NCBI RefSeq assembly: GCF_900199635.1
Contig: NZ_LT962687.1
Location: forward strand, 2,046,541-2,110,540
DNA from: Anaerotruncus massiliensis (ex Togo et al. 2026)
GTDB lineage: Bacteria > Bacillota > Clostridia > Oscillospirales > Ruminococcaceae
DNA: 64,000 bases
Reading direction: 5' to 3'
How positions within the stretch are numbered: position 1 is the stretch's first letter; the number at the start of each line of letters is the position of its first letter. The notes under the pieces are model-generated. The model was not told the DNA's origin, ran no database searches, and saw only the letters and a list, made by a program, of their open reading frames with translations. Below, in pieces: positions 1-64,000 of this stretch. The translations under genes were made by a program, and so were the position numbers.

Positions 1-879
1 CTCCCCGTAGAAGAACCGGTAGCCCAGCGCGGTCATCGCCTGCCCGTGGGAGAGGTGCAGTTCGTCGAGGTAGGCGACCGGGTCCCCGATGCCGCCCGAG
101 ACGGGCACCTGCAGCGCGGCGCCCGCCGTCTTGGAGATCGTCCGGCAGAGCCCGATGGCGGCCGCGTAGAGGCCGTCGCGCTCCCCGGAGCTGATGATCA
201 GCTTGGTCAGGCCGTCGTTGCCCTGGAAAGCCAGCGTCCCGTGGCTGTTTTCCGAGAGCTCCTGCGCGATGTTCGCCAGCCCGTAGCGCATCAGCTCGAG
301 GTTGCCGCCGTCGTCCTCCGTCGCGGGCGCGCGCAGGTCCACGTCGAGCACCGCCGCGATGTGGTAGCGCCCCGCGAAGTCCAGCTTGTGCGCGCGGCAG
401 CTCTCCTCGATCCGCTTCGCGTCGAGGCGGCGGGTCATGAGCTGATTTAAGAAGTAGCTGGCGACGATCTGCATCGAGTCGTCGATGTTGCGCAGCCGGC
501 GCTCGTCGAGCTCCCCCCTGAGCCGGTCGGTCAGCTCGTTGATGCTCGCCGGGGTGACCGGCTTGAGGACATAGTCGTAGACCTGCATCTTGATCGCCCG
601 GTGGGCGTACTGGAAGTCGTCGTAGCCGGTGAGAATCACCACCACGGTGTTGGGCAGGTGCTCGTTGATATAGCGGGTGAGCTCGAGTCCGTCGACAAAG
701 GGCATGCAGATGTCGGTGATCAGCACGTCGGGCACAAAGCCCCCCTCGAGCTTTTCGATCGCCTCCCGCCCGTCGCGGCAGCCGACCGGCGGGTCGAAGC
801 CGTGCTCGGTCCAGCGGATCGTCCGGAGCATCGCGCCCAAAACCTCAAGTTCATCCTCCGCAAGCATGATTTTGTACAT
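1..879 (-). CDS. YesN-type response regulator, C-terminus cut by window edge
   Basis: Two-component response regulator. The visible 293 residues begin with a receiver domain: acidic pocket around E8-D9-E10, phospho-acceptor D56 in LITDICMP, and the conserved lysine K106 in YVLKPV. The part after about residue 125 resembles the linker region of YesN regulators and ends in AMTALGYRFFYGE, the stretch that normally precedes the AraC-type HTH; that HTH would lie beyond position 1. The start at 879 is preceded by AGAAAGG at a slightly long distance. It is divergent from the sugar importer at 1139, so control of that importer is a reasonable inference; such regulators usually pair with a YesM kinase, not seen here. 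Confidence 0.85.
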   Translation of the reverse strand, partial: MYKIMLAEDELEVLGAMLRTIRWTEHGFDPPVGCRDGREAIEKLEGGFVPDVLITDICMPFVDGLELTRYINEHLPNTVVVILTGYDDFQYAHRAIKMQVYDYVLKPVTPASINELTDRLRGELDERRLRNIDDSMQIVASYFLNQLMTRRLDAKRIEESCRAHKLDFAGRYHIAAVLDVDLRAPATEDDGGNLELMRYGLANIAQELSENSHGTLAFQGNDGLTKLIISSGERDGLYAAAIGLCRTISKTAGAALQVPVSGGIGDPVAYLDELHLSHGQAMTALGYRFFYGE

Positions 880-1138
880 GTTGACGCCTGTGCCTTTCTG
901 GAAATGTCTATTTCTGTTCATTTTCATGTTATCGGAAAACACCCGGCCTTACAAGAGAATTTTCCCTGAAAAGTAAAAATTTGAACAATTTATGGAAAAT
1001 TCTCTATGGGATTCCCCCGGAGAAGCCTCTATAATGAAAATCAGCGGGCAACATATGTCAAATTATATAATTTATTCATTCATTATTATTATTTTTTGTA
1101 GTATGTTGACAAATACAACCAATAGGGGTGATTCTGCT

Positions 1139-2647
1139 GTGAGTGAACATACCAGCCCGGAAAGCCCGGTCATCCTCCAGATGGTCGGAATCGACAAGCG
1201 TTTCCAGGGCGTCCACGCGCTGAAACAATGCCACCTCGAACTGCGGCGCGGGGAGATCCACGCGCTCGTCGGAGAAAACGGCGCCGGTAAGTCGACGCTG
1301 ATGAAGGTGCTCACCGGCATCTACAAGGCGGACGAGGGCAAGATCATCTACAACGGCAAAGAGGTCCAGTTTAAAAACCCGAAGGAGGCCCAGGAGGCGG
1401 GCATCTCGATCGTCCACCAGGAGCTCAACCTGATGAACCACCTCACCGCCGCCCAGAACATCTTCATCGGGCGGGAGTGCAAGGGCTTCTTCCTCCACGA
1501 CGACCAGATCAACGCCGCCACCCAGAAGCTCTTCGACCACCTCAAGCTGACGATCAGGCCCACCGACAAGGTCGGCTCCCTCACCGTCGGCAAGCAGCAG
1601 ATGGTCGAGATCACCAAGGCGATCTCCTTCGATTCGTCGGTGCTCATCCTGGATGAGCCGTCGGCGGCCCTTACCGAGGCGGAGATCACCGAGCTCTTCA
1701 AGACGATGAACGACCTGCGGGACCGCGGGGTCACGATGGTCTACATCTCCCACCGCATGGACGAGATCATGGAGATCACCGACCGCATCACCGTCATGCG
1801 CGACGGCGAGTATATCACCACCCTCAACACGAAGGACACCAACCTCGACGAGATCATCAACGCGATGGTCGGGCGCACCATCTACGAGGAGCCCAAGACG
1901 GTGAGCAACGTCCCCCCCGACGCGCCGGTCGTGCTCGAGGTGGAAAACCTCGTCTCCAAGGACGTCAAGGGCGTCTCCTTCCAGCTACATAAGGGCGAGA
2001 TCCTCGGCTTTGCCGGTCTGATGGGCGCCGGGCGCACCGAGACGGCGCGCCTCATCTTCGGGGCCGACCCCCGCGACGGGGGCGTCATCCGCAAGAACGG
2101 CACGGAACTCCACATCAAAACCCCCGAGGACGCGGTCAGGGCCGGCATCGGCTACCTCTCGGAGGACCGCAAGCGGTTCGGGCTCGCGGTGGGGCTGTCC
2201 GTCGCGGACAACACCGTGCTCGCGAACCTCGAGGAATTCTCCCGCGCCGGCTTCGTCGACGACCGCAAGATCCGCGAGGCCACGCAGGAGTACGTCGGCA
2301 GGATCAACATCAAGACGCCGTCTGTTTCCCAGCTCATCCGCAACCTCTCGGGCGGGAACCAGCAGAAGGTCATCATCGCCAAGTGGCTGGTCAAAAACTG
2401 CGACATCCTCATCTTCGACGAGCCCACGCGCGGCATCGACGTCGGCGCCAAGAGCGAAATCTACAAGCTCATGAACGAGCTGGCGCATGAGGGCAAATCG
2501 ATCATCATGATCTCCTCCGAGCTGCAGGAGGTCCTGCGCATGAGCGACCGGGTCGTATGCATGTGCGAGGGCAGGCTCACCAAGATCCTGGATATCCAGG
2601 ACGCCTCGCAGGAGGTCATCATGAAATACGCCACTATGAGAAATTAA
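1139..2647 (+). CDS. Sugar ABC importer ATPase with two fused nucleotide-binding domains (RbsA/MglA family)
   Basis: 502-residue cytoplasmic ATPase energising the permease encoded next. The first NBD has Walker A GENGAGKST, signature LTVGKQQ and Walker B LILDEPSAAL. The second NBD has the family-typical altered Walker A (GLMGAGRTE), signature LSGGNQQK and LIFDEPTRGID. The frame is open from 992, but the upstream codons give a non-homologous AT-rich leader; GTG at 1139 is chosen because AGGGGTG lies 8 nt upstream and the length then fits the family. The stop is 15 bp before the permease ATG. The sugar cannot be told from sequence. I found no convincing promoter in the 259-bp gap to the response regulator. 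Confidence 0.93.
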   Translation: MSEHTSPESPVILQMVGIDKRFQGVHALKQCHLELRRGEIHALVGENGAGKSTLMKVLTGIYKADEGKIIYNGKEVQFKNPKEAQEAGISIVHQELNLMNHLTAAQNIFIGRECKGFFLHDDQINAATQKLFDHLKLTIRPTDKVGSLTVGKQQMVEITKAISFDSSVLILDEPSAALTEAEITELFKTMNDLRDRGVTMVYISHRMDEIMEITDRITVMRDGEYITTLNTKDTNLDEIINAMVGRTIYEEPKTVSNVPPDAPVVLEVENLVSKDVKGVSFQLHKGEILGFAGLMGAGRTETARLIFGADPRDGGVIRKNGTELHIKTPEDAVRAGIGYLSEDRKRFGLAVGLSVADNTVLANLEEFSRAGFVDDRKIREATQEYVGRINIKTPSVSQLIRNLSGGNQQKVIIAKWLVKNCDILIFDEPTRGIDVGAKSEIYKLMNELAHEGKSIIMISSELQEVLRMSDRVVCMCEGRLTKILDIQDASQEVIMKYATMRN

Positions 2648-2662
2648 CGGAGGTCGTTGGTT

Positions 2663-3631
2663 ATGGGGAACACAGCTAAAAAACTCAACATTCAGAAACT
2701 CCTCGCCCCCGCGGCGCTGGTCATCCTGTATATCTTCTTCTGCTTCTTTGGCAAGAACTTCTTTTCCGCCGGCACCCTCGTCAGCATCCTCGACAGCACC
2801 TACTATGTCGGGATGATGGCGTTCGGCATCACCTTCGTCATCATCACGGGCGGCATCGACCTGTCGATCGGCACCAACATGATGATGTCCGCCCTCATCG
2901 CGGGCTACCTCTACACCAAGGGCGTCAACATCTGGCTCTGCCTGGTGGTCATCGTGATCATCGCCACCTTCGTGGGCTTCATCAACGGCACGCTCGTCTC
3001 CCGCCTCAAGCTCCCCCCCTTCATCGCCACGCTCGGCATGATGATGATGACCCAGGGCTTCGGCTCGATCATCACCAAGGTGCAGACCCAGCGCTTCCCC
3101 TCCGGCTTCGACGCGGACGGCGGCTACAAGGCGGTCTTCTACAAGACCCCCGGTGGCTTCCCCTCCGGCATCGTCTACATGCTCGTCTTCTTCCTCATCG
3201 CGATGCTCCTGCTCAACAAGACCCGTTTCGGCCGCTACACCTACGCGATCGGCTCCAACGAGGAATCCGTCCGGCTGTCTGGCGTCAATGTCATCAAATG
3301 GAAGACCCTCGTCTACACCGTCTGCGGCTTCTTCTGCGGCCTTTCCGCGATCGTCTACGCGGCTACATACACCACCATCATCCCCGGCACCGGCAACGGC
3401 CTCGAGATGAACGCCATCGCGGCGGTCATCATCGGCGGCACCTCGATGTCCGGCGGCATCGGCACCATGTCCGGCACCCTGATCGGCGCGCTGCTCATGA
3501 GCGTGCTCAAGACCGGCCTCATGTCGATGGGCCTGCAGGGCCACTTCCAGACCTTCTTCACCGGCCTCGTGGTCATCCTCGCGGTGCTGCTCGACATCTA
3601 CCGCAACAAGAAGGCTTCCGCCGCGAAATAA
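2663..3631 (+). CDS. Sugar ABC transporter permease (RbsC family)
   Basis: 322-residue polytopic membrane protein. It carries the RbsC-family landmarks GGIDLSIG (about residue 70), the loop GTLVSRLKLPPFIATLG, and the C-terminal GGTSMSGGIGT that contacts the ATPase. About 8-10 hydrophobic helices are visible. ATG at 2663 has GGAGG 9 nt upstream; the in-frame TTG six bases earlier is too close to the ribosome site. It is the second gene of an ATPase-permease-binding protein operon. Confidence 0.93.
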   Translation: MGNTAKKLNIQKLLAPAALVILYIFFCFFGKNFFSAGTLVSILDSTYYVGMMAFGITFVIITGGIDLSIGTNMMMSALIAGYLYTKGVNIWLCLVVIVIIATFVGFINGTLVSRLKLPPFIATLGMMMMTQGFGSIITKVQTQRFPSGFDADGGYKAVFYKTPGGFPSGIVYMLVFFLIAMLLLNKTRFGRYTYAIGSNEESVRLSGVNVIKWKTLVYTVCGFFCGLSAIVYAATYTTIIPGTGNGLEMNAIAAVIIGGTSMSGGIGTMSGTLIGALLMSVLKTGLMSMGLQGHFQTFFTGLVVILAVLLDIYRNKKASAAK

Positions 3632-3696
3632 CCCGTCGCTCCTGCGGGAGGACTCCCGTGTTAAAATAGCCACCAATTGTTAAGGAGGAAAACAAA

Positions 3697-4851
3697 ATGA
3701 AAAAATTCCTGGCAATCGTGCTCGCGGGCCTGATGCTGATCTCCATTTCCGCCTGCGGCTCCAAGCCGGCCGCCGAGCCGACCCCGGCCCCGGCAGCCCC
3801 CGCCGACACTGCGGAACCCGCCCCTGACGCGGCCGCGCCCGCTCCCGCCGACAACGGCGAAAAGCCCTACATCGCGGTCGTCTCCAAGGGCTTCCAGCAC
3901 CAGTTCTGGCAGGTCGTCAAAAAGGGCGCCGATCAGGCGGCCGCCGACCTCGGCGTTGAAATCACCTTCGACGGCCCGCCGACCGAGTCGGATATCGCCA
4001 TCCAGGTCGACATGCTCAAATCCGCGATGGACAAAAAGCCCGCCGCCGTCTGCCTCGCCGCGCTCGACACCGAGTCGGTGAAGGAGCAGCTCCAGGCCTG
4101 CAAGGACAACGGCATCCCCGTCGTCGGCTTTGACTCGGGCGTTCCGAACGCTCCTGAAGGCTCCATCTACGCGACCGCTTCCACCGACAACTCCGCCGCC
4201 GCCGCGATCGCTGCCGAGCAGCTGTACGCTGACGCCGGCTTCCAGGCGAAGCTCGCCGCCGCCACCCCCGAAGCGCCGATCAACGTGGCCGTCCTTTCCC
4301 AGGACGCGACCTCCGATTCGATCATCTCCCGTACCTCCGGCTTCATCAACAAGCTCGTCGAGCTCGTCGGCGACGACTCCGTCAAGGTTGTCGGCCATGA
4401 CAAGTATGCCAAGGACGCCGCCTCCCCGAAGGTGATCGTCAACGTCAACGTCCCGGCCACCACCTCCGCCGCCGACCAGAAGACCGGCGCCGAGGCGCTG
4501 CTCGGCCTCGACAACCTCGTCGCGATCTACGGCTCCAATGAAAACGCCGCCGGCGGCATCCTCGCCGCTTCCAACGACGGCAACGACTTCAACAAGGACA
4601 CCGGCAAGTTCAAGGACATCATCGCCATCGGCTTTGACGCCGGCAAGACCCAGCGCGTCGCCGTTGAGAACGGCTGGTTCCTCGGCTCCGTGACCCAGGA
4701 CCCCTACCAGATCGGCTACAAGGCCGTCTCCCTGGCGGTTGACGCCATCAACGGCAAACCCGCCGCGAGCCCGATCGTCGACACCGGCGCCAAGTGGTAC
4801 AACGCCGAGGCGCTCCAGGATCCTTCGATCTCCGAGCTCGTCTACGAATAA
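3697..4851 (+). CDS. Sugar-binding lipoprotein of the ABC importer (Peripla_BP_4 type)
   Basis: 384 residues. A lipoprotein signal (KKFLAIVLAGLMLISISAC, lipobox ISAC) is followed by an Ala/Pro-rich linker (about 22-48) and a ribose-binding-protein-like fold beginning KPYIAVVSKGFQHQFWQ. Late motifs GFDAGKTQ and VTQDPYQIGYKA are typical of the ribose/allose group. It is the last gene of the operon, 65 bp after the permease, with AAGGAGG just upstream. Position last, rather than first, differs from the other binding proteins in this window. Substrate not determinable. Confidence 0.92.
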   Translation: MKKFLAIVLAGLMLISISACGSKPAAEPTPAPAAPADTAEPAPDAAAPAPADNGEKPYIAVVSKGFQHQFWQVVKKGADQAAADLGVEITFDGPPTESDIAIQVDMLKSAMDKKPAAVCLAALDTESVKEQLQACKDNGIPVVGFDSGVPNAPEGSIYATASTDNSAAAAIAAEQLYADAGFQAKLAAATPEAPINVAVLSQDATSDSIISRTSGFINKLVELVGDDSVKVVGHDKYAKDAASPKVIVNVNVPATTSAADQKTGAEALLGLDNLVAIYGSNENAAGGILAASNDGNDFNKDTGKFKDIIAIGFDAGKTQRVAVENGWFLGSVTQDPYQIGYKAVSLAVDAINGKPAASPIVDTGAKWYNAEALQDPSISELVYE

Positions 4852-4891
4852 CGCCCAATTCACATTTATTTCTTTCTCCTATTCTCGTCAG

Positions 4892-4930
4892 ACCGGCTCC
4901 CCGCCCTGCGCGGGGGGCCGGTTTTCTCTT
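4892..4930 (+). terminator. Rho-independent terminator after the sugar ABC operon
   Basis: GC-rich inverted repeat (ACCGGCTCCCCGC / GCGGGGGGCCGGT) followed by TTTTCTCTT, 40 bp beyond the binding-protein stop. Confidence 0.85.
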
Positions 4931-5072
4931 GTTCCCCGCCGCCACGGTATCCTTTGGGTACCTACGTTACCGGAAAGTGCTTACTTTACTTTGCGCGGGC
5001 GGTGTATTATGATGAAAGCGTCGAAAGAACGCGCCTCCCGGCGCGGGAATAGAATGAAAGGCGGGCCGGTTT

Positions 5073-5678
5073 ATGGACGCGCAATCCTATCTGAAGATGT
5101 TCCGGACGGTAAAGATCGCCTCCGCCGCGACGGTGGACGCCGACGGGAACCCGCAGTCCCGCATCATCAACGTGATGCTCTGCGAACCCGAGGGGCTCTA
5201 TATCGTAACCTCGCGGGGAAAGCCGTTTTACCGGCAGCTTGCCGAAACCGGGAAGATCGCCCTCTCGGCGATGGCGCCCGACTGCCAGTCGCTCAAGCTG
5301 AGCGGCCGCGTGCGGAAGGTCGAGCAGAAATGGGTCGACCGGGTGTTCGAGCAGAACCCCGGCATGAACGAGGTCTACCCGGGCGAGAGCCGCTACGCGC
5401 TCGACGCCTTCCTCATCTATGAGGGCTCCGGCGAATGGTTCGACCTGCTCCACTACCCCATCCGCCGCGAGACCTTCTCCTTCGGCGGCGCGCCGGAGGA
5501 GCACTGCGGCTTTGAAATCACCGGCGGCTGCACCGGCTGCGGCGCCTGCGCCGACGCCTGCCCCCAGAAATGCATTTCGGAGGGCACGCCGTACAAAATA
5601 GCATGGGAGCACTGCCTGCAGTGCGGGCTCTGCTCCGAGACCTGCCCGGTGGGGGCGATTCGCCGGCTGCACCGGTAG
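5073..5678 (+). CDS. Pyridoxamine-5'-phosphate-oxidase-like flavin-binding domain fused to a 2[4Fe-4S] ferredoxin
   Basis: 201 residues. Residues about 1-125 form a split-barrel domain of the PNPOx-like type (KIASAATVDADGNPQSRI at the start, GRVRKV in the middle), usually binding FMN or a related cofactor. Residues about 145-200 carry two 4Fe-4S motifs, CTGCGACADACP and CLQCGLCSETCP. A small soluble redox protein is likely; its partner is unknown. ATG at 5073 follows a purine-rich AAAGGCGGG. It ends 23 bp before the betaine-type permease on the same strand, so co-transcription is possible, although no functional link is known to me. Confidence 0.85.
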   Translation: MDAQSYLKMFRTVKIASAATVDADGNPQSRIINVMLCEPEGLYIVTSRGKPFYRQLAETGKIALSAMAPDCQSLKLSGRVRKVEQKWVDRVFEQNPGMNEVYPGESRYALDAFLIYEGSGEWFDLLHYPIRRETFSFGGAPEEHCGFEITGGCTGCGACADACPQKCISEGTPYKIAWEHCLQCGLCSETCPVGAIRRLHR

Positions 5679-5701
5679 GACTCAGATAAAGGGGAACACA
5701 C

Positions 5702-6343
5702 ATGTCACAAATACTGCGCCTCTATGGCGAACGGCGGGAGTTCTTCGCCGAGCTGCTTGTGCAGCACCTGCGCATCTCCGCGACCGCGATCGTCATCGCG
5801 GCGGCGGCCGGGCTGCTGCTGGGCGTCTATATCAGCGGGCACCGGCGGGCCGCGCCCTTCGTCATCGGGGTCACCAACGTCGTATACACGATCCCGTCGA
5901 TCTCCCTGCTGGGCTTTTTGATCCCGTTTTCCGGCATCGGGGACACGACCGCGATCATCGCGCTCACCGTCTACGCCCTGCTGCCGATGGTGCGCAACAC
6001 CTACACCGGCATCACCTCGATCGACCCCGAGATCATCGAGGCGGCGCGCGGCATGGGCAGCACCGACCTCCAGATCATGGTGCGCGTCAAGCTGCCGCTG
6101 GCGATGACCGTCATCGTCGCGGGGCTGCGCAACATGGTCGTCATGACCGTCTCCCTCTCGGGCATCGCCGCCTTCATCGGCGCGGGGGGACTGGGCGTCG
6201 CGGTCTACCGCGGCATCACCACCAACAACATCAGCCTCACCGTGGCGGGAAGCCTGCTGATCGCCGCCGTGGCGCTGCTGTGCGATTTCCTGCTCGGCAG
6301 GCTGGAGCACTATCTCAAAAAGAAATGGAGACTGGAACAATGA
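5702..6343 (+). CDS. Glycine betaine/choline-type ABC importer permease (OpuCB/ProW family)
   Basis: 213-residue membrane protein with about six helices and the EAA loop EIIEAARGMGSTDLQIM, followed by VKLPLAMTVIVAGLRN. This matches compatible-solute importers of the OpuB/OpuC group. Those systems usually have two permease genes; only this one is present, implying a homodimeric pore. Its stop overlaps the next ATG by 4 bp (translational coupling). Confidence 0.9.
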   Translation: MSQILRLYGERREFFAELLVQHLRISATAIVIAAAAGLLLGVYISGHRRAAPFVIGVTNVVYTIPSISLLGFLIPFSGIGDTTAIIALTVYALLPMVRNTYTGITSIDPEIIEAARGMGSTDLQIMVRVKLPLAMTVIVAGLRNMVVMTVSLSGIAAFIGAGGLGVAVYRGITTNNISLTVAGSLLIAAVALLCDFLLGRLEHYLKKKWRLEQ

Positions 6344-7242
6344 AACATCAAATCCGTAAGGTTCTCAGCGTTCTGCTGGCCGTCCTGCTCTTCGCGGGCG
6401 TTTTTTCCGGCTGCGGCAAAAAGGATTCCGGCGTCGTCAGGATCGCCACCAAGCCGATGACCGAGCAGTTCATCCTCTCGGAAATGCTCGCGCAGCTCAT
6501 CGAGCAGGACACCGGGCTCACCGTCGAGATCACCAAGGGGATCGGCGGCGGCACCACCAACATCCACCCCGCGCTCCTCAAGGGCGACTTCGACCTCTAT
6601 CCCGAATACACCGGGACCGCCTGGGCGTTCGTCGTGAAGCGGGAGGACGTCCCCGACGACGACACCCTCTACGCGGGCCTGCAGGAGGCGTACCAGAAGC
6701 TCGGCCTCAAATGGACGGGGCTCTACGGCTTCAACAACACCTTCGCGCTCGCGGTCCGGCGCGATGTGGCGGAGCAGTACGGCATCGAGACCTACTCCGA
6801 CATCGCAAAGGTCTCCCCGGACCTCGTCTTTGGCGCGAACCCCGACTTCTTCGAGAAGGCGGACGGCTTCCCCCACCTCGCCGAGGCCTACGGCATGAAC
6901 TTCAAATCCACCTCCGACATCGATATCGGCCTCAAATACAAGGCGCTTGAAAACGGCGACATCGACGTGACCAACGCCTTCACCACCGACGCGCAGCTCA
7001 GCGTCGCGGACATCACGCTGCCCACCGACGACAAGCACCTCTTCACCAACTACTACTGCGGCACCGTCGTGCGGATGGACACCCTTGAAAAGCACCCCGA
7101 ACTCGAGCCGGTGCTCGAGAAGATGAACGGCCTCATCACCGACGCCGAGATGGCCTCGATGAACTACCAGGTCGAGGTGGAAAACCGCGATGAAAAGGAA
7201 GTCGCGAAGGAATTCCTGACCTCCAAGGGGCTGCTCAAATGA
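6340..7242 (+). CDS. Glycine betaine/choline-type substrate-binding lipoprotein (OpuCC family)
   Basis: 300 residues. Lipoprotein signal with lipobox FSGC near residue 24. The mature part begins VRIATKPMTEQFILSEMLAQLIE and contains GGGTTNIHPALLKGDFDLYPEYTGT, the hallmark of OpuAC/OsmX-type domains for quaternary amines. The upstream in-frame extension to 6280 lies inside the permease gene and is rejected; ATG 6340 overlaps the permease stop and starts the signal peptide. Stop overlaps the ATPase start by 4 bp. Confidence 0.92.
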   Translation: MKHQIRKVLSVLLAVLLFAGVFSGCGKKDSGVVRIATKPMTEQFILSEMLAQLIEQDTGLTVEITKGIGGGTTNIHPALLKGDFDLYPEYTGTAWAFVVKREDVPDDDTLYAGLQEAYQKLGLKWTGLYGFNNTFALAVRRDVAEQYGIETYSDIAKVSPDLVFGANPDFFEKADGFPHLAEAYGMNFKSTSDIDIGLKYKALENGDIDVTNAFTTDAQLSVADITLPTDDKHLFTNYYCGTVVRMDTLEKHPELEPVLEKMNGLITDAEMASMNYQVEVENRDEKEVAKEFLTSKGLLK

Positions 7243-7970
7243 GCGGTGACCCGATCATCCGTTTCGACCATGTCGGCAAGAGCTACGGCGTCAACGACGT
7301 GCTCACCGACGTGAGCCTCTCGATCGCGCGCGGCGAGTTCGTCACCGTGATCGGCAGCTCGGGCTGCGGCAAGACGACCCTTTTAAAGCTCATCAACGGC
7401 CTGCTCTCCCCCGACACGGGCGCCGTCTATGTGGAGGGGCGGGACGTCTCGACCGTCGACCAGATCGTCCTGCGCCGCAACATCGGCTACGCGATCCAGG
7501 GGGTGGGGCTCTTCCCCCACATGGACGTGTGGCACAACATCGCCTACGTCCCCACCCTGCTCAACAAGCAGAACAAGGAGAAGACCCGCCGCGCGGTGAA
7601 GAAATGGATGGAGGTCGTGCGCCTCGATCCCGAGCTTGCCAGGCGCTATCCCGCCGAGCTCTCGGGCGGGCAGAAGCAGCGGGTCGGCATCGCGCGGGCG
7701 CTCGCCGCCTCCCCAGACATCCTGCTGATGGATGAGCCGTTCGGCGCGGTGGACGACATCACCCGCAAGGCGCTGCAGGACGAGATTCTGCGCATCCACC
7801 GGGAGCAGGGCGTCACGATCGTCTTTATCACCCACGACATCGGCGAGGCGCTCAAGCTGGGGAGCCGCGTGCTCGTCATGGACCACGGCGGCATCGTGCA
7901 GGACGGCCCGCCCGACGAGCTGCGCAGCCGTCCCGCCACCGCCTTCGTGCGGGAGCTGGTCGGGGGCTGA
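7239..7970 (+). CDS. Glycine betaine/choline-type ABC importer ATPase (OpuCA/ProV family, no CBS domains)
   Basis: 243 residues. Walker A GSSGCGKTT, Q-loop in AIQGVGLFPHM (family-typical), signature LSGGQKQRVGIARAL, Walker B ILLMDEPFGAVD, H-loop FITHDIGEAL. It ends shortly after the nucleotide-binding domain, so the CBS pair that senses ionic strength in OpuA/OpuCA-type proteins is absent; osmotic gating by CBS domains is therefore not expected. Last gene of the compact operon. Confidence 0.92.
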   Translation: MSGDPIIRFDHVGKSYGVNDVLTDVSLSIARGEFVTVIGSSGCGKTTLLKLINGLLSPDTGAVYVEGRDVSTVDQIVLRRNIGYAIQGVGLFPHMDVWHNIAYVPTLLNKQNKEKTRRAVKKWMEVVRLDPELARRYPAELSGGQKQRVGIARALAASPDILLMDEPFGAVDDITRKALQDEILRIHREQGVTIVFITHDIGEALKLGSRVLVMDHGGIVQDGPPDELRSRPATAFVRELVGG

Positions 7971-7991
7971 CGATCCATTGCCACTTATACG

Positions 7992-8029
7992 GGAAGGCCG
8001 CAGGCATCTGCCTGCGGCCTTCCTTTTTT
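7992..8029 (+). terminator. Rho-independent terminator after the betaine-type operon
   Basis: Stem GGAAGGCCGCAGGC / GCCTGCGGCCTTCC with a 4-nt loop and a TTTTTT tract. Confidence 0.92.
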
Positions 8030-8150
8030 GCGCGCCGGACCTGTAAAATTTGGATGCGCCGCGGGTAAAATGTTCAGGATTTTGTCTCGATCCGCACACA
8101 AGAGCGTCACACGGGCGCGCAAAAATAGAAAAAAACGAAGGAGCGCCGCC

Positions 8151-8840
8151 ATGTGTGAAAGAAAATACCGGCATGAGCTCAAGCACTACATCAACCACGC
8201 CGACTACCTCGCCATCCGCCGGCGGCTGCGGGAGATCGCCCCGCTCGACCGCTTTTCCGGGCCAGACGGGAGCTACACCGTTCACAGCCTCTATTTCGAC
8301 AACCTCGACAACAAGGCCCTGCGGGAAAAGCTCGACGGGGTGAACAACCGGGAGAAGTTCCGCCTGCGCTACTATAACGGCGACCTCTCCTTCCTGCGGC
8401 TGGAGAAGAAGTCCAAGCGAAACGGCCTGGGCTGCAAGGCGCAGGCGGCCGTCACCCGGGAGGAGTGCGGACGGCTGCTCGCCGGGGAGGTCTCGTGGAT
8501 GGAGGGCGACGGGCGGGCGCTCGTCACGGAGCTGCTCCTGAAGATGCGCTGCCAGCTTCTGCGCCCGCTCACGCCGGTCGTCTACACGCGGGAGGCGTAC
8601 GTCTACCCCGCCGGCAACGTCCGCGTGACGGTCGACAGCGGCATCCGCACCGGCTTTTCCGCCGCCGGCTTCCTCGACCCCGGCGCGGTCACCGTCCGGA
8701 CCGGAAGCCCCATCCTGCTGGAGGTCAAATTCGACGAGTTCCTCCCCGACCTCATCGGCGATCTCGTCCAGGAGCGGGACCGCCAGTCGACCGCCTTTTC
8801 CAAATACGCCGCCTGCCGCACCTTCTGCGGCCAACTCTGA
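8151..8840 (+). CDS. VTC-domain protein (polyphosphate polymerase-like)
   Basis: 229 residues matching the VTC/CYTH-tunnel fold: basic ERKYRHELKHYI at the N-terminus, VHSLYFDNLDN, LRLEKKSKRNGL, and the acidic EVKFDEFLPD near the end. In eukaryotic VTC4 this domain makes polyphosphate; bacterial homologues beside DUF4956 and CotH have no settled function. ATG 8151 has GAAGGAG 7 nt upstream; the frame is open further up but without ribosome site. First gene of a three-gene set. Confidence 0.9.
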   Translation: MCERKYRHELKHYINHADYLAIRRRLREIAPLDRFSGPDGSYTVHSLYFDNLDNKALREKLDGVNNREKFRLRYYNGDLSFLRLEKKSKRNGLGCKAQAAVTREECGRLLAGEVSWMEGDGRALVTELLLKMRCQLLRPLTPVVYTREAYVYPAGNVRVTVDSGIRTGFSAAGFLDPGAVTVRTGSPILLEVKFDEFLPDLIGDLVQERDRQSTAFSKYAACRTFCGQL

Positions 8841-8861
8841 AAGAACAGTGAGGTACCCAAC

Positions 8862-9536
8862 ATGACCACCTTCAACGATATCTTCAAGTCCAGCTTCCTC
8901 GAGAAGGTCTCCTCCTTCTCCCTGCTCGACATGGGGCTCGCCATGCTGCTTTCCCTCCTGCTCGGGCTCTTCATCTTCGCCGTCTACCGCAAAACCTTCA
9001 GCGGCGTGATGTATTCCGCCTCCTTCGGCGCGTCGCTCGTCGCCATGACCCTCGTCACCACCCTCATCATCCTCGCCGTCACCTCCAACGTCATCCTCTC
9101 CCTCGGCATGGTCGGCGCGCTGTCGATCGTGCGCTTCCGCACCGCCATCAAGGAGCCGATGGACATCGCCTTCCTCTTCTGGTCGATCTCGGCGGGCATC
9201 GTCACCGGCGCGGGCTTACTTCCCCTCGCGGTGCTCGGCTCCCTCTTCATCGGCATCTTCCTCGTCCTCTTCGTCAATAAAAAGAGCACCGACAACCCCT
9301 ACATCCTCGTCGTGAGCTGCGCGGGGGACGAGGCCGAGGCGGCGGTCAACGGCTATGTCAACCGGGCGGTGAAAAAATCCCTGTTGAAATCCAAGACCGT
9401 CTCCCAGAGCGGCGTGGAGCTGACGGTGGAGGTCCGCCTCAAGGACATGACGACCCGTTTTGTCAACGAAATCTCCGCGCTTCCCGGCGTGAACAGCGCG
9501 GTGCTCGTGAGCTATAACGGCGAGTACATGTCCTGA
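8862..9536 (+). CDS. DUF4956 family membrane protein
   Basis: 224 residues. Four to five hydrophobic helices within residues 20-140, including the conserved GMVGALSIVRFRTAIKEP stretch, then a soluble C-terminal domain of about 80 residues. This family is commonly found between VTC-domain and CotH genes, as here (21 bp after the VTC stop, 12 bp before CotH). Function unknown; membrane partner of the VTC protein is an inference. Confidence 0.9.
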   Translation: MTTFNDIFKSSFLEKVSSFSLLDMGLAMLLSLLLGLFIFAVYRKTFSGVMYSASFGASLVAMTLVTTLIILAVTSNVILSLGMVGALSIVRFRTAIKEPMDIAFLFWSISAGIVTGAGLLPLAVLGSLFIGIFLVLFVNKKSTDNPYILVVSCAGDEAEAAVNGYVNRAVKKSLLKSKTVSQSGVELTVEVRLKDMTTRFVNEISALPGVNSAVLVSYNGEYMS

Positions 9537-9548
9537 CCGGGCGCCGCC

Positions 9549-11349
9549 ATGATGACCGGCAAGCGCTACTGGCTGATCGCGGGGGCCGCCATGGCTCTGG
9601 CGGTGCTGCTCCTGCTCGGCATGCTTTGGATGCCCGCCTCCCTGCGCGCCTCGCTCGAAAAGTCGGGCGGCGCCTATGCCGACAGGCTCTTCGGGAAGGA
9701 GATCGTCTCGATCGACATCCAAATGGACCCCGGCGAGTGGGACGACATGATCGAAAACGCCCGGCAGGAGGAGTACGTCTCCTGCGACGTGACGATCGAC
9801 GGGACGGCGTTTTCCTCGGTCGCCATCCGTCCCAAGGGCAACACGAGCCTCACCGGCATCGCCGGGATGGACTCCGAGCGGTTCAGCTTCAAAATCCGGG
9901 CGGACAAATATGTCGACGGCCAGTCCTTCTGGGGTCTTTCCAAGCTCGTGCTCAACAATTCCTACGCCGACCCGACCTACATGAAGGAGGCCCTCTCCTA
10001 CGATTTGATGGACTATCTCGGGATCCCCGCGCCGCTGCGCACCTATGCCGAAGTCACCGTGAACGGCGAGCCGTTCGGCCTCTACCTGCTGCTCGAGGCG
10101 GTGGAGGAGGAGTTTGCCGAGCGCAGTTTCGGCGGCGGCTACGGCCAGCTCTACAAGCCGGAATCGGAGGGCGGCGGGGGCCGCGGGAGCGGCAACGACC
10201 TCGTTTACAGCGGCGACGACCCGGAAAGCTACGCCGCCGTCTTTGAGAACGCCGTCTTCCGGACGTCCGACGAGGACGAGCACCGGGTCGTCGAGGCGCT
10301 CGCGCACCTCGACAGCGGCGAGAACCTCGAAGCGTATATCGATGTGGACGAGGTGCTGCGATATTTCGCGGCCAACGTCTTCCTCGTCAACCTCGACAGC
10401 TACCTGTCCAACCTCAAGCACAACTACTACCTCTATGAGGAGGACGGCAGGCTCTCGATGCTGCCGTGGGACTACAACCTCTCCTTTGGGGCGCACCAGC
10501 TCCGCTCCGCCTCCGACGCGGTCAACTTCCCCATCGACGACCCCTATTCGGGCACCTCGGCCGAAAAGAGCCCCATCCTCCAAAAACTGCTTGAGGTGGA
10601 GGAATACCGCGCGCGCTACCACGGCTACCTGCGGCAGATCGCGGAGGATTATGTCGGCGGCGGACGGCTCACCGATACGATCGAGCGGGTCAGCCGCCTG
10701 ATCTCCCCCCATGTGCAGACGGACGCGACCGCCCTCTACAGCTATGAGGAGTACGAAACCGCCGTCGTAAACCTCAAGCTCTATGTGCTCCTGCGGGCGG
10801 AAAGCGTGCTCGGACAGCTCGACGGGTCCATCCCCTCCACCGGGGAGGGCCAAAAGGCGGACCCCTCCGCGCTGGTCGACGCCTCCGCTCTCAATTTCAG
10901 CGCGATGGGCGGCATGAACATGGGCGGCGGGCGCGGCGGGAACGGCTCCCCTCCCGGCCTGGAGGAGGGGGCGCGCGCCGGGCGCGGCCAGCGGCGGGAA
11001 AGCGGCCGGGACGGGGAACCCCCGGCAGAAGCCGGCCGGCCCGCGGAAGGCGAAGCGCGCCCGGAGGGCGAACCGCCGCCGGACGGCGGGCAGCCGGAGG
11101 CCCGTACCGCGGACGCGGAAGCCGCACCGCCCGCCCTTCCCTCCGGAGGCCCCGCATCTCCGGGGGACGAGGGGCAGGTCCGGCAGGGAAACGTCCCGGG
11201 CGGGGACGGCGGAATTCCCCGGCGGGCAGGCGCGGCAGCAGTTCCCCACGCTCCTGCTGCTGGAGGCGGGCGGCGGGGGCGTCCTCCTGCTGGCCGCGCT
11301 CCTCATCGTCCGCCGCTTCCGCCGCCGCAAACAGGGAAAACTGGCCTGA
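9549..11349 (+). CDS. cotH: CotH kinase family protein with C-terminal membrane anchor; single-base frameshift near 11200
   Basis: CotH-type atypical protein kinase fold with an N-terminal signal/anchor helix (about residues 8-26). Landmarks: VAIRPKGNTSL, KIRADKYV, LVLNNSYADPTYMKEAL, FGLYLLLEAVEE, and the metal-binding LPWDYNLSFG. A Gly/Pro/Glu-rich tail follows from about residue 455. The original frame runs on past this gene into antisense of the next one (to 12791), but from about 11210 the +1 frame gives EFPGGQARQQFP, a hydrophobic helix (VLLLAALLIV) and a basic end RRFRRRKQGKLA with stop at 11347-11349, the expected membrane anchor. An extra G in the GGGG run near 11200 explains this. 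Start is ATG 9549 or 9552; ribosome site weak, probably coupled to DUF4956. Confidence 0.85.
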
Positions 11350-11380
11350 ACGCGGCCCCGAAGCCGCAAGCCCACGCAAA

Positions 11381-11415
11381 AAAGGCGCCCGGCGGTCAAT
11401 CCGCCGGGCGCCTTT
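11381..11415. terminator. Bidirectional terminator between CotH and the DUF4317 gene
   Basis: Perfect inverted repeat AAAGGCGCCCGGCGG / CCGCCGGGCGCCTTT, loop TCAAT, with A/T runs at both ends, lying between convergent genes. Confidence 0.85.
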
Positions 11416-11441
11416 CCGCATCCGCTTTTAGGGGCGCGCCG

Positions 11442-12572
11442 TCAAAACTTGCTGATGTTCACCCCGTTGACCTCGACGCCGTCGTTGGCGCGGATCAGGA
11501 TATACCGCGCGCCGTCGATCACCCGCGTCTCGACCAGGTCGCTGCGCCCGGGGCTCACATGGATCGTCACGTCGGGGGTGCGGACCTCGATCCGTTTCAC
11601 GTCGACGAGGTTTTGCGGGCTGACGTCCGCGTCGGCGCCGAACCCGGCGTCGAACTTCTCCTCAAATTCCGCCGCCTGCGGCTCCGCGACGCCGCACGAC
11701 TCGAGCACCCGCCGCACCGTCTGCTTGGACACCACCAGCGGCGCTTCGGCCTTGTTCGCCTTGTGCTCCTCGACCATCTCGTACAGCCGGTCGTGGACCG
11801 CCCGCACGACGCCGTAGCTGCATTCGCCCGCCAGCGTCTCCCCAAGGATCGACTGGAAGGTCTCCTTCTGTTCGGCGGCGGGCATCGGCGCCTCGCGGCG
11901 AAAGACCGCGTCCACGAACTCCCCGTGGCTTTCCGCGATGTCGCGCGAGTAGTAGAGCGCGCCGTAGATGTTGGCGCTGCGGTCGTCGAACGCGGGGAAC
12001 AGGAACCCGAGCTCGGGCGCGCCGACGATCCAGTCGGTCCGGCAGCTGCGGAAGGCGTTCTCGTTGACGTAATAGCCCAGCGCGGGCTTTGTCTCCTTGA
12101 TCGGGCAGACGGCGCACAGGATGTAGGAGTACACCTCCGAGGAGGCGTCGTCCTGCCGTTCCCCGTCCTTCGAGCGGTAGGGCACGTCGTATTTGTCCGC
12201 CGCCAGCAGGATCAGGTAGCCGCCCTCCAGCGTAAGCGACTGGATCACCCGCTGGAAAAAGGCCTGCACGGCCTCCTCGTCCTTCAGCGCGGAATCCCGC
12301 AGCGCCATCAGCAGCCGGTGCTCCTCGCTGTCGACGACCTGCTGCGTCGTAAAGGGGATGTCGACCAAATTCTTCCCGACCGTCCCCGAGAGGGCCCGGC
12401 GGAGGATTGTCAGCAGCTTTTCGGACTCCTCCTGCGGCATCACCGCGAGCGACTGGTCAATGCCGGTGACGATCTCCCGCTTGTCGTTGACGTAGCATCC
12501 CCGGATGTGGGTGATGTTCGACTTGTCGGGACGGAACCGGCGGCGGATTTCTGCAATTTCTTTTTCGTTCAT
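11442..12572 (-). CDS. DUF4317 domain-containing protein
   Basis: 376-residue soluble protein beginning MNEKEIAEIRRRFRPDKSN and continuing IRGCYVNDKREIV, which match the DUF4317 family of Firmicutes. No signal peptide or membrane segment. The family function is unknown. AAGAGGA precedes ATG 12572. Monocistronic by context: convergent with CotH, and separated from the upstream kinase gene by a terminator. Confidence 0.9.
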   Translation of the reverse strand: MNEKEIAEIRRRFRPDKSNITHIRGCYVNDKREIVTGIDQSLAVMPQEESEKLLTILRRALSGTVGKNLVDIPFTTQQVVDSEEHRLLMALRDSALKDEEAVQAFFQRVIQSLTLEGGYLILLAADKYDVPYRSKDGERQDDASSEVYSYILCAVCPIKETKPALGYYVNENAFRSCRTDWIVGAPELGFLFPAFDDRSANIYGALYYSRDIAESHGEFVDAVFRREAPMPAAEQKETFQSILGETLAGECSYGVVRAVHDRLYEMVEEHKANKAEAPLVVSKQTVRRVLESCGVAEPQAAEFEEKFDAGFGADADVSPQNLVDVKRIEVRTPDVTIHVSPGRSDLVETRVIDGARYILIRANDGVEVNGVNISKF

Positions 12573-12666
12573 AACTTCCTCTTGTCCTCTATGTATTCCG
12601 GCGGCCTTTGCACAGCCGCGCCGCCCGCTTATTATAGCACAAAGCGCGCGAAAAGACAGCACGAAA

Positions 12667-12693
12667 AAAGGCCGGCGCGCGGCGCCGGCCTTT
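12667..12693 (-). terminator. Terminator downstream of the PfkB-type kinase gene
   Basis: Stem AAAGGCCGGCGC / GCGCCGGCCTTT followed (minus strand) by a T run, 16 bp beyond the kinase stop. Confidence 0.8.
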
Positions 12694-12708
12694 CCTATGG
12701 TTCCGATC

Positions 12709-13740
12709 CTATTGTTCCAGGCGGGTGCGCAGGCGTTCGGCGACCTGCGCGCGGGTGGCGGTGCCCGTCCTGCCGATCTGCTGGATGGTGATCGAGGAGA
12801 CGCAGTTTCCCAGCGCCGCCGCCTCGGGGGCGGAGAAGCCGAGGCAGAAGCCGAGCACGATGCCCGCGTTGGTCGCGTCGCCCGCGCCGACGATATCCAC
12901 CGGCCCCTCCACATGGAAGGCGGGCACCGCGGTGACCGCTCCGTTTGCGAAGACGAGCGAGCCCTTGTCCCCCATTGTGACGAAGGCGGGACGGCCGGTG
13001 CGCGCCGAAAGCTCCCGGCCGCACTCCTCCAGGAAGGCCTGCCCGGGTTCCCCGCTAAAGCCGGGGGCGCAGATGTGCAGCAGCTCGAGATGGTTGCACT
13101 TGACGATCACATGGCGGTACTCCCCCGCGAACGCGCGGGAATCGGCATAAAAGAGCTTTTCCGGGTTCGCCTCCGCCATCGCGCAGACGGCGGCCCGCAC
13201 CCGGTCGGTCAGCGCGCCGAGCCCGCGCTCGACGAACTGGTCGGTGATGATCACCGCGTCCGCGCCCGTGAGCGCTTCCTCCAGCCTGCCGACGAGCGCG
13301 TCCTCATAGGCCCGCGGAAGCGGCGTCAGGCTGCGGAAATCCAGCCGCCCCGTTTCGCTGTAGCCGCCGTCGGGGTTCTTCTGCATCGGCTTGGTGTAGG
13401 TGCAGGTGCAGCGGCCGGGCGTCTCAAGCATGAAGCGGGTGTCCGCGCCGGTCTCCCGGAGCGCGCGCTCCAGCTCCCAGCCCTCCCCATCGCTTCCGAG
13501 CATCCCGACGCAGCGCACCCCAACGCCGAGCGCGCGCAGGTTGTTGGTGATCGTACCGCCCACCCCCGCGAAGATCGCCTTGCGGTCGAACTGGCGGGCG
13601 ACAAGCCCCGTCTCGACCGAGAGCTCGTCGTTGGCGGGATCGGTATAGAGGTATTTGTCGAGGCAGTAGTCGCCGAACACCACGACGGTGCAGGCGGGCT
13701 CCCGTTCAATCGCCCCGATCATCCGGCGATAGTCGATCAT
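12709..13740 (-). CDS. PfkB-family sugar kinase (HldE kinase-domain-like)
   Basis: 343 residues. N-terminal VVVFGDYCLDKYLY and FAGVGGTITNNLRALG match sugar-binding and GG motifs; C-terminal DIVGAGDATNAG is the PfkB ATP/anion-hole motif with catalytic Asp. Similarity in layout to the kinase half of HldE (heptose-7-phosphate kinase) is suggested by the neighbouring GmhA-like gene; no nucleotidyltransferase domain is attached. Last gene of a three-gene minus-strand operon (9 bp after the DHS-like gene). Confidence 0.88.
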   Translation of the reverse strand: MIDYRRMIGAIEREPACTVVVFGDYCLDKYLYTDPANDELSVETGLVARQFDRKAIFAGVGGTITNNLRALGVGVRCVGMLGSDGEGWELERALRETGADTRFMLETPGRCTCTYTKPMQKNPDGGYSETGRLDFRSLTPLPRAYEDALVGRLEEALTGADAVIITDQFVERGLGALTDRVRAAVCAMAEANPEKLFYADSRAFAGEYRHVIVKCNHLELLHICAPGFSGEPGQAFLEECGRELSARTGRPAFVTMGDKGSLVFANGAVTAVPAFHVEGPVDIVGAGDATNAGIVLGFCLGFSAPEAAALGNCVSSITIQQIGRTGTATRAQVAERLRTRLEQ

Positions 13741-13749
13741 GGCGCTCCC

Positions 13750-14730
13750 TCACTTTCCCGCGCTGTCGAGCTCCAGGATCATCCGCGCCAGCGCGGGAAC
13801 CGTCCTCTGGTGCTCTCCCCGGATGTAATGGCTCACGCCGCCGTCCGCCACCGTGCGGGCGAGGATCGTCTTCCACGGGCGGAAATAGTAGCGCGGGTCG
13901 CTCTTGGGCGGCGCGGCCGAAAAGTCCCCGTTTTCGATCTCCAGCAGGTCGAAGACCGCGGTCGTGAAATGGGCGATCTGCCGCCCCTCCTGCCGCGCGA
14001 CGTTGCGGGCCATCGCGAGCGCCTTGAGGTAGACCTCCGGTCCCGCGACCGCCGAGCCGAAGTTGAGGAACACCCCGTGCTCCAGCTTCGTCACGCTCTG
14101 CGCGTAGATGAGGAAATCGTTGTAGGACGCCTCCCCCATCGCCGCGCCGTCGCAGTTGGGGTGCTCGTGGATGATGTCGTTGCCCACGCCGATATGCACC
14201 GTGCAGGGCACGCCGAGGTGGTACCCCATGCCCAGCACGCTCTTTTCGCGGTTGGGGAGCTTCTCCTCCCAGATGTAGCGGCCGACGGCCTCGCCCCAGC
14301 CGAGTCCGTCCCGGACGCCCTCCTTGATGATGTCGTTGAGCCGTCCCGTCTCGGTCCACAGGCCGAACTGGCCCATGCTGATGTATTTGGCTACGCTCTC
14401 GCAGGTCCTGCCGATGAGCGCGAGCTCATAGTCGTGGATTGAGCCCGCGCCGTTGGTGGCGAAGTGGGTCACCAGCCCGCGCTTCATCAATTCGATCATG
14501 TGCAGGCCGTTGCCGGTGCGGATGACGTGGGCGCCGTACATCATCAGCACTGTCGCGTCGTGCTCCCGGCGGGCCGCCACGACGTCGCGCGCGATGGAGG
14601 GCAGCTCGGGGTGCGAAAAGGGCGGGACGGGGTCGTCCAGCGACTTCACAACGCTGATGTCCACGTCGTGCACCCGCTGCTCGAGCGGGAAGATCTCCAG
14701 CCTGGAGCGGTCAAACTTCTCAAACGGCAT
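13750..14730 (-). CDS. Conserved protein of unknown function, deoxyhypusine-synthase-like
   Basis: 326 residues, soluble, no signal peptide. Stretches such as MMYGAHVIRTGNGLHMIELMKRG, HFATNGAGSIHDYELAL and FLNFGSAVAGPEVYLKAL suggest an NAD-binding deoxyhypusine synthase-like fold; this is a weak resemblance from memory and the true substrate is unknown. Bacteria lack eIF5A, so the canonical DHS reaction is not expected. Its ATG directly abuts the stop of the SIS-HAD gene, and it is sandwiched between that gene and a sugar kinase, so a role in phosphosugar chemistry is the better inference. Confidence 0.6.
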   Translation of the reverse strand: MPFEKFDRSRLEIFPLEQRVHDVDISVVKSLDDPVPPFSHPELPSIARDVVAARREHDATVLMMYGAHVIRTGNGLHMIELMKRGLVTHFATNGAGSIHDYELALIGRTCESVAKYISMGQFGLWTETGRLNDIIKEGVRDGLGWGEAVGRYIWEEKLPNREKSVLGMGYHLGVPCTVHIGVGNDIIHEHPNCDGAAMGEASYNDFLIYAQSVTKLEHGVFLNFGSAVAGPEVYLKALAMARNVARQEGRQIAHFTTAVFDLLEIENGDFSAAPPKSDPRYYFRPWKTILARTVADGGVSHYIRGEHQRTVPALARMILELDSAGK

Positions 14731-16125
14731 TTAAATCCCCTCCCTGATCGCGTGTACGATTTGCCGGTACCCGACAAAATCCGGAATGATCGCGTCCGCG
14801 CCCGCCGAAAGCAGGCGGCGGCGCTTCCATTCGTTGATCCCCTTCCGGCGTACCTCGTCCGTGGCGACGCCGAAGGTGTAGCCCCCGAGCTGCGCGACCA
14901 GCTCGATCTCGACATACCCGTCCCCGAAGGAGACGAGCTGCTCCGGGCGCAGGGTGCCGTCGGCAAAGAGCCCGCGCAGCACCTGCTCCTTGGAGCACTC
15001 GGTCATCTCGTCGCGCGCGCCGTGGATGGCGTCAAAGCAGCCGTCCAGCCCGAGCAGGCGCGCCTCATGGAGCACGTCGGCCTCGTCGGTGCCGCTCGCG
15101 AGGTGGCAGGCGATCCCCGCCTCCCGCAGCGCGCCGACCAGCTCCCTCACGCCCGGCACGAGCAGCCCGGACGGGTCGATCGTCCCGTTTTCCAGCCCCT
15201 CGCGCCGGTCCCGGATGTGGACGCCCAGCCGCCGCAGGTACTCCGCCTTGTATTCCAGCGGGTCCCGGTGGGGGCCGCCCCGCTTCTGGACCTCCTCGTC
15301 CAGCCGGATGCACTGGAAGATCGTCTGCTTGCCGGTGAGCGCGTCGACAAAGTCGGCGGCCACCTCGCAAAGCGTCTCGGGCGATTCCCCGGTCCCGGTC
15401 GCGCCGAGCACCTCGGCGAAATAGGGAACCATGATCTCCCGCCAGCCCTCCCGGATGAGGCTCACCGTTCCGTCAAAGTCGAAGAGCGCGGTGGTGATCC
15501 CCGCCTTCGGGTCGGGGTAGCGGACGTACTCCACCCCCCAGCGGTCGGGCAGGACCTGCTGAATGACGCTTGAGAGGGCGTGCACATAGAGCATATGTAA
15601 GTCCTCAATCTGCTCCATCGAGTCGGTGGGCGCGATGAGCAGCAGGTCGCAGCGGCCCGCGAGCTTCCCGCCGTCCCGGCCGGAAAAGCCGATGGTGACG
15701 ACGCCCATCTCCCGGGCGGTGTCCACCAGCCGCACGATGTTGGGGGAATTCCCGCTGCCGCTGTAGACGAGCAGCACGTCCCCCCGGTGCGCCTTGGTGC
15801 GCAGCTGGATGGAGAAGATCTCCTCATAGGAGAAGTCGTTGCCCAGACAGGTCATGACCGCGCAGGAATCCGCGAGACACTCGGTCTTGAAGCCCTCGCG
15901 GTTGTGGACGCGGCAGCCCTTGAGCAGGTCGTTGCAGATGTGCGAGGCGGTCGCCGCGCTGCCGCCGTTGCCCGCCGTGTAGATCGTCGCGCCGCGCTCC
16001 TTGGCCTCGATGAGCGTCCGCGCGATTTGCGCGAGCAGGTCGAAGTCTGTGCGCATCGCGCGCGCCGCGACGTCCCCGGTGTATTCCAGCAGGGCCGAGG
16101 AGATGGCTTTTCCGTCAAAATCCAT
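14731..16125 (-). CDS. Fusion of GmhA-like SIS phosphosugar isomerase and HAD phosphatase
   Basis: 464 residues. Residues about 1-200: SIS domain with YTAGNGGSAATASHICNDL and LLVYSGSGNSPNIVRL, as in sedoheptulose-7-phosphate isomerase (GmhA). Residues about 210-464: HAD hydrolase with ALFDFDGTVS (nucleophile Asp and acid Asp), LASGTDEADV (motif II) and SFGDGYVE (motif IV). Isomerase and phosphatase on one chain plus a PfkB kinase two genes on recalls the heptose part of ADP-heptose synthesis, but no cytidylyl/adenylyl-transferase is present. GGGAGG lies 9 nt before ATG 16125. Transcribed from the palindromic promoter at 16172-16212. Confidence 0.85.
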   Translation of the reverse strand: MDFDGKAISSALLEYTGDVAARAMRTDFDLLAQIARTLIEAKERGATIYTAGNGGSAATASHICNDLLKGCRVHNREGFKTECLADSCAVMTCLGNDFSYEEIFSIQLRTKAHRGDVLLVYSGSGNSPNIVRLVDTAREMGVVTIGFSGRDGGKLAGRCDLLLIAPTDSMEQIEDLHMLYVHALSSVIQQVLPDRWGVEYVRYPDPKAGITTALFDFDGTVSLIREGWREIMVPYFAEVLGATGTGESPETLCEVAADFVDALTGKQTIFQCIRLDEEVQKRGGPHRDPLEYKAEYLRRLGVHIRDRREGLENGTIDPSGLLVPGVRELVGALREAGIACHLASGTDEADVLHEARLLGLDGCFDAIHGARDEMTECSKEQVLRGLFADGTLRPEQLVSFGDGYVEIELVAQLGGYTFGVATDEVRRKGINEWKRRRLLSAGADAIIPDFVGYRQIVHAIREGI

Positions 16126-16171
16126 ATCAAATCGCCTCCCGATGATGATGTGTCAGGTTTGTGCAAGCTTT

Positions 16172-16212
16172 CCTATTGCAATTATATCACGATGTGATAT
16201 AATTGCAATAGG
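16172..16212. promoter_or_regulatory. 41-bp perfect palindrome holding two superimposed divergent promoters and a ROK operator
   Basis: 19-bp arms around a GAT spacer are exact inverted repeats. Rightward promoter: TTGCAA at 16176-16181, 16-bp spacer, TATAAT at 16198-16203. By symmetry the leftward promoter has TTGCAA at 16208-16203 and TATAAT at 16186-16181. The centre, ATATCACGATGTGATAT (16184-16200), is the proposed ROK repressor site and lies between the two promoter boxes in both directions. Confidence 0.82.
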
Positions 16213-16232
16213 GTCAGGCAAAAAAATTTATC

Positions 16233-16244
16233 ATATCGTGATAT
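16233..16244. promoter_or_regulatory. Second ROK-type half-palindrome ATATCGTGATAT
   Basis: Shortened version of the same element (ATATC-GT-GATAT), 33 bp right of the main operator and 22 bp before the regulator's TTG start; an auxiliary site is an inference. Confidence 0.55.
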
Positions 16245-16265
16245 TTACAGAAAGGGGGCTTCTCC

Positions 16266-17480
16266 TTGCAGCGCACCGTGAACCATGACGACATGCGCAG
16301 CGCCAATATGGAAAGCGTCTTTGACTGCATCCGCGCCCACGCGCCCGTCACCAAGCGGCAGATCCAGTCCCTCACCGGGCTGAGCTGGGGCAGCGTCTCC
16401 AACCTCTGCTCCATCCTGCTCGAGCGGGGCGTCCTCCGCGAGCTGCCCGTCCGGACAGAGGGCGCGGGACGCAACCCCTCCGGCTTCGACATCAACCTGA
16501 AGGACAACCTCATCATCGGGCTGGACGTCAACCTCTCCGGACTCACCGGCGTGGTCTGCGACCTGCGCAGCCGTGTGCTCGCCCGCGTCTGGCGGCCCAC
16601 CGAGGGGCGGAAGGGGGAGGACATCCTCCGCCTCATGAAGGAGGCCGCCGCCGAGCTGCTCGGGCAGACCGCCGCGGGCACGGTCAAGGGCCTCGCGATC
16701 GCCTTTCCCGGGCAGGTCGACGCCGAGCGGGGCGTCTCCCTCTGGACCCACCAGTTCGGGAGCCTCTCGGAGGTCAACATGCGGGAAATCTTCCAGCGGG
16801 CGTTCGGGCTGGAGGTCCTGCTCGAGCACGACCCCAACTGCATGGCGGTCTGCGAGCACTGGATGGGCGCGGCGCAGGACGTTGAGGACTTCCTCTTCGT
16901 GCGCCTCTCCTACGGCATCGGCATGGGCATCCTCACGGGCGGCGCGGTCTACCGCGGCCACAGCGGCGCGTCGGGCGAGATCGGCCACATGACCATGCTG
17001 CCCGACGGGGAGCCCTGCTGCTGCGGCAACCGCGGCTGCCTCGAAACGGTCGCGTCAGTCGATGCCATCCTGCGCCGCTGCCGCGAGCTGGCGGCGGACG
17101 GGCGGGCGCCGCTGCTCGCTTCGATCGCGGCGGACGGCCCAATTACCCTCGAGGCCGCCGCGCGGGCGGCGCGGCAGGGGGAACGGGCGGTCGCGGAAGT
17201 CTTTTCCCGCGCGGCGGACTACGCGGGCATCGCCGTAGCCAACGTCGTGAACATCATCGACCCGGCCGCGGTGGTCATCGGGGGGGAGCTGGCCGCCTAC
17301 CCGGACCTGTGCATCGAACGGCTGCGCGAGACGGTCGGAAGCCGTGCGTGGAGCGGCCCGGTCGATCTGCGCGTCTCCTCGCTCGGCGGCGATTCCGCCG
17401 CGATCGGGGCGGCCGCCATGTTTATCCGGCGGGTCTTTTTCCGCATCTCCGAAGAACAGGCCGCATTGGGGGGATTGTAA
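16266..17480 (+). CDS. ROK-family transcriptional repressor (NagC/XylR type), regulator 1
   Basis: 404 residues. Winged HTH at about 12-70 with recognition segment GLSWGSVSNL; ROK sugar-kinase-like domain follows, with IIGLDVNLSG, LLEHDPNCMA and the zinc motif GEIGHMTMLPDGEPCCCGNRGCLE. TTG at 16266 is chosen: AAAGGGGG is 7 nt upstream and it gives the full HTH. Stop overlaps the following ROK kinase start (TAATG). Divergent from the SIS-HAD operon across the palindrome, so autorepression and repression of that operon are likely. Near-paralogue of the regulator at 19289. Confidence 0.92.
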   Translation: MQRTVNHDDMRSANMESVFDCIRAHAPVTKRQIQSLTGLSWGSVSNLCSILLERGVLRELPVRTEGAGRNPSGFDINLKDNLIIGLDVNLSGLTGVVCDLRSRVLARVWRPTEGRKGEDILRLMKEAAAELLGQTAAGTVKGLAIAFPGQVDAERGVSLWTHQFGSLSEVNMREIFQRAFGLEVLLEHDPNCMAVCEHWMGAAQDVEDFLFVRLSYGIGMGILTGGAVYRGHSGASGEIGHMTMLPDGEPCCCGNRGCLETVASVDAILRRCRELAADGRAPLLASIAADGPITLEAAARAARQGERAVAEVFSRAADYAGIAVANVVNIIDPAAVVIGGELAAYPDLCIERLRETVGSRAWSGPVDLRVSSLGGDSAAIGAAAMFIRRVFFRISEEQAALGGL

Positions 17481-18424
17481 TGTATATCGGCGCGATTGAC
17501 ATCGGCGGAAGCAAAACGATCGCGGGGATCGTCAACGAAAACGGAGAGCTGCTCATTGAAAAGCAGATCGTCACCGAAAAATCGGACTGCGCGGCGCATT
17601 TCAACCGCTGCGCCGCCCTGCTGCTCGAGGCCGCGGCGGAATACGGCGTCCCCGCCCAAGCGCTCGAGGGGGTGGGCGTGAGCCTGCCCGGCATGGTCGA
17701 CCACAGCCACAGCGTCCTGCTGCTCGCGCCCGGCGCGGGATGGCGGGACTTCCCCGCGGCCGAATTCCTGCGGGAGGCGCTGGGCATCCGCGCGCTCTGG
17801 TGCGAAAACGACGTCAACAACTGTGCCCGCGCCGAGCTCCGGTTCGCCGGCGCGCCCGAAAACTTCCTCTGGATCACCGTCAGCACCGGGATCGGCGGCG
17901 CGGTTGTCGCGGACGGGCGGGTGCTGCTGGGCTGCAACAGCCTCGCCGGGGAGCTCGGGCACTGCAAGGTCGAGTTCGAGCACCCCCTCCCCTGTCCCTG
18001 CGGTAGCCGCGGCTGCCTCGAGGCGCACGCCTCGGGCGCCGCCCTCTCCCGCCGGTTCGCCCTCCTGCTCGCGGAGGACCCCCAAGCCGCCGCCCTCGCG
18101 CGGGAACGGGGCGCGTCCCCCGACGCGGCGGGCTGCGCCGCGCTCGCGCAGGCCGGGTTTTCGCCCGCGCGGGCGCTCTTCGATCGGGCGGGCGGCTACC
18201 TCGGGCAGGCGCTCGCCCCCGTCGTGAGCATGCTCAACCCCGAGCGGGTTTATTTCGGCGGAGGCGTCGCCCGCTCGCTCGGCCTGCTGCTTCCGCGGAT
18301 GCGGTCGGCGCTCGACGCGCGCGCCGCCGAGTCCTGCGCGGGCGTTGAAATCCGCGCGACCGGCCTCGGCTACGAGGCCTCCCTGCTCGGCGCGGCCGCG
18401 CTCTTTCTCGAGCAGGCGCAGTAG
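17480..18424 (+). CDS. ROK-family sugar kinase (no HTH)
   Basis: 314 residues. ATP-binding IGAIDIGGSKT at the N-terminus, sugar-binding ENDVNNCARAE with catalytic Asp, TVSTGIGGAVV, and the zinc motif GHCKVEFEHPLPCPCGSRGCLE. Lacks a DNA-binding domain, so a glucokinase/N-acylhexosamine kinase-type enzyme; substrate unknown. ATG 17480 overlaps the TAA of the regulator, indicating coupled translation. Confidence 0.9.
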   Translation: MYIGAIDIGGSKTIAGIVNENGELLIEKQIVTEKSDCAAHFNRCAALLLEAAAEYGVPAQALEGVGVSLPGMVDHSHSVLLLAPGAGWRDFPAAEFLREALGIRALWCENDVNNCARAELRFAGAPENFLWITVSTGIGGAVVADGRVLLGCNSLAGELGHCKVEFEHPLPCPCGSRGCLEAHASGAALSRRFALLLAEDPQAAALARERGASPDAAGCAALAQAGFSPARALFDRAGGYLGQALAPVVSMLNPERVYFGGGVARSLGLLLPRMRSALDARAAESCAGVEIRATGLGYEASLLGAAALFLEQAQ

Positions 18425-18441
18425 CGCCCGCATGGCAGCAC

Positions 18442-18473
18442 AAAAAAACAGCCGCTTTTGCGGCTGTTTTTTT
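18442..18473. terminator. Bidirectional terminator between ROK kinase and PHP phosphatase
   Basis: AAAAAAACAGCCGC / GCGGCTGTTTTTTT with TTTT loop between convergent genes; its left A-run serves the minus-strand gene and its right T-run the plus-strand gene. Confidence 0.93.
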
Positions 18474-18477
18474 CTGG

Positions 18478-19275
18478 TCATTCATCCTCGAACGGATGGA
18501 AGACCGGGCGGCGCGCCCGGTAGGTGTAAAATCCCGGAAAGCCGCAGCTCTTCGCAAGCGCGGCGGCCTCCGCAAAGCCCTGCCCGAGCTTTTCGGGGCT
18601 GTGTGCGTCCGAGCCGAAGGTGAGCAGCCGCCCGCCCTTTTGCGCGTAGAGCCGCACGATCTCTTCACAGGGCATCAACTGGCCGAGGGAGCCGAGGGTG
18701 GAACCGTTCAGCTCCAGCGCGATCCCCCGCTCGACGAGGATCTGGAGGATCTCCCCGATCACCCGGAGGTTGTGCTCCACCTCCCGTTCGGTGAAGGGCG
18801 CGCCGATATACCGCTTGACGAGGTCGAAATGCGCGGCCACGTCGATCTCCGCCCGCCCGGCCATGTCGCGCAGCTCGGAAAAATATCTCTCGCACGCCCG
18901 GTCGGGCCCCTCGTCCCGCACAAGGGCGCGCAGCTTGCCGTTATCGACGTTGTGCACCGAGCCGACGACCGCGTCGACCGGCCCGCGCGCAAAGAGCTCC
19001 CGGTAGCGTTCGGCGTACCGGTGGGGCTCGCAGAGCTCGATCCCTTTATAGACGCGCAGCCTCCCGGCGAACGCGCCGCGGCAGGCCGCGTAATCGGCGT
19101 CGTAGCGCGCCCGGTCGAGGTAGCCGTAGGTCGGCACCAGCGGGTTCACGCTGAAATGCTCGGTGAAGCAGATTTCCTCCATCCCCGCCGCGCACGCGGC
19201 TTCGCACTGCGCCTCCATCGGCGCGGCGGAATCGAACGAGTGCAGCGAATGAAGGTGGCTGTCCGCACGGTACAT
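18478..19275 (-). CDS. PHP-domain phosphatase, histidinol-phosphatase-like
   Basis: 265 residues. PHP motifs in order: ADSHLHSLHS, CFTEHF, YKGIELCE, VVGSVHNV, DVAAHFDL, ALELNGS and TFGSDAHSP, all metal-ligand positions present. HisK-type histidinol phosphatase is the usual annotation, but there are no his genes nearby; in this sugar island a sugar-phosphate phosphatase is equally possible. It lies 13 bp downstream of ROK regulator 2 and may be co-transcribed with it. Confidence 0.85.
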   Translation of the reverse strand: MYRADSHLHSLHSFDSAAPMEAQCEAACAAGMEEICFTEHFSVNPLVPTYGYLDRARYDADYAACRGAFAGRLRVYKGIELCEPHRYAERYRELFARGPVDAVVGSVHNVDNGKLRALVRDEGPDRACERYFSELRDMAGRAEIDVAAHFDLVKRYIGAPFTEREVEHNLRVIGEILQILVERGIALELNGSTLGSLGQLMPCEEIVRLYAQKGGRLLTFGSDAHSPEKLGQGFAEAAALAKSCGFPGFYTYRARRPVFHPFEDE

Positions 19276-19288
19276 CCGCGGCGCCTCC

Positions 19289-20500
19289 TCAGGAGGCGTC
19301 CGGCCCGACGGCCGAGAAGAACGCCTGCTGGATGAAGAGGGAGGCCGCCCCGATGGCGGCGGAAGACCGCCCGAGATGGGAGACGCGGATGTCGATGCTG
19401 CGGCGGTTCCACACCCGTCTGTCGATGACCTCCCGCAGGTGGCGGTAGAAGGGCTCCTTCACGTCGGGCATCTCCCCGCCGAGGATGACCGCCTGCGGAT
19501 CGAGCAGGTTGATGGCGGCGGATACCGCGAGGCCCGCGTAATCGGCGGCGCGGTAGAAGAAGTCGTAGACGGCCCCGTCCCCCGCGGCCGCGGCCTTCTC
19601 CGCCGTCTCGAGCGTCAGGGGCTCCCCCCGCGCGAGGAGCTCCGCGAGCCGGGGGGCGTCCCCCATGCGCGCGGCCTGCTCGCACCGGCTCAGCACCGCC
19701 TCCGACGAGGCGTAGATTTCCAGGCAGCCGTTGTTGCCGCAGTAGCAGGGCCCGCCGTCCGGGTCCATCGTGATGTGCCCGATCTCGCCCGTGGCGCCCG
19801 CGAACCCGTGGTAGATTTCGCCGCCGAGGATGATGCCCATGCCGATGCCGCGGGAGAGGCGGACATAGAGCAGGTTGGTCAGCCCCTGCCCCGCGCCGAA
19901 GAGCTGCTCCGACAGCGCGCAGCAGTTCGGGTCGTGCTCGATCACGACCGGCAGGCCGAACTCCCCCTTCAAGATGCCGCAGATGTCGAGCGGCTCGAGG
20001 CTGCAAAACTGCCGGGCGAGCACCGAGACGCCGCGCTCGGTGTCGACATGCCCCGGGAAGGCGACGCCGATCCCCTTGATGACCGACTGGTCGCTGACCT
20101 CCGCCATCAGCAGGCGGATGATCCCCTTCATCTGCTCGAGCAACTCGGAGATGTGGTTGCTGACCAGCTCCTGGTGGATCTTGGTCTTGACGCGGCTTTT
20201 GAGGTCGATGATCACGCCGGTCATGCCGATGACGTTGGTGTCGATGCCGATGATGAGGTTGTTTTCCAGATTGATGTCGAACGCCGTGGCCGAACGGCGC
20301 GATCCGGTGTCCACCCGCCCGGTTTCGCTGATGATCCCCCGTTCGAGCAGGTCGGCGGAAAAGGTGGAGACCGCCCCCCAGCTCAGCCCCGTCTCCTCCT
20401 GGATCCTGCGCTTGGAGATGGGGCCGTGCTTGCGGATGCAGTTAAAGACGCTGAGCATGTTCGTGCTGCGCATCAAATCGTGCCTGACGGTTTCCGTCAT
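19289..20500 (-). CDS. ROK-family transcriptional repressor, regulator 2
   Basis: 403 residues. HTH with recognition segment GLSWGAVSTF, almost identical to regulator 1; kinase-like domain with IIGIDTNVIG, VIEHDPNCCAL and zinc motif GHITMDPDGGPCYCGNNGCLE. ATG 20500 is preferred over the in-frame ATG 20518 because AAGGGATG precedes it at a usable distance. Situated immediately downstream of the mgl-like operon; the shared recognition helix implies that it reads the same ATATCACNNNGTGATAT operator as regulator 1. Confidence 0.9.
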   Translation of the reverse strand: MTETVRHDLMRSTNMLSVFNCIRKHGPISKRRIQEETGLSWGAVSTFSADLLERGIISETGRVDTGSRRSATAFDINLENNLIIGIDTNVIGMTGVIIDLKSRVKTKIHQELVSNHISELLEQMKGIIRLLMAEVSDQSVIKGIGVAFPGHVDTERGVSVLARQFCSLEPLDICGILKGEFGLPVVIEHDPNCCALSEQLFGAGQGLTNLLYVRLSRGIGMGIILGGEIYHGFAGATGEIGHITMDPDGGPCYCGNNGCLEIYASSEAVLSRCEQAARMGDAPRLAELLARGEPLTLETAEKAAAAGDGAVYDFFYRAADYAGLAVSAAINLLDPQAVILGGEMPDVKEPFYRHLREVIDRRVWNRRSIDIRVSHLGRSSAAIGAASLFIQQAFFSAVGPDAS

Positions 20501-20559
20501 GTTATCATCCCTTATCATTCAAATTCACGCTGCCGCCGCGAAGCGGGGGGAACAGTCAA

Positions 20560-20588
20560 ATTATAGCACGCGTCCGGCTGAAAACCTA
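20560..20588 (-). promoter_or_regulatory. Possible promoter of ROK regulator 2
   Basis: Minus strand TATAAT at 20565-20560 with a poor -35 (TAGGTT) 17 bp away. The -10 is exact but the -35 is weak, so this is tentative. Confidence 0.35.
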
Positions 20589-20697
20589 GTCCCATTTTGT
20601 TTCCAGAAAAAAGGCCGGCAGGCGGAAATATCCAGTGAGATATCTTCGCCGTACCGGTATAGATCAGATCAGTATGTATCGCAGAGGAATGAATCTG

Positions 20698-21711
20698 TTA
20701 TTTGCGCCGGAGGTTTTTCCGGATGTCAAAGCCGACCGCCGCGATAATGATGATGCCCTTGATAATCTGCTGCCAGTACGGGTTGACGCCGATGAAGGTG
20801 AGTCCGTAGTTGATGATGCCGAAGATCAGCACGCCGACGACCATGCCCGGCACGGTGCCGATGCCGCCGGTGTTGGAGACGCCGCCCACGACGCAGGAGG
20901 CAATCGCGTCGAACTCATAGTTGAGGCCGTAGGCGGAGGTCGCGCCGCCCGTCCGCGCGCACTCGAGGAAGCCCGCGAGCCCGTAGAGCAGTCCGGCGAT
21001 GCCGTAGACGCCGATCAGCGTGGCCGTCACCTTGATGCCCGAGACGTTGGCCGCCTCGGCGTTGCCGCCCACCGCGTAGACGTTGCGCCCGAAGCGCAGC
21101 TTTTTGAGGATGAACCACACCGCGAGCGTGACCGCCAGCGCGATGAGGATGATGACCGGCACCTTGCCGCCCAGCAGCCCGGAGCCCATGTAGGTGATGC
21201 TCTTTTTGACGCCGCCGATCGGCTGGGAGGAGTTGGGCGGCAGGTCGAAGTAGAGGAGGTTCACGCCCCAGGCGATGACCTGCGTGCCCAGCGTCACGAT
21301 GAAGGGCGGGATGGCAAACTTCGCGATCACGGTGCCGTTGAAGAGGCCGAGCAGCATGCAGACGGCCAGCGCGACCAGAAACGGAACGATGATCGGGATG
21401 TCCGGCATGTTGGGATAGAACCGGCGGCTGTAGTCGATCGTCTGTCCGAGCGAGGCGGTCAGCACCGCCGCGAGCCCGAGAATGCGTCCGGCCGACAGGT
21501 CGACGCCGCCCGAGATGAGCACGAACATCATGCCGCAGGCCATGATCAGCTTGGTCGCGTTCTGGAGCAGGACGTCGCGCAGGACGTTGAAGGAGAAGAA
21601 TTTTGGGTTGATGCAGATGATGACGACCACCAGCACCACCAGACAGAGGGTAATCGCGTTGTCGCCGAGGAAGCGAATCAGTTTTTTGGAAGTTTTGTTC
21701 GTTGCATCCAT
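20698..21711 (-). CDS. mglC: Galactose/methylgalactoside-type ABC permease (MglC-like)
   Basis: 337-residue membrane protein of the RbsC/MglC group: ISGGVDLSAGRILG, GTVIAKFAIPPFIVTLGTQ, VGGNAEAANVSGI and the C-terminal GGVSNTGGIGTVPG. The long insertion around residues 155-175 (FDLPPNSSQPIGG) is MglC-like. Last gene of the four-gene isomerase-mglBAC transcript, 15 bp after the ATPase. Confidence 0.85.
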   Translation of the reverse strand: MDATNKTSKKLIRFLGDNAITLCLVVLVVVIICINPKFFSFNVLRDVLLQNATKLIMACGMMFVLISGGVDLSAGRILGLAAVLTASLGQTIDYSRRFYPNMPDIPIIVPFLVALAVCMLLGLFNGTVIAKFAIPPFIVTLGTQVIAWGVNLLYFDLPPNSSQPIGGVKKSITYMGSGLLGGKVPVIILIALAVTLAVWFILKKLRFGRNVYAVGGNAEAANVSGIKVTATLIGVYGIAGLLYGLAGFLECARTGGATSAYGLNYEFDAIASCVVGGVSNTGGIGTVPGMVVGVLIFGIINYGLTFIGVNPYWQQIIKGIIIIAAVGFDIRKNLRRK

Positions 21712-21726
21712 ATTCCGGCCTCTTTT

Positions 21727-23232
21727 CTAAACCATAAATTTGGTGGCAAGGCGCATGATCTCCTCTTCATTGATCGCGTCGCCCTCAAGTTCACCGGCCT
21801 TTTTGCCCTCGCACATCACCATGACCCGGTCGGCCATGCCGATCAGCTCGGGCATTTCGCTCGAAATCATCACGACGCATTTGCCCTGCGCCGCGAGGTC
21901 GGCCATAATCGTGTAGATCTCGTATTTCGCGCCCACGTCGATGCCGCGCGTGGGTTCGTCGAGCAGCAGGACCTCCGGCTCGGTCAGCAGCCACCGGGCG
22001 AAGAGCACCTTCTGCTGATTGCCGCCCGACAGGCTGTTCATCGGGGTGCGGATGCTCGGCGTCTTGATCGACAGGCGTTCGATGCTCTCCTCGGCCAGCT
22101 CGTTGCAGCGCCGTCCGTTGATCAGGCCGAGGAAGCGCGCCAGGCGCTTGTAGACGGCGATGTAGGTGTTTTCGCCCACGCCCAGCACCGGGAAGATGCC
22201 CGAGCCCTTGCGGTCCTCGGTGAGCAGGGCGATGCCGTTGTCCATCGCGTCGGTCGAGTTGTGCACCCGGATCTCCTTCCCGTCGAGGTAGAGCTTGCCC
22301 GCCCTGAGCGCGCGCAGGCCGAAGATCGCCTCGACCAGCTCGGTGCGCTGCGCGCCCACCAGGCCGCCCAGTCCGAGGATTTCTCCGCGGCGCAGCTCGA
22401 AGCTCACGTCCTGGAAGCTGCGGTCGTGGATCGACGAGAACCCCTCGACGCGCATGTAAACCTCGCCGGGCTTGTTCGTCTTGGGCGGGAAGCGGTTGCT
22501 CATGTCCCGCCCGACCATCTTGGAGATGATCATATCCGTCGTGAGGTCGGCGGCGTTCCAGGTACCGATCATCGTACCGTCGCGCATGATACTGACCTCA
22601 TCGGAAATTTTCTTGATTTCCTCCATCTTATGGGAGATGTAAATGATCGCGACTCCTTTGGAGCGCAGGTCGTTTATGATCGTAAACAGGTGGTCGACCT
22701 CGTCGGAAGTCAGCGAGGAGGTCGGTTCGTCCATGATGATTACCTTCGCGTTAAAGGAAACCGCCTTTGCGATTTCAATCGACTGGATCTGCGATACGGA
22801 GAGCGTCTTGACGAGCGCCTTCGGGTCGAGGTGGAGGTTGAGCCGCTCGAGCAGGTCCCGGGTGTCGTTATACATCTTTTTATAATCGACAACGATCCCT
22901 TTGATCGGGAACCGCCCCAGCCAGATGTTCTCCATGACGCTCAGGTGGGGCTCCGGGTGGAGCTCCTGGTGGATCATTGCGATCCCATGTTCGATCGCGT
23001 CGAGCGCGCCTGAGAAATTGACCGGCTGCCCGTCCAGAATCACGTCGCCCTCGTCGCGGACATAGATGCCGAACAGGCATTTCATCAGGGTGGATTTTCC
23101 CGCGCCGTTTTCGCCCATCAGGGCGTGCACGGTGGCGGGACGCACCTTGAGGGTGACCTTGTCAAGCGCCAGGACGCCGGGGAATCGTTTGGTGATGTTG
23201 TTCATTTCCAGGATGTAGCCGTTTTCACTCAT
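21727..23232 (-). CDS. mglA: Galactose-type sugar ABC ATPase with two NBDs (MglA-like)
   Basis: 501 residues. First NBD: GENGAGKST, LSVSQIQSIEIAKAV, IIMDEPTSSL. Second NBD: altered Walker A (GLVGAQRTE, family-typical), LSGGNQQK and LLLDEPTRGID. AGGGGGAA lies 9 nt before ATG 23232. It follows mglB after a strong mRNA hairpin at 23256-23285. Confidence 0.88.
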   Translation of the reverse strand: MSENGYILEMNNITKRFPGVLALDKVTLKVRPATVHALMGENGAGKSTLMKCLFGIYVRDEGDVILDGQPVNFSGALDAIEHGIAMIHQELHPEPHLSVMENIWLGRFPIKGIVVDYKKMYNDTRDLLERLNLHLDPKALVKTLSVSQIQSIEIAKAVSFNAKVIIMDEPTSSLTSDEVDHLFTIINDLRSKGVAIIYISHKMEEIKKISDEVSIMRDGTMIGTWNAADLTTDMIISKMVGRDMSNRFPPKTNKPGEVYMRVEGFSSIHDRSFQDVSFELRRGEILGLGGLVGAQRTELVEAIFGLRALRAGKLYLDGKEIRVHNSTDAMDNGIALLTEDRKGSGIFPVLGVGENTYIAVYKRLARFLGLINGRRCNELAEESIERLSIKTPSIRTPMNSLSGGNQQKVLFARWLLTEPEVLLLDEPTRGIDVGAKYEIYTIMADLAAQGKCVVMISSEMPELIGMADRVMVMCEGKKAGELEGDAINEEEIMRLATKFMV

Positions 23233-23255
23233 CTCGCTGAGTTCCCCCTTTAGGA

Positions 23256-23285
23256 GCGCGGGGGACGGGAACCCGTCCCCCGCGC
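23256..23285 (-). other. Stable hairpin between mglB and mglA
   Basis: 14-bp perfect stem GCGCGGGGGACGGG / CCCGTCCCCCGCGC with a 2-nt loop and no following T tract, so more likely an mRNA-stabilising or processing element than a terminator. Confidence 0.7.
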
Positions 23286-23307
23286 GTGCTGGTATGCCTG
23301 GCGCGGA

Positions 23308-24393
23308 TCAGCTGAACTGGTCCACGTTCTCCTTGCTCACCGCGACGTACGGAATCCAGACGTACTGGCCGTCCATCTCGTAGCCGAGGCTCTCGGAGGT
23401 CGGGGTTTCGCCCTTGGCGAGCAGGTCGCAGAGCTGGACCACCGCGAAGCCCTGGTTTTTCGCGTCGTTCAGGGAGGTGGCGAGCATGGTGCCTTCGATG
23501 ATGGCTTCCTTGCCGGGCTCGGTCGCGTCGACGCCGAAGACGGGCATATACTTGTCGCCGGTGAAGTAGCCCTGCGCCTTGAGCGCTTCGATCGCGCCGA
23601 GCGCCATGTCGTCGTTGTTGCAGAAGACCGCCTCGATGTTGTCATGCGCCGCGAGGAAGGTGGCCATCTTGTCCTGGCCCTTGACGCGGTCCCACATCGC
23701 GGTGTCCTTCGCGACCTCTTCCACCTGGAGGCCCGCGTCGGTCATCGCCTTGACGCAGTACTCGGAACGCAGCTCGGCGTCCTGATGTCCGGGCTCGCCC
23801 ATGATGATGACGTACTGAACGATGCCGTCGCCGTTCTTATCGGCTTCCGGATGGCTGTTCCAGTAATCGACCATCGCCTTGCCCTGCATGAGGCCGGATT
23901 CCTCCGCCTTCGCGCCGACATAGTAGACCTTATCCCACATTGCCATGGCCTCTTCAAACGGCTCGGTGTTGAAGAAGACGACCGGGATGTTGGCGTTCTT
24001 GGCCTTCTCGATCACGACGTCGGCCGCGGAACGCTCCTGCATGTTGATCGCCAGGGCGTTGTACTCCTTGGTGATGTACATGTCGATGTTGTTGTTCTGG
24101 GTGGTCTGATCGGCTTTGGAATCGGTAAAGTCGATCGTGACGCCGAGCTCGTCGCCCTTGATCTTCATGTTGTTGCGCTGCTCGGTGAGGTAGGTGTCGT
24201 CGTATTTGCGGATGGACGCGCCGATGGTGATCTGTGCGGGAGCCGCCGCGGGCTCTTCGGCCGGGGCTTCCTCGGACGGGGCCGCGTCGGCGGCGGGGGC
24301 CGTCTCGGACGGGGCCGCCGCAGGCTCGGAACCGCACGCGCCCAGCGACAGGACGATCATGACAACGAGTAGCGCGGAAAGGATCTTTTTCAT
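23308..24393 (-). CDS. mglB: Galactose-binding-type lipoprotein (MglB-like)
   Basis: 361 residues. Lipoprotein signal (lipobox LGAC at about residues 17-20), Ala/Pro/Glu linker, then an MglB-like fold: ASIRKYDDTYLTEQRNNM, NIPVVFFNTEPFEE, KVYYVGAKAEESGLMQG and FCNNDDMALGAIEALK. The NTEP and NNDDMA segments are those that surround the sugar in galactose/glucose-binding protein; a galactose-like pyranose is therefore the best guess. GGAGG is 7 nt before ATG 24393. Second gene of the isomerase-led operon (57-bp gap). Confidence 0.85.
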   Translation of the reverse strand: MKKILSALLVVMIVLSLGACGSEPAAAPSETAPAADAAPSEEAPAEEPAAAPAQITIGASIRKYDDTYLTEQRNNMKIKGDELGVTIDFTDSKADQTTQNNNIDMYITKEYNALAINMQERSAADVVIEKAKNANIPVVFFNTEPFEEAMAMWDKVYYVGAKAEESGLMQGKAMVDYWNSHPEADKNGDGIVQYVIIMGEPGHQDAELRSEYCVKAMTDAGLQVEEVAKDTAMWDRVKGQDKMATFLAAHDNIEAVFCNNDDMALGAIEALKAQGYFTGDKYMPVFGVDATEPGKEAIIEGTMLATSLNDAKNQGFAVVQLCDLLAKGETPTSESLGYEMDGQYVWIPYVAVSKENVDQFS

Positions 24394-24450
24394 TCTTTTA
24401 CCTCCAAATTCTCTCGTTTCTGTGTATTTCTGGCGTCTTCCGGCGCCGGA

Positions 24451-25896
24451 TTACCAATTGGGGGCCTGTAAGTAGTCCGCGTAGGGGACCGGCTCGATCT
24501 TCTTCATGCCGAGCCAGCCCATCGCCTCGAGCAGCTCCTTTGAATAATCTCCCCGCACGATCGGGAAATGGTGGGAGAACCGCCGCACCAGCAGCGTGTT
24601 GACCAGGTCGAGCGCGCCGATGGGGGTCCCGTTGAGGGAGAGCCCGCCCAGCCAGCCGCGCGAGCCGTAGAAGCTGGGCTTCGTGTCCCCGAGGAAGCTG
24701 CCGTTCGCGACGAGCAGTTCGTCGGCCTCCCCCGAGATGCGCGCGATGGTCACCTCGCCGGGATCGAAGACCATGTCCCGCGTCACGCCGCAGCAGTTGG
24801 GCTCTTTCGCGCCCTCCTCGTGCGCCATGCCGTGGTAGTTGACGCTGAGCCGGTAGCCGTTCTGCCGGCAGAACCGGCTGGCGGCGGGGCCGCAGTGCCA
24901 CATGAGCACCGTGTCGTCCGCCTGGTCGAAGGCGCCCATGTCCATGAGCATCCCCACGTCGTCGGACAGGTATTTGAGCAGCAGCATGCTGATCGCGCTC
25001 GTGAGGTCCCCCTCGCAGGCGGTGGGGATCCCCTTGTCGTTGAGCCCGCCCACGACCGCGCAGACGCTGTATTGGAACTCGTCCTGGAACTTCGGCCAGC
25101 AGCTGACCGCGATCGCGTCGTAGCCGTACTCCTTAATAAAGTCGTCATAGGCCAGCGAGAAGCGGGCGTTCGTTTCGAGGGTCTCGTCCGCCCGGCGGTT
25201 GAGCACCCCGCCCGCCTCGGCGGCGATGCGCTCCATCTCGGCGGACACCTGCGCGGCGGAGTAGGCGACCGCGCGGTCGCGCACCTCGGAATACTCGTGC
25301 AGCCGGTTGATGCGGATGCCGTCGAAGCGGCGGATGAGCGTGCGCTCGTCGTCGTAGAGGTCGTCGAAGCCGGGGGCGATGCCGCCGATCAGCGCGACCT
25401 TGGAGGCCTTGAGGTTCTTGATCGCGCGCAGCGCGCGCACGGTGACCGCGAGGCGGCCGCGGAAGAGCGGGTCCTCCACGTCCCCGAAGAACCATTTGAT
25501 CGGGATGTTGTAATCCTTGAGGTAGTGGCCGATGATGCCGGAATACATGTTGATGGTGCAGAAGGAGTTGAAGGGCAGCACCCCATGGTCGGCATGCTCG
25601 GGGATCGCCCACAGGCCGAGCGCCGCCCGGGCGCGGGCGAAGATCGGGGCGAGCGCGCCCGCCGAAAAGCTGGTGCACTGCAGCAGGATGAAATCCACGC
25701 CTTCCCCCTCGAGGGCCTTCACGGCGGCGTAGCCGTCGTCCGGCGTGATGACGGTGCCGGGATGGACATAGAGCTCGAAGCCCAGCTGCCCGGACAGCGC
25801 CCGCAGCTTTTGGGCGCTCGCCTCATAGACGCTTTTTTTGTCGCCCGGGAAGCTGAGCTGGGACGAACTGACCAGGCCGACCTTCAGCGATTGCAT
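24451..25896 (-). CDS. L-fucose/L-arabinose isomerase-family protein
   Basis: 481 residues of the FucI/AraA fold: NSFCTINMYSGIIGHYLKD, IGGIAPGFDDLYDD, the metal-site stretch ACEGDLTSAISMLLLKYLSD, FDQADDTVLMWHCGPAA and a late NYHGMAHE. This family interconverts aldoses and ketoses (fucose, arabinose, galactose to tagatose). ATG 25896 is chosen over 25905 because AAAGGGG then sits at normal spacing. It is the promoter-proximal gene before mglBAC and divergent from a ROK kinase and a GatZ-like gene, pointing to isomerisation of the imported sugar. Exact substrate unproven. Confidence 0.8.
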   Translation of the reverse strand: MQSLKVGLVSSSQLSFPGDKKSVYEASAQKLRALSGQLGFELYVHPGTVITPDDGYAAVKALEGEGVDFILLQCTSFSAGALAPIFARARAALGLWAIPEHADHGVLPFNSFCTINMYSGIIGHYLKDYNIPIKWFFGDVEDPLFRGRLAVTVRALRAIKNLKASKVALIGGIAPGFDDLYDDERTLIRRFDGIRINRLHEYSEVRDRAVAYSAAQVSAEMERIAAEAGGVLNRRADETLETNARFSLAYDDFIKEYGYDAIAVSCWPKFQDEFQYSVCAVVGGLNDKGIPTACEGDLTSAISMLLLKYLSDDVGMLMDMGAFDQADDTVLMWHCGPAASRFCRQNGYRLSVNYHGMAHEEGAKEPNCCGVTRDMVFDPGEVTIARISGEADELLVANGSFLGDTKPSFYGSRGWLGGLSLNGTPIGALDLVNTLLVRRFSHHFPIVRGDYSKELLEAMGWLGMKKIEPVPYADYLQAPNW

Positions 25897-25942
25897 ACGG
25901 ATCATTCCCCTTTCCACGGCCTGCGCGGCCGGCAAACATCCG

Positions 25943-25959
25943 ATATCACATCGTGATGT
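25943..25959. promoter_or_regulatory. ROK operator ATATCACATCGTGATGT
   Basis: 17-bp near-palindrome (ATATCAC-N3-GTGATGT), one arm position off the 16184-16200 site. Lies just downstream of the inferred isomerase start site. Confidence 0.7.
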
Positions 25960-25972
25960 AAACTTTTCCTAA

Positions 25973-26001
25973 ATGATATCACGACAAAATATCTTTCGCA
26001 A
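25973..26001 (-). promoter_or_regulatory. Promoter of the isomerase-mglBAC operon with overlapping operator half
   Basis: Minus strand: -35 TTGCGA (26001-25996), 17-bp spacer, -10 TATCAT (25978-25973). The spacer and -10 overlap ATATCACGAC (from 25976), a half-match to the ROK operator, so a bound repressor would block polymerase. Confidence 0.65.
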
Positions 26002-26092
26002 TCTTTTTGCGCCAATTTCATTAATATTCACTATAAATTTCTTGTTTTATATGCAACTTGATGGTCACATTATTTTTTATTTGCATTTGTTG

Positions 26093-26121
26093 TTGACATA
26101 AATATCTTATCGTGATACATT
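26093..26121 (+). promoter_or_regulatory. Promoter of the ROK kinase-gatZ operon with embedded ROK operator
   Basis: -35 TTGACA (26093-26098), 17-bp spacer, -10 TACATT (26116-26121). The operator-like ATATCTTATCGTGATAC (26102-26118) fills the spacer. The AT-rich 26000-26092 stretch between the two promoters shows no other feature. Confidence 0.65.
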
Positions 26122-26156
26122 AAAGCCACCTACCAAACAGGAGGAGGGATTGGGAT

Positions 26157-27098
26157 ATGTACTGGGCCGGCGTCGATATCGGAGGCACCAAAATCGCCGC
26201 CTCCATCGCTGCGGATGACGCCGTCATCCTCGGCACCGTCCGCCGCGCGACCCCTCCCGGCGCGGACTTCTCCCCCGTGTTTGAAGCCGCCGCCGCCATG
26301 GTCGGTGAGCTGCTCGCGGCGCACGGCGCCACGTTGAAGGAGCTCTCCGGCATCGGGATCAGCTGCCCCGGCCCGCTCGATCTCGCGGCGGGCAGCATCG
26401 TGCAGGTCGCGACCACCGGCTGGCGGGAGGTGCCCGTGCGGCGGTTGTTTGAGGAGCGGTTCGGCGTGCCCGTGCGGCTCGAAAACGACGCGAACGCCGC
26501 CGCCTACGCCGAGGCCAGGGCGGGCGCGGGCCGCGGCTGCGGCACGGTGGTCTACCTGACCGTCAGCACCGGCATCGGCGGCGGGATCTGCGCGGGAGGC
26601 CGCCTGCTGGAGGGCGCGCACGGCTTCGCGGGCGAGCTCGGCCACGTCACCGTCGACCCCGACGGCCCGCCCTGCCCCTGCGGGGGCCGCGGGTGCGTCC
26701 AGCTCTACGCCTCCGGAAGTTCGATCGCCCGGAGGGCGCGGGAGCTGGCAGCCAAGGCCGGACCCGGCGGTTTTCTCGCCGGGAAGAAGGAGGTCACCGC
26801 CTACGACGTCGAATGCGGCGTGCGGGCGGGCGACCAACTTTGCGCCGGCGTCTGGGATGCCGCGATGCGCAAGCTGGGGATCGCGGTGGGCATCCTCAAC
26901 CAAGTGCTCGACCCCGACCTGTTCGTCTTCGGCGGCGGGGTCTCCAACGCCTGGGATCTGATGGAGGGGCCGGTCCTCGCGTCCGCGCGGCGGTACTGCT
27001 ACACCGACACGGCGCACCACATCCGGCTCGCGCGGGCGCAGCTCGGCGGGCTGGTCGGCACCACCGGGGCGATCCTGCTGGCGCGCGACCTGCTGTAA
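26157..27098 (+). CDS. ROK-family sugar kinase
   Basis: 313 residues, no HTH. GVDIGGTKIAASIA (phosphate binding), LENDANAAAYAEARAG with catalytic Asp, YLTVSTGIGGGI, and zinc motif GHVTVDPDGPPCPCGGRGCVQ, where the usual CLE is CVQ. Expected to phosphorylate a hexose or ketohexose. GGAGGAGG is upstream of ATG 26157. First gene of a two-gene operon with the GatZ-like gene, divergent from the isomerase and MglBAC. Confidence 0.9.
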   Translation: MYWAGVDIGGTKIAASIAADDAVILGTVRRATPPGADFSPVFEAAAAMVGELLAAHGATLKELSGIGISCPGPLDLAAGSIVQVATTGWREVPVRRLFEERFGVPVRLENDANAAAYAEARAGAGRGCGTVVYLTVSTGIGGGICAGGRLLEGAHGFAGELGHVTVDPDGPPCPCGGRGCVQLYASGSSIARRARELAAKAGPGGFLAGKKEVTAYDVECGVRAGDQLCAGVWDAAMRKLGIAVGILNQVLDPDLFVFGGGVSNAWDLMEGPVLASARRYCYTDTAHHIRLARAQLGGLVGTTGAILLARDLL

Positions 27099-27142
27099 AC
27101 GGAACGTTATGAACCGACGTCATAGAATTGGAGGTCATCCAG

Positions 27143-28411
27143 ATGCAAAAACCGGGACTCAGGGAATTCATGCAGGGCATCTACAAGCTCGAAGAGGCGC
27201 AGAACCTGCGCTGCACCATGCTGGGGATCGGGCCGATGTCCGAAAACCTCATTGAGGCGTGCTTCCTGCTCGCGAAGAAGAAGGACTTCCCCGTGATGTT
27301 CATCGCCAGCCGCAACCAGGTGGACGCGGACGAATTCGGCGGCGGGTACGTCTGCTCGTGGAACCAGGACACCTTTCGGCGGGACATCGCCAAGATCGCC
27401 GGGCGCTGCCGGTACGACGGGCTCTATTACCTCTGCCGCGACCACGGCGGCCCGTGGCAGCGGGACAAGGAGCGCAGCGACAAGCTGCCGGTGGCCGAGG
27501 CGATGGAGCTGGGCAAGCGCTCCTATCTGTACGACCTCAAGGCGGGCTTCGACCTGCTGCACATCGACCCCACCAAGATCCCCGACGTGGGCGACGTGGT
27601 CCCGATGGACATGGTGCTCGACCTCACGATCGAGCTGATCGAATACTGCGAGGCGCAGCGCAAGGCGCTCGGCCTGCCGCCCGTGGCCTACGAGGTGGGC
27701 ACCGAGGAGACCAACGGCGGGCTCACCGGTGTGGAGTCCTACAACCAGTTCATCAACACGCTCGTCGAGCGGCTGAACGCCAAGGGCCTGCCGCTGCCGG
27801 TGTACATCGTCGGCCAGACCGGCACCCTCACCCGCCTGACCGAGAACGTCGGCCACTTCAACGCCGACCAGGCGGTCGCCCTCTCCAAAGCCGCCCGGGT
27901 GCACGGGGTCGGCCTCAAGGAGCACAACGGCGACTACCTCTCCGACTTCATCCTCGAGCTGCACCCCGCGCTCGGCATCACCGCCACCAACGTCGCGCCC
28001 GAATACGGCGTGGTCGAGACCCAGACGCTCCTGCGGCTGGCAAGGATCGAGCGGTGGCTCTGCGACCGGAAGATGCTTTCCTGCCCCTCCCGGTTCCCCG
28101 AGGTGTTCACCCGCGCCTCGATCGCAAGCCAGCGCTGGCGCAAATGGATGGTCGGCGACGCGCGCGGCTACACCGTCGACCAGGTGCTGGCGGACGAGGC
28201 GCTCTCCGCCGAGGTGGTCGAAATCTGCGGCCATTACACCTTCAACGATCCGGAAGTCAAGGCGGAGATCGCCAAAATGTACGCGGGCCTCGAAGCCGCC
28301 GGGCTGGACCCCCACCGGATCGTCGTGAACGCGGTCATGAAATCGATCGAGCGCTACGTCGACGCCTTCAACCTCGAGGGGATCACCTCCAAGGTGGCGG
28401 CGGTCCTGTAA
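27143..28411 (+). CDS. GatZ/KbaZ-like protein (tagatose-bisphosphate aldolase non-catalytic-subunit family)
   Basis: 422 residues of the GatZ_KbaZ-like family: TMLGIGPMSENLIEA, FIASRNQVD, LYYLCRDHGGPWQRD, HIDPTKIP, YEVGTEETNGG and VGLKEHNGDYLSD. Family members either assist GatY/KbaY aldolase or, when alone, may act as ketose-6-phosphate 4-epimerases (tagatose-6-P to fructose-6-P); no GatY/KbaY is present here, which favours the second. ATG 27143 has GGAGG 8 nt upstream. Sits 44 bp after the ROK kinase. Confidence 0.88.
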   Translation: MQKPGLREFMQGIYKLEEAQNLRCTMLGIGPMSENLIEACFLLAKKKDFPVMFIASRNQVDADEFGGGYVCSWNQDTFRRDIAKIAGRCRYDGLYYLCRDHGGPWQRDKERSDKLPVAEAMELGKRSYLYDLKAGFDLLHIDPTKIPDVGDVVPMDMVLDLTIELIEYCEAQRKALGLPPVAYEVGTEETNGGLTGVESYNQFINTLVERLNAKGLPLPVYIVGQTGTLTRLTENVGHFNADQAVALSKAARVHGVGLKEHNGDYLSDFILELHPALGITATNVAPEYGVVETQTLLRLARIERWLCDRKMLSCPSRFPEVFTRASIASQRWRKWMVGDARGYTVDQVLADEALSAEVVEICGHYTFNDPEVKAEIAKMYAGLEAAGLDPHRIVVNAVMKSIERYVDAFNLEGITSKVAAVL

Positions 28412-28501
28412 ATCCGAACACCTGTTTCTCCCCTTCGTGCCCCCGGCCGCGTAAATCCCGGCCGGGGGCGATTTACGTTTCCCAACGTTTCGGGGATGGC
28501 G

Positions 28502-28546
28502 AAAGGCCGCGGAGGCGGGGCATCTGCCCCGCCTCCGCGGCCTTTT
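28502..28546. terminator. Strong terminator between GatZ-like and Zn-dehydrogenase genes
   Basis: 21-bp stem AAAGGCCGCGGAGGCGGGGCA and its complement with a TC loop and TTTT; convergent genes on each side. A second GC hairpin without T run lies at 28439-28469. Confidence 0.85.
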
Positions 28547-28571
28547 GTAGGGTCCTTCTCTCTTCATGCGG

Positions 28572-29627
28572 TCATTCGGACACCCTGATCAGCGTCTTGA
28601 TGACCTCCTGCGCGTTGTTCGCGGTATACCGGAACGCGGCGTCGCTCTCCCCGAAGGGGAACTCGCGCGGCCGGATTCCCGAAAGGTCGATCTTTCCGCT
28701 CGCGACCGCCTCGATCAGCATCGGATAGAGGTTGCGGTAGCGGAAGACGGGACGGATGTCCACCTCCTTGCGGGAAATCTCCAAAAAGCTGTAGGGCACG
28801 TCGGCGGTGATGTTGCCCACCAGCGTGATGACGCCGCCCCGCCTGACGTATTTCCACGTGTCGACCATCGTGTGGGGGCTGCCCGCCGTCTCGAACACGA
28901 CGTCGCAGCCCGCGCCGCCCGTCAGCTCCATCACGGCCGCCTCCAGATCCTGCTCCCTGGGGTTGACGACGACGTCCGCGCCGAACGCCCTCGCGCTCTC
29001 CAGACGGCTTTCGATGAGGTCGGAGACGACGATGCGGGTCGCGCCCAGCGCCTTGCAGGCGAGCAGGGTCATGATTCCGATGGTGCCCGAGCCGAGGATG
29101 CAGACGCTCTGCCCCATCGTGACGCCGCCGCGTTTGGCGGCGTGCATCCCGACGGCGAGCGGCTCGAGCATCGCGCCCTCCTGCATCGTCATCGAGTCGG
29201 GGAGCCGGAAGCACAGGTCGGCCGGATGGGCGAGGTAGTTTTGCAGCGCGCCGTCGAAGGGCGGCGCGGCCATGAAGCGCACGTCGGGGCAGAGGTTGTA
29301 GAGCCCCTCGCGGCAGAGCTCGCACCTGCCGCAGGGGACGCCCGGCTCGAGCGCGACGCGGTCGCCGACTTTGAGGGTCGTGACCCCCTCGCCCAGCTCG
29401 GCGACGTAGCCGGAGCACTCGTGCCCCAGGATGAACGGGAAGGGCGCGACCTTCTTGCCGATGCTCCCGTGGGTGTAAAAATGCATATCCGAGCCGCAGA
29501 TGCCGCAGTACTCCGTTTTGACGACGACCTCGCCCGGGCCGGCCTTCGGCATCGGGGCGTCCGCCATCTCGATCTTCTGGATCGCGGTCAGCCGCGCGAC
29601 GCGGTTCTGAATCTGTTCCATGCTCAT
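28572..29627 (-). CDS. Zn-dependent medium-chain alcohol/polyol dehydrogenase (sorbitol/xylitol dehydrogenase-like)
   Basis: 351 residues. Catalytic zinc site YCGICGSDMHF and GHECSG; structural zinc cysteines in CGRCELCREGLYNLC; Rossmann motif CILGSGTIGIM, with SDL after the second strand suggesting NAD. Oxidises or reduces a secondary hydroxyl of a polyol-type substrate. Start 29627 gives a short spacing to GGGGG; the ATG at 29621 is an alternative. It is the last gene of the NitT/TauT-type importer operon (42 bp after the ATPase), so it probably acts on the imported compound. Confidence 0.88.
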   Translation of the reverse strand: MSMEQIQNRVARLTAIQKIEMADAPMPKAGPGEVVVKTEYCGICGSDMHFYTHGSIGKKVAPFPFILGHECSGYVAELGEGVTTLKVGDRVALEPGVPCGRCELCREGLYNLCPDVRFMAAPPFDGALQNYLAHPADLCFRLPDSMTMQEGAMLEPLAVGMHAAKRGGVTMGQSVCILGSGTIGIMTLLACKALGATRIVVSDLIESRLESARAFGADVVVNPREQDLEAAVMELTGGAGCDVVFETAGSPHTMVDTWKYVRRGGVITLVGNITADVPYSFLEISRKEVDIRPVFRYRNLYPMLIEAVASGKIDLSGIRPREFPFGESDAAFRYTANNAQEVIKTLIRVSE

Positions 29628-29669
29628 AAATCCCCCTTTTCGGCGATCGGTACCGTCTTCAAACGGAGA

Positions 29670-30419
29670 TCACCACCATTTGATCTGCGAGGTGACGTAT
29701 TCGCGCAGGCGGACAAACTCCGGCGAGGCGATGTCGCGCGGGCGCGGCAGGTCGATCTTCAGCTCCTCCTTCACCGTCGTGGGCTTCTGGGAGAGGATGA
29801 GGCACTTGTTGGAGAGGTAGACCGCCTCCTCGACGTTGTGGGTGATGAAGATGACCGTCGAGCCGGTGGCCTGCCACAGCTTGATGACCTCGTCCTCGAG
29901 GTAGTAGCGCATCTTGATGTCCATCTGGCCGTAGGGCTCATCCATCAGCAGCAGGTCGGGGTGCATCGCGAAGCTGCGCCCGATGACGATGCGCTGCACC
30001 GTCGAGGCGGACAGCTCGTGCGGGTAGGAGTTGCGCACCTTGTCCAGGCCGAGCAGGCCGAGGATCTCCTCGGTGCGCTCCCGGATGAGTTGCTCGGGAT
30101 ATTTTTTCAGCTCCAGCCCGTAGCGGATGTTCTTTTCGACCGTCAGCCAGGGCAGGTGCGAGGGGTTCTGGAAGACGAAGCTGAGGTTGTGCTTTTTGGG
30201 GTCCGCCGGTTCCCCGTCCACGAGGATCTCCCCCTCGGTGAGGGAGAAGAGCCGGACGAGGCATTTCAAAAAGGTCGTTTTCCCACAGCCGGTGGGGCCG
30301 ACGATGCAGACGAAGTCGCCCTTCTGGATATCGAAGGAGACGTTGTCGAGCACCTTCAGGTCGCCGAAGCACTTTGTGAGGTTTCTGACCCGGACTTTCA
30401 CGTTGTCGTTTTCGCTCAT
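29670..30419 (-). CDS. NitT/TauT-type ABC ATPase 2 (intact Walker A and H-loop, degenerate signature)
   Basis: 249 residues. Walker A GPTGCGKTTFLK is canonical, Walker B LLLMDEPYGQMD, switch histidine present in FITHNVEEA. The ABC signature is LSASTVQR instead of LSGGMQQR, and the D-loop is GQMD rather than GALD. GGAGGAGG lies 8 nt before ATG 30419. Paired with the ATPase at 30439, whose defects are complementary. Subfamily members import nitrate, taurine, alkanesulfonates or pyrimidine precursors. Confidence 0.9.
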   Translation of the reverse strand: MSENDNVKVRVRNLTKCFGDLKVLDNVSFDIQKGDFVCIVGPTGCGKTTFLKCLVRLFSLTEGEILVDGEPADPKKHNLSFVFQNPSHLPWLTVEKNIRYGLELKKYPEQLIRERTEEILGLLGLDKVRNSYPHELSASTVQRIVIGRSFAMHPDLLLMDEPYGQMDIKMRYYLEDEVIKLWQATGSTVIFITHNVEEAVYLSNKCLILSQKPTTVKEELKIDLPRPRDIASPEFVRLREYVTSQIKWW

Positions 30420-30438
30420 CTGTTCTGCCTCCTCCCGC

Positions 30439-31194
30439 TTACAGCACCAGGTCCGTGTTGGCAACGATCTCGTTGCGCAATTTCAGGAACGCCGGATCGG
30501 TATAGTTCCTCGGCCTGGGCAGGTCGGGCACATATTCCTTCTTCACGCCGGTGGGGTGCCCGCCCAGCAGGATGATGCGGTCGCCGAGGTAGATGGCCTC
30601 CTCCACGTTGTTGGTGACGAAGATGACCGTGCGGCGGTCCTTCTCCCAGATGCGCAGGATCTCATCCTCCATCGAGTAGCGCGTCTGCGCGTCGAGCGCG
30701 CCGAACGGCTCGTCGAGCAGCATGATGTCCGATTCGCTGGCGTACGCCCGGGCGATGCCCACGCGCTGCTGCATGCCGCCCGAAAGCTGCTTGGGCAGGG
30801 AGTTTTCAAACCCCTGCAGCCCGACGAGCTCGATGTATTTCTGCGCGGCCGCCTGCCGCTCCGCCTTGGATTTGCCCTTGAACTTCTGGTTGATCTCCAC
30901 GTTCCCCATGACCGTTTTCCAGGGGAAGAGGGCGTACCGCTGGAAGACCACCCCCAGGTCGCCCATCGGCGGGCGGCCGTTCACGAAGGTGATCTCCCCC
31001 CCGGTGGGGGCGTCCAGCCCCGCCAGGATGTTCAGGAGCACCGTCTTGCCGCACTGGCCGGGGCCGAGCAGGACGAGGAACTCGTTCTCCTTGACGGTGA
31101 TGTTGATGTCCTTGAGCACCTCTTTGGTCTCGCTCTTCAGGTAGAAGGTCTTTGCGAGGTCCTTGATGATTATTGTGTCTTTGAGAACTGCCAC
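30439..31194 (-). CDS. NitT/TauT-type ABC ATPase 1 (degenerate Walker A, H-loop Asn, intact signature)
   Basis: 251 residues. Walker A reads GPGQCGKT, with Gln where the fourth position is normally Gly; the switch histidine is replaced by Asn (FVTNNVEEA). Signature LSGGMQQRVGIARAY and Walker B IMLLDEPFGALD are normal. GTG 31194 is the start: AAGGAG is 10 nt upstream, and the long upstream extension lies within the permease gene. Overlaps the permease end by 25 bp. Predicted heterodimer with ATPase 2. Confidence 0.88.
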   Translation of the reverse strand: MAVLKDTIIIKDLAKTFYLKSETKEVLKDINITVKENEFLVLLGPGQCGKTVLLNILAGLDAPTGGEITFVNGRPPMGDLGVVFQRYALFPWKTVMGNVEINQKFKGKSKAERQAAAQKYIELVGLQGFENSLPKQLSGGMQQRVGIARAYASESDIMLLDEPFGALDAQTRYSMEDEILRIWEKDRRTVIFVTNNVEEAIYLGDRIILLGGHPTGVKKEYVPDLPRPRNYTDPAFLKLRNEIVANTDLVL

Positions 31195-31949
31195 GGGCAA
31201 AGCACTCCTTCCATTTTCGTCAGGAACAGCGAGAGCAGCGCGCTCACGATGCCGATTGCCAACATGCACACCACGATGAGGGCGGTGTCGCCGATCTCCT
31301 GCCCGCGGACGATCAGGAAGCCGACGCCCTGCCGGGCCGCGATCATCTCGGCGGCCACCACGCACATCCAGCCGCTTGAAAGCGCCGTCCGGATGCCCGC
31401 GAGGATCGCGGGGATGGTCGCGGGCATGGCCACGTCGACGAGCAGCTGGCGCCTGTTCGCGCCGAGCACCTTGCCGGCGCTGATGAGCAGCGGGTCGATC
31501 GCCCGGATGCCCGCGCTGGTGTTCAGCACGATCGAGGTGAAGGCCCCGATGAAGACGATGACGATCTTGGCCGTTTCGCCGATGCCGAACCAGATGATGA
31601 TCATCGGGATCCACGCGATCGGCGGGATCGGGCGGATCATCTCAAAGAGCGGGCCGAAGAAGGCGTTGAACTTTTCGCTCCAGCCGAGCCCCACGCCGAG
31701 CGCGATGCCGATGACCACCGCGAAGAGGAAGGCGATGAGCACCCGCCGCAGGCTGACCCAGATATGTACCGGGAGGGTCGCTTTGGAGATGGGGTTTTGC
31801 ATAATGTCGATAAACCGCGAGAAGGTCGCCGTCGGGGTGGGAAGCATCGTCCCTTCCGCGTGGGAGAGGACGACCCACACGACCACGAAGAGCGCCAGGG
31901 AGGAGACCGAAAGCAGCCCGTAAAGGAGCTTTTTCACTTTATCGTTCAT
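31170..31949 (-). CDS. NitT/TauT-type ABC permease 2
   Basis: 259 residues, about six helices, with the EAA-loop region ISAGKVLGANRRQLLVDVAMPATIP and FEMIRPIPPIAWIP of the SsuC/TauC family. ATG 31949 overlaps the stop of permease 1 (TGATG) with GGAGG 8 nt upstream, so the two are translated in tandem. Its partner permease 1 is clearly different in sequence, giving a heteromeric pore. Confidence 0.9.
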   Translation of the reverse strand: MNDKVKKLLYGLLSVSSLALFVVVWVVLSHAEGTMLPTPTATFSRFIDIMQNPISKATLPVHIWVSLRRVLIAFLFAVVIGIALGVGLGWSEKFNAFFGPLFEMIRPIPPIAWIPMIIIWFGIGETAKIVIVFIGAFTSIVLNTSAGIRAIDPLLISAGKVLGANRRQLLVDVAMPATIPAILAGIRTALSSGWMCVVAAEMIAARQGVGFLIVRGQEIGDTALIVVCMLAIGIVSALLSLFLTKMEGVLCPWQFSKTQ

Positions 31950-32734
31950 CACTTATACCTCCAGGGAGCGACTTTCTTCTCAAACAGGCTCAGCACCCAG
32001 CCCATCAGCGCGCCCACCAGGCCGATCGTCAGCATGCCGACGATGATGATGTCCGGACGGATCAGGTTGCGGCCGATCTGGATCATGTAGCCCAGCCCCT
32101 TGGTGGACGCCAGCATCTCCGCGGCCACCAGCGTGGACCAGGAGGCCGCCAGCGAGACGCGCACGCCGGTGAAGACCATGTTCATCGAAGAGGGAATGCA
32201 GATCGTCCGGAAGATCTGCCACCGGCTCGCCCCGAAGGTCTGCGCCACGTCGATGAGGGTGGGGTCGGTCAGCTTGATGCCCAGGTAGGAATTGACCACG
32301 CAGGGAACGAACGCCGAGATGAAGATGATGAACACCTTCGCCTTGAAGCCGATGCCCAGCGTGAGGATGACGATCGGGATCCACGCGATCGGCGGGATCG
32401 GGCGGACCACCTCGAACAGCGGGGTGAAGAAGGAATCCATGCCCTTGTAGTAGCCCATGAAGAGCCCCAGCGGAATGCCGATCACCACCGCCAGCACGAA
32501 TCCCGCGAGGGAGAGCTTGATGCTGGAGAAGAAGTGAGCGAAGAGCGTGGCTCCGTCCGGCTTGGTGTTGGTCAGCTTGTAAAGGAAGGTTTGGACCGCT
32601 GTCGACGGTGCGCAGAGGTTCCGCTCGGAGATGACGCCCACGTGGACAAGCAGCTCCCAGGTGCCGAAAAAGAGCACCAGCCCCAAAATGCTCAGGAGAA
32701 TCAGATTTCGCTTTTTGTTTTTTGCTTTGTCCAT
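31949..32734 (-). CDS. NitT/TauT-type ABC permease 1
   Basis: 261 residues, six predicted helices, FEVVRPIPPIAWIPIVIL and EAA-loop IDVAQTFGASRWQIFRTICIPSSM. Belongs to the SsuC/TauC permease family. ATG 32734 with GGTGAG close upstream; an in-frame TTG at 32746 is less likely. Follows the binding protein after a hairpin at 32776-32803. Confidence 0.9.
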   Translation of the reverse strand: MDKAKNKKRNLILLSILGLVLFFGTWELLVHVGVISERNLCAPSTAVQTFLYKLTNTKPDGATLFAHFFSSIKLSLAGFVLAVVIGIPLGLFMGYYKGMDSFFTPLFEVVRPIPPIAWIPIVILTLGIGFKAKVFIIFISAFVPCVVNSYLGIKLTDPTLIDVAQTFGASRWQIFRTICIPSSMNMVFTGVRVSLAASWSTLVAAEMLASTKGLGYMIQIGRNLIRPDIIIVGMLTIGLVGALMGWVLSLFEKKVAPWRYK

Positions 32735-32775
32735 ATACTCACCCAATCCAACAAATCGTTTGTGTCGTTCTCATT

Positions 32776-32803
32776 GGAAGAGGGGGCTCGCGCCCCCTCT
32801 TCC
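32776..32803 (-). other. Hairpin between binding-protein and permease genes
   Basis: 12-bp stem GGAAGAGGGGGC / GCCCCCTCTTCC with no T tract behind it on the minus strand; likely sets a higher level for the binding-protein mRNA. Confidence 0.7.
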
Positions 32804-32822
32804 CGACGGCCGGCGTTACGGA

Positions 32823-33962
32823 TCAGTTCAGGGTTTTGCCGTAACGGGCGGCCAGTTCCTCGATGAAGCTGCTGTCGACGAAGCCGTTGTCGATCAGCTT
32901 CTGCTTGTCGGCCTCCTCGATCGTGCCGGTGTAGACGAAGAAGTCCATCAGGTTCTCCATCGCGATGTCCGCCTTGCGGCTGCCGACCTCGCCCTTGTAC
33001 CACTCGATCTCGTCGTCCAGCGTCTGGAGCGGGCGCTTCTCGGCGCATTTGTAGGATGTCTCGTAGTCCTGCTCGACGCCGTTTTCAATGCCGATGTCCA
33101 TCAGGGCCTGCGCGTAGGCGTCGAGGTCCTTCGCGTACTTTTCGGACTCCTGGAAGTAGATGTCGAGGTATTCGAGGATCTCGTCGTGCTTTTCGGCCAT
33201 CGCCTTTTCGGAGGCCACGATGACGGTGGGCATCGCCTCGCCGGTCGCCTCGCCGGAGGAGATGCAGGTCCAGCCTTCCTTCTCCGCGTCAAAGCCCTGC
33301 GGGTCCCACAGGCAGACGATGTCCGCCTCGCCCGCCTTGAAGGCGGTAAAGCCCTGCGCGACGCCCATGTCGATGATGTTGACGTCCTCGGTGGTGAGCC
33401 CCATCGTCTTAAGGGTTGCGATCAGCGTGAAGTGCGCGGAGGTGGAGGTCGGGCAGAGGATCGTCTTGCCCCTCCAGGTGTCGGCGTTGCCCTTGATGTC
33501 CGGGTAGCCGTCAACCTCGCCGGAGACCTGCGCCACGTCGCTGTCCGGACGCGCCCAGATGGTGACCGCCTTGTCGTCGGGCGAGCCGAAGCCGATGACG
33601 TGCACGCCGTAGGCCACGCCGCCGGTGATGGACGGCGGGGAACCCATGGTGCCGACGTCCCACTCGTCCGCGCCGAGCGCCTCGTTCTGCGCGGCGCCGC
33701 CGGTGAACATGATCATTTCAAAGCCCATGCCGGCCTGCTCGTAGAGGCCGTCCTGCTCCGCCAGCCAGGCGGGGAGGGTGTGGCTGTAGGGCTGTCCGCT
33801 CGCCGTGATCTTCGTAAGCGCCGCACCCTGGCTCTCGCCGCCGCTTGCGGCCGCGCTGTTCGCGTCCGGGGCGCTGGGGGTGTTGCTGGAGCCGCAGCCC
33901 GCAACGGAGAGAACCATCGCGGCCGCCAGAACGGCCGTAATCAGCTTTTTCAGGTTTTTCAT
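32823..33962 (-). CDS. NitT/TauT-type substrate-binding lipoprotein
   Basis: 379 residues. Lipoprotein signal with lipobox VAGC (about residue 23), Ser/Ala linker, then a periplasmic-binding domain of the SsuA/TauA kind: HTLPAWLAEQDGLYEQAG, MFTGGAAQNEAL, WDVGTMGSPP and TILCPTSTSAHFTL. The C-terminal region about 290-379 is longer than in most SsuA proteins. First gene of the minus-strand operon SBP-permease-permease-ATPase-ATPase-Zn-dehydrogenase. Confidence 0.9.
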   Translation of the reverse strand: MKNLKKLITAVLAAAMVLSVAGCGSSNTPSAPDANSAAASGGESQGAALTKITASGQPYSHTLPAWLAEQDGLYEQAGMGFEMIMFTGGAAQNEALGADEWDVGTMGSPPSITGGVAYGVHVIGFGSPDDKAVTIWARPDSDVAQVSGEVDGYPDIKGNADTWRGKTILCPTSTSAHFTLIATLKTMGLTTEDVNIIDMGVAQGFTAFKAGEADIVCLWDPQGFDAEKEGWTCISSGEATGEAMPTVIVASEKAMAEKHDEILEYLDIYFQESEKYAKDLDAYAQALMDIGIENGVEQDYETSYKCAEKRPLQTLDDEIEWYKGEVGSRKADIAMENLMDFFVYTGTIEEADKQKLIDNGFVDSSFIEELAARYGKTLN

Positions 33963-34047
33963 AAGTATCCTCCCTTTTTTGAATTATACGATTATTTCAT
34001 TTGCATCCTGCAAAAGGAATCCGGATTCGGGGTGTTAAAAGCAATTA

Positions 34048-34062
34048 ATTAATATGATTAAT
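34048..34062. promoter_or_regulatory. Operator-like inverted repeat ATTAATATGATTAAT
   Basis: Perfect 6-3-6 inverted repeat located about +6 to +20 from the inferred start site of the binding-protein promoter. The same element occurs at 42761-42775 in the same position relative to another promoter. Proposed site for the ROK regulator at 35173. Confidence 0.65.
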
Positions 34063-34074
34063 ATTTATGTATTT

Positions 34075-34103
34075 ATTATATTCGCCGTTTGTTTTGCCGT
34101 CAA
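34075..34103 (-). promoter_or_regulatory. Promoter of the NitT/TauT-type importer operon
   Basis: Minus strand: -35 TTGACG (34103-34098), 17-bp spacer, -10 TATAAT (34080-34075). Confidence 0.78.
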
Positions 34104-34168
34104 TTGACAATTCTTTTAATAATTCCATTTCTTTATTAGATAATCTGCTTATTTTTTGCCTTTTTATC

Positions 34169-34197
34169 TTGCATTTATATCGGTAGTAGGATATAAT
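34169..34197 (+). promoter_or_regulatory. Promoter of the SDR-ROK operon
   Basis: -35 TTGCAT (34169-34174), 17-bp spacer, -10 TATAAT (34192-34197). A partial operator, ATTAATTAGTTAT, begins at 34207, again just after the expected start site. Confidence 0.75.
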
Positions 34198-34252
34198 TCT
34201 CATAGTATTAATTAGTTATGTTTATTATTGGTGTGGAAAAGAGGTAGCCAGC

Positions 34253-35101
34253 ATGCCAGCATCCATGACCTTCCCCGCCGGCCTGTCCGGAAAAACAGCC
34301 GTTGTGACAGGCGCCGGCGGGGTCATGTGCAGCCACTTTTCACGCGCTCTCGCCCGGGCGGGCGCGCGGGTCGCACTGCTCGACATTGACGGGCGGGCCG
34401 CCGAGGAGGCCGCCCGCGCCGTCCGCGCGGACGGATTTGAGGCGCGGGCCTACCGCGCCGACGTGCTCGACCGGGAAAGCCTCGAGGAGGTCCACCGCCG
34501 GGTCCTCGACGACCTTGGGCCCTGCGACCTTCTCATCAACGGCGCGGGGGGCAACAACCCCAGAGGCAACACCGACGACGAATTCTTCTCCCGCGCGGCC
34601 GAGGGCGTCCGGGATTTTTACCGTCTCGATCTTGACGGCTTCAAATTCGTCTTCGATTTGAATTTTATCGGCACCCTCCTTCCCACCCAGGTCTTTTCTG
34701 CGGACATGCCGGGCCGCCCGGGCTGCTCGATCCTGAACGTCTCCTCGATGAACGCGTATAGGCCGCTGACCAAGCTGCCCGCCTACAGCGCCGCGAAGGC
34801 CGCCGTCTCCAACTTCACCGAGTGGCTCGCCACCTATTTTGCGAAGGAGGGCATCCGTGTGAACGCCCTCGCGCCCGGCTTCTTCATCACCAACCAGAAC
34901 CGGCCCAACCTGCTGGACGCGGAGGGCGGCTTTACCGACCGCGCGCGCAAAATCCTCGCGGGCACCCCGATGGGGCGGTTCGGCGAGATCGACGAGCTCT
35001 CCGGGGCGCTCCTTTTCCTGCTCTCCCCGCAGGCGGCGTCCTTCATCACCGGCGTGGTTTTGCCGGTTGACGGTGGATTTAACGCCTACTGTGGAGTATA
35101 A
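34253..35101 (+). CDS. SDR-family oxidoreductase (D-mannonate/fructuronate reductase-like)
   Basis: 282 residues. Nucleotide motif TGAGGVMCSHFSRALA, NGAGGNNPRG at the NAG site, catalytic Ser in NVSSMNAY and YSAAKAA with Tyr and Lys. The GGVMC variation and the insertion around residues 100-125 recall the YjmF/UxuB-like SDRs. An AGAGG ribosome site precedes ATG 34253. Divergent from the importer operon and 71 bp before a ROK regulator; probably acts on the same substrate chain. Confidence 0.85.
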   Translation: MPASMTFPAGLSGKTAVVTGAGGVMCSHFSRALARAGARVALLDIDGRAAEEAARAVRADGFEARAYRADVLDRESLEEVHRRVLDDLGPCDLLINGAGGNNPRGNTDDEFFSRAAEGVRDFYRLDLDGFKFVFDLNFIGTLLPTQVFSADMPGRPGCSILNVSSMNAYRPLTKLPAYSAAKAAVSNFTEWLATYFAKEGIRVNALAPGFFITNQNRPNLLDAEGGFTDRARKILAGTPMGRFGEIDELSGALLFLLSPQAASFITGVVLPVDGGFNAYCGV

Positions 35102-35172
35102 TGCTTTTGAGGGGAACTCCGCGGGCGCGCGCCCGCGACCACCATTACTGTACCGAAACGAGTTGAAGGGCT

Positions 35173-36381
35173 ATGTTACCAACCGGCGTCAACATGACCA
35201 ACGTCAAGCAGATCAACCGATCCGCGGTGCTGCAGCTTTTGCTGCGCAACGGGGGGATGTCCCGCACCGACCTCGCGGAGGAACTGAACCTGACCACTGC
35301 GACGCTGACGTCCATCTGCAACGATTTCATCCAGAAGGGCCTGCTGATCCAGTCGGACGGCGGTAAATCCCAGAGTCCCGGCCGTAAGAAATGCCCCCTG
35401 GACATCAACGGCACCTATAAATATGCCATCGCGGTGAGCCTGCACTACAACGGGCATATCATCGCGATCACCGACCTGCGCGGGCAGGCGGTCGCCTGGA
35501 CCTCCTTCTCGGTCGAGGCCCCCTACGACGCGGAGCATTTTTTCAAAAAGCTCGCCGACGCCTGCATCCGCCTGCTGTGGGAAAACAACATCCCCTGCGA
35601 ACGGGTACTCGGGGCGTGCGTCTGCATCGTCGGCTCGGTCGACCAGGAGGCGGGGGTCAGCCTCAACCCCTTCAGCATCTTCGGGGAGGGGCAGGTCCCC
35701 ATCCGGCAGCTTCTGGAAAAGGAACTGCCCTTCCCCATCTGCGTGGAGAACAACGTCTGCGCCTTCCTCAACGCCGAAATCCTGCTCGGCTGCGCGACCG
35801 ATTCCAACGTCATCGCGCTCAAATGGGGCCCCGGCGTCGGGTCGGCCTCCTCGATCGGCGGCGTGATCTGCAAGGACCACACCTTCCACTCCTCCGAGAT
35901 CGGGCATACCTATTTTTACCGAAACGACGGCCGCACCTGCAAATGCGGGCGCAGGGGCTGCCTCGAGACGGGCGTGAACCTCTCCCGCATCGAGGAGAAG
36001 ATCCTCGAGCTGCTGCCCGGCGAGCCCGCGCTCCAGCAGGTGCGGGAGGCGCACGGCGCGCCGCACGTCACGAACATCATCTCCTACCTCTCCGCCGACT
36101 GCCCCGCCCTGCGCGGCTTCTTCGAGGCCTGCGTGCACGATCTGGCCATCGGCGTGAACAACGCGATTCAGGTCTTCTCCCCCGACCGGGTCATCCTCTA
36201 CGGCGTGCTCTTCGAGGTGCCCGGCGCGGCCGACCGCTTCATCGACGAGGTCGTGCGGCTCAATCCCTTCATCGGGCGGGAGCTCTTCCAGCGCAGCGCC
36301 CTCTCCTGGAAGACCGACTACATCGGCCCCGCCGCGACCGCCATCAAGACCTACCTGATCGACACGGGCGGCGAGGCGTAG
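35173..36381 (+). CDS. ROK-family transcriptional repressor, regulator 3
   Basis: 402 residues. HTH (about 10-70) KQINRSAVLQLLLRNGG, with recognition segment NLTTATLTSICND that differs completely from the GLSWG segment of regulators 1 and 2. ROK-like domain: CVENNVCAFLNAEI and zinc motif GHTYFYRNDGRTCKCGRRGCLE. ATG 35173 has GAAGGG close upstream; ATG 35194 is an alternative with a more typical ROK N-terminus but no ribosome site. Placed between two operons whose promoters share ATTAATNNN(A/T)TTAAT. Confidence 0.9.
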   Translation: MLPTGVNMTNVKQINRSAVLQLLLRNGGMSRTDLAEELNLTTATLTSICNDFIQKGLLIQSDGGKSQSPGRKKCPLDINGTYKYAIAVSLHYNGHIIAITDLRGQAVAWTSFSVEAPYDAEHFFKKLADACIRLLWENNIPCERVLGACVCIVGSVDQEAGVSLNPFSIFGEGQVPIRQLLEKELPFPICVENNVCAFLNAEILLGCATDSNVIALKWGPGVGSASSIGGVICKDHTFHSSEIGHTYFYRNDGRTCKCGRRGCLETGVNLSRIEEKILELLPGEPALQQVREAHGAPHVTNIISYLSADCPALRGFFEACVHDLAIGVNNAIQVFSPDRVILYGVLFEVPGAADRFIDEVVRLNPFIGRELFQRSALSWKTDYIGPAATAIKTYLIDTGGEA

Positions 36382-36405
36382 CCTCCCACCCCCAAAAAAC
36401 GGATC

Positions 36406-36439
36406 AAACCGCCCCGGCCTTACGGCCGGGGCGGTTTTT
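36406..36439 (+). terminator. Terminator after ROK regulator 3
   Basis: AAACCGCCCCGGCC / GGCCGGGGCGGTTTTT, TTAC loop. A further GC stem at 36451-36482 lies between it and the convergent transaldolase gene and lacks a clear T tract. Confidence 0.9.
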
Positions 36440-36505
36440 CGCATCAGGAAGGGCGGCGCCGGCAAACCTGCCGGCGCCGCCCGGAGGGCCCTGTCATGAC
36501 GGGGA

Positions 36506-37573
36506 TCAGATCATGTAGCCGCGCACGAGGCAGACCAGATCGTCGTATCCGGCGAGGAAGGTCTTGATCGTGTCGTGAAAGCCGCCGTAGCGGACGAACT
36601 CCTCCGGCTTCATGCCGTCCTCGTCGTAGGACTTGCGGAACTCGCCGAGCTTTTCGAGGGCGGCGAGGTACTCCGCAGGGACCGGCTCGCCGATGCGGTC
36701 CTCCACGGGCATGTCGCAGCCGCCGTTGAGGCGCTGCTGCCACTTGTAGTTGATCGTCTGGCAGAGGTCGCCGCCCACCAGCTCGGACCAGTGGTAGACG
36801 TTGCGGTTGGCAGCGCTCAGCAGCCGGGTGGTGTAGCCGCGCTCCTTGTAGATGGCGTACGCCTTCTTGATGACGGCGACGCCCGCCCACTCGAGCGCCT
36901 CGGGGATGACGGTGACGCCCTCGGCGGCGGTCGCGGCCTTCATCCAGTCGTCGGTGCGGCCGATCATGATGGTGCAGACGGGCGCCATTTCATCGCAGGG
37001 CAGGCCCTCGGCCTTCCGGCGCGCGAGGCCGCGCTCGACGGCCTCCGCCACGGCGACCGCCTGCGCCACGGTGAAGCTCACCGTCGCGTTGATCGACACG
37101 CCCCGGTAGGTGGCCTCCTCCATCGCCTCGACGCCGGCGGCGGAGGCGGGCAGCTTGACCTGCATATTCCTGCCGAGCGTGTTGAGCATGACGGCCTGCT
37201 CGACCATCTTGTCCCTGCTGCGGTAGTATTTCGCGTTCACCTGGATCGAGAGGCGGCCCTTCCTGCCCTTGAATTTTTCAAAGACGGGCAGCAGCTTTTT
37301 GCTGCGCTCCCGGCCCACCTCGTAGAGGAGCAGCCAGGTGATCTCGTCCTCGGTGGCCGAGGGGTTCTCCGCGATCAGCTGGCGGATGCGGGGCTCCCAG
37401 TAGGGGAGCTCCTTCTTGACCACCGCGCCCACGATGATCGGGTTGCTCGTCGCGCCCACGATGCCGCGCGCGAGGCCGTAGTCCAGCTCCTCCTCCCCGC
37501 AGGAGTCCATCCAGATGTCAGTGTCGGGGAAGCGGACCGCCGTCTCGTGCAGCACGCCTTTATAGTCGCTCAT
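36506..37573 (-). CDS. Transaldolase-family protein (large form)
   Basis: 355 residues. TIM-barrel transaldolase features: IVGATSNPIIVGAV near the N-terminus, MQVKLPASAAGVEAMEE containing the Schiff-base lysine, SINATVSFTVAQAVAVAEAVERG, and later LLSAANRNVYHW. Longer than TalB/TalC and of a divergent subgroup whose substrate I cannot name. GGAGG is 7 nt before ATG 37573. Last gene of the seven-gene operon. Confidence 0.85.
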   Translation of the reverse strand: MSDYKGVLHETAVRFPDTDIWMDSCGEEELDYGLARGIVGATSNPIIVGAVVKKELPYWEPRIRQLIAENPSATEDEITWLLLYEVGRERSKKLLPVFEKFKGRKGRLSIQVNAKYYRSRDKMVEQAVMLNTLGRNMQVKLPASAAGVEAMEEATYRGVSINATVSFTVAQAVAVAEAVERGLARRKAEGLPCDEMAPVCTIMIGRTDDWMKAATAAEGVTVIPEALEWAGVAVIKKAYAIYKERGYTTRLLSAANRNVYHWSELVGGDLCQTINYKWQQRLNGGCDMPVEDRIGEPVPAEYLAALEKLGEFRKSYDEDGMKPEEFVRYGGFHDTIKTFLAGYDDLVCLVRGYMI

Positions 37574-37604
37574 ATCGTTTCCTCCTGTCAATGGATGTGT
37601 GTCC

Positions 37605-38282
37605 TTATTCCTTCACGGTGCTGTCCCACGCGTCGCGGAAGACGCCGAGGCCGTAGGAGGTGAAGGGATGCTCGAAGGAGTCCTTGTAGACCTGCAGCCC
37701 GCAGGTGACGATGTCCGCGCCCGCGCAGGCGTAGTCGACGATCTGCTTGCCGCTGCGCACGGCGGCGACAATGATCTCGGTCCTGTAGTCGTAGTTGCGG
37801 TAGATCTTCACGATCCTGGAGATGTATTCGAGCGCGTCCTCGCCGTTGTTCTCCTTCCAGCCCACGAAGGGGGAGACGAACTTCGCGCCCAGCTTGGCCG
37901 CCTGGATCGCCTGGGAGGGGCTGAACACGAGGGTCACGTTGGTGCGCACGCCCTGCTCCTCGAGCTTTTTGGCGGCGATGACCCCCTGCTCGCAGCAGGG
38001 GATCTTGATGGCGTAGTTCTTCGAGTAGGAGGCGACCTCCTTGGCGGCCGCCACGATCTCCTCCCACTGGGCGAGGTGGGGATTGATCTCGAAGGAGACG
38101 GGGAAATCCGTCCCCTCCAGGCCGATCTCCCGCAGCCACGCCGCGATGTCCCGCACGCACTGCATGAACGGCTTGCCGCTCAGCTTGATGTGCTTGGGGT
38201 TGGTGGTCACGCCGTCGATGCAGTAGTGCTCGTAGGCGAATTTGATCTCGTCGAGTTTTGCGCTGTCCAAAAAGTATTTCAT
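37605..38282 (-). CDS. Fructose-6-phosphate aldolase/TalC-like transaldolase
   Basis: 225 residues, the size of the FSA/TalC group. KYFLDSAKLDEIKFA, DGVTTNPKHIKLSG, NYAIKIPCCEQG with the catalytic Lys, NVTLVFSPSQAIQAAKLGAKFVSPFVG and GADIVTCG. Cleaves or forms C3-C4 bonds with a dihydroxyacetone unit. Lies 13 bp after the RpiB-like gene, with a second transaldolase 31 bp downstream. Confidence 0.9.
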   Translation of the reverse strand: MKYFLDSAKLDEIKFAYEHYCIDGVTTNPKHIKLSGKPFMQCVRDIAAWLREIGLEGTDFPVSFEINPHLAQWEEIVAAAKEVASYSKNYAIKIPCCEQGVIAAKKLEEQGVRTNVTLVFSPSQAIQAAKLGAKFVSPFVGWKENNGEDALEYISRIVKIYRNYDYRTEIIVAAVRSGKQIVDYACAGADIVTCGLQVYKDSFEHPFTSYGLGVFRDAWDSTVKE

Positions 38283-38294
38283 GCCGCTCTCTCC

Positions 38295-38771
38295 TTATTT
38301 GTAAATGGTTTCTTCCAGATTCGCCACCTTGACGCGCGCGTTTTTGAGGAAGTCCCTGCGCCACTCCTCGAGGTTGTCGGTGAAGCCGGTGTCGAGGAAT
38401 TTGTCCACCATGGCGACGCCCAGTTCGGGCGCGACGATCCAGCCGCCCATCGTCATGACGTTGGCATCGTTGATCGCCCGGCATTTCTCCGCCGCGTAGA
38501 CGCTCTCGCACGCCACGGCGTAGACGCCCCGGTATTTGTTGGCCACCACGGCCATGCCCGCGCCCGTCCCGCAGATCAGGATGCCGCGCGAAAATTCGCC
38601 CGACTGGACCCGCTCGGCGACGACCGGCGCCACCTCGAAATAGGGGATGCCCGCTTCGAGCGATAGGGTGCCGCAGTCCTCCACCTCGACGCCCCGTTCA
38701 AGCAGGTGGGCCTTGACCGCCTCCTTGAGGGAAAAGCCCGATTTGTCCGAACCGATGATGATCTTTTGCAC
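38295..38771 (-). CDS. RpiB/LacAB-type sugar isomerase with altered active site
   Basis: 158 residues, typical RpiB size. The catalytic base Cys67 is present in CGTGAGMAVVANKYRG. Two positions differ from ordinary RpiB: the Asp-His pair is Asp9-Lys10 (GSDKSGF), and the ring-opening His of the usual HN-D/N-AN motif is Ile100 (RAINDANVM). A substrate that need not be ring-opened, such as a tetrose, would fit. GTG 38771 is the start (AAGGAGGAG upstream). Part of the transketolase operon. Confidence 0.88.
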   Translation of the reverse strand: MQKIIIGSDKSGFSLKEAVKAHLLERGVEVEDCGTLSLEAGIPYFEVAPVVAERVQSGEFSRGILICGTGAGMAVVANKYRGVYAVACESVYAAEKCRAINDANVMTMGGWIVAPELGVAMVDKFLDTGFTDNLEEWRRDFLKNARVKVANLEETIYK

Positions 38772-38809
38772 GATAACTCCTCCTTCGCGCGGGGCCTTCC
38801 CCGCGCCGT

Positions 38810-39757
38810 TTATCCCTTTTTCGCCGCGACGGCGGATCTGGCCGCCGCCGCGATGTCTTTCGCCGTGAGGCCGTACTTCTCCTTGAGAAACTCGGTGAGC
38901 CCTACCTCGCCGAAGTGGTCCCGCACCCCGACCCGGCGCAGCGGCACGGGGCGGTTTTCCGACAGGCACTCGGCGACCGCGCCGCCCAGTCCGTTTAAAA
39001 TCGAGTGGTTTTCCGCGCTCACGACCGCGCCCGTCTTGCCGGCGCTGGCGATCAGCAGCGCCTCGTCGAACGGCTTGATGGTGTGGAAGTTGAGCACCTC
39101 CGCGTCGATGCCGTCCGCCCTTAGAAGCTCCGCGGCGTCGAGCGCCTCGGCGGTCATGATGCCGCTGGCCGCGATGGTGACGTCGCGGCCCTCGCGCAGG
39201 ACGATCCCCTTGCCGAGGGTGCAGGCGCAGCCCTCCTCGAAAATTTTCACCGCGTTGCGGCGCAGGAGGCGGATGTAGACCGGCCCCGCGCACTCCACGA
39301 TCTGCGGGAAGGCGGCGCGCAGCTGGGCGCTGTCGGTCGGCTCGAAGATCGTCATGCCGGGGATGTTGCGCATGATCGCCACATCCTCCATGCTCATGTG
39401 GGTGCCGCCGTTGAGCTCGGCGGTCACGCCCGGGTCGCTACCCATGATCTTGACGCCGAGCCCCGCGTAGGCCACCGACAGCGTCACCTGGTCGCACACC
39501 CGGCGGGTGGAGAAGGGGGTGAAGGTGTGGGTGAAGGGGATCTTCCCCATCGCCGCCATGCCGGCGGCCGTTCCGATCATGCCCGCCTCGGCGATTCCCA
39601 CGTTGATCGTCCGCTCGGGGAACCGCTCTTTGAAGCGGCCGGTGCCGGCCGCCTTGCTCAAATCGGCCTCCAGGATGACGACGCGCTCGTCCCGTTCGGC
39701 CGCCGCGATGAGCTCATCCACATAGGTCTCCCTCAGCCATCTGTTTTCCAGTTCCAT
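38810..39757 (-). CDS. Transketolase C-terminal subunit (split transketolase)
   Basis: 315 residues: pyrimidine-binding and C-terminal domains, beginning LRETYVDELIAAAERDERVV, with DLSKAAGT, NVGIAEAGMIGTAAGMA (glutamate that activates thiamine diphosphate), FTHTFTPFSTRR and GSDPGVTAELNGGTHMSMED. ATG 39757 (or 39760) overlaps the stop of the N-terminal subunit, with AGGAGG upstream. Works only with the product of 39757-40587. Confidence 0.9.
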   Translation of the reverse strand: MELENRWLRETYVDELIAAAERDERVVILEADLSKAAGTGRFKERFPERTINVGIAEAGMIGTAAGMAAMGKIPFTHTFTPFSTRRVCDQVTLSVAYAGLGVKIMGSDPGVTAELNGGTHMSMEDVAIMRNIPGMTIFEPTDSAQLRAAFPQIVECAGPVYIRLLRRNAVKIFEEGCACTLGKGIVLREGRDVTIAASGIMTAEALDAAELLRADGIDAEVLNFHTIKPFDEALLIASAGKTGAVVSAENHSILNGLGGAVAECLSENRPVPLRRVGVRDHFGEVGLTEFLKEKYGLTAKDIAAAARSAVAAKKG

Positions 39758-40587
39758 CATGCGTCCTCCTCGTCCAGCAGCGCCACCGCTTTTTGCCACA
39801 TTTCCCCGGTGATATTCATGTTGTGGGAGGCGACCTGGTTCTCGCAGAAATAGCCGCCCTTGCCCTTGACGGTGTCCAGAAGGATCATCGACGGGCGGTC
39901 GGTGATCTTCTGCGCGTTGTCGATCGCGTGGGAGATGGCCGCGACGTCGTGGCCGTCCACCGACTGCACATGCCAGCCGAACGCCTCCCACTTTTTGTCG
40001 AGCGGGTAGAGGCCGTTGACCTCTTCGATGTACCCGTCAAGCTGCATCTTGTTGTAGTCGGTGAAGGCGATCAGGTTGCCGAGCCTGCGGCTGCCCGCCA
40101 GCATGGCGGCCTCCCAGATCTGCCCCTCCTGGCTCTCCCCGTCGCCGATGATCGTATAGACGCGGACGGGGCTGCGGTTCAGCTTTCCCGCCACCGCCAT
40201 GCCCACGGCGGCCGAGAACCCCTGCCCGAGGCTGCCCGTCGTCATATCGACGCCCGGCGTGCGGTTCATATCGCAGTGGCTCGGGAGGTTGGTGTTCGGA
40301 CGGTTGAGGGTGTCCAGCCAGTCGAGCCCAAAATAGCCCCTGAGCGCCAGCGTCGCGTAGAGCGCCGGGCCGCCGTGCCCCTTGGAGAGGACGAAGCGGT
40401 CGCGGTCGGGCTTCTTCGGGTCCGCCGGGTCGATGTTCATCACGTCGAAATAGAGCACCGCGAGGACCTCGGGCAGCGAGAGGCTACCCCCGATGTGGCC
40501 CACGCCGAGCTTCCCGATCGACGTCAGCGTGTATTTGCGGATTTCATGCGCCTTTTTCCGCAGCATGGCTGTTTTTTTCTCATTCAA
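39757..40587 (-). CDS. Transketolase N-terminal subunit (split transketolase)
   Basis: 276 residues: thiamine-diphosphate domain, with KLGVGHIGGSLSLPEVLAVLY, DRFVLSKGHGGPALYA, GSLGQGFSAAVGMA and the metal/ThDP motif IGDGESQEGQIWEAAM...AFTDYNKMQ. TTG 40587 (MNEKKT) is preferred to ATG 40566 because AAAGGGG lies upstream and the N-terminus matches family length. Immediately follows the Fe-dehydrogenase gene. Confidence 0.88.
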   Translation of the reverse strand: MNEKKTAMLRKKAHEIRKYTLTSIGKLGVGHIGGSLSLPEVLAVLYFDVMNIDPADPKKPDRDRFVLSKGHGGPALYATLALRGYFGLDWLDTLNRPNTNLPSHCDMNRTPGVDMTTGSLGQGFSAAVGMAVAGKLNRSPVRVYTIIGDGESQEGQIWEAAMLAGSRRLGNLIAFTDYNKMQLDGYIEEVNGLYPLDKKWEAFGWHVQSVDGHDVAAISHAIDNAQKITDRPSMILLDTVKGKGGYFCENQVASHNMNITGEMWQKAVALLDEEDA

Positions 40588-40604
40588 GGCTTCCGGCCCC
40601 TTTC

Positions 40605-41729
40605 TTATAGGATCGAGCGCAGCAGCGCTTCGACGGTCTCCTGGTTCATTTCCGCCGGCGTGAGCTGGATGATCGCCGCCGTCAGCCCGACTTCGGCGAT
40701 GTGCGGGATGTCCGCCTCCCGCACGCCCAGCTCCCGAAGCCGCACCGGCATCTTCATGCTCCGCATCAGCGCCTCCACCCCGTCCGCGAGCGCGCCCGCG
40801 TCCGCGTAGCCGAGGTACCCGGCGAGCACCCGCAGCTTTTCGGCCGCGCCCTGCTTCGCCGCCCGGATGAAGGCCGGGAGGGTGATCGAGCAGGCCGCGC
40901 CGTGGCTGGCGTGGAACTCGGTGGTCAGCGGGAAGCTGACCGCGTGGATGCCCGTCGTCCGGGTCTGGCTGAACGCCACGCCCGCCACCAGCGCCGCCGT
41001 GATCATCGCGCCGCGCGCCGCGGTGTCGTCCGGATGGTCGTAGGCGGCCTTGATGTTCTCGAGAATCGTCTTGAGCGCGCCCATCGCCAGAAAGTCGCAC
41101 ATCGGCTGGCTCTCCTTGTTCCAGTAGGCCTCGATCGCATGGCAGAAGGCGTCCATGCCGGTGGAGGCGGTCACCGCCGGAGGCAGCGAATAGGTCATCT
41201 CCGGGTCGATGAGCGCCTCGTCCGCCCAAAACTCGTCGGTGACGAAGGGCATTTTGACCCCCGCGCGCGGGTTGGTGTAGACGCCGACGTTGGTGACCTC
41301 GCTGCCGGTGCCCGCGGTGGTCGGGATGAGGATCAGCTTCACCGCGCGGGGACCGAACCGTTTGGTGCCGCCCGCGTAGTAGTCGTAGATGCTGCCGCCG
41401 TTGGTCACGAGGCAGGCCACGACCTTCGCCACATCCATCGCGCTGCCGCCGCCCACGCCGATGACCGTCTCGGCGCGCGCGGCGCGCGCGGCCTCGGCGC
41501 ACGCGTCCACGCTCACGGTGGAGGGGTTGGGCTCGATGCCGCTGAAGTAGGAAACGGTCTTTCCCTCGAGCGCGCCGCCGAGCTTTTCGGCAACGCCGCT
41601 TTGGTAGAGAAAGGGATCGCAGACGATCATGACCCTCTCCCCCCGGATCCGCCCGGTCATGTTATGCGCGATGCCGACGCCGTAGTGCACGGCGACCGGC
41701 ATGTGGAAGCGGAAATTCTTTGTGTTCAT
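40605..41729 (-). CDS. Iron-containing alcohol dehydrogenase
   Basis: 374 residues of the group III dehydrogenases: [14 protein letters not shown] (NAD binding), [12 protein letters not shown], and metal ligands in [15 protein letters not shown] and [11 protein letters not shown]. Reduces aldehydes in fermentative routes; in this operon a short aldehyde released by transketolase/transaldolase chemistry is a likely substrate. AGGAGGG is 6-7 nt before ATG 41729. Second gene of the operon. Confidence 0.9.
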
Positions 41730-41758
41730 AGTCAACGCCCTCCTGGTCTTGATATGGT

Positions 41759-42679
41759 TTACATGGAGGCGGCCAGATGCCCCTCCTCCTTCTTACGCTG
41801 TTCAAACAGGACGCCCATCGCGCCGGCCAGCACCACCGCGACGCCCAAAAGCTGCTTCCCTGTGAGGGTCTCGCCGAAGAGCAGGAAGCTGATGACGGTC
41901 GAGACGATCGGCATGAAGAGCAGAAACACCTTGACGAGCCAGACGGGGAAACGCGCGAGGTCGTAGTAGTAGACGATGTAGACGCCCGTCTGCCCGAGCC
42001 CCGCGACGACGAGTCCGAGGGTAATCCCGGGGTCGGTCCCGAAGAGGCGGAGCTGCCCGATCGTGCCCATCATGCAGGCGGTGACGGTGAAGAGGATCAT
42101 CGTCACAAAGTTGTTGTAGTAGGCGATCACATCGTTGGAGACGGAATTTTTCCCGCTGCGCTGCACGCTCTTGATGAGAAACGCGTTGATCGAGACGAAG
42201 AGCGCGCTCAGGATGAAGAAGATGTCCCCCTTTCCGCCGAGGGAGGCGTGCAGGAAGTCGAAATCCATCACGAGCAGCACGCCAAAGAGCATCACAAAGG
42301 TGTCGATCCACTCCCGGCCGGTGAACTTCTGCTTATAGATGATGACGCTGATGAGGTTGACGAAGAGGATGTCCGTCTTGAGCAGGGCGGTGCCCGCGCC
42401 CGCCGGAGAGAGGGAGAGGCCGACGAACGCCGTGAGGTCGAGCAGGAAGCCCATCAGCCCGATCAGCAGCAGCCGGGCGAACACGCCCTTCACCCTCAAA
42501 AGGGAGGGCAGCTCCCGCTTCCAGAGCATGACGGCGGTCAGCAGCACCATCGTCAGCAGGCGGATGACGATCCCGACCGTAAAGACGGACATCCGCTCCA
42601 CCGACTTGTGGCTGGCCACATAATAGATCCCCCAGATGAGCGCCAGCAGAAGCAGCGGCGCCGCCTGTTTTGGTTTCAT
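41759..42679 (-). CDS. EamA/DMT-family transporter
   Basis: 306 residues, ten predicted transmembrane helices in two EamA repeats (first about 5-135, second about 150-290; the second ends [24 protein letters not shown]). These proteins mostly export metabolites. Start ATG 42679 with GGGGGG 7 nt upstream; the frame extends to 42709 without ribosome site. First gene of the transketolase operon, so export of an end product or import of the substrate are the two options. Confidence 0.88.
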
Positions 42680-42760
42680 CGCGATTCCCCCCATCCGCCT
42701 CCCCGTCATCGCGCCGCGGAACCGGGCCGCGGACGATGGAGGACGCTCCAGAATTATTTA

Positions 42761-42775
42761 ATTAATCAATTTAAT
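42761..42775. promoter_or_regulatory. Operator-like inverted repeat ATTAATCAATTTAAT
   Basis: One mismatch from the perfect repeat at 34048-34062. It lies at about +7 to +21 of the transketolase-operon promoter, the same geometry as at the importer operon. Confidence 0.65.
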
Positions 42776-42788
42776 AATATCTATTTTT

Positions 42789-42816
42789 ATTATACCGATT
42801 TCCGCCCCTGTGTAAA
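42789..42816 (-). promoter_or_regulatory. Promoter of the EamA-transketolase-transaldolase operon
   Basis: Minus strand: -35 TTTACA (42816-42811), 16-bp spacer, -10 TATAAT (42794-42789). The rest of the 412-bp gap 42680-43091 is AT-rich to about 42945, then a GC-rich stretch with GCCGGC repeats; I see no further gene in it. Confidence 0.7.
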
Positions 42817-43091
42817 GTGGTTTTCTGCCATATTTTCGTATTTTTGTCTGTATAACACAAATCAAGCATGCTGTTTTGGCGTTTTTGCCTATGTTTTTCC
42901 AAGCTCTTCTATTAGTTAATCATTCTTTTTAAAGTCATTTACCATCCTCCCATTTTTCTGCCGGCAGGCTGACAGCGGCCCGGCCGCCGCGCGCGTTTTT
43001 TCCCGCCGGGCAGCGCCGGCACCTTTTTTCCCCGCCGGGCATAGTCTGAAACAGGAAAAAAGGCACCAAAACCACCGACAGGAGGAATTCT

Positions 43092-43835
43092 ATGCCCATC
43101 ATCTATCTGAGCCCGTCCACGCAGGACTGGAATCACTTTGTCAACGGCGGCACCGAGGAATACTATATGAACCTCATCGCGGACGCGATGGAGCCCTACC
43201 TGCTCTCCTCCGGCATCCGCTGGGTGCGCAACACCCCCGACATGACCGCTGCGTCGTCGATCGCGCAATCCAACCACGGCAACTACGACCTGCACCTCGC
43301 GCTGCACTCCAACGCCGCGCCCGAGGGGGAGGCCGGGCTGCGTCAGGGCTCGGAGGTCTACTACTATCCGACGAGCGCCGCCGGGAAGCGGGCGGCCGAC
43401 ATCATCGCGGAGAACCTCAAGGAGATTTACCCCTACCCCTGGCTGGTCAAGACGGTCCCGACCACCCGGCTCGGCGAGGTCGCCAAGACGCGCGCGCCCG
43501 GCGTGCTGATCGAATTCGCCTACCACGACAACCTCGAGGACGCCGAATGGATCAAGGCCAACATCGCCGAGATCGCCGCCAACGTCGCCTATTCGCTGAC
43601 CGATTACTTCGGCATTCCCTTCGTCCTGCCGCAGGCGCCGCGCCGGGGCACCGTCGTCGTCCGGTCGGGCTGGCTCAACATCCGCCAGTTCCCCTCCACC
43701 GAATCGCAGTCGATCGCGCGCGCCTGGAACGGCGACCCCATCATCGTCAACGGCCAGTGGAACAACTGGTACGTCGTCAACTTCCGGGGCACGGTCGGTT
43801 ACGCCGATTCCCGCTACATCCGCATCCCGCGCTGA
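43092..43835 (+). CDS. N-acetylmuramoyl-L-alanine amidase (Amidase_3) with C-terminal SH3-like domain
   Basis: 247 residues. Residues about 1-175 fit Amidase_3 (YDLHLALHSNAAP with a zinc His, APGVLIEFAYHDN with the catalytic Glu region). Residues about 183-247 form a bacterial SH3 domain (VVVRSGWLNIRQFPSTES...VGYADSRYIRI). There is no signal peptide or anchor, which is unusual for a wall hydrolase and suggests release by lysis, non-classical export or a spore-related role. Ribosome site GGAGG lies 8 nt before ATG 43092. Confidence 0.85.
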   Translation: MPIIYLSPSTQDWNHFVNGGTEEYYMNLIADAMEPYLLSSGIRWVRNTPDMTAASSIAQSNHGNYDLHLALHSNAAPEGEAGLRQGSEVYYYPTSAAGKRAADIIAENLKEIYPYPWLVKTVPTTRLGEVAKTRAPGVLIEFAYHDNLEDAEWIKANIAEIAANVAYSLTDYFGIPFVLPQAPRRGTVVVRSGWLNIRQFPSTESQSIARAWNGDPIIVNGQWNNWYVVNFRGTVGYADSRYIRIPR

Positions 43836-43847
43836 CGGAGGGGAAGC

Positions 43848-44501
43848 ATGAACGAACAGTATCCGTTTGAACTCGCCCCGCTCCCCTACGCCTACGACGC
43901 GCTTGAACCGTACATCGACACCCGCACCGTGACGGTCCACCACGACCGCCACCAGGCGGGCTATGTCAAAAAGCTCAACGAAGCCCTCCGGGAGTTTCCC
44001 GAATTCCACGGCTGGTCCCTCGAGCAGCTCATCCTCGGCTGCGACCGGCTTCCCGAGCGGATCCGCACCGACGTGCTGCGCAACGCGGGCGGCGTCTGGT
44101 CGCACGAGTTTTATTTCGACTGCATGACCCCAAAGCCCGCCTCCGCCTGTCCCTGCGGCGCGCTCGCCAAGGCGGTGGACGCCGCCTTCGGCTCCTGCGA
44201 GCGGCTGCGCGACGTGATGACCCAGTCGGCGCTTACCCGGTTCGGCTCGGGCTGGGCGTGGCTCGCCTGCGACGGGGACGGGCGGCTGTGCGTCCTCTCC
44301 ACCGGGAACCAGGACACCCCTCTGCCCCTCGGGCTGCGGCCGGTCCTCTGCGTCGACGTGTGGGAGCACGCCTACTACCTCAAGTACCTCAACCTGCGGG
44401 CCGATTATCTCGAAGCCTGGTGGAAGCTCGTCGACTGGCAGTTCGCCGGGGAAAATTACGAGGCCTGCGGGTGTGGAAAAATTTCCGTCGAAAACACTTG
44501 A
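43848..44501 (+). CDS. Fe/Mn superoxide dismutase family protein
   Basis: 217 residues. Metal ligands by motif: His in VHHDRHQAGYV, His in GGVWSHEFYF, Asp and His in DVWEHAYYLKY. The usual NHxFYW is SHEFYF, and there is a Cys-rich C-terminus (YEACGCGK). Detoxifies superoxide in the cytoplasm. GGAGG is 10 nt before ATG. It follows the amidase by 12 bp; its last codons contain the -35 box of the T-box promoter. Confidence 0.88.
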   Translation: MNEQYPFELAPLPYAYDALEPYIDTRTVTVHHDRHQAGYVKKLNEALREFPEFHGWSLEQLILGCDRLPERIRTDVLRNAGGVWSHEFYFDCMTPKPASACPCGALAKAVDAAFGSCERLRDVMTQSALTRFGSGWAWLACDGDGRLCVLSTGNQDTPLPLGLRPVLCVDVWEHAYYLKYLNLRADYLEAWWKLVDWQFAGENYEACGCGKISVENT

Positions 44502-44526
44502 CTTTAGCGATTTTGCCTGCTAAAAT
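44498..44526 (+). promoter_or_regulatory. Promoter of the T-box/symporter transcript
   Basis: -35 TTGACT (44498-44503), 17-bp spacer, -10 TAAAAT (44521-44526), overlapping the end of the superoxide dismutase gene. Confidence 0.8.
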
Positions 44527-44539
44527 AGAATTCAGCATT

Positions 44540-44844
44540 TCACATCAACGCGCCAATGCGTTGATGCGCGAAAGGCAGCGACCGGAGACAAGTAGGTCCT
44601 TCCGATCCCCCACAGAAAGCGGCCGGATGATGAGAGGCGCGGGGAGGGACGGCACCGAATACCCTCCGCGAGCCGCGCACCGAACGGGAAACCCAGTAGG
44701 CTGCGCCGGGAGCGCCCGTTAACGCGCGGGGTGGCCGGGAAGCCGGGCACCCGCAGAGGCGCCGCCCGCGAGGCCGGCGCAAACCGAGGTGGTAACACGG
44801 GAACACGTCCCGTCCTCCGGAAGTTCCGGAGGACGGGATTTTTG
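44540..44844 (+). promoter_or_regulatory. T-box riboswitch controlling the sodium:solute symporter
   Basis: tRNA-sensing leader. Visible parts in order: stem I 5' side with AGTA at 44591-44594 and CAGAAAGCGGC at 44612-44622; specifier-loop 3' side GAATACCCTCCGCGAGC at 44657-44673; T-box sequence GAGGTGGTAACACGGG at 44786-44801, whose TGGT would pair with a tRNA ending ACCA; terminator CCCGTCCTCCGGAA / TTCCGGAGGACGGG (44809-44837) followed by ATTTTTG. Counting back from GAGC as in glyQS-type leaders gives ACC (44661-44663), a threonine codon; TAC or CCC are the alternatives if the register differs. Confidence 0.85.
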
Positions 44845-44893
44845 TTCCTCCGGAACCCCCGGAAGACGGGACGGCAATGAGGAGGACATCGTT

Positions 44894-46414
44894 ATGTTTG
44901 AGAAAATCCTGATGATCGCGCTGTTTTTTGCCGTCACGGTCGGCATCGGCGTCTACTGCCGCCGCCACGCGGGCAACGTCGGCGACTTCGTGCTCGGCGG
45001 GCGCAACGTGGGGCCGTGGGTCACCGCGTTCGCCTACGGCACCTCCTACTTTTCGTCGGTGGTATTCGTCGGCTACGCGGGGCAGTTCGGCTGGAATTTC
45101 GGCGTCGCCTCCACCTGGATCGGCATCGGCAACGCCCTCATCGGCAGCCTGCTCGCCTGGGTGGTGCTCGGGCGGCGCACCCGCGTCATGACCAAGCACT
45201 TCGAGTCGGCCACCATGCCCGATTTCTTCGCCAAGCGGTACTGCTGCCCCGCTCTGCGCACCGTCGCGTCGGTCATCATCTTCGTCTTCCTCGTGCCCTA
45301 CTCCGCCTCGGTCTACAAGGGCCTGTCCGGCCTTTTCTCGATGGCGTTCGGCATCGACTTCACCTGGTGCGTGCTCGGCATCGCCCTGCTCACCGGCATC
45401 TACGTCGTGGTCGGCGGCTATATGGCCGCCGCGCTCAACGACCTCGTGCAGGGAATCATCATGCTCGGCGGCATCTGCCTCGTCGTCGTCTTCATCCTGA
45501 ACGGCCAGGGCGGCTTCTCCTCCGCCTTCACCCGGCTCTCCGCCATCCCGAGCGAGACGGCCCCCGCCTTAAACGGCGCGTTCGTCTCCTTCTTCGGGCC
45601 CGACCCGCTCGCCCTGCTCGGCGTCGTCATCCTGACGAGCCTCGGCACGATGGGCCTGCCCCAGATGGTCCACAAGTTCTACACGATCAAGAACGAGAAA
45701 TCGATCCACGCCGGGACGATCATCTCCACCCTCTTCGCGCTCGTCATCGCGGGGGGCAGCTACTTCATGGGCGCGTTCGGGCGGCTCTACTACACCGTTC
45801 CCGAGGGGGGCAAGCCGGTCTTCGACAACATTGTCCCCCAGATGCTCGCCTCCTCCCTGCCCGACCTGCTGATCGGCGTCGTCATGATCCTCGTCCTCTC
45901 CGCGTCGATGTCGACCCTCTCCTCCCTCGTCATCACCTCCTCCTCCACCTTCACCCTCGATTTCCTCAAGGGCGTCTTCATGAAGGACATGACCCACAAG
46001 GTCCAGCTCCGCTGGATCCGGCTGCTCTGCATCTTCTTCGTCGCGCTGTCGGTCGTGCTCGCCCTCAACCCCAACAACCTCATCACCTCCCTCATGTCCC
46101 TCTCGTGGGGCGCGCTGGCGGGCGCCTTCCTCGGGCCCTTCATCCTCGGGCTCTTCTGGCGGGGCGCGACCACCGCGAGCGTGTGGGTGAGCTTCGTGGT
46201 CGGCATCGGCATCTGCGTGTGGAACTTCTTCTTCCCCTTCACCGCGCCGACCTCGGCGGGCGCGATCGCGATCGTCGCCTCCCTCGTCGTCACCCCGCTC
46301 GTCAGCCTCGTCACCCCCAAGCTGTCGCAGCCGCACCTCGACGTGACCTTCTCCTGCTACGACGAAAAGGTCGCCGCCCCGCACAAGTTCGTGCTCAACC
46401 CGATTTCCGAATAG
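44894..46414 (+). CDS. Sodium:solute symporter family transporter (SSS), T-box regulated
   Basis: 506 residues, about 13 transmembrane helices. N-terminal DFVLGGRNVGPWVTAFAYGTSYFSSVVFVGYAGQ is the SSS Na+-binding region; VVGGYMAAALNDLVQGIIM and ASMSTLSSLVITSSS complete the family signature. Similar to PutP/PanF-type carriers. Control by an amino-acid T-box implies that the cargo is an amino acid, probably the one named by the specifier. GGAGG lies 8 nt before ATG 44894. Confidence 0.9.
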   Translation: MFEKILMIALFFAVTVGIGVYCRRHAGNVGDFVLGGRNVGPWVTAFAYGTSYFSSVVFVGYAGQFGWNFGVASTWIGIGNALIGSLLAWVVLGRRTRVMTKHFESATMPDFFAKRYCCPALRTVASVIIFVFLVPYSASVYKGLSGLFSMAFGIDFTWCVLGIALLTGIYVVVGGYMAAALNDLVQGIIMLGGICLVVVFILNGQGGFSSAFTRLSAIPSETAPALNGAFVSFFGPDPLALLGVVILTSLGTMGLPQMVHKFYTIKNEKSIHAGTIISTLFALVIAGGSYFMGAFGRLYYTVPEGGKPVFDNIVPQMLASSLPDLLIGVVMILVLSASMSTLSSLVITSSSTFTLDFLKGVFMKDMTHKVQLRWIRLLCIFFVALSVVLALNPNNLITSLMSLSWGALAGAFLGPFILGLFWRGATTASVWVSFVVGIGICVWNFFFPFTAPTSAGAIAIVASLVVTPLVSLVTPKLSQPHLDVTFSCYDEKVAAPHKFVLNPISE

Positions 46415-46420
46415 AACGCG

Positions 46421-46454
46421 AAAGCCCCCTCCCGCCGCTGCGGGAGGGGGCTTT
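46421..46454. terminator. Terminator after the symporter
   Basis: AAAGCCCCCTCCCGC / GCGGGAGGGGGCTTT with CGCT loop; T tract short (CTTTCCTCC). Confidence 0.75.
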
Positions 46455-46517
46455 CCTCCCTCTTCGCGGGAGGGGGCGGGCCGCTTTCTTTTTTCCCCGA
46501 AATTTTGTAAGATGGGG

Positions 46518-46546
46518 TTGACAAAATCGACCGGCGCGGCTATAAT
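46518..46546 (+). promoter_or_regulatory. Consensus sigma-A promoter of perR-rbr
   Basis: -35 TTGACA (46518-46523), 17-bp spacer, -10 TATAAT (46541-46546), both exact. Confidence 0.9.
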
Positions 46547-46554
46547 AATATTCA

Positions 46555-46573
46555 GTAATCATTATCATTATTA
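46555..46573. promoter_or_regulatory. Fur/PerR box
   Basis: GTAATCATTATCATTATTA resembles the Fur/Per-box consensus of inverted ATAATNATTAT units and covers the expected transcription start, which fits autorepression by the following regulator. Confidence 0.7.
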
Positions 46574-46599
46574 AAAATAACCGGTAAGGATTGGAGCCT

Positions 46600-46980
46600 A
46601 TGAAATATTCCAGACAGCGGGAGCTTATCCGCCAGGCTGTGACGGAGCACCCCGTGCACCCGACGGCGGACGCCGTCTACGCGATGGTGCGCGAGCGGGA
46701 GCCGAACATCAGCCTCGGCACCGTCTACCGCAACCTCAACCAGCTTGCCCAGCAGGGGGAGCTCCTCAAGATCTGCCTGCCCGGCGCGTCCGACCGCTTT
46801 GACGCGCGCACCGACGCGCACCACCACCTGCTCTGCGACCGCTGCGGCCGGCTCTACGACATCGAGCTCGGCGACCTGGGCGGCCTCGAGGCCCGCATCC
46901 GCGGCATTACCGACTTTACCGTGACCGGCTATCAGGTCTACATCACGGGGATCTGCCAAAACTGTGCCGAAAAGCACTGA
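46600..46980 (+). CDS. perR: Fur-family regulator, PerR-like
   Basis: 126 residues. Winged helix with [13 protein letters not shown] and [18 protein letters not shown]; regulatory metal site around [14 protein letters not shown]; structural zinc CDRCG and CQNC. The DxR/DAHHH pattern and the linkage to rubrerythrin favour PerR (peroxide sensing) over Fur. ATG 46600 with AAGGA 9 nt upstream. Followed after 29 bp by rubrerythrin. Confidence 0.88.
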
Positions 46981-47009
46981 CAAATAAATTCAAGAAAGAG
47001 GTATGTGAC

Positions 47010-47549
47010 ATGAAAGATCTGAAGGGCACCAAAACCGAAGCCAACCTTGCCGCGGCGTTTGCGGGCGAAAGCCAGGCGCGCAACAAGTACACCTACTACG
47101 CCTCCAAAGCGAAGAAAGAGGGCTTTGTCCAGATTTCCAACCTGTTCTTAGAGACCGCCGCCAACGAGAAGGAGCACGCCGAGATCTGGTTCAAGCTGCT
47201 CCATGACGGCATCCCCGACACGGCCGCCTGCCTGAAGGACGCCGCCGCGGGCGAGAACTACGAGTGGACCGACATGTACGCCACCTTCGCCAAGGAAGCC
47301 AAGGAAGAGGGCTTCGACAAGATCGCATTCCTCTTTGAGTCGGTCGCCAAGATCGAGAAGGAGCATGAGGAGCGTTACCTCGCCCTGCTCAAGAACGTCG
47401 ACACCAAGCAGGTGTTCGAGAAGACCGGCATCGTCATCTGGCAGTGCTCCAACTGCGGCCACATCCATGTGGGCGAGAAGGCCCCGCTGGTCTGCCCGGT
47501 CTGCGACCATCCGCAGGCGTACTTCCAGCTCCAGTGCAAGAACTACTGA
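47010..47549 (+). CDS. rbr: Rubrerythrin
   Basis: 179 residues. Four-helix diiron domain with [29 protein letters not shown] and [14 protein letters not shown] giving the ExxH ligands; C-terminal rubredoxin-like site CSNCGH...CPVCDHP. Reduces hydrogen peroxide in anaerobes. GAAAGAGG precedes ATG. Transcribed with perR from the consensus promoter. Confidence 0.95.
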
Positions 47550-47590
47550 TTTTGTTTCCTCCCCAATTTTGAATACGCCTTCCAAATTTT

Positions 47591-47625
47591 CCGCCCGGTC
47601 GAAGACCGGGCGGCTTTTTTATTTT
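47591..47625 (+). terminator. Terminator after rubrerythrin
   Basis: CCGCCCGGTC / GACCGGGCGG with GAA loop followed by CTTTTTTATTTT. Confidence 0.92.
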
Positions 47626-47759
47626 CATTTTATTTGCCGGAAGCATTTTCATCCGCCAAAGAGATATGTTATAATGAACCATAAAAAAAATTGTGGGCGC
47701 CGCCATCCGGCCCCGGATGCCGCCGGCCGTGTTGCTACCAGCGACAGAAAGGGGATTAT

Positions 47760-49313
47760 GTGGGTAAAACGAAGCTCCCTCTGCTGAAACAGAACCGAAC
47801 GATTCTTTCCGAGAAGCTGAAAGAATCCCTCTCCTCCGTCCTGCCGGTGACGGGGATCGTCTTCCTGCTCTGCTTTTCCATCTCCCCCGTTCCCAACAGC
47901 CTGCTGATGGGCTTTGTGCTCGGGGCGCTTCTGCTGATTTTGGGGATGGGGCTCTTCACCCTGGGCACCGACCTGGCCATGACCCCGATCGGCAGCCACG
48001 TGGGATCCGCCGTCACCAAGTCGCGCAGGGTGTGGCTGATCATCCTTGTGAGCCTGCTCGTGGGCATCTTCATCACCATGTCCGAGCCCGACCTCCAGGT
48101 GCTGGCCGAGCAGGTCCCGGGCATCCCCAATATGGTCCTGATCGTCGCCGTGGCGATCGGGGTGGGCGTTTTTCTGGTCGTCGCCATGCTGCGTATGCTG
48201 CTGCGCGTCAAGCTCTCCCACCTGCTGATCGGGATCTACGTCTTCGTTTTCCTGCTCGCGCGGTTCGTGCCGCAGGAGTTCCTTTCGGTGGCCTTCGATT
48301 CCGGCGGCGTCACCACCGGCCCGATGACGGTGCCGTTCATCATGGCGCTCGGGCTGGGCGTCACGGCCATCCGCAGCGACAGCAACGCCGAAAACGACAG
48401 CTTCGGGCTCGTCGCCCTCTGCTCCGTCGGCCCCATCCTGGCGGTGCTGCTCCTCGGCATCGTCTACGGCGCGGGGACGGGCGAATACGTCCCGGTGGTG
48501 ATCCCCGAGCTGACCGACTCCAGAGAGCTCTCCCAGCTCTTTCTGTCCTCCCTGCCCAAATACATCGAGGAGGTCGCCCTCGCCCTCTGCCCGATCCTCG
48601 TCTTTTTCCTCCTCTTCCAGATCGCGGCCCTCCGCCTCAAGAAGGGTGAGCTGATCAAGATCGGGGTGGGCCTCGGCTACACCTATGTCGGGCTGGTGCT
48701 CTTTTTGACCGGCGTCAACGTCGGTTTCATGCCCGTCGGCAACTACATCGGCCAGATCATCGGCGGCATGGCGCAGAACTGGATCATCGTGCCGATCGGC
48801 GTGGTCATCGGCTATTTCATCGTGGCGGCCGAGCCGGCCGTCCACGTCCTGAACAGGCAGGTCCTTACGATCACCGCAGGCGCCATCCCGCAGAAGGCCC
48901 TGTCCACCAGCCTTTCGATCGGCGTCGCGATCTCGGTGGGGCTCGCCATGCTGCGCATCGTGACGGGGCTTCCCATCATGTACCTGCTGGTTCCCGGCTA
49001 CCTGATCGCCGGGATCCTCACCTTCTTCTCTCCCCCGCTCTTTACCGCCATCGCCTTCGACTCGGGCGGCGTGGCCTCCGGTCCCATGACCGCCACCTTC
49101 CTGCTTCCCCTCGCGATGGGGACCTGCAGCGGCGTGGGCGGCAACGTGGTCGTGGACGCCTTCGGCGTCGTGGCCATGGTGGCGATGACCCCGCTGATCA
49201 CCATCCAGCTGCTGGGCGTTTACTACAAGTACAAATCCAGGGGCGCCGGGGAGGCTGAAGAACCCGCGGAGGACCCCGTGGTCCTGAACGACGACGATAT
49301 CATCACGTTTTAA
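47760..49313 (+). CDS. DUF1538 family membrane protein, internally duplicated
   Basis: 517 residues, about 12-14 helices. Two homologous halves, each with an AFDSGGV-T/A-T/S-GPMT motif (about residues 178 and 434), suggest a duplicated transporter-like fold. GTG 47760 is the start (AAAGGGG 5 nt upstream); the ATG two bases earlier is out of frame. Family function unknown. The partner gene at 49328 encodes a PII-like protein, so ligand-dependent control of this channel or carrier, as with AmtB-GlnK, is an inference. Confidence 0.9.
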   Translation: MGKTKLPLLKQNRTILSEKLKESLSSVLPVTGIVFLLCFSISPVPNSLLMGFVLGALLLILGMGLFTLGTDLAMTPIGSHVGSAVTKSRRVWLIILVSLLVGIFITMSEPDLQVLAEQVPGIPNMVLIVAVAIGVGVFLVVAMLRMLLRVKLSHLLIGIYVFVFLLARFVPQEFLSVAFDSGGVTTGPMTVPFIMALGLGVTAIRSDSNAENDSFGLVALCSVGPILAVLLLGIVYGAGTGEYVPVVIPELTDSRELSQLFLSSLPKYIEEVALALCPILVFFLLFQIAALRLKKGELIKIGVGLGYTYVGLVLFLTGVNVGFMPVGNYIGQIIGGMAQNWIIVPIGVVIGYFIVAAEPAVHVLNRQVLTITAGAIPQKALSTSLSIGVAISVGLAMLRIVTGLPIMYLLVPGYLIAGILTFFSPPLFTAIAFDSGGVASGPMTATFLLPLAMGTCSGVGGNVVVDAFGVVAMVAMTPLITIQLLGVYYKYKSRGAGEAEEPAEDPVVLNDDDIITF

Positions 49314-49327
49314 AAAAGGGGAGCAGT

Positions 49328-50002
49328 ATGTTGTATTATCTGGTTACGATTACCAAGCGGGAATACGGCGACGCCTACCTGCGATACTTCTACGAAAACG
49401 GCGTCCATTCCCTGACCGCCGCCCTCTGCGAGGGCACCGCGCAGCAGAAGACCCTCGACCGCCTGGGAATCGAAAAGACGGAGAAGATCATGCTCTCCGC
49501 CGTGGTGTCCGGCCCGCTGGCGTCGGGCCTGCTGAAGGGGCTGATGCGCACCATGCAGATCGACGTGCCGGGCAACGGCATCGCCTTCACGGTCCCGCTG
49601 CAGAGCGTCGCGAATTCGGCGAGCCTGCAATATCTGACCCAGGGGCAGAATACAGAACAAAATGGGGTGCTTGTAATGGAAGAAAACCGCTTTTCCCTCG
49701 TCGTGGTCATCGCGCACAAAGGCAATACGGAGCTGGTCATGGACGCCGCGCGCGGAGCGGACGCGGGAGGCGGCACCATCATCCACGCCAAGGGGATCGG
49801 CGAAAAAAGCGCCATGCCCTTTTTCGGGATGTCCATCGCTTCGGAACAGGAAGTGATCTACATCGTCTCGAAGCAGGAGAACGAAAAAAACATCATCCGC
49901 GCCATCATGGAAAAGGCCGGCTCCAGGCAGGACCGGGTCGCCGCGGTCTTTTCCCTGCCGGTCAACCGGGTGGTTGGCCTGCGCAGTCTGACTGACGAAT
50001 AG
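49328..50002 (+). CDS. PII-like signalling protein with two PII-type repeats
   Basis: 224 residues. The second half (about 118-224) is clearly PII-like: FSLVVVIAHKGNTELVMDAARGADAGGGTIIHAKG, then EVIYIVSKQENEKNIIRAIMEKAG and VFSLPVNRVVGL. The first half begins LYYLVTITKREYGDAYLRYF and looks like a degenerate PII repeat. No T-loop Tyr of GlnB/GlnK type is evident. Starts 14 bp after the DUF1538 gene. Confidence 0.8.
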   Translation: MLYYLVTITKREYGDAYLRYFYENGVHSLTAALCEGTAQQKTLDRLGIEKTEKIMLSAVVSGPLASGLLKGLMRTMQIDVPGNGIAFTVPLQSVANSASLQYLTQGQNTEQNGVLVMEENRFSLVVVIAHKGNTELVMDAARGADAGGGTIIHAKGIGEKSAMPFFGMSIASEQEVIYIVSKQENEKNIIRAIMEKAGSRQDRVAAVFSLPVNRVVGLRSLTDE

Positions 50003-50016
50003 CCGCCCGGCGGCGC

Positions 50017-50058
50017 AAAGAGGACAGGCCCCGCAGCCGGGGCTTGTCCTCTTTTTTC
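50017..50058 (+). terminator. Terminator after the DUF1538-PII pair
   Basis: AGAGGACAGGCCCCG / CGGGGCTTGTCCTCT (one G-T wobble) with CAGC loop and TTTTTT. Confidence 0.92.
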
Positions 50059-50071
50059 CATCCCCGAGGAT

Positions 50072-50100
50072 TTGCTATTTTCTGTAAAGTCGTGTATACT
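50072..50100 (+). promoter_or_regulatory. Promoter of the GH13 gene
   Basis: -35 TTGCTA, 17-bp spacer, -10 TATACT. Confidence 0.7.
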
Positions 50101-50154
50101 GTTCGGGTGCGGGCAATGCGCATCGAGTCTCCCCCGCACGGAAGGATGGTTTTT

Positions 50155-51783
50155 TTGAGCTGGGTCAATGAATCGGTATTTTATCATATCTATCCGCTGG
50201 GCTTCTGCGGCGCGCCGCAGCAGAACGAGGGCGGCGAACCCGTCCCCCGGATTGAAAAGCTGCTCGGCTGGATTCCCCACCTGCGGGAGATGCAGGTCAA
50301 CGCCCTCTACCTCGGGCCGGTGTTCGAGTCGTCCGAGCACGGCTACGACACGAGCGACTACTACACCTTCGACCGGCGGCTGGGCGCCAACGAGGACTTC
50401 AAAAGGGTGTGCGCCGCGCTGCATGAAAACGGCATCCGCATCGTGCTCGACGGGGTGTTCAACCACGTCGGCCGCGGCTTCTGGGCGTTCCGGGACGTGC
50501 AGCAGAACGGGCAGTCCTCCCGGTATTGCAGCTGGTTCCACAACCTCAACTTCGGCGGCGGCAGCCCAATGGGCGACGCCTTCTGGTACGAGGGCTGGCA
50601 GGGGCACTTCAACCTCGTCAAGCTCAATCTGCGCAACCCCGAGGTGGTCGACCACCTGCTCGGCGCGGTGGGCATGTGGATGGACGAATTCGGCATCGAC
50701 GGCCTGCGCCTCGACGCGGCCGACTGCGTCGACTTCGACTTCTTCCGCCGCCTCAAGGCCTTCTGCCGGGGCAAGCGGCCCGACTTCTGGCTGATGGGCG
50801 AGATCATCCACGGCGACTACAACCGCTGGGCCAACCCCGACATGCTCGACTCGGTCACCAACTACGAGTGCGCCAAGGGGCTCTACTCCTCCCACAACGA
50901 CCGCAACTATTTCGAGATCGCCCACTCGCTCGCGCGGCAGTTCGGCCCGGGCGGTATCTATAAAAACCTCTGCCTCTACAACTTCGTCGACAACCACGAT
51001 GTGAACCGGCTCGCGTCGGTGCTGCGCAACGAGCGCCACCTTGAAAACGTCTATACCCTGCTCTACACGATGCCGGGCGCGCCGTCGGTCTACTACGGCA
51101 GCGAATGGGGCGTCAAGGGCATCAAGCAGAACGGCTCGGACGCCGGGCTGCGCCCCTGCCTCGAGCTCGGGAAGATCGAGGACGCGAATTACCAGCTCTG
51201 CGAGCACATCAAGCGGCTCGGCGCCGTCCGCCGCGCGCTGCCCGCGCTCCAGTACGGCGGCTACGACCACGCGCTCATCAAAAATGAACAGTACGCCTTC
51301 CGCCGGGAGCTGAACGGCCGGAGCGTCTACGTGGCGCTCAACCTCGCCGAGCATCCCGAATACCTCGAATTCCGCGTGGACGCCTCCCCGCTCGTCGACC
51401 TCTTTACCGGGACCTCCTATGAGACGAACGACGGCAACCTCAAGCTGGAGGTTCCCGCCTACGGCTCCCGCATCCTCGTGCCGCAGGAGGAGTGGGAACG
51501 CTTCTCCGCCGCTTCGAGCGGCGAGGCCGCATCCACGGGCGCGCCGGCGGCGCCCGTCCCGCCCGCGCCGCGCGAGCTGAAAACCGGACGGTGGCGTCAC
51601 TTCAAGGGCGGCGAATACGAGGTGATCGGCAAGGCGCGCCACAGCGAGACGCTCGAGGAGCTGGTCGTCTACCGCGCCCTCTACGGGGAAGGCGGGCTTT
51701 GGGTGCGCCCGCTCGACATGTTCCTCGAGGACGTCGAGCAGGACGGACGCGTCGTCCCGCGCTTTGTCTACTCAGGCGACTAA
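50155..51783 (+). CDS. GH13 alpha-amylase-family enzyme fused to a C-terminal DUF1653 domain
   Basis: 542 residues, no signal peptide (cytoplasmic). GH13 barrel: VNALYLGPVFESSEHGYDTSDY, IVLDGVFNHVG, nucleophile Asp in DGLRLDAADC, acid/base Glu in WLMGEIIHG and VDNHDVNRL. The C-terminal barrel-sheet domain ends near residue 445. An Ala/Pro linker (about 448-473) leads to a DUF1653 module (GRWRHFKGGEYEVIGKARHSETLEELVVY...WVRPLDMFLEDV). TTG 50155 is chosen: GAAGGA lies 8 nt upstream; ATG 50146 is closer to that site. Likely acts on maltooligosaccharides or cyclodextrin-type substrates. Confidence 0.88.
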   Translation: MSWVNESVFYHIYPLGFCGAPQQNEGGEPVPRIEKLLGWIPHLREMQVNALYLGPVFESSEHGYDTSDYYTFDRRLGANEDFKRVCAALHENGIRIVLDGVFNHVGRGFWAFRDVQQNGQSSRYCSWFHNLNFGGGSPMGDAFWYEGWQGHFNLVKLNLRNPEVVDHLLGAVGMWMDEFGIDGLRLDAADCVDFDFFRRLKAFCRGKRPDFWLMGEIIHGDYNRWANPDMLDSVTNYECAKGLYSSHNDRNYFEIAHSLARQFGPGGIYKNLCLYNFVDNHDVNRLASVLRNERHLENVYTLLYTMPGAPSVYYGSEWGVKGIKQNGSDAGLRPCLELGKIEDANYQLCEHIKRLGAVRRALPALQYGGYDHALIKNEQYAFRRELNGRSVYVALNLAEHPEYLEFRVDASPLVDLFTGTSYETNDGNLKLEVPAYGSRILVPQEEWERFSAASSGEAASTGAPAAPVPPAPRELKTGRWRHFKGGEYEVIGKARHSETLEELVVYRALYGEGGLWVRPLDMFLEDVEQDGRVVPRFVYSGD

Positions 51784-51793
51784 CCCAAATCCA

Positions 51794-52110
51794 AACGTTT
51801 CGTCCACCTTTTCAAAGGTGGCGGGGCCGCGGGGCAGCGCCCCGCGCCGCTCGCCGCGGCGAGCGGAACGCCCAATCCTTCAGGCGTATTTTTCGGTTCC
51901 TTTTTACAAGAGAAAAAGGAACATCGCAAAAGGGCCGCTTCCCATTTGGGAAGCGGCCCTTTGCATCTGCTTCTTTCTTTTCTATCGCAAAAGAAAGAAG
52001 CAAAGAAAATGCTCCTGAAGGATCAGGTATCTTGTGCGCTGCGGCGCACGCGTCAGGGCTCCGCCCTGACAACCCGCCGCCTTTTATAAAAGGCGGGCGA
52101 AAACTTTTAG
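51794..52110. repeat. Palindromic element built of two diverged inverted arms with conserved hairpins
   Basis: Fills the gap between the GH13 and ybaK genes. Left arm (about 51794-51890): hairpins CCACCTTT/AAAGGTGG, GCGGGGC/GCCCCGC, CCGCTCGCC/GGCGAGCGG, then ATCCTTCAGGCGTATTTT. Right arm, reverse complement (about 52110-52003): hairpins CCGCCTTTT/AAAAGGCGG, GTCAGGGC/GCCCTGAC, GTGCGC/GCGCAC, then ATCCTTCAGGAGCATTTT. Between them are AAAGGGCCGCTTCCCA and its complement (51926-51964) and TGCTTCTTTCTTTT with its complement (about 51968-52002). No ORF. Confidence 0.75.
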
Positions 52111-52120
52111 ATTAAACCCT

Positions 52121-52600
52121 TTAATCCGCAGTGATCGGCGCGGTTTTCGCCCGGACGAGCGGCAGCAGGTCGCCCGGCGAAACCTCGATCTGGCAGCCGA
52201 TCCGCCCTCCGCTCACGCAGACCGCCGGGAGCGATTCCACCGCCCTGTCGAACACCGTGGGGAAGAGCTTCCTCATCCCCACCGGCGAGCAGCCGCCCCG
52301 GATGTAGCCGGTGGTCTTGTTGATCTCCGCCACCGGAATCATCGCGACCGACTTCTCCCCCACCGCCTTCGCCGCCTTTTTGAGGTCGAGCTCCTTTGCC
52401 ACGGGGATCACAAACACAAAGTTGCCGCCCGACGCGCCCCTGGTCACGAGCGTCTTATAGACCGCGTCGACGTCCTGCCCGAGCTTTTCCGCCACGCTCA
52501 CCCCATCGATCTTCCCGTCCGCGTGCCCGTAGACGTGCACACGGTAGGAAATCTTCGCCCGTTCGAGCATCCGCATCGCGTTCGTCTTGGCCTCCGCCAT
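52121..52600 (-). CDS. ybaK: Cys-tRNA(Pro)/aminoacyl-tRNA deacylase, YbaK/EbsC family
   Basis: 159 residues. YbaK fold: KTNAMRMLERAKISYRVHVY at the start, TLVTRG, VFVIPVAKELDLKKAAKAVG with the catalytic Lys region, and GYIRGGCSPVGMRK with the GGxSP loop. Hydrolyses mischarged Cys-tRNA(Pro). ATG 52600 has GGAGG 8 nt upstream. It begins 14 bp after the terminator of the liv operon. Confidence 0.92.
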   Translation of the reverse strand: MAEAKTNAMRMLERAKISYRVHVYGHADGKIDGVSVAEKLGQDVDAVYKTLVTRGASGGNFVFVIPVAKELDLKKAAKAVGEKSVAMIPVAEINKTTGYIRGGCSPVGMRKLFPTVFDRAVESLPAVCVSGGRIGCQIEVSPGDLLPLVRAKTAPITAD

Positions 52601-52613
52601 CCTGTCCGCCTCC

Positions 52614-52641
52614 AAAAAAAGGGCGCGCCCTCGGCGCGCCC
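52614..52641 (-). terminator. Terminator of the liv operon
   Basis: Minus strand GGGCGCGCC / GGCGCGCCC, GAG loop, followed by TTTTTTT; located 10 bp after the livF stop. Confidence 0.9.
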
Positions 52642-52651
52642 CTTAATTTTT

Positions 52652-53353
52652 TTACATGCCGAGATACGCCTTCTGGACCCGCTCGTCCTCCCGCATCTCC
52701 TTGGCGGTGCCGCTCATCACGATCCGCCCCGTCTCGAGCACGTACGCCCTGTCCGCGATCGAAAGCGCCATCTGCGCGTTCTGCTCGACCAGCAGGATCG
52801 TCGTCCCGGCGCGGTGCAGCTCCTGGATGATGTCGAAGATCTGCTCCACCAGGATGGGCGCAAGCCCCATCGACGGCTCGTCGAGCATCAGCAGGGTCGG
52901 ATGGCTCATGAGCGCGCGGCCCATCGCCAGCATCTGCTGCTCGCCGCCCGAGAGGGTGCCCGCCACCTGCCTGCGGCGTTCCCTGAGGCGGGGAAACCGC
53001 TCGTAGACGTTTTCGAGGTCGGCGGACAGCGCGGTGGGCTTCTGGGTATAGGCGCCCATCTCGAGGTTCTCCTGCACCGTCATCTGCAAAAAGATGCGCC
53101 GCCCCTCGGGCACGTGGGCAAGCCCCAGCTTGACGATGTGGTTGGGGGCCGCCGTGCGGATGTCGCCGTCGAGGAAGGTGATGCTGCCGGTCTTGGTGCG
53201 CAGAAGGCCGGAGACCGTCTTGAGGATGGTGCTTTTGCCCGCGCCGTTGGCGCCGATCAGCGAGACGATCTCCCCTTTGGCGACCTCGAAGGAGATGTCC
53301 TTGATCGCATGGATGTTGCCGTAGTAGACGTTGATATCACTGACCTTCAGCAT
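52652..53353 (-). CDS. livF: Branched-chain amino acid ABC ATPase LivF
   Basis: 233 residues. GANGAGKST, signature LSGGEQQMLAMGRAL, LMLDEPSMGLAP and the family-typical LLVEQN in place of a switch histidine; VPEGRRIF is a LivF landmark. ATG 53353 overlaps the end of livG by 17 bp. Confidence 0.95.
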   Translation of the reverse strand: MLKVSDINVYYGNIHAIKDISFEVAKGEIVSLIGANGAGKSTILKTVSGLLRTKTGSITFLDGDIRTAAPNHIVKLGLAHVPEGRRIFLQMTVQENLEMGAYTQKPTALSADLENVYERFPRLRERRRQVAGTLSGGEQQMLAMGRALMSHPTLLMLDEPSMGLAPILVEQIFDIIQELHRAGTTILLVEQNAQMALSIADRAYVLETGRIVMSGTAKEMREDERVQKAYLGM

Positions 53354-54203
53354 CCTGCTTCTCCCCCCTCTTCTTGCCGAGATACGCCTCGATGACCACC
53401 GGGTTGCGCCGGATCTCCTCCGGCGTGCCCTTGGCGATGATTTTGCCGTAGTTGAGCACCGCGATCCCCTCGCAGATGCCCATGACAAGGCTCATGTCGT
53501 GCTCGATCAGCATGATCGCGATCTGGAAGGTATCGCGGATTTTGTGGATATTCTCCATCAGCTCGGTCGTCTCCGAGGGGTTCATGCCCGCCGCCGGCTC
53601 GTCGAGCAGCAGCAGCTTGGGGCCGGTCGCCAGCGCGCGCACGATCTCCAGCCGCCGCTGCGCGCCGTAGGGGAGGCTTCCCGCCTCCGCGTCCGCCTGG
53701 TCCTGCATCCCGAAGATCGAGAGCAGCTCCAGCGCCTTCTCCCTCGCCGCCTTCTCCGCCTTCCAGTATTTCGGCAGGCGCAGGGTCGAGGTCAGCATGT
53801 TGTAATGGGTGTGGTTGTGCATCCCGATCAGGACGTTGTCGATCACCGACAGGTTCTTAAAGAGCCGGATGTTCTGGAAGGTGCGCGCCACGCCCGCCCG
53901 GTTGACCTGGATGGTGCTCATCCCCTTGGTGTCCCTGCCGTCGATGAGGATCTTGCCGCGGGTGGGCTGGTAGACCTTGGTCAGCAGGTTGAAGACGGTC
54001 GTCTTGCCCGCGCCGTTCGGGCCGATGAGGCCGCAGATCTCGGTGCGGCCGACGGTGAGGTTGAAGTCGTCGACGGCGGGCAGCCCGCCGAATTCGATGC
54101 TCAGCCCGATCGCCTCCATGACGGGGGTATAGGCCTTGTCGCGCTCGGGGAGGATCTTTTCCCGGCTGTCGTAGTCGTTATAGGTCAGCTCGTAATCGCT
54201 CAT
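53337..54203 (-). CDS. livG: Branched-chain amino acid ABC ATPase LivG
   Basis: 288 residues. A 28-residue N-terminal extension (SDYELTYNDYDSREK) precedes the NBD. GPNGAGKTT, LivG-type signature LPYGAQRRLEIVRAL, LLLLDEPAAGMNP and switch His in IEHDM. Overlaps the livM stop by 4 bp. Confidence 0.94.
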   Translation of the reverse strand: MSDYELTYNDYDSREKILPERDKAYTPVMEAIGLSIEFGGLPAVDDFNLTVGRTEICGLIGPNGAGKTTVFNLLTKVYQPTRGKILIDGRDTKGMSTIQVNRAGVARTFQNIRLFKNLSVIDNVLIGMHNHTHYNMLTSTLRLPKYWKAEKAAREKALELLSIFGMQDQADAEAGSLPYGAQRRLEIVRALATGPKLLLLDEPAAGMNPSETTELMENIHKIRDTFQIAIMLIEHDMSLVMGICEGIAVLNYGKIIAKGTPEEIRRNPVVIEAYLGKKRGEKQDAEGQ

Positions 54204-55267
54204 TGCTTGACCGCCTCCCCCTTCTTTTTCCCGCCAAAGCGGTTCATGAACTTCTCAAGCAGCCTGCTCATCGAGAAGTCGTAGGTGCCCATCAGGCCGG
54301 AGGGCTTGAAGATCATCACCAAAATGAGCACGATCGAATAGAGCACCATGCGCCACTTGTCGAAGGCGAGCAGCACCTGGGGCAGCGCGGTGAGCACGGT
54401 GGCGGAGAGGATCGAACCGAGCATCGAGCCCATGCCGCCGAGCACGACCATCACGAGAATTTCGATCGATTTCATGAAGCCGAAGGTGTTCGGCTGGAGG
54501 ATGCCGACGTAGGTCGCGTAGAGCGCGCCCGCCACCCCCGCGAAGAACGCCGAGAGGGTGAACGCCATGACCTTGTAGTAGGTGGTGTGAATGCCGCAGC
54601 TTTCGGCGGCGATCTCGTTTTCGCGGATCGAGAGGATCGCGCGCCCGTGGCGGGACTTCATGACCATGTGGATCACCAGGCAGGTGATCACCACGCAGAT
54701 GAACACGTTCGAGACGGTCGCGGCCTTGGGGATGCGCTTGAGGCCGGAGGCGCCGAAGGTGAAGTCGAAGCCGAGCACGCTGTCGATGTTGAGGAGCACG
54801 ACGCGGATGATCTCGCCGAAGCCGAGGGTGATGATCGCGAGGTAGTCCCCCTTGAGGCGCAGGGCGGGCACACCGATGATGATGCCAAAGATCGCGGCCA
54901 CCAGCCCCGCCAGCAGAAGCGCCAGCACGACGTAGAAATTGTATTGGAGGTGCGCGGCGGCGGCGTTCGCCCCTTCGGGGAGCTTGTCGAGATTGGGCAT
55001 GGGCATCGCCTTGAGGAAGATGCCCGCCGCATAGCCGCCGACCGCCATGAACCCGGCGTGCCCGAGCGGAAGCTGCCCGAGGTAGCCGGTCGCCACGTTG
55101 AGCGAGACGGCCAAGATGATGTTGATGCCGACAAGCATGAGAATTTTGGTGTAGTAGCTCGAGAGCGCGCCGGTGATGAGGTTGAGCGCCACGAACGCCA
55201 GGACGACCAGCGCAGCGTTGATCGCGTAGCGCGCGGGCATGGGGATGCGTTTTTGATTCTGATTCAT
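54200..55267 (-). CDS. livM: Branched-chain amino acid ABC permease LivM
   Basis: 355 residues, about ten helices. AVSLNVATGYLGQLPLGHAGFMAVGGYAAG and LRLKGDYLAIITLGFGEIIR are LivM hallmarks; GGMGSMLGSILSA occurs near the C-terminus. 13 bp after livH. Confidence 0.95.
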   Translation of the reverse strand: MNQNQKRIPMPARYAINAALVVLAFVALNLITGALSSYYTKILMLVGINIILAVSLNVATGYLGQLPLGHAGFMAVGGYAAGIFLKAMPMPNLDKLPEGANAAAAHLQYNFYVVLALLLAGLVAAIFGIIIGVPALRLKGDYLAIITLGFGEIIRVVLLNIDSVLGFDFTFGASGLKRIPKAATVSNVFICVVITCLVIHMVMKSRHGRAILSIRENEIAAESCGIHTTYYKVMAFTLSAFFAGVAGALYATYVGILQPNTFGFMKSIEILVMVVLGGMGSMLGSILSATVLTALPQVLLAFDKWRMVLYSIVLILVMIFKPSGLMGTYDFSMSRLLEKFMNRFGGKKKGEAVKQ

Positions 55268-55280
55268 CTCAACGCCCCCC

Positions 55281-56180
55281 TTAAACCTTTTCGGTGATGT
55301 TGCGCCCGAGGATGCCGGTGGGCTTGACGAGCAGCACGACGATCAGGATGGCGAAGACGACGCCGTCCTTCCACACGGAGAGCCCGACCGCCGAAACGAG
55401 CGCCTCGGCCATGCCGATGACGAAGCCGCCGATCATCGCGCCGGGGATCGAGCCGATGCCGCCGAGCACGGCGGCGACGAACGCCTTGAGCCCGAGCATC
55501 GAGCCCATGGTGGGATTGGCCTGCGGGTAGGCGCAGAGGTAGAGGATCGCGCCGATGCCCGCCAGCGCGGAGCCGACCGCGAAGGTGAAGGAGACGGTCG
55601 CGTTGACGCTGATGCCCATGAGCTGGGCCGCGCCCATATCCTCGCTGACGGCGCGCATCGCCTTGCCGAGCTTGGTCTTCTGGACAAGGAAGGTGAGCAC
55701 CGCCATCGAGAGGATCGAGACGATGATGGTGAGCATGGCGGGGAAGCTGAGGGTCGTCCCGCCGAAGGAGATGCTCGGCCCGCCGGTGACCGCGGTCATG
55801 GCGCTGGACATGTCCTTCGCGCCCGCGCCGAAAATGAGCTGGAAGCCGTTTTCGAGCAGGAAGGAGACGCCGATGGCGGTGATGAGCAGCGAGAGGCGGG
55901 GCGCGGAGCGCAGCGGCGTGTAGGCCACCTTCTCAATGACGACGCCGAGCAGGGTGCTCGTCAGGATCGCGATGAGGATGGAGACGACCGGGTGCAGGTG
56001 GAAGTTCACCATGCACATCCACGCGGCGTAGGCGCCCACCATGATGATGTCGCCGTGCGCGAAGTTTAAAAGCAGGATGATGCCGTACACCATGCTGTAG
56101 CCCAGGGCCACCAGGGCGTAGATGGAGCCGGACTGGAGTCCGTTGACCAGCTGGCTGACGATGGTAGAGAACAGAGACAT
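55281..56180 (-). CDS. livH: Branched-chain amino acid ABC permease LivH
   Basis: 299 residues. LVNGLQSGSIYALVALGYSMVYGIILLLNFAHGDI near the start and GGIGSIPGAMIGGF near the end are LivH signatures. ATG 56180 is used; a GTG at 56192 sits too close to the AAAGGAC ribosome site. 225 bp after livK, a gap holding two hairpins. Confidence 0.94.
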   Translation of the reverse strand: MSLFSTIVSQLVNGLQSGSIYALVALGYSMVYGIILLLNFAHGDIIMVGAYAAWMCMVNFHLHPVVSILIAILTSTLLGVVIEKVAYTPLRSAPRLSLLITAIGVSFLLENGFQLIFGAGAKDMSSAMTAVTGGPSISFGGTTLSFPAMLTIIVSILSMAVLTFLVQKTKLGKAMRAVSEDMGAAQLMGISVNATVSFTFAVGSALAGIGAILYLCAYPQANPTMGSMLGLKAFVAAVLGGIGSIPGAMIGGFVIGMAEALVSAVGLSVWKDGVVFAILIVVLLVKPTGILGRNITEKV

Positions 56181-56256
56181 AGGCTTTGCCACGTCCTTTC
56201 TTCGGCGGATGGGGCCCGGCACGCGCCGGCCCGATGGTAGCAAAAATTGCGAACAG

Positions 56257-56309
56257 CCAATGGCCGTTTCCACGCGAAGCGCCCTTGCCCGCGTAGGAAT
56301 GCCCATTGG
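56257..56309. repeat. Imperfect inverted repeat in the livK-livH gap
   Basis: 20-nt arms CCAATGGCCGTTTCCACGCG and CGCGTAGGAATGCCCATTGG pair at 16 of 20 positions around a 13-nt loop. Looks like an interspersed palindromic repeat of the genome rather than an operon signal; only one copy is in the window. Confidence 0.55.
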
Positions 56310-56345
56310 GCGTCCGCCCTCCATGAAGCAGAAGAAACCATGCTA

Positions 56346-56368
56346 GGGGGAAGAGATGCTCTTCCCCC
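56346..56368 (-). other. Hairpin downstream of livK
   Basis: GGGGGAAGAG / CTCTTCCCCC with ATG loop, 38 bp after the livK stop, no T tract; likely mRNA 3'-end protection of the binding-protein message. Confidence 0.7.
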
Positions 56369-56405
56369 CGGCACAGTTGTTCCTTGCAGTTGTTCCGTTC
56401 GCGGA

Positions 56406-57650
56406 TCAGAAGAGCTCGGTGAAGACCTCTTCGCCGCCAGTCAGCTTGATCATCGCGGCAGATTTGATGGGGTTGTTGTACTCGTCGAACGCATAGGAGC
56501 CGGTGATGCCCTCGACCCCGTTGATGCCCTTGATGCCGTCGATCACGGCCTGCTTGTAGTCGTCGGAGCCGGCTTCCAGCCCGGCGGCCTCGGCGGCCTT
56601 CAGGCCCTCGACCAGCAGCAGGGCGGCGTCGTAGCCGAGCGGGGCGAACATGTTGGGGATCGCCTCGCCGTACTTGGCCTCGTAGTCGGCCTCGAACTTC
56701 TTGACCGCGTCGTTGGAGCCGGGCGCGTAGCCGGAGCAGTAGACGGAGCCCTCAAGGTCCTCCGCGGAGGCGTAGTCCTTGACGCTGCCCCAGCCGTCTC
56801 CGCCGAGGAAGGTGCCGGTGACGCCGGCGGCGCGGGCCTGGGTGACGATCATGCCATCATCCTGGTAGTAGTTGGGGGAGAAGACGACGTCGGGGTTCTT
56901 GGAGGCGATGTTGGTCATCTGCGCCTTGAAATCCACGTCGCCCTTGCTGTAGCCCTCGGCCGCGACGACCTCGACGCCCAGCTCGCCGCACTTCTCGACG
57001 AACGCGTCCTTGAGGCCGACCGAGTAGTCGCTGCCCGTCTCAAAGATGACGGCGGCGGTCTTGGCGCCGAGCTTCTCGGAGGCGTACTGCGCCATCTTCT
57101 CGCCCTGGAACGGGTCGATGAAGCAGGAGCGGAAGATGTTGGTGCGGATCTCGCTCGCGGGGTCCTCGGGGTCGATCATCGTGACGCCCGCGGCGGTCGC
57201 GGAGGCGGTGACCTGCGGCATGTTGATCGGATAGGTCTCGTCGGCGACGGCGATCGTCGGGCCGGTGAGGACCGAGCCGACCAGCGCGGTGATGCCCTGG
57301 TCGAGCAGGCGGTTGAAGGCGGTGACGGCCTCGGTGGCGTCGCCCTTCTCGTCGAGGGCGATAACCTCGATCTGCTTGCCGTTCACGCCGCCGGCCGCGT
57401 TGACCTCGTCGAAGTAGAGCATCGCGCCGTTCTTGACCGCGTTGCCGTACATGGCGTTGTCGCCGGTGGTGTTGGCCAGCAGGCCGACCTTGATCGTGTC
57501 GCCGGAAGCGGAGGGCGCGCCGTCCGCGGCAGGGGCCTCGGCGCTTCCGTCGGTGGGGGCGGACGGGGCCGCAGGGGTGTCGCTGCCGCCGCAGGCGGCC
57601 AGCGAGAGCACCATCATGACCGCTAAGGTCAGTGCCAGTAACTTTTTCAT
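56406..57650 (-). CDS. livK: Branched-chain amino acid-binding lipoprotein LivK
   Basis: 414 residues. Lipoprotein signal with lipobox LAAC (about residue 20), Ala/Pro/Ser linker, then a type I binding fold: IKVGLLANTTGDNAMYGNAVKNGAMLYFDEVNAAGG, LVGSVLTGPTIAVAD, FRSCFIDPFQGE and FSPNYYQDDGMIV. ATG 57650 with GGAGG 7 nt upstream. First gene of the liv operon. The upstream gap to 58065 is AT-rich, with an inverted repeat at 57778-57813 and no clear liv promoter. Confidence 0.94.
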   Translation of the reverse strand: MKKLLALTLAVMMVLSLAACGGSDTPAAPSAPTDGSAEAPAADGAPSASGDTIKVGLLANTTGDNAMYGNAVKNGAMLYFDEVNAAGGVNGKQIEVIALDEKGDATEAVTAFNRLLDQGITALVGSVLTGPTIAVADETYPINMPQVTASATAAGVTMIDPEDPASEIRTNIFRSCFIDPFQGEKMAQYASEKLGAKTAAVIFETGSDYSVGLKDAFVEKCGELGVEVVAAEGYSKGDVDFKAQMTNIASKNPDVVFSPNYYQDDGMIVTQARAAGVTGTFLGGDGWGSVKDYASAEDLEGSVYCSGYAPGSNDAVKKFEADYEAKYGEAIPNMFAPLGYDAALLLVEGLKAAEAAGLEAGSDDYKQAVIDGIKGINGVEGITGSYAFDEYNNPIKSAAMIKLTGGEEVFTELF

Positions 57651-57987
57651 TTTCTTTCCTCCCAATTCAATTGGTAAAGGGGCGGCGTCCGGTGTCGGCC
57701 GCTACCGCTTTAAAGTAACAGATTACTTTTTTCAAGTATATTGCAAATACCCTGTAAAATCCATAGTCTTTTTCGCCAATCCTCAAAAGACAAACACGAT
57801 TTCTTTTAGGATTATTCATAAAATTTTAATTGATTTTTTGGTATTTGTTTTAAATCCCAAAAGACATGCCGCTTTTTTTGACAAATCGGTCAGGGACATC
57901 GGAAGATTTCACAAGGATTTGGGCGCGTCTTTGAAGAAATTCCGCCTGCAAAATACATCCGTATTCCACCGGCATCCAAATCCCCGG

Positions 57988-58016
57988 TTGGCGGCCCTAT
58001 CTAAATATGATAGAAT
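57988..58016 (+). promoter_or_regulatory. Promoter of the GH3 lipoprotein gene
   Basis: -35 TTGGCG (57988-57993), 17-bp spacer, -10 TAGAAT (58011-58016); TATGAT at 58006 is an alternative -10. Confidence 0.6.
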
Positions 58017-58065
58017 AAGAAAGACCCGCTGTCAACCATAGAAATCCATTGGAGGAAGTTTCAAT

Positions 58066-59861
58066 ATGTTTCATAAACCGACCCTGTGCGCGCTTTTCTG
58101 CGCGCTGACGCTCGCGGGCTGCGCGCCCGCTCCCGCGCCGCTCGGGGAGCCCGCGCAGTCCGCGCCCGCCTCCTCCGCGCCGGAGGACGCGGACCCAGCT
58201 CCGCCCGCCGCGCCCGCCCCCGCGCCGGAGGGGGAGCGGGCGCGGGAACTGCTCGCGGGGATGACCGACGAGGAAAAGGTCGGCCAGCTCTTCCTCGTCT
58301 CGATCCCCGGGACGGGCCTCGACGCGGCCTCCCTCGCCTTTCTCACCGAGGCGAAGATCGGGAACGTCATCCTCTTCGGCAACAACTGTGAAAACGGGGC
58401 GCAGATCTCCGCCCTGACCGATTCCATTCAGCGCGCCGTGACCGAGGCGACCGGAGCGCCCGCTCTCATCGCGGTCGACCAGGAGGGCGGGGAGGTCACC
58501 CGCGTCACCGACGGCGCCACCGTCTACCCCGGCGCAATGGCCTTCGCCGCATCGGGCGGGAAGCCCACCGCCCTCGACCCCGTGCCCGAGGCGAACGCCC
58601 TTAGGATCGAGGGGGAGTTCGTCGGGGAGGAGCTGCGGGCGCTCGGCATCAACTGCAACCTCGCGCCCGTCGCGGACGTGAACACCAACCCGCTGAACCC
58701 CGTCATCGGGGTGCGCTCCTACGGCGACGACCCCGAGCGGGTGGCGGGCGCCGCCGCGGCCTACGCGCTCGGGCTGCAGAGCCGTGGGGTGCTGGCGGTC
58801 GCCAAGCATTACCCCGGCCACGGGGACACGTCGGTCGACTCCCACTACGGCCTTCCCGTCTCGCAGAAATCCCTCGACGAACTCGCGGCGGCCGAGCTGG
58901 TCCCCTTCCTGACCGCAGGCAAGGCGGGCGTCGCGGGCGTGATGGCCGCGCACATCCTCTACCCCCGGATCGACCCGGACGGGCGGCCCGCGACCCTTTC
59001 CAAGGCGGTGCTCACCGGCATGCTGCGGGAGGGGGAGGGCCTGTCCAACGGCTTCGAGGGGCTCATCTTCACCGACTCGATGCGCATGGGCGCGGTCACC
59101 TCGCAGTACGGTATCGGGAACGCGTGCGTGCTGGCGGTGAACGCGGGGGCCGACATCCTCACGACCGGCACGGGCGGGGACGGCGCGGCGGGCCTGCAGG
59201 TCCAGCGCGCCGCCTACAACGAGGTGCTCGCCGCCGTCAAAAACGGCACGATCTCCCGCGAGACGCTCGACGACCGGGTGGGGCGCATCCTGTTCTATAA
59301 GGAGAAATACGGGCTCTTCGACGGCGGGCTGCCGCTCGGTCTCGACCACACCCACGAGGAGGAGCACGCCCGCTTCGCGCAGGAGGTCAGCGACAAGAGC
59401 ATGACGCTGCTGCGCGACCCGCGCGGCCTGCTCCCGCTGGGGACGCTCGCGGAGGAGCGCCTCCTCGCAATCTCCCCGCCCCTTCCCCTCTCGGGACCGA
59501 CCCCGAGGCCGCCTCCTTCGCTTCCCTCGCGGCTGACCGGTTCTCCGGGCGGCCGCTGCTCGTCGACCCCGTGCCCGACGGGGCGCAGACCGCGGCCTGC
59601 GCAGCCGCGGCGGCGGAGGCGGACAGGGTCGTGATCGCGATGACCCGCGCGGAGCAGGCAGGGCTTGTGCGCGCGGTCGCGGATGCCAACCCCGACACCG
59701 TCGTGCTGCTGCTCGGGAGCCCCTACCTGGCCGGCCTGCTCCCGCCGGAGGTCACCGCCGTCTGCGGCTACGAGTACACCCCGCTCTCCACCGGAAGCGC
59801 CGTCTCCCTGCTCGCGGGAGGGTTTCAGCCGCGCGGCGCGCTTCCCGTGAAATTGGATTAG
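58066..59861 (+). CDS. GH3 beta-N-acetylhexosaminidase-like lipoprotein, frameshifted near 59475
   Basis: Lipoprotein signal (lipobox LAGC), Ala/Pro linker to about residue 55, then GH3 domain: VGQLFLVSIPGTGL, LIAVDQEGGEVTRV, FAPVADV-like NLAPVADVNTNP, AKHYPGHGDTSVDSH, and the nucleophile loop LIFTDSMRMGAV. The KHxPGxG and TDS motifs are NagZ-like. The first frame ends at 59634 in an improbable Pro/Arg tail; from about 59475 the next frame reads LGTDPEAASFASLAADRF and continues to a stop at 59859-59861, giving a normal GH3 C-terminal domain ending ALPVKLD. Loss of one C in the CCCC run at about 59473 explains it. Confidence 0.85.
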
Positions 59862-59959
59862 CTGGAAATTGCACATCTGTTTTTCCGGTCCTGCACAGAT
59901 TCGACAAAATAATTTTGGCTCCTTTGTGCTGTTTTTCCCATAGCAAACCCTTCCGGGGA

Positions 59960-59989
59960 TTGACATTTCCCCATGCGGGCTGATAAAAT
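59960..59989 (+). promoter_or_regulatory. Promoter of the polar amino acid importer
   Basis: -35 TTGACA (59960-59965), 18-bp spacer, -10 TAAAAT (59984-59989). Confidence 0.75.
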
Positions 59990-60040
59990 AGAGGATATTG
60001 AGCGAAGCGGAAAATGCCGCGCGCCGTCCGGCGCGCCCGT

Positions 60041-60090
60041 GGACGGATGCAGGAACCAGCGGTTTTTCCTGCAAGCACGCCGCTTTGTCC
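60041..60090 (+). other. Possible pseudoknotted leader RNA
   Basis: GCAGGAA (60049-60055) pairs with TTCCTGC (60066-60072); its loop contains AGCGG (60058-60062), which can pair with CCGCT (60080-60084); GGAC (60041-60044) and GTCC (60087-60090) enclose both. Not a family I recognise. Confidence 0.4.
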
Positions 60091-60121
60091 GATATACATC
60101 TGAATTGGGAGGAAGAAAGAA

Positions 60122-60946
60122 ATGAAATCGATAAAGAAACTGCTCGCGCTCGCCCTCGCCCTCGCGATGACGGCCGCCCTCGCCGCCTGCGGCGGCAGCC
60201 CGGCCCCCGCCGAGACCCCCTCGGACAGCGCGGCCCCCGCCGGAAGCGCCGCCGAGACCCCGGCCGCCCCGGGCAAGACCTACCTCATCGCCACCGACAC
60301 GACCTTCGCGCCGTTCGAGTTCCAGGACGCGCAGGGCAACTTCGTCGGCATCGACATGGACCTGCTGAAGGCCATCGCGGAGGACCAGGGCTTCCAGTAT
60401 GAGATCCAGGTGCTCGGCTTCGACGCGTCGCTCCAGTCGGTGCAGTCGGGCCAGTCGGACGGCATGATCGCCGGCATGAGCATCACCGACGCCCGCAGGG
60501 AGATCTTCGACTTCTCCGAGCCCTACTTTGATTCGGGCGTCGTGATGGGCATCAAGGCGGACAACGGGGAGATCAAGGGCTACGCCGACCTGGCGGGCAA
60601 AAACGTCGCCATCAAGAAGGGCACCGAGGGCGCGGCCTTCGCCGAGAGCATCATGGATGAATACGGCTTCACCGTGACCTACTTCGCCGACTCCTCCAAC
60701 ATGTATGAGGACGTCAAGGCGGGCAACTCGGCCGCCTGCTTCGAGGACTACCCGGTTCTCGGCTACGCGATCTCGCAGGACATCGGGCTCAAGATCGTCA
60801 CCGAGATGGAGCGCGGCAATTCCTACGGCTTCGCGGTCAACAAGGGCCAGAACCCCGAGCTGATCGAGATGTTCGACGCGGGCCTCCAGAACCTGCGCGA
60901 CAGCGGCAAATACCAGGAGATCCTCGACACCTATATCAAAAAGTAA
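60122..60946 (+). CDS. Polar amino acid-binding lipoprotein (SBP_bac_3 family)
   Basis: 274 residues. Lipoprotein signal with lipobox LAAC, Ala/Pro linker, then LIATDTTFAPFEFQDAQGNFVGIDMDLLKAI, SDGMIAGMSITDARREIFDFSEPYFDSG and KNVAIKKGTEGA, all classic for glutamine/cystine/histidine-type binding proteins. Retains the Arg (ARRE) that grips the substrate carboxylate. GGGAGG precedes ATG 60122. First gene of a three-gene operon. Confidence 0.94.
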   Translation: MKSIKKLLALALALAMTAALAACGGSPAPAETPSDSAAPAGSAAETPAAPGKTYLIATDTTFAPFEFQDAQGNFVGIDMDLLKAIAEDQGFQYEIQVLGFDASLQSVQSGQSDGMIAGMSITDARREIFDFSEPYFDSGVVMGIKADNGEIKGYADLAGKNVAIKKGTEGAAFAESIMDEYGFTVTYFADSSNMYEDVKAGNSAACFEDYPVLGYAISQDIGLKIVTEMERGNSYGFAVNKGQNPELIEMFDAGLQNLRDSGKYQEILDTYIKK

Positions 60947-60963
60947 CCATTCGGCGCGCATCC

Positions 60964-60994
60964 GTGCGGCGGGGCAGGGCTTGCCCCGCCGCAC
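60964..60994 (+). other. Hairpin between binding protein and permease
   Basis: 13-bp stem GTGCGGCGGGGCA / TGCCCCGCCGCAC, 5-nt loop, no T tract directly behind. Confidence 0.7.
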
Positions 60995-61087
60995 AGCCGC
61001 GTTTTCCCGGCGGTCCGGCTGATCTCCCGCGGCGCGGAGGATGAGCCGAAACGCCGTGTCCACACTTGCCATGAAAGGACGATCGCC

Positions 61088-61733
61088 GTGCGCTATCTGA
61101 AACTGTTGGAAGAGTCGTTCCCCATGCTGGTCAAGGGGCTGGGCGGCACCGTGCAGGTGACGGTCATCTCCCTGCTGATCGCCACCCTGCTCGGCCTGTT
61201 CTGCTGCCTTTTGCAGATCTCCGGCAAAAAGCCGCTCCAGTGGATTTCCCAGATTTATATCGACGTCATGCGGGGCGTGCCGGTCATGGTGCTCTCCTTC
61301 TTCATCTATTTCGGCGTGCCGAACGGCCTGGGCATCCGCCTCACCGCCGTGCAGGCGGGCGTCATCACCCTCTCCCTCAACGCGGGAGCCTACCTGTCGG
61401 AAATCTTCCGCGGCGGCATCCAGGCGGTGAACGTCGGCCAGATGGAGGCCGCGCGCAGCCTCGGGCTCCCCTATGGGCGCGCGATGCGCAAGGTCATCCT
61501 GCCCCAGGCGGTGCGGATCGTCATCCCCTCGATGGTCAACCAGTTCATTATCACCCTCAAGGACACCTCGATCCTCTACGCGATCGGCCTGCCCGAGCTC
61601 ATGCAGAGCGGCAGCCTGATCGTGGCGCGGACCTTCCGCTCCTTCGAGGTGTGGGCGACCGTGGCGGTGATCTACTTCATCATCATCTTCATTCTGTCCA
61701 AGATTTCCAAGCGGATCGAAAGGAGGCTCCACA

Positions 61734-61753
<20 letters not shown>
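61088..61753 (+). CDS. Polar amino acid ABC permease (HisM/GlnP family)
   Basis: 221 residues, about five helices; [20 protein letters not shown] and [13 protein letters not shown] at the N-terminal half, EAA loop [27 protein letters not shown] and [18 protein letters not shown] 61088 start with AAAGGAC 7 nt upstream. Overlaps the ATPase start by 20 bp; a single permease, so a homodimer. Confidence 0.94.
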
Positions 61754-62462
<709 letters not shown>

Positions 62463-62483
62463 CTTCCGCCGCCCTCCAAAATT

Positions 62484-62556
62484 GCCCGCCTTTTCAATGG
62501 GGCGGCTGGATCCTGAGAAGCGCTTTTTGGTTCTTTTTCCAGGAAAAAAACGGGAC
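62484..62556. repeat. Short relative of the palindromic element at 51794-52110
   Basis: GCCCGCCTTTTCAATGGGGCGGC, then ATCCTGAGAAGCGCTTTTTGG and TTCTTTTTCCAGGAAAAAAAC, follow the order of the left arm of the 51.8-kb element (hairpin, ATCCTTCAGGCGTATTTTT, TTCCTTTTT...AAAAAGGAA) with the inner hairpins missing. Confidence 0.5.
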
Positions 62557-62590
62557 CGGTACCCAACGGGTACCGGTCCCTCCTGTTTTT
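62552..62590. terminator. Terminator between ATPase and TetR genes
   Basis: GGGACCGGTACCC / GGGTACCGGTCCC with AAC loop, T-rich on the right (TCCTGTTTTT) and an A run on the left for the convergent TetR gene. Confidence 0.88.
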
Positions 62591-62594
62591 CCCG

Positions 62595-63176
62595 CTATTC
62601 CCCCGGGCGCATCGCCCTCATGAAGGCGCCGATGAGCTTGTCGCACATCGCCTCCATGCTGTAGGCGCCGTCCCGCAGGCACCAGTCGTAGATGAGCCCG
62701 CGCAGCTGGATGTCGAGCATCTGGGAAAGCTCGGTGCAGGCGATCGCGCCGGTGATCTCCCCCCGCTCCTGCCCCTCGTGGACATACTGGTTGAGCAGCT
62801 TGACGTACCGGCGGCTTTCACTCGTCAAAAACTTCGGCCCCCGCGTCACGAGCTGGGTGGAATAGATCTCGGTGATGATCTGGCGGCTGAGCTTGAGCTC
62901 CATGTTCTTGCAGACGAACCGGCAGAGCGCCACGATGCGGTCGGCGCTCGGCATGACGGGCGGGCACTGGGCCGCCCACGCGTCGTAGTCGTTGTCGAAC
63001 TTGTCGGGCAGCGCCGAAAGCAGCTCGTCCTTCGCGGAAAAATAGTGGTAGAACGCGCCCTTGGAGGTGCCGGTCGCGGCGATGATCTCGTCGACCGACA
63101 CGTTTTCATAGCCCTTCTCGTCGAAGAGCCGCCACGCGGCCTCCGCGATGCGTTCCCGGACTTCCGTCTTTGCCAT
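62595..63176 (-). CDS. TetR/AcrR-family transcriptional regulator
   Basis: 193 residues. N-terminal TetR HTH: RERIAEAAWRLFDEKGYENVSVDEIIAATGTSKGAFYHYFSAKDELL. The C-terminal ligand domain is unremarkable. ATG 63176 with GGGAGGGAAGG upstream. Downstream of, and possibly co-transcribed with, the membrane protein gene at 63282, from which a weak terminator-like stem separates it. Ligand unknown. Confidence 0.92.
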   Translation of the reverse strand: MAKTEVRERIAEAAWRLFDEKGYENVSVDEIIAATGTSKGAFYHYFSAKDELLSALPDKFDNDYDAWAAQCPPVMPSADRIVALCRFVCKNMELKLSRQIITEIYSTQLVTRGPKFLTSESRRYVKLLNQYVHEGQERGEITGAIACTELSQMLDIQLRGLIYDWCLRDGAYSMEAMCDKLIGAFMRAMRPGE

Positions 63177-63244
63177 CGGCCTTCCCTCCCCGTCTGGTTT
63201 CATTTTATACCAACCGCCGCCCGCGCGCAAGGGGGCCCCGGCTC

Positions 63245-63272
63245 AAAAGCGCGCGCCCCCGAGGGGGCGCGC
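63245..63272 (-). terminator. Possible terminator after the YitT/YczE-like gene
   Basis: GCGCGCCCCC / GGGGGCGCGC stem followed on the minus strand by GCTTTT; the T run is short. Confidence 0.55.
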
Positions 63273-63281
63273 GGCGGATCG

Positions 63282-63923
63282 CTATTTCCTGCGGCAGGCC
63301 CCGCGCTCCCGCAGGATGCGCAGCTGGTCGTCGAGGTAGACCTGCGGCACTGACTTGATGTCGAAGTGGACGAGGTCGAAGGTGAGGTTCATGAGCGGCC
63401 CGGTGACGAGCGCCACGATGACGGTGGCGACGCCGAACCGCCCGCCGAGCAGGGTGCCCGCCAAAATGGCGGAGAGCTCGAGCCCGCTCTTGGTGAACCG
63501 CACTGACCAGCCCGTCCGGCGGACGATGCCGATCATGAGCCCCTCGCGGGGACCGGCCCCCAGCCCCGCCCCCACATAGAAGTAGGTGGCGACGTTGAGC
63601 ACCATGAGCCCGCAGGCCACCATCAGCAGCTTCTGCGAAAGGTTTTGGGCCGCGGGGATCAGATGATGCGCCTGGATGACGTCGACGATCGGGCCGGTGA
63701 TGACCAGGTCGAGGATGTTCCCCAGCCCGATGCGGATACCCATCCGCCAGTTGACCGCCAGCAGCACGACCGAGACGCCCAGCACCGCGGCCCCCAGCGA
63801 GATGCCCAGCGTGTGGGAGAGGCCGTCGCTCAGGACGTCCCACGGGGCCATGCCGATGCCCGACTGCGCGAACACGACGATGCCCACCGCGTAGAGCAGC
63901 AGTCCCACCAGCAGTTTGGACAT
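63282..63923 (-). CDS. YitT/YczE-family integral membrane protein, start uncertain
   Basis: At least 213 residues with five to six helices: LLLYAVGIVVFAQSGIGMAPWDVLSDGLSHTLGIS and AGLGAGPREGLMIGIVRRTGWSVR are typical of the YczE/YitT membrane family of unknown function. ATG 63923 has no ribosome site, and the frame stays open upstream (NINITVKS...) to the window end, so the true start may lie outside. The last bases of the window show nothing else. Confidence 0.8.
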   Translation of the reverse strand: MSKLLVGLLLYAVGIVVFAQSGIGMAPWDVLSDGLSHTLGISLGAAVLGVSVVLLAVNWRMGIRIGLGNILDLVITGPIVDVIQAHHLIPAAQNLSQKLLMVACGLMVLNVATYFYVGAGLGAGPREGLMIGIVRRTGWSVRFTKSGLELSAILAGTLLGGRFGVATVIVALVTGPLMNLTFDLVHFDIKSVPQVYLDDQLRILRERGACRRK

Positions 63924-64000
63924 GGATTTTACCGTGATATTGATGTTGTCAGCCTCCCTCTCCCCGGACGTTCTGATACGCGCGGGAGGTTCAGATCTTT

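Follow-up and report, generated by a model that had tools for sequence, protein, structure and literature searches.

The window, as the whole 64,000-nucleotide stretch analysed here is called, contains a five-gene run on its minus strand that reads from 33962 down to 29670 and encodes a binding protein (SBP), two permeases and two ATPases, referred to below as A and B (Table 1). The coordinates and motifs that the initial annotation had given for the two ATPases (GPGQCGKT, LSGGMQQR and TNN in A; GPTGCGKT, LSASTVQR and THN in B) were confirmed in the sequence. The gene for a zinc-dependent alcohol dehydrogenase (zinc ADH) that follows B is probably part of the same operon; a homologue lies directly after the importer in two related loci (L001 and L006) and at a greater distance in a third (L003).

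Table 1. Features of the importer region in the window, and of the two importers with a milder motif pattern (L070 and L108, each numbered within its own locus).
Feature	Coordinates	Strand	Assignment and remarks
SBP P0005	32823-33962	-	Pfam NMT1 and NMT1_2; nearest NCBIfam is the SsuA family, below cut-off
Permease 1 P0004	31949-32746	-	BPD_transp_1; nearest curated model TauC, below cut-off
Permease 2 P0003	31170-31952	-	BPD_transp_1; nearest curated models TauC and SaoP, below cut-off
ATPase A P0001	30439-31194	-	Pfam ABC_tran; GPGQCGKT, LSGGMQQR, GALD, FVTNN
ATPase B P0002	29670-30419	-	Pfam ABC_tran; GPTGCGKT, LSASTVQR, GQMD, FITHN
Zinc-dependent alcohol dehydrogenase	28572-29627	-	Start 42 bases downstream of B
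Sulfo-transketolase-like set	38295-42709	-	RpiB domain, split transketolase, Fe-ADH, EamA exporter; context, outside the transporter
L070 importer	4107-7519		SBP, single permease, two ATPases, milder complementary pattern
L108 importer	3349-6760		SBP, single permease, two ATPases, milder complementary pattern

Judged from its sequences, the system is a binding-protein-dependent importer of the NitT/TauT type with one SBP, two different permeases and two different ATPases. Matches to PF09084 and PF00528 were over their cut-offs, and the closest curated models pointed to the TauABC/SsuABC and SaoA systems, with SaoA, TauB and NtrCD among the best models for A and B and the SsuA family nearest to the SBP, all of them below cut-off. 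Specifically, A and B scored 204.2 and 166.4 against the TauB equivalog NF008421 (curated cut-off 357) and 218.1 and 206.5 against the SaoA equivalog NF040729 (curated cut-off 360), and neither subunit qualified for either equivalog. In a quick tree, both ATPases joined the TauB-like rows, the other ABC classes being represented there by two rows only, on long branches.

The neighbouring genes at many loci, among them taurine genes, sulfatases and sulfo-transketolase-type genes, suggest that the substrates are organosulfonates or sulfate esters. Genes for sulfonate or sulfate-ester catabolism adjoin the importer at many, not all, of the loci, and at some loci the scans made revealed no organosulfur neighbour. 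At L051 and L056, Xsc exceeded its cut-off; L056 also encodes an alanine dehydrogenase over cut-off and a class III aminotransferase, and xsc homologues were additionally present in L054, L055 and L080. A sulfatase turned up in the sequence retrieved around at least 17 of 55 census loci; tblastn accounted for 15 of these, and Pfam added L017 and L053. The SBPs scored below the SsuA/TauA model cut-off (95.8 for P0005 against 163.5; 133.2 for the best of six further SBPs). Additional SBP-like genes lie by the importer at L012:2140-4359, L013:2134-4369 and L057:8097-10443, suggesting that more than one binding protein may serve a single transporter.

In the window itself, the importer may carry sulfoquinovose or another sulfonate. 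A sulfoglycolysis-like gene set occupies positions 24451-25935 and 36506-42709, comprising a weakly sulfoquinovose-isomerase-like gene, two TAL/FSA-family genes, an RpiB domain, a split transketolase, an Fe-ADH and an EamA exporter. The sole NCBIfam match of the isomerase at E <= 1e-40 was sulfoquinovose isomerase, with a score of 142.6 against a cut-off of 700. The genes for EamA, Fe-ADH and the split transketolase lie at 38.8-42.7 kb and that for zinc ADH at 28.6 kb. At least one homologue of these four was found near the importer in each of L001 and L003-L007, which belong to the subclade of the window, with split transketolase, Fe-ADH and EamA homologues adjoining the importer in L001 and L003; the L002 contig ends directly after B. 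The set resembles the bifurcated transketolase/transaldolase pathway of Faecalicatena as well as the sulfo-transketolase gene content (SqvD, SqwGH, SqwI and SqwF) described in portions of PMC9594981, PMC11659671 and PMC12890257. An ABC importer has been proposed for sulfoquinovose, its SBP being likened to the Agrobacterium SQ-binding protein (a passage of PMC11659671); the words NitT and TauT are absent from PMC12890257.

The two ATPases depart from the usual ABC motifs at different places. The initial annotation had described the Walker A motif of A as broken; position 4 is indeed Q where the ABC form normally has G, but the general pattern GxxxxGK[ST] still fits, so that the motif is altered rather than lost. 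An altered D-loop had also been listed as a defect of B. B mostly carries GQLD, yet A carries GQLD as well in 17 of 55 sequences, which ruled out the D-loop as a B-specific defect. The remaining deviations (Walker A, H-loop and signature) all fall at one composite site when the subunits are paired. With three deviations dealt randomly to two subunits, however, this one-site pattern is expected 1 time in 4; a single locus is therefore weak evidence, and the strength of the complementarity claim derives from its conservation in related loci.

A census of relatives was assembled by similarity to A. Of 20 loci recovered when contigs were scanned with A, 18 were true relatives and two belonged to other ABC families. 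Within the phylum of the window genome, 7 of 398 genomes were assigned to the family, as judged by a score gap and by motifs; 10 of 297 genomes in the phylum of L010 and 11 of 198 in that of L008 gave matches at E <= 1e-98. The final census held the window and 55 loci, minus L083 (a copy of L009), and thus 55 A and 54 B sequences, L077 having no B at its contig edge. Family members are present in Clostridia, Brachyspira and Deltaproteobacteria/Desulfovibrio. In the phylum of a Methylomonas genome, 0 of 388 genomes gave a match at E <= 1e-88 with the best 7 candidates scored in the genomes listed, an empty outcome that, for want of a positive control, is uninformative. None of 4 stretches recovered from viral contigs with P0006 was a relative. 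No AAA_assoc_C domain was found in the window's own genome, a result that is uninformative.

The complementary pattern was conserved across nearly the entire census. The full set was defined as an A whose Walker A has Q or R as its fourth residue, whose His is replaced by N or S and whose signature GG is intact, together with a B with intact Walker A, intact His and Ser in place of the second signature Gly; 52 of 54 paired loci carried it (37 of 39 after 90% clustering). The two exceptions were L018, whose A gene is truncated by a contig edge and so has no Walker A, and L070, a milder variant; a second milder variant, L108, stands outside the main count, and its inclusion gives 52 of 55. Among the A sequences, Walker A position 4 was Q in 52 and R in 1 of 54 readable cases, the H-loop position was N in 54 of 55, and the LSGG-type signature was intact in all 55. 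In B, the second signature Gly was replaced by Ser in 53 of 54 sequences, and the canonical signature was found in 0 of 54. The co-occurrence that had been proposed as a check was found, and no homologous pair with canonical motifs in both subunits appeared among the 54 paired loci, a partly circular outcome in that the loci were gathered through A. For the same reason the motifs of A were partly selected for; those of B were not. The recurrence of the same kind of change at these 52 loci, spread over several phyla, rules out local mutation or relaxed selection in the window genome as an explanation, and decay in general is unlikely because the altered residues are themselves conserved. As a separate observation, one Brachyspira A copy (L095:6047-6694) contains two stop codons (1 TGA and 1 TAA) next to an intact-looking B.

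The alterations mark off the family from the next-nearest relatives sampled. In the own-phylum search, the last family member scored 358 bits and the best canonical relative 324 bits; since L070 reached 317 bits, below that canonical relative, such a threshold could overlook close relatives whose motifs are weaker. All of the 23 loci just below the gap (L028-L050), a sample of the weaker matches, carried G[PA]SGCGK[ST], LSGG and TH. Among ATPases scoring over 150 bits in 15 TauT-type regions next nearest to the family in that phylum, 17 of 17 were canonical; 13 of these regions are L028-L050 loci with longer flanks, so that this control shares loci with the preceding one. Canonical motifs were likewise present in L111-L114, four regions taken from the phylum of L010. 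TauB/SsuB-type systems normally have one ATPase and one permease gene, a layout with which most control regions agreed: 13 of the 15 encode a single ATPase, whereas L115 and L116 encode two, all canonical, and canonical ATPase pairs were seen solely in these regions outside the family.

A and B also travel together. Profile searches made separately with A and with B across the 398 own-phylum genomes recovered the same 7 genomes with 8 places each, and the pairing is retained across three gene orders. Distances among the A sequences correlated with those among the B sequences over 32 loci (r = 0.85, a value reached in 0 of 2000 permutations), for which shared operon descent would be a sufficient explanation. 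The two distinct permeases noted in the initial annotation are likewise a family trait, with two permease genes beside the ATPases in 51 of 55 census loci. In 46 of these, one permease is P0003-like and the other P0004-like; in the other five (L069, L075, L076, L078 and L079) both are nearer to P0004, one of the L076 pair being a short fragment. The remaining four loci comprise three cut off by contig edges (L011, L018 and L077) and L070, with its single permease. The two permease types have distinct EAA-type loops, which makes a heterodimeric membrane part probable too.

These observations bear on the idea that A and B each work as a homodimer in a transporter of its own, the two sharing an operon by chance. 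An ATPase serving several importers does exist, MsmX being an example (as presented in part of PMC11466899), and one B gene stands without A on a 4,360-base contig (L109) from a genome, G497, that gave no A-type match in the A searches. (A second isolated B gene, L110, belongs to G460, whose A lies at the contig edge in L077.) Each homodimer would, however, carry two half-altered sites, and the paired permeases, the shared 7 of 398 genomes and the correlated distances all speak against separate transporters, which we consider very unlikely. It is similarly hard to credit that A is a regulatory pseudo-ATPase that senses nucleotide or sulfur state while B alone drives the importer. The altered Walker A and the Asn of A, and the placement of B apart from A in some loci, would suit such a role, but the invariably noncanonical signature of B would leave a B homodimer with two altered sites, and the LSGG-type signature is preserved in every A.

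We consider it likely that A and B form an obligate heterodimer in a NitT/TauT-type importer of organosulfonates or related sulfur compounds, with one hydrolytic site and one that is probably binding-only. By motif, the pair has two different ATPase subunits whose deviations lie at one composite site in the 52 paired loci, on the geometry of ABC dimers outlined in sections of PMC7756269. In the proposed arrangement, site 1 would be the hydrolytic one, B contributing Walker A, Walker B and His and A the LSGGM signature. At site 2, A would contribute the GPGQxGK[ST] loop and Asn, and B the LS[AS]S-type signature. This altered site most likely binds ATP, hydrolyses it slowly or never, and serves as a latch, so that one hydrolysis would take place per transport cycle. 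What the data show directly is the sequences, the gene set, the conservation and joint occurrence of both subunits, their clade apart from canonical TauB-like relatives and the organosulfur genes near many members; we infer that the subunits pair as a heterodimer, how each site handles ATP and what is transported.

The initial annotation had predicted one consensus and one fully degenerate site. The complementarity stands; the altered site, however, is less degenerate than that, as it retains the Lys of Walker A (54 of 54 A sequences readable there), the Glu of Walker B and the Gln of the Q-loop. The GxxxxGK[ST] pattern fits all 54 readable A and all 54 B sequences; every A (55 of 55) and every B (54 of 54) has both the Asp and Glu of Walker B and the Gln of the Q-loop, and the two subunits keep the signature Ser. 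Loss of the catalytic Glu, a hallmark of degenerate exporter sites (according to parts of PMC7544095), is thus absent from the census. The retention of Lys, Glu and Gln favours a site that binds or slowly hydrolyses ATP, and the same conservation is compatible with a heterodimer in which both sites hydrolyse and the GPGQ loop, the Asn and LSAS are mutually tuned, tolerated variants of little mechanistic meaning. Site 2 may hydrolyse, since the Glu is kept and since MRP1 tolerates Asn for the H-loop His in NBS2 with no loss of transport (as reported in a section of PMC7756269). Against two hydrolytic sites, all altered positions lie at one composite site and none at the other across deep divergence, and the alterations are absent from all of the 17 control ATPases; we regard this reading as unlikely, though it deserves some weight.

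Two trees were built for the descent of the pair: the quick tree described above and a careful one in which the motif residues were masked. Both grouped the A-role rows and the B-role rows with one another. In the masked tree, 73 A-role and B-role rows formed one clade against 22 canonical rows (support 99/86), and B was a single clade (100/99) that included L070_B and L108_B. The quick tree placed L070_A beside B, and a topology forcing all A-role rows into one clade, with L070_A as an early A branch, was rejected (AU p = 0.003); it is the A-role ATPases of L070 and L108 that prevent a single A-role clade. L070 and L108 each have an NMT1-type SBP, an A-role ATPase with GPTGCGKT, SGGM and TNN and a B-role ATPase with GPTGCGKT, SAGM and THN; no second permease was found in either at E <= 1, except for a 24-bit stray, and their neighbours differ (HcyBio, URO-D and C-N hydrolase). 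The same polarity therefore exists in a milder form with one permease gene. These loci may represent an intermediate state, gene conversion (which is possible for L070_A) or a second invention.

Combined, the results describe a family of probable organosulfonate importers of gut and sediment bacteria that offers a natural series for importer tests of ATP stoichiometry and of the latch, running from canonical through mild (L070 and L108, with one permease gene and an intact Walker A) to fully asymmetric pairs. A more speculative and rather doubtful extension is that mostly anaerobic bacteria living on energy-poor organosulfonates repeatedly turned a symmetric TauT importer into a machine spending one ATP per molecule, through duplication of the ATPase, with one site a permanent ATP latch while the other fires; L070 and L108, in which a single permease goes with an A-role subunit derived from B, would then represent the same conversion run a second time, in part. 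If so, this second run would indicate that ATPase asymmetry is independent of permease duplication.

The retention of one altered ATP site by many ABC transporters has been studied mostly in exporters, according to the literature searched. TM287/288, BmrCD, MRP1 and ABCG5/G8 resemble the A-B pair in having one consensus and one altered composite site, but they are exporters and have usually lost the catalytic Glu; in ABCG5/G8, changes in the signature and Walker A go together (per a portion of PMC7756269). The closest solved ATPases by sequence belong to NrtBCD/CmpBCD (PDB 8wm7 and 9u9z), which likewise have two different ATPase chains per importer. Unlike A and B, however, CmpD and CmpC (two alignments each) and NrtC carry GHSGCGKS, SGGM and THD, Gln replacing the Walker B Glu in one CmpD copy; NrtC and CmpC are also far longer chains with an extra domain.

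Other importer ATPases in the window display the same principle. At 52655-54254, an ATPase that we take to be LivG-like keeps its His and has LPYGAQRR, and a presumed LivF-like partner has LSGGEQQ and Gln for His. The likeness to LivF/LivG drawn in the initial annotation was borne out, with the same polarity as B and A in separate genes, but Walker A is intact in both and the importer family is different. At 977-2644 and 21730-23307 lie two fused ATPases, presumably RbsA-like, whose N halves have His with a poor signature and whose C halves have an altered Walker A (GLMGAGRT and GLVGAQRT), Ser for His and LSGGN. The RbsA/NupO type thus shares the complementarity of A and B, but in a single fused chain whose C-half Walker A Lys is lost. 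RbsA and NupO of B. subtilis have published degenerate sites and fall under the type II importers in the scheme given in part of PMC11466899. The complementarity principle is therefore already known in importers; what appears to be new here is a conserved, separately encoded complementary ATPase pair in NitT/TauT importers, for which no precedent in print was found in the open-licence literature among the matches listed. Additionally, tandem PstB-like ATPases from Firestonebacteria (L020:4905-6577), one over and one just under the PstB cut-off, carry complementary deviations (19 protein letters, not shown, in one against GPSGCGKS/LSLEQKQR/THN in the other) and, at this one locus, may be an independent example from a phosphate importer.
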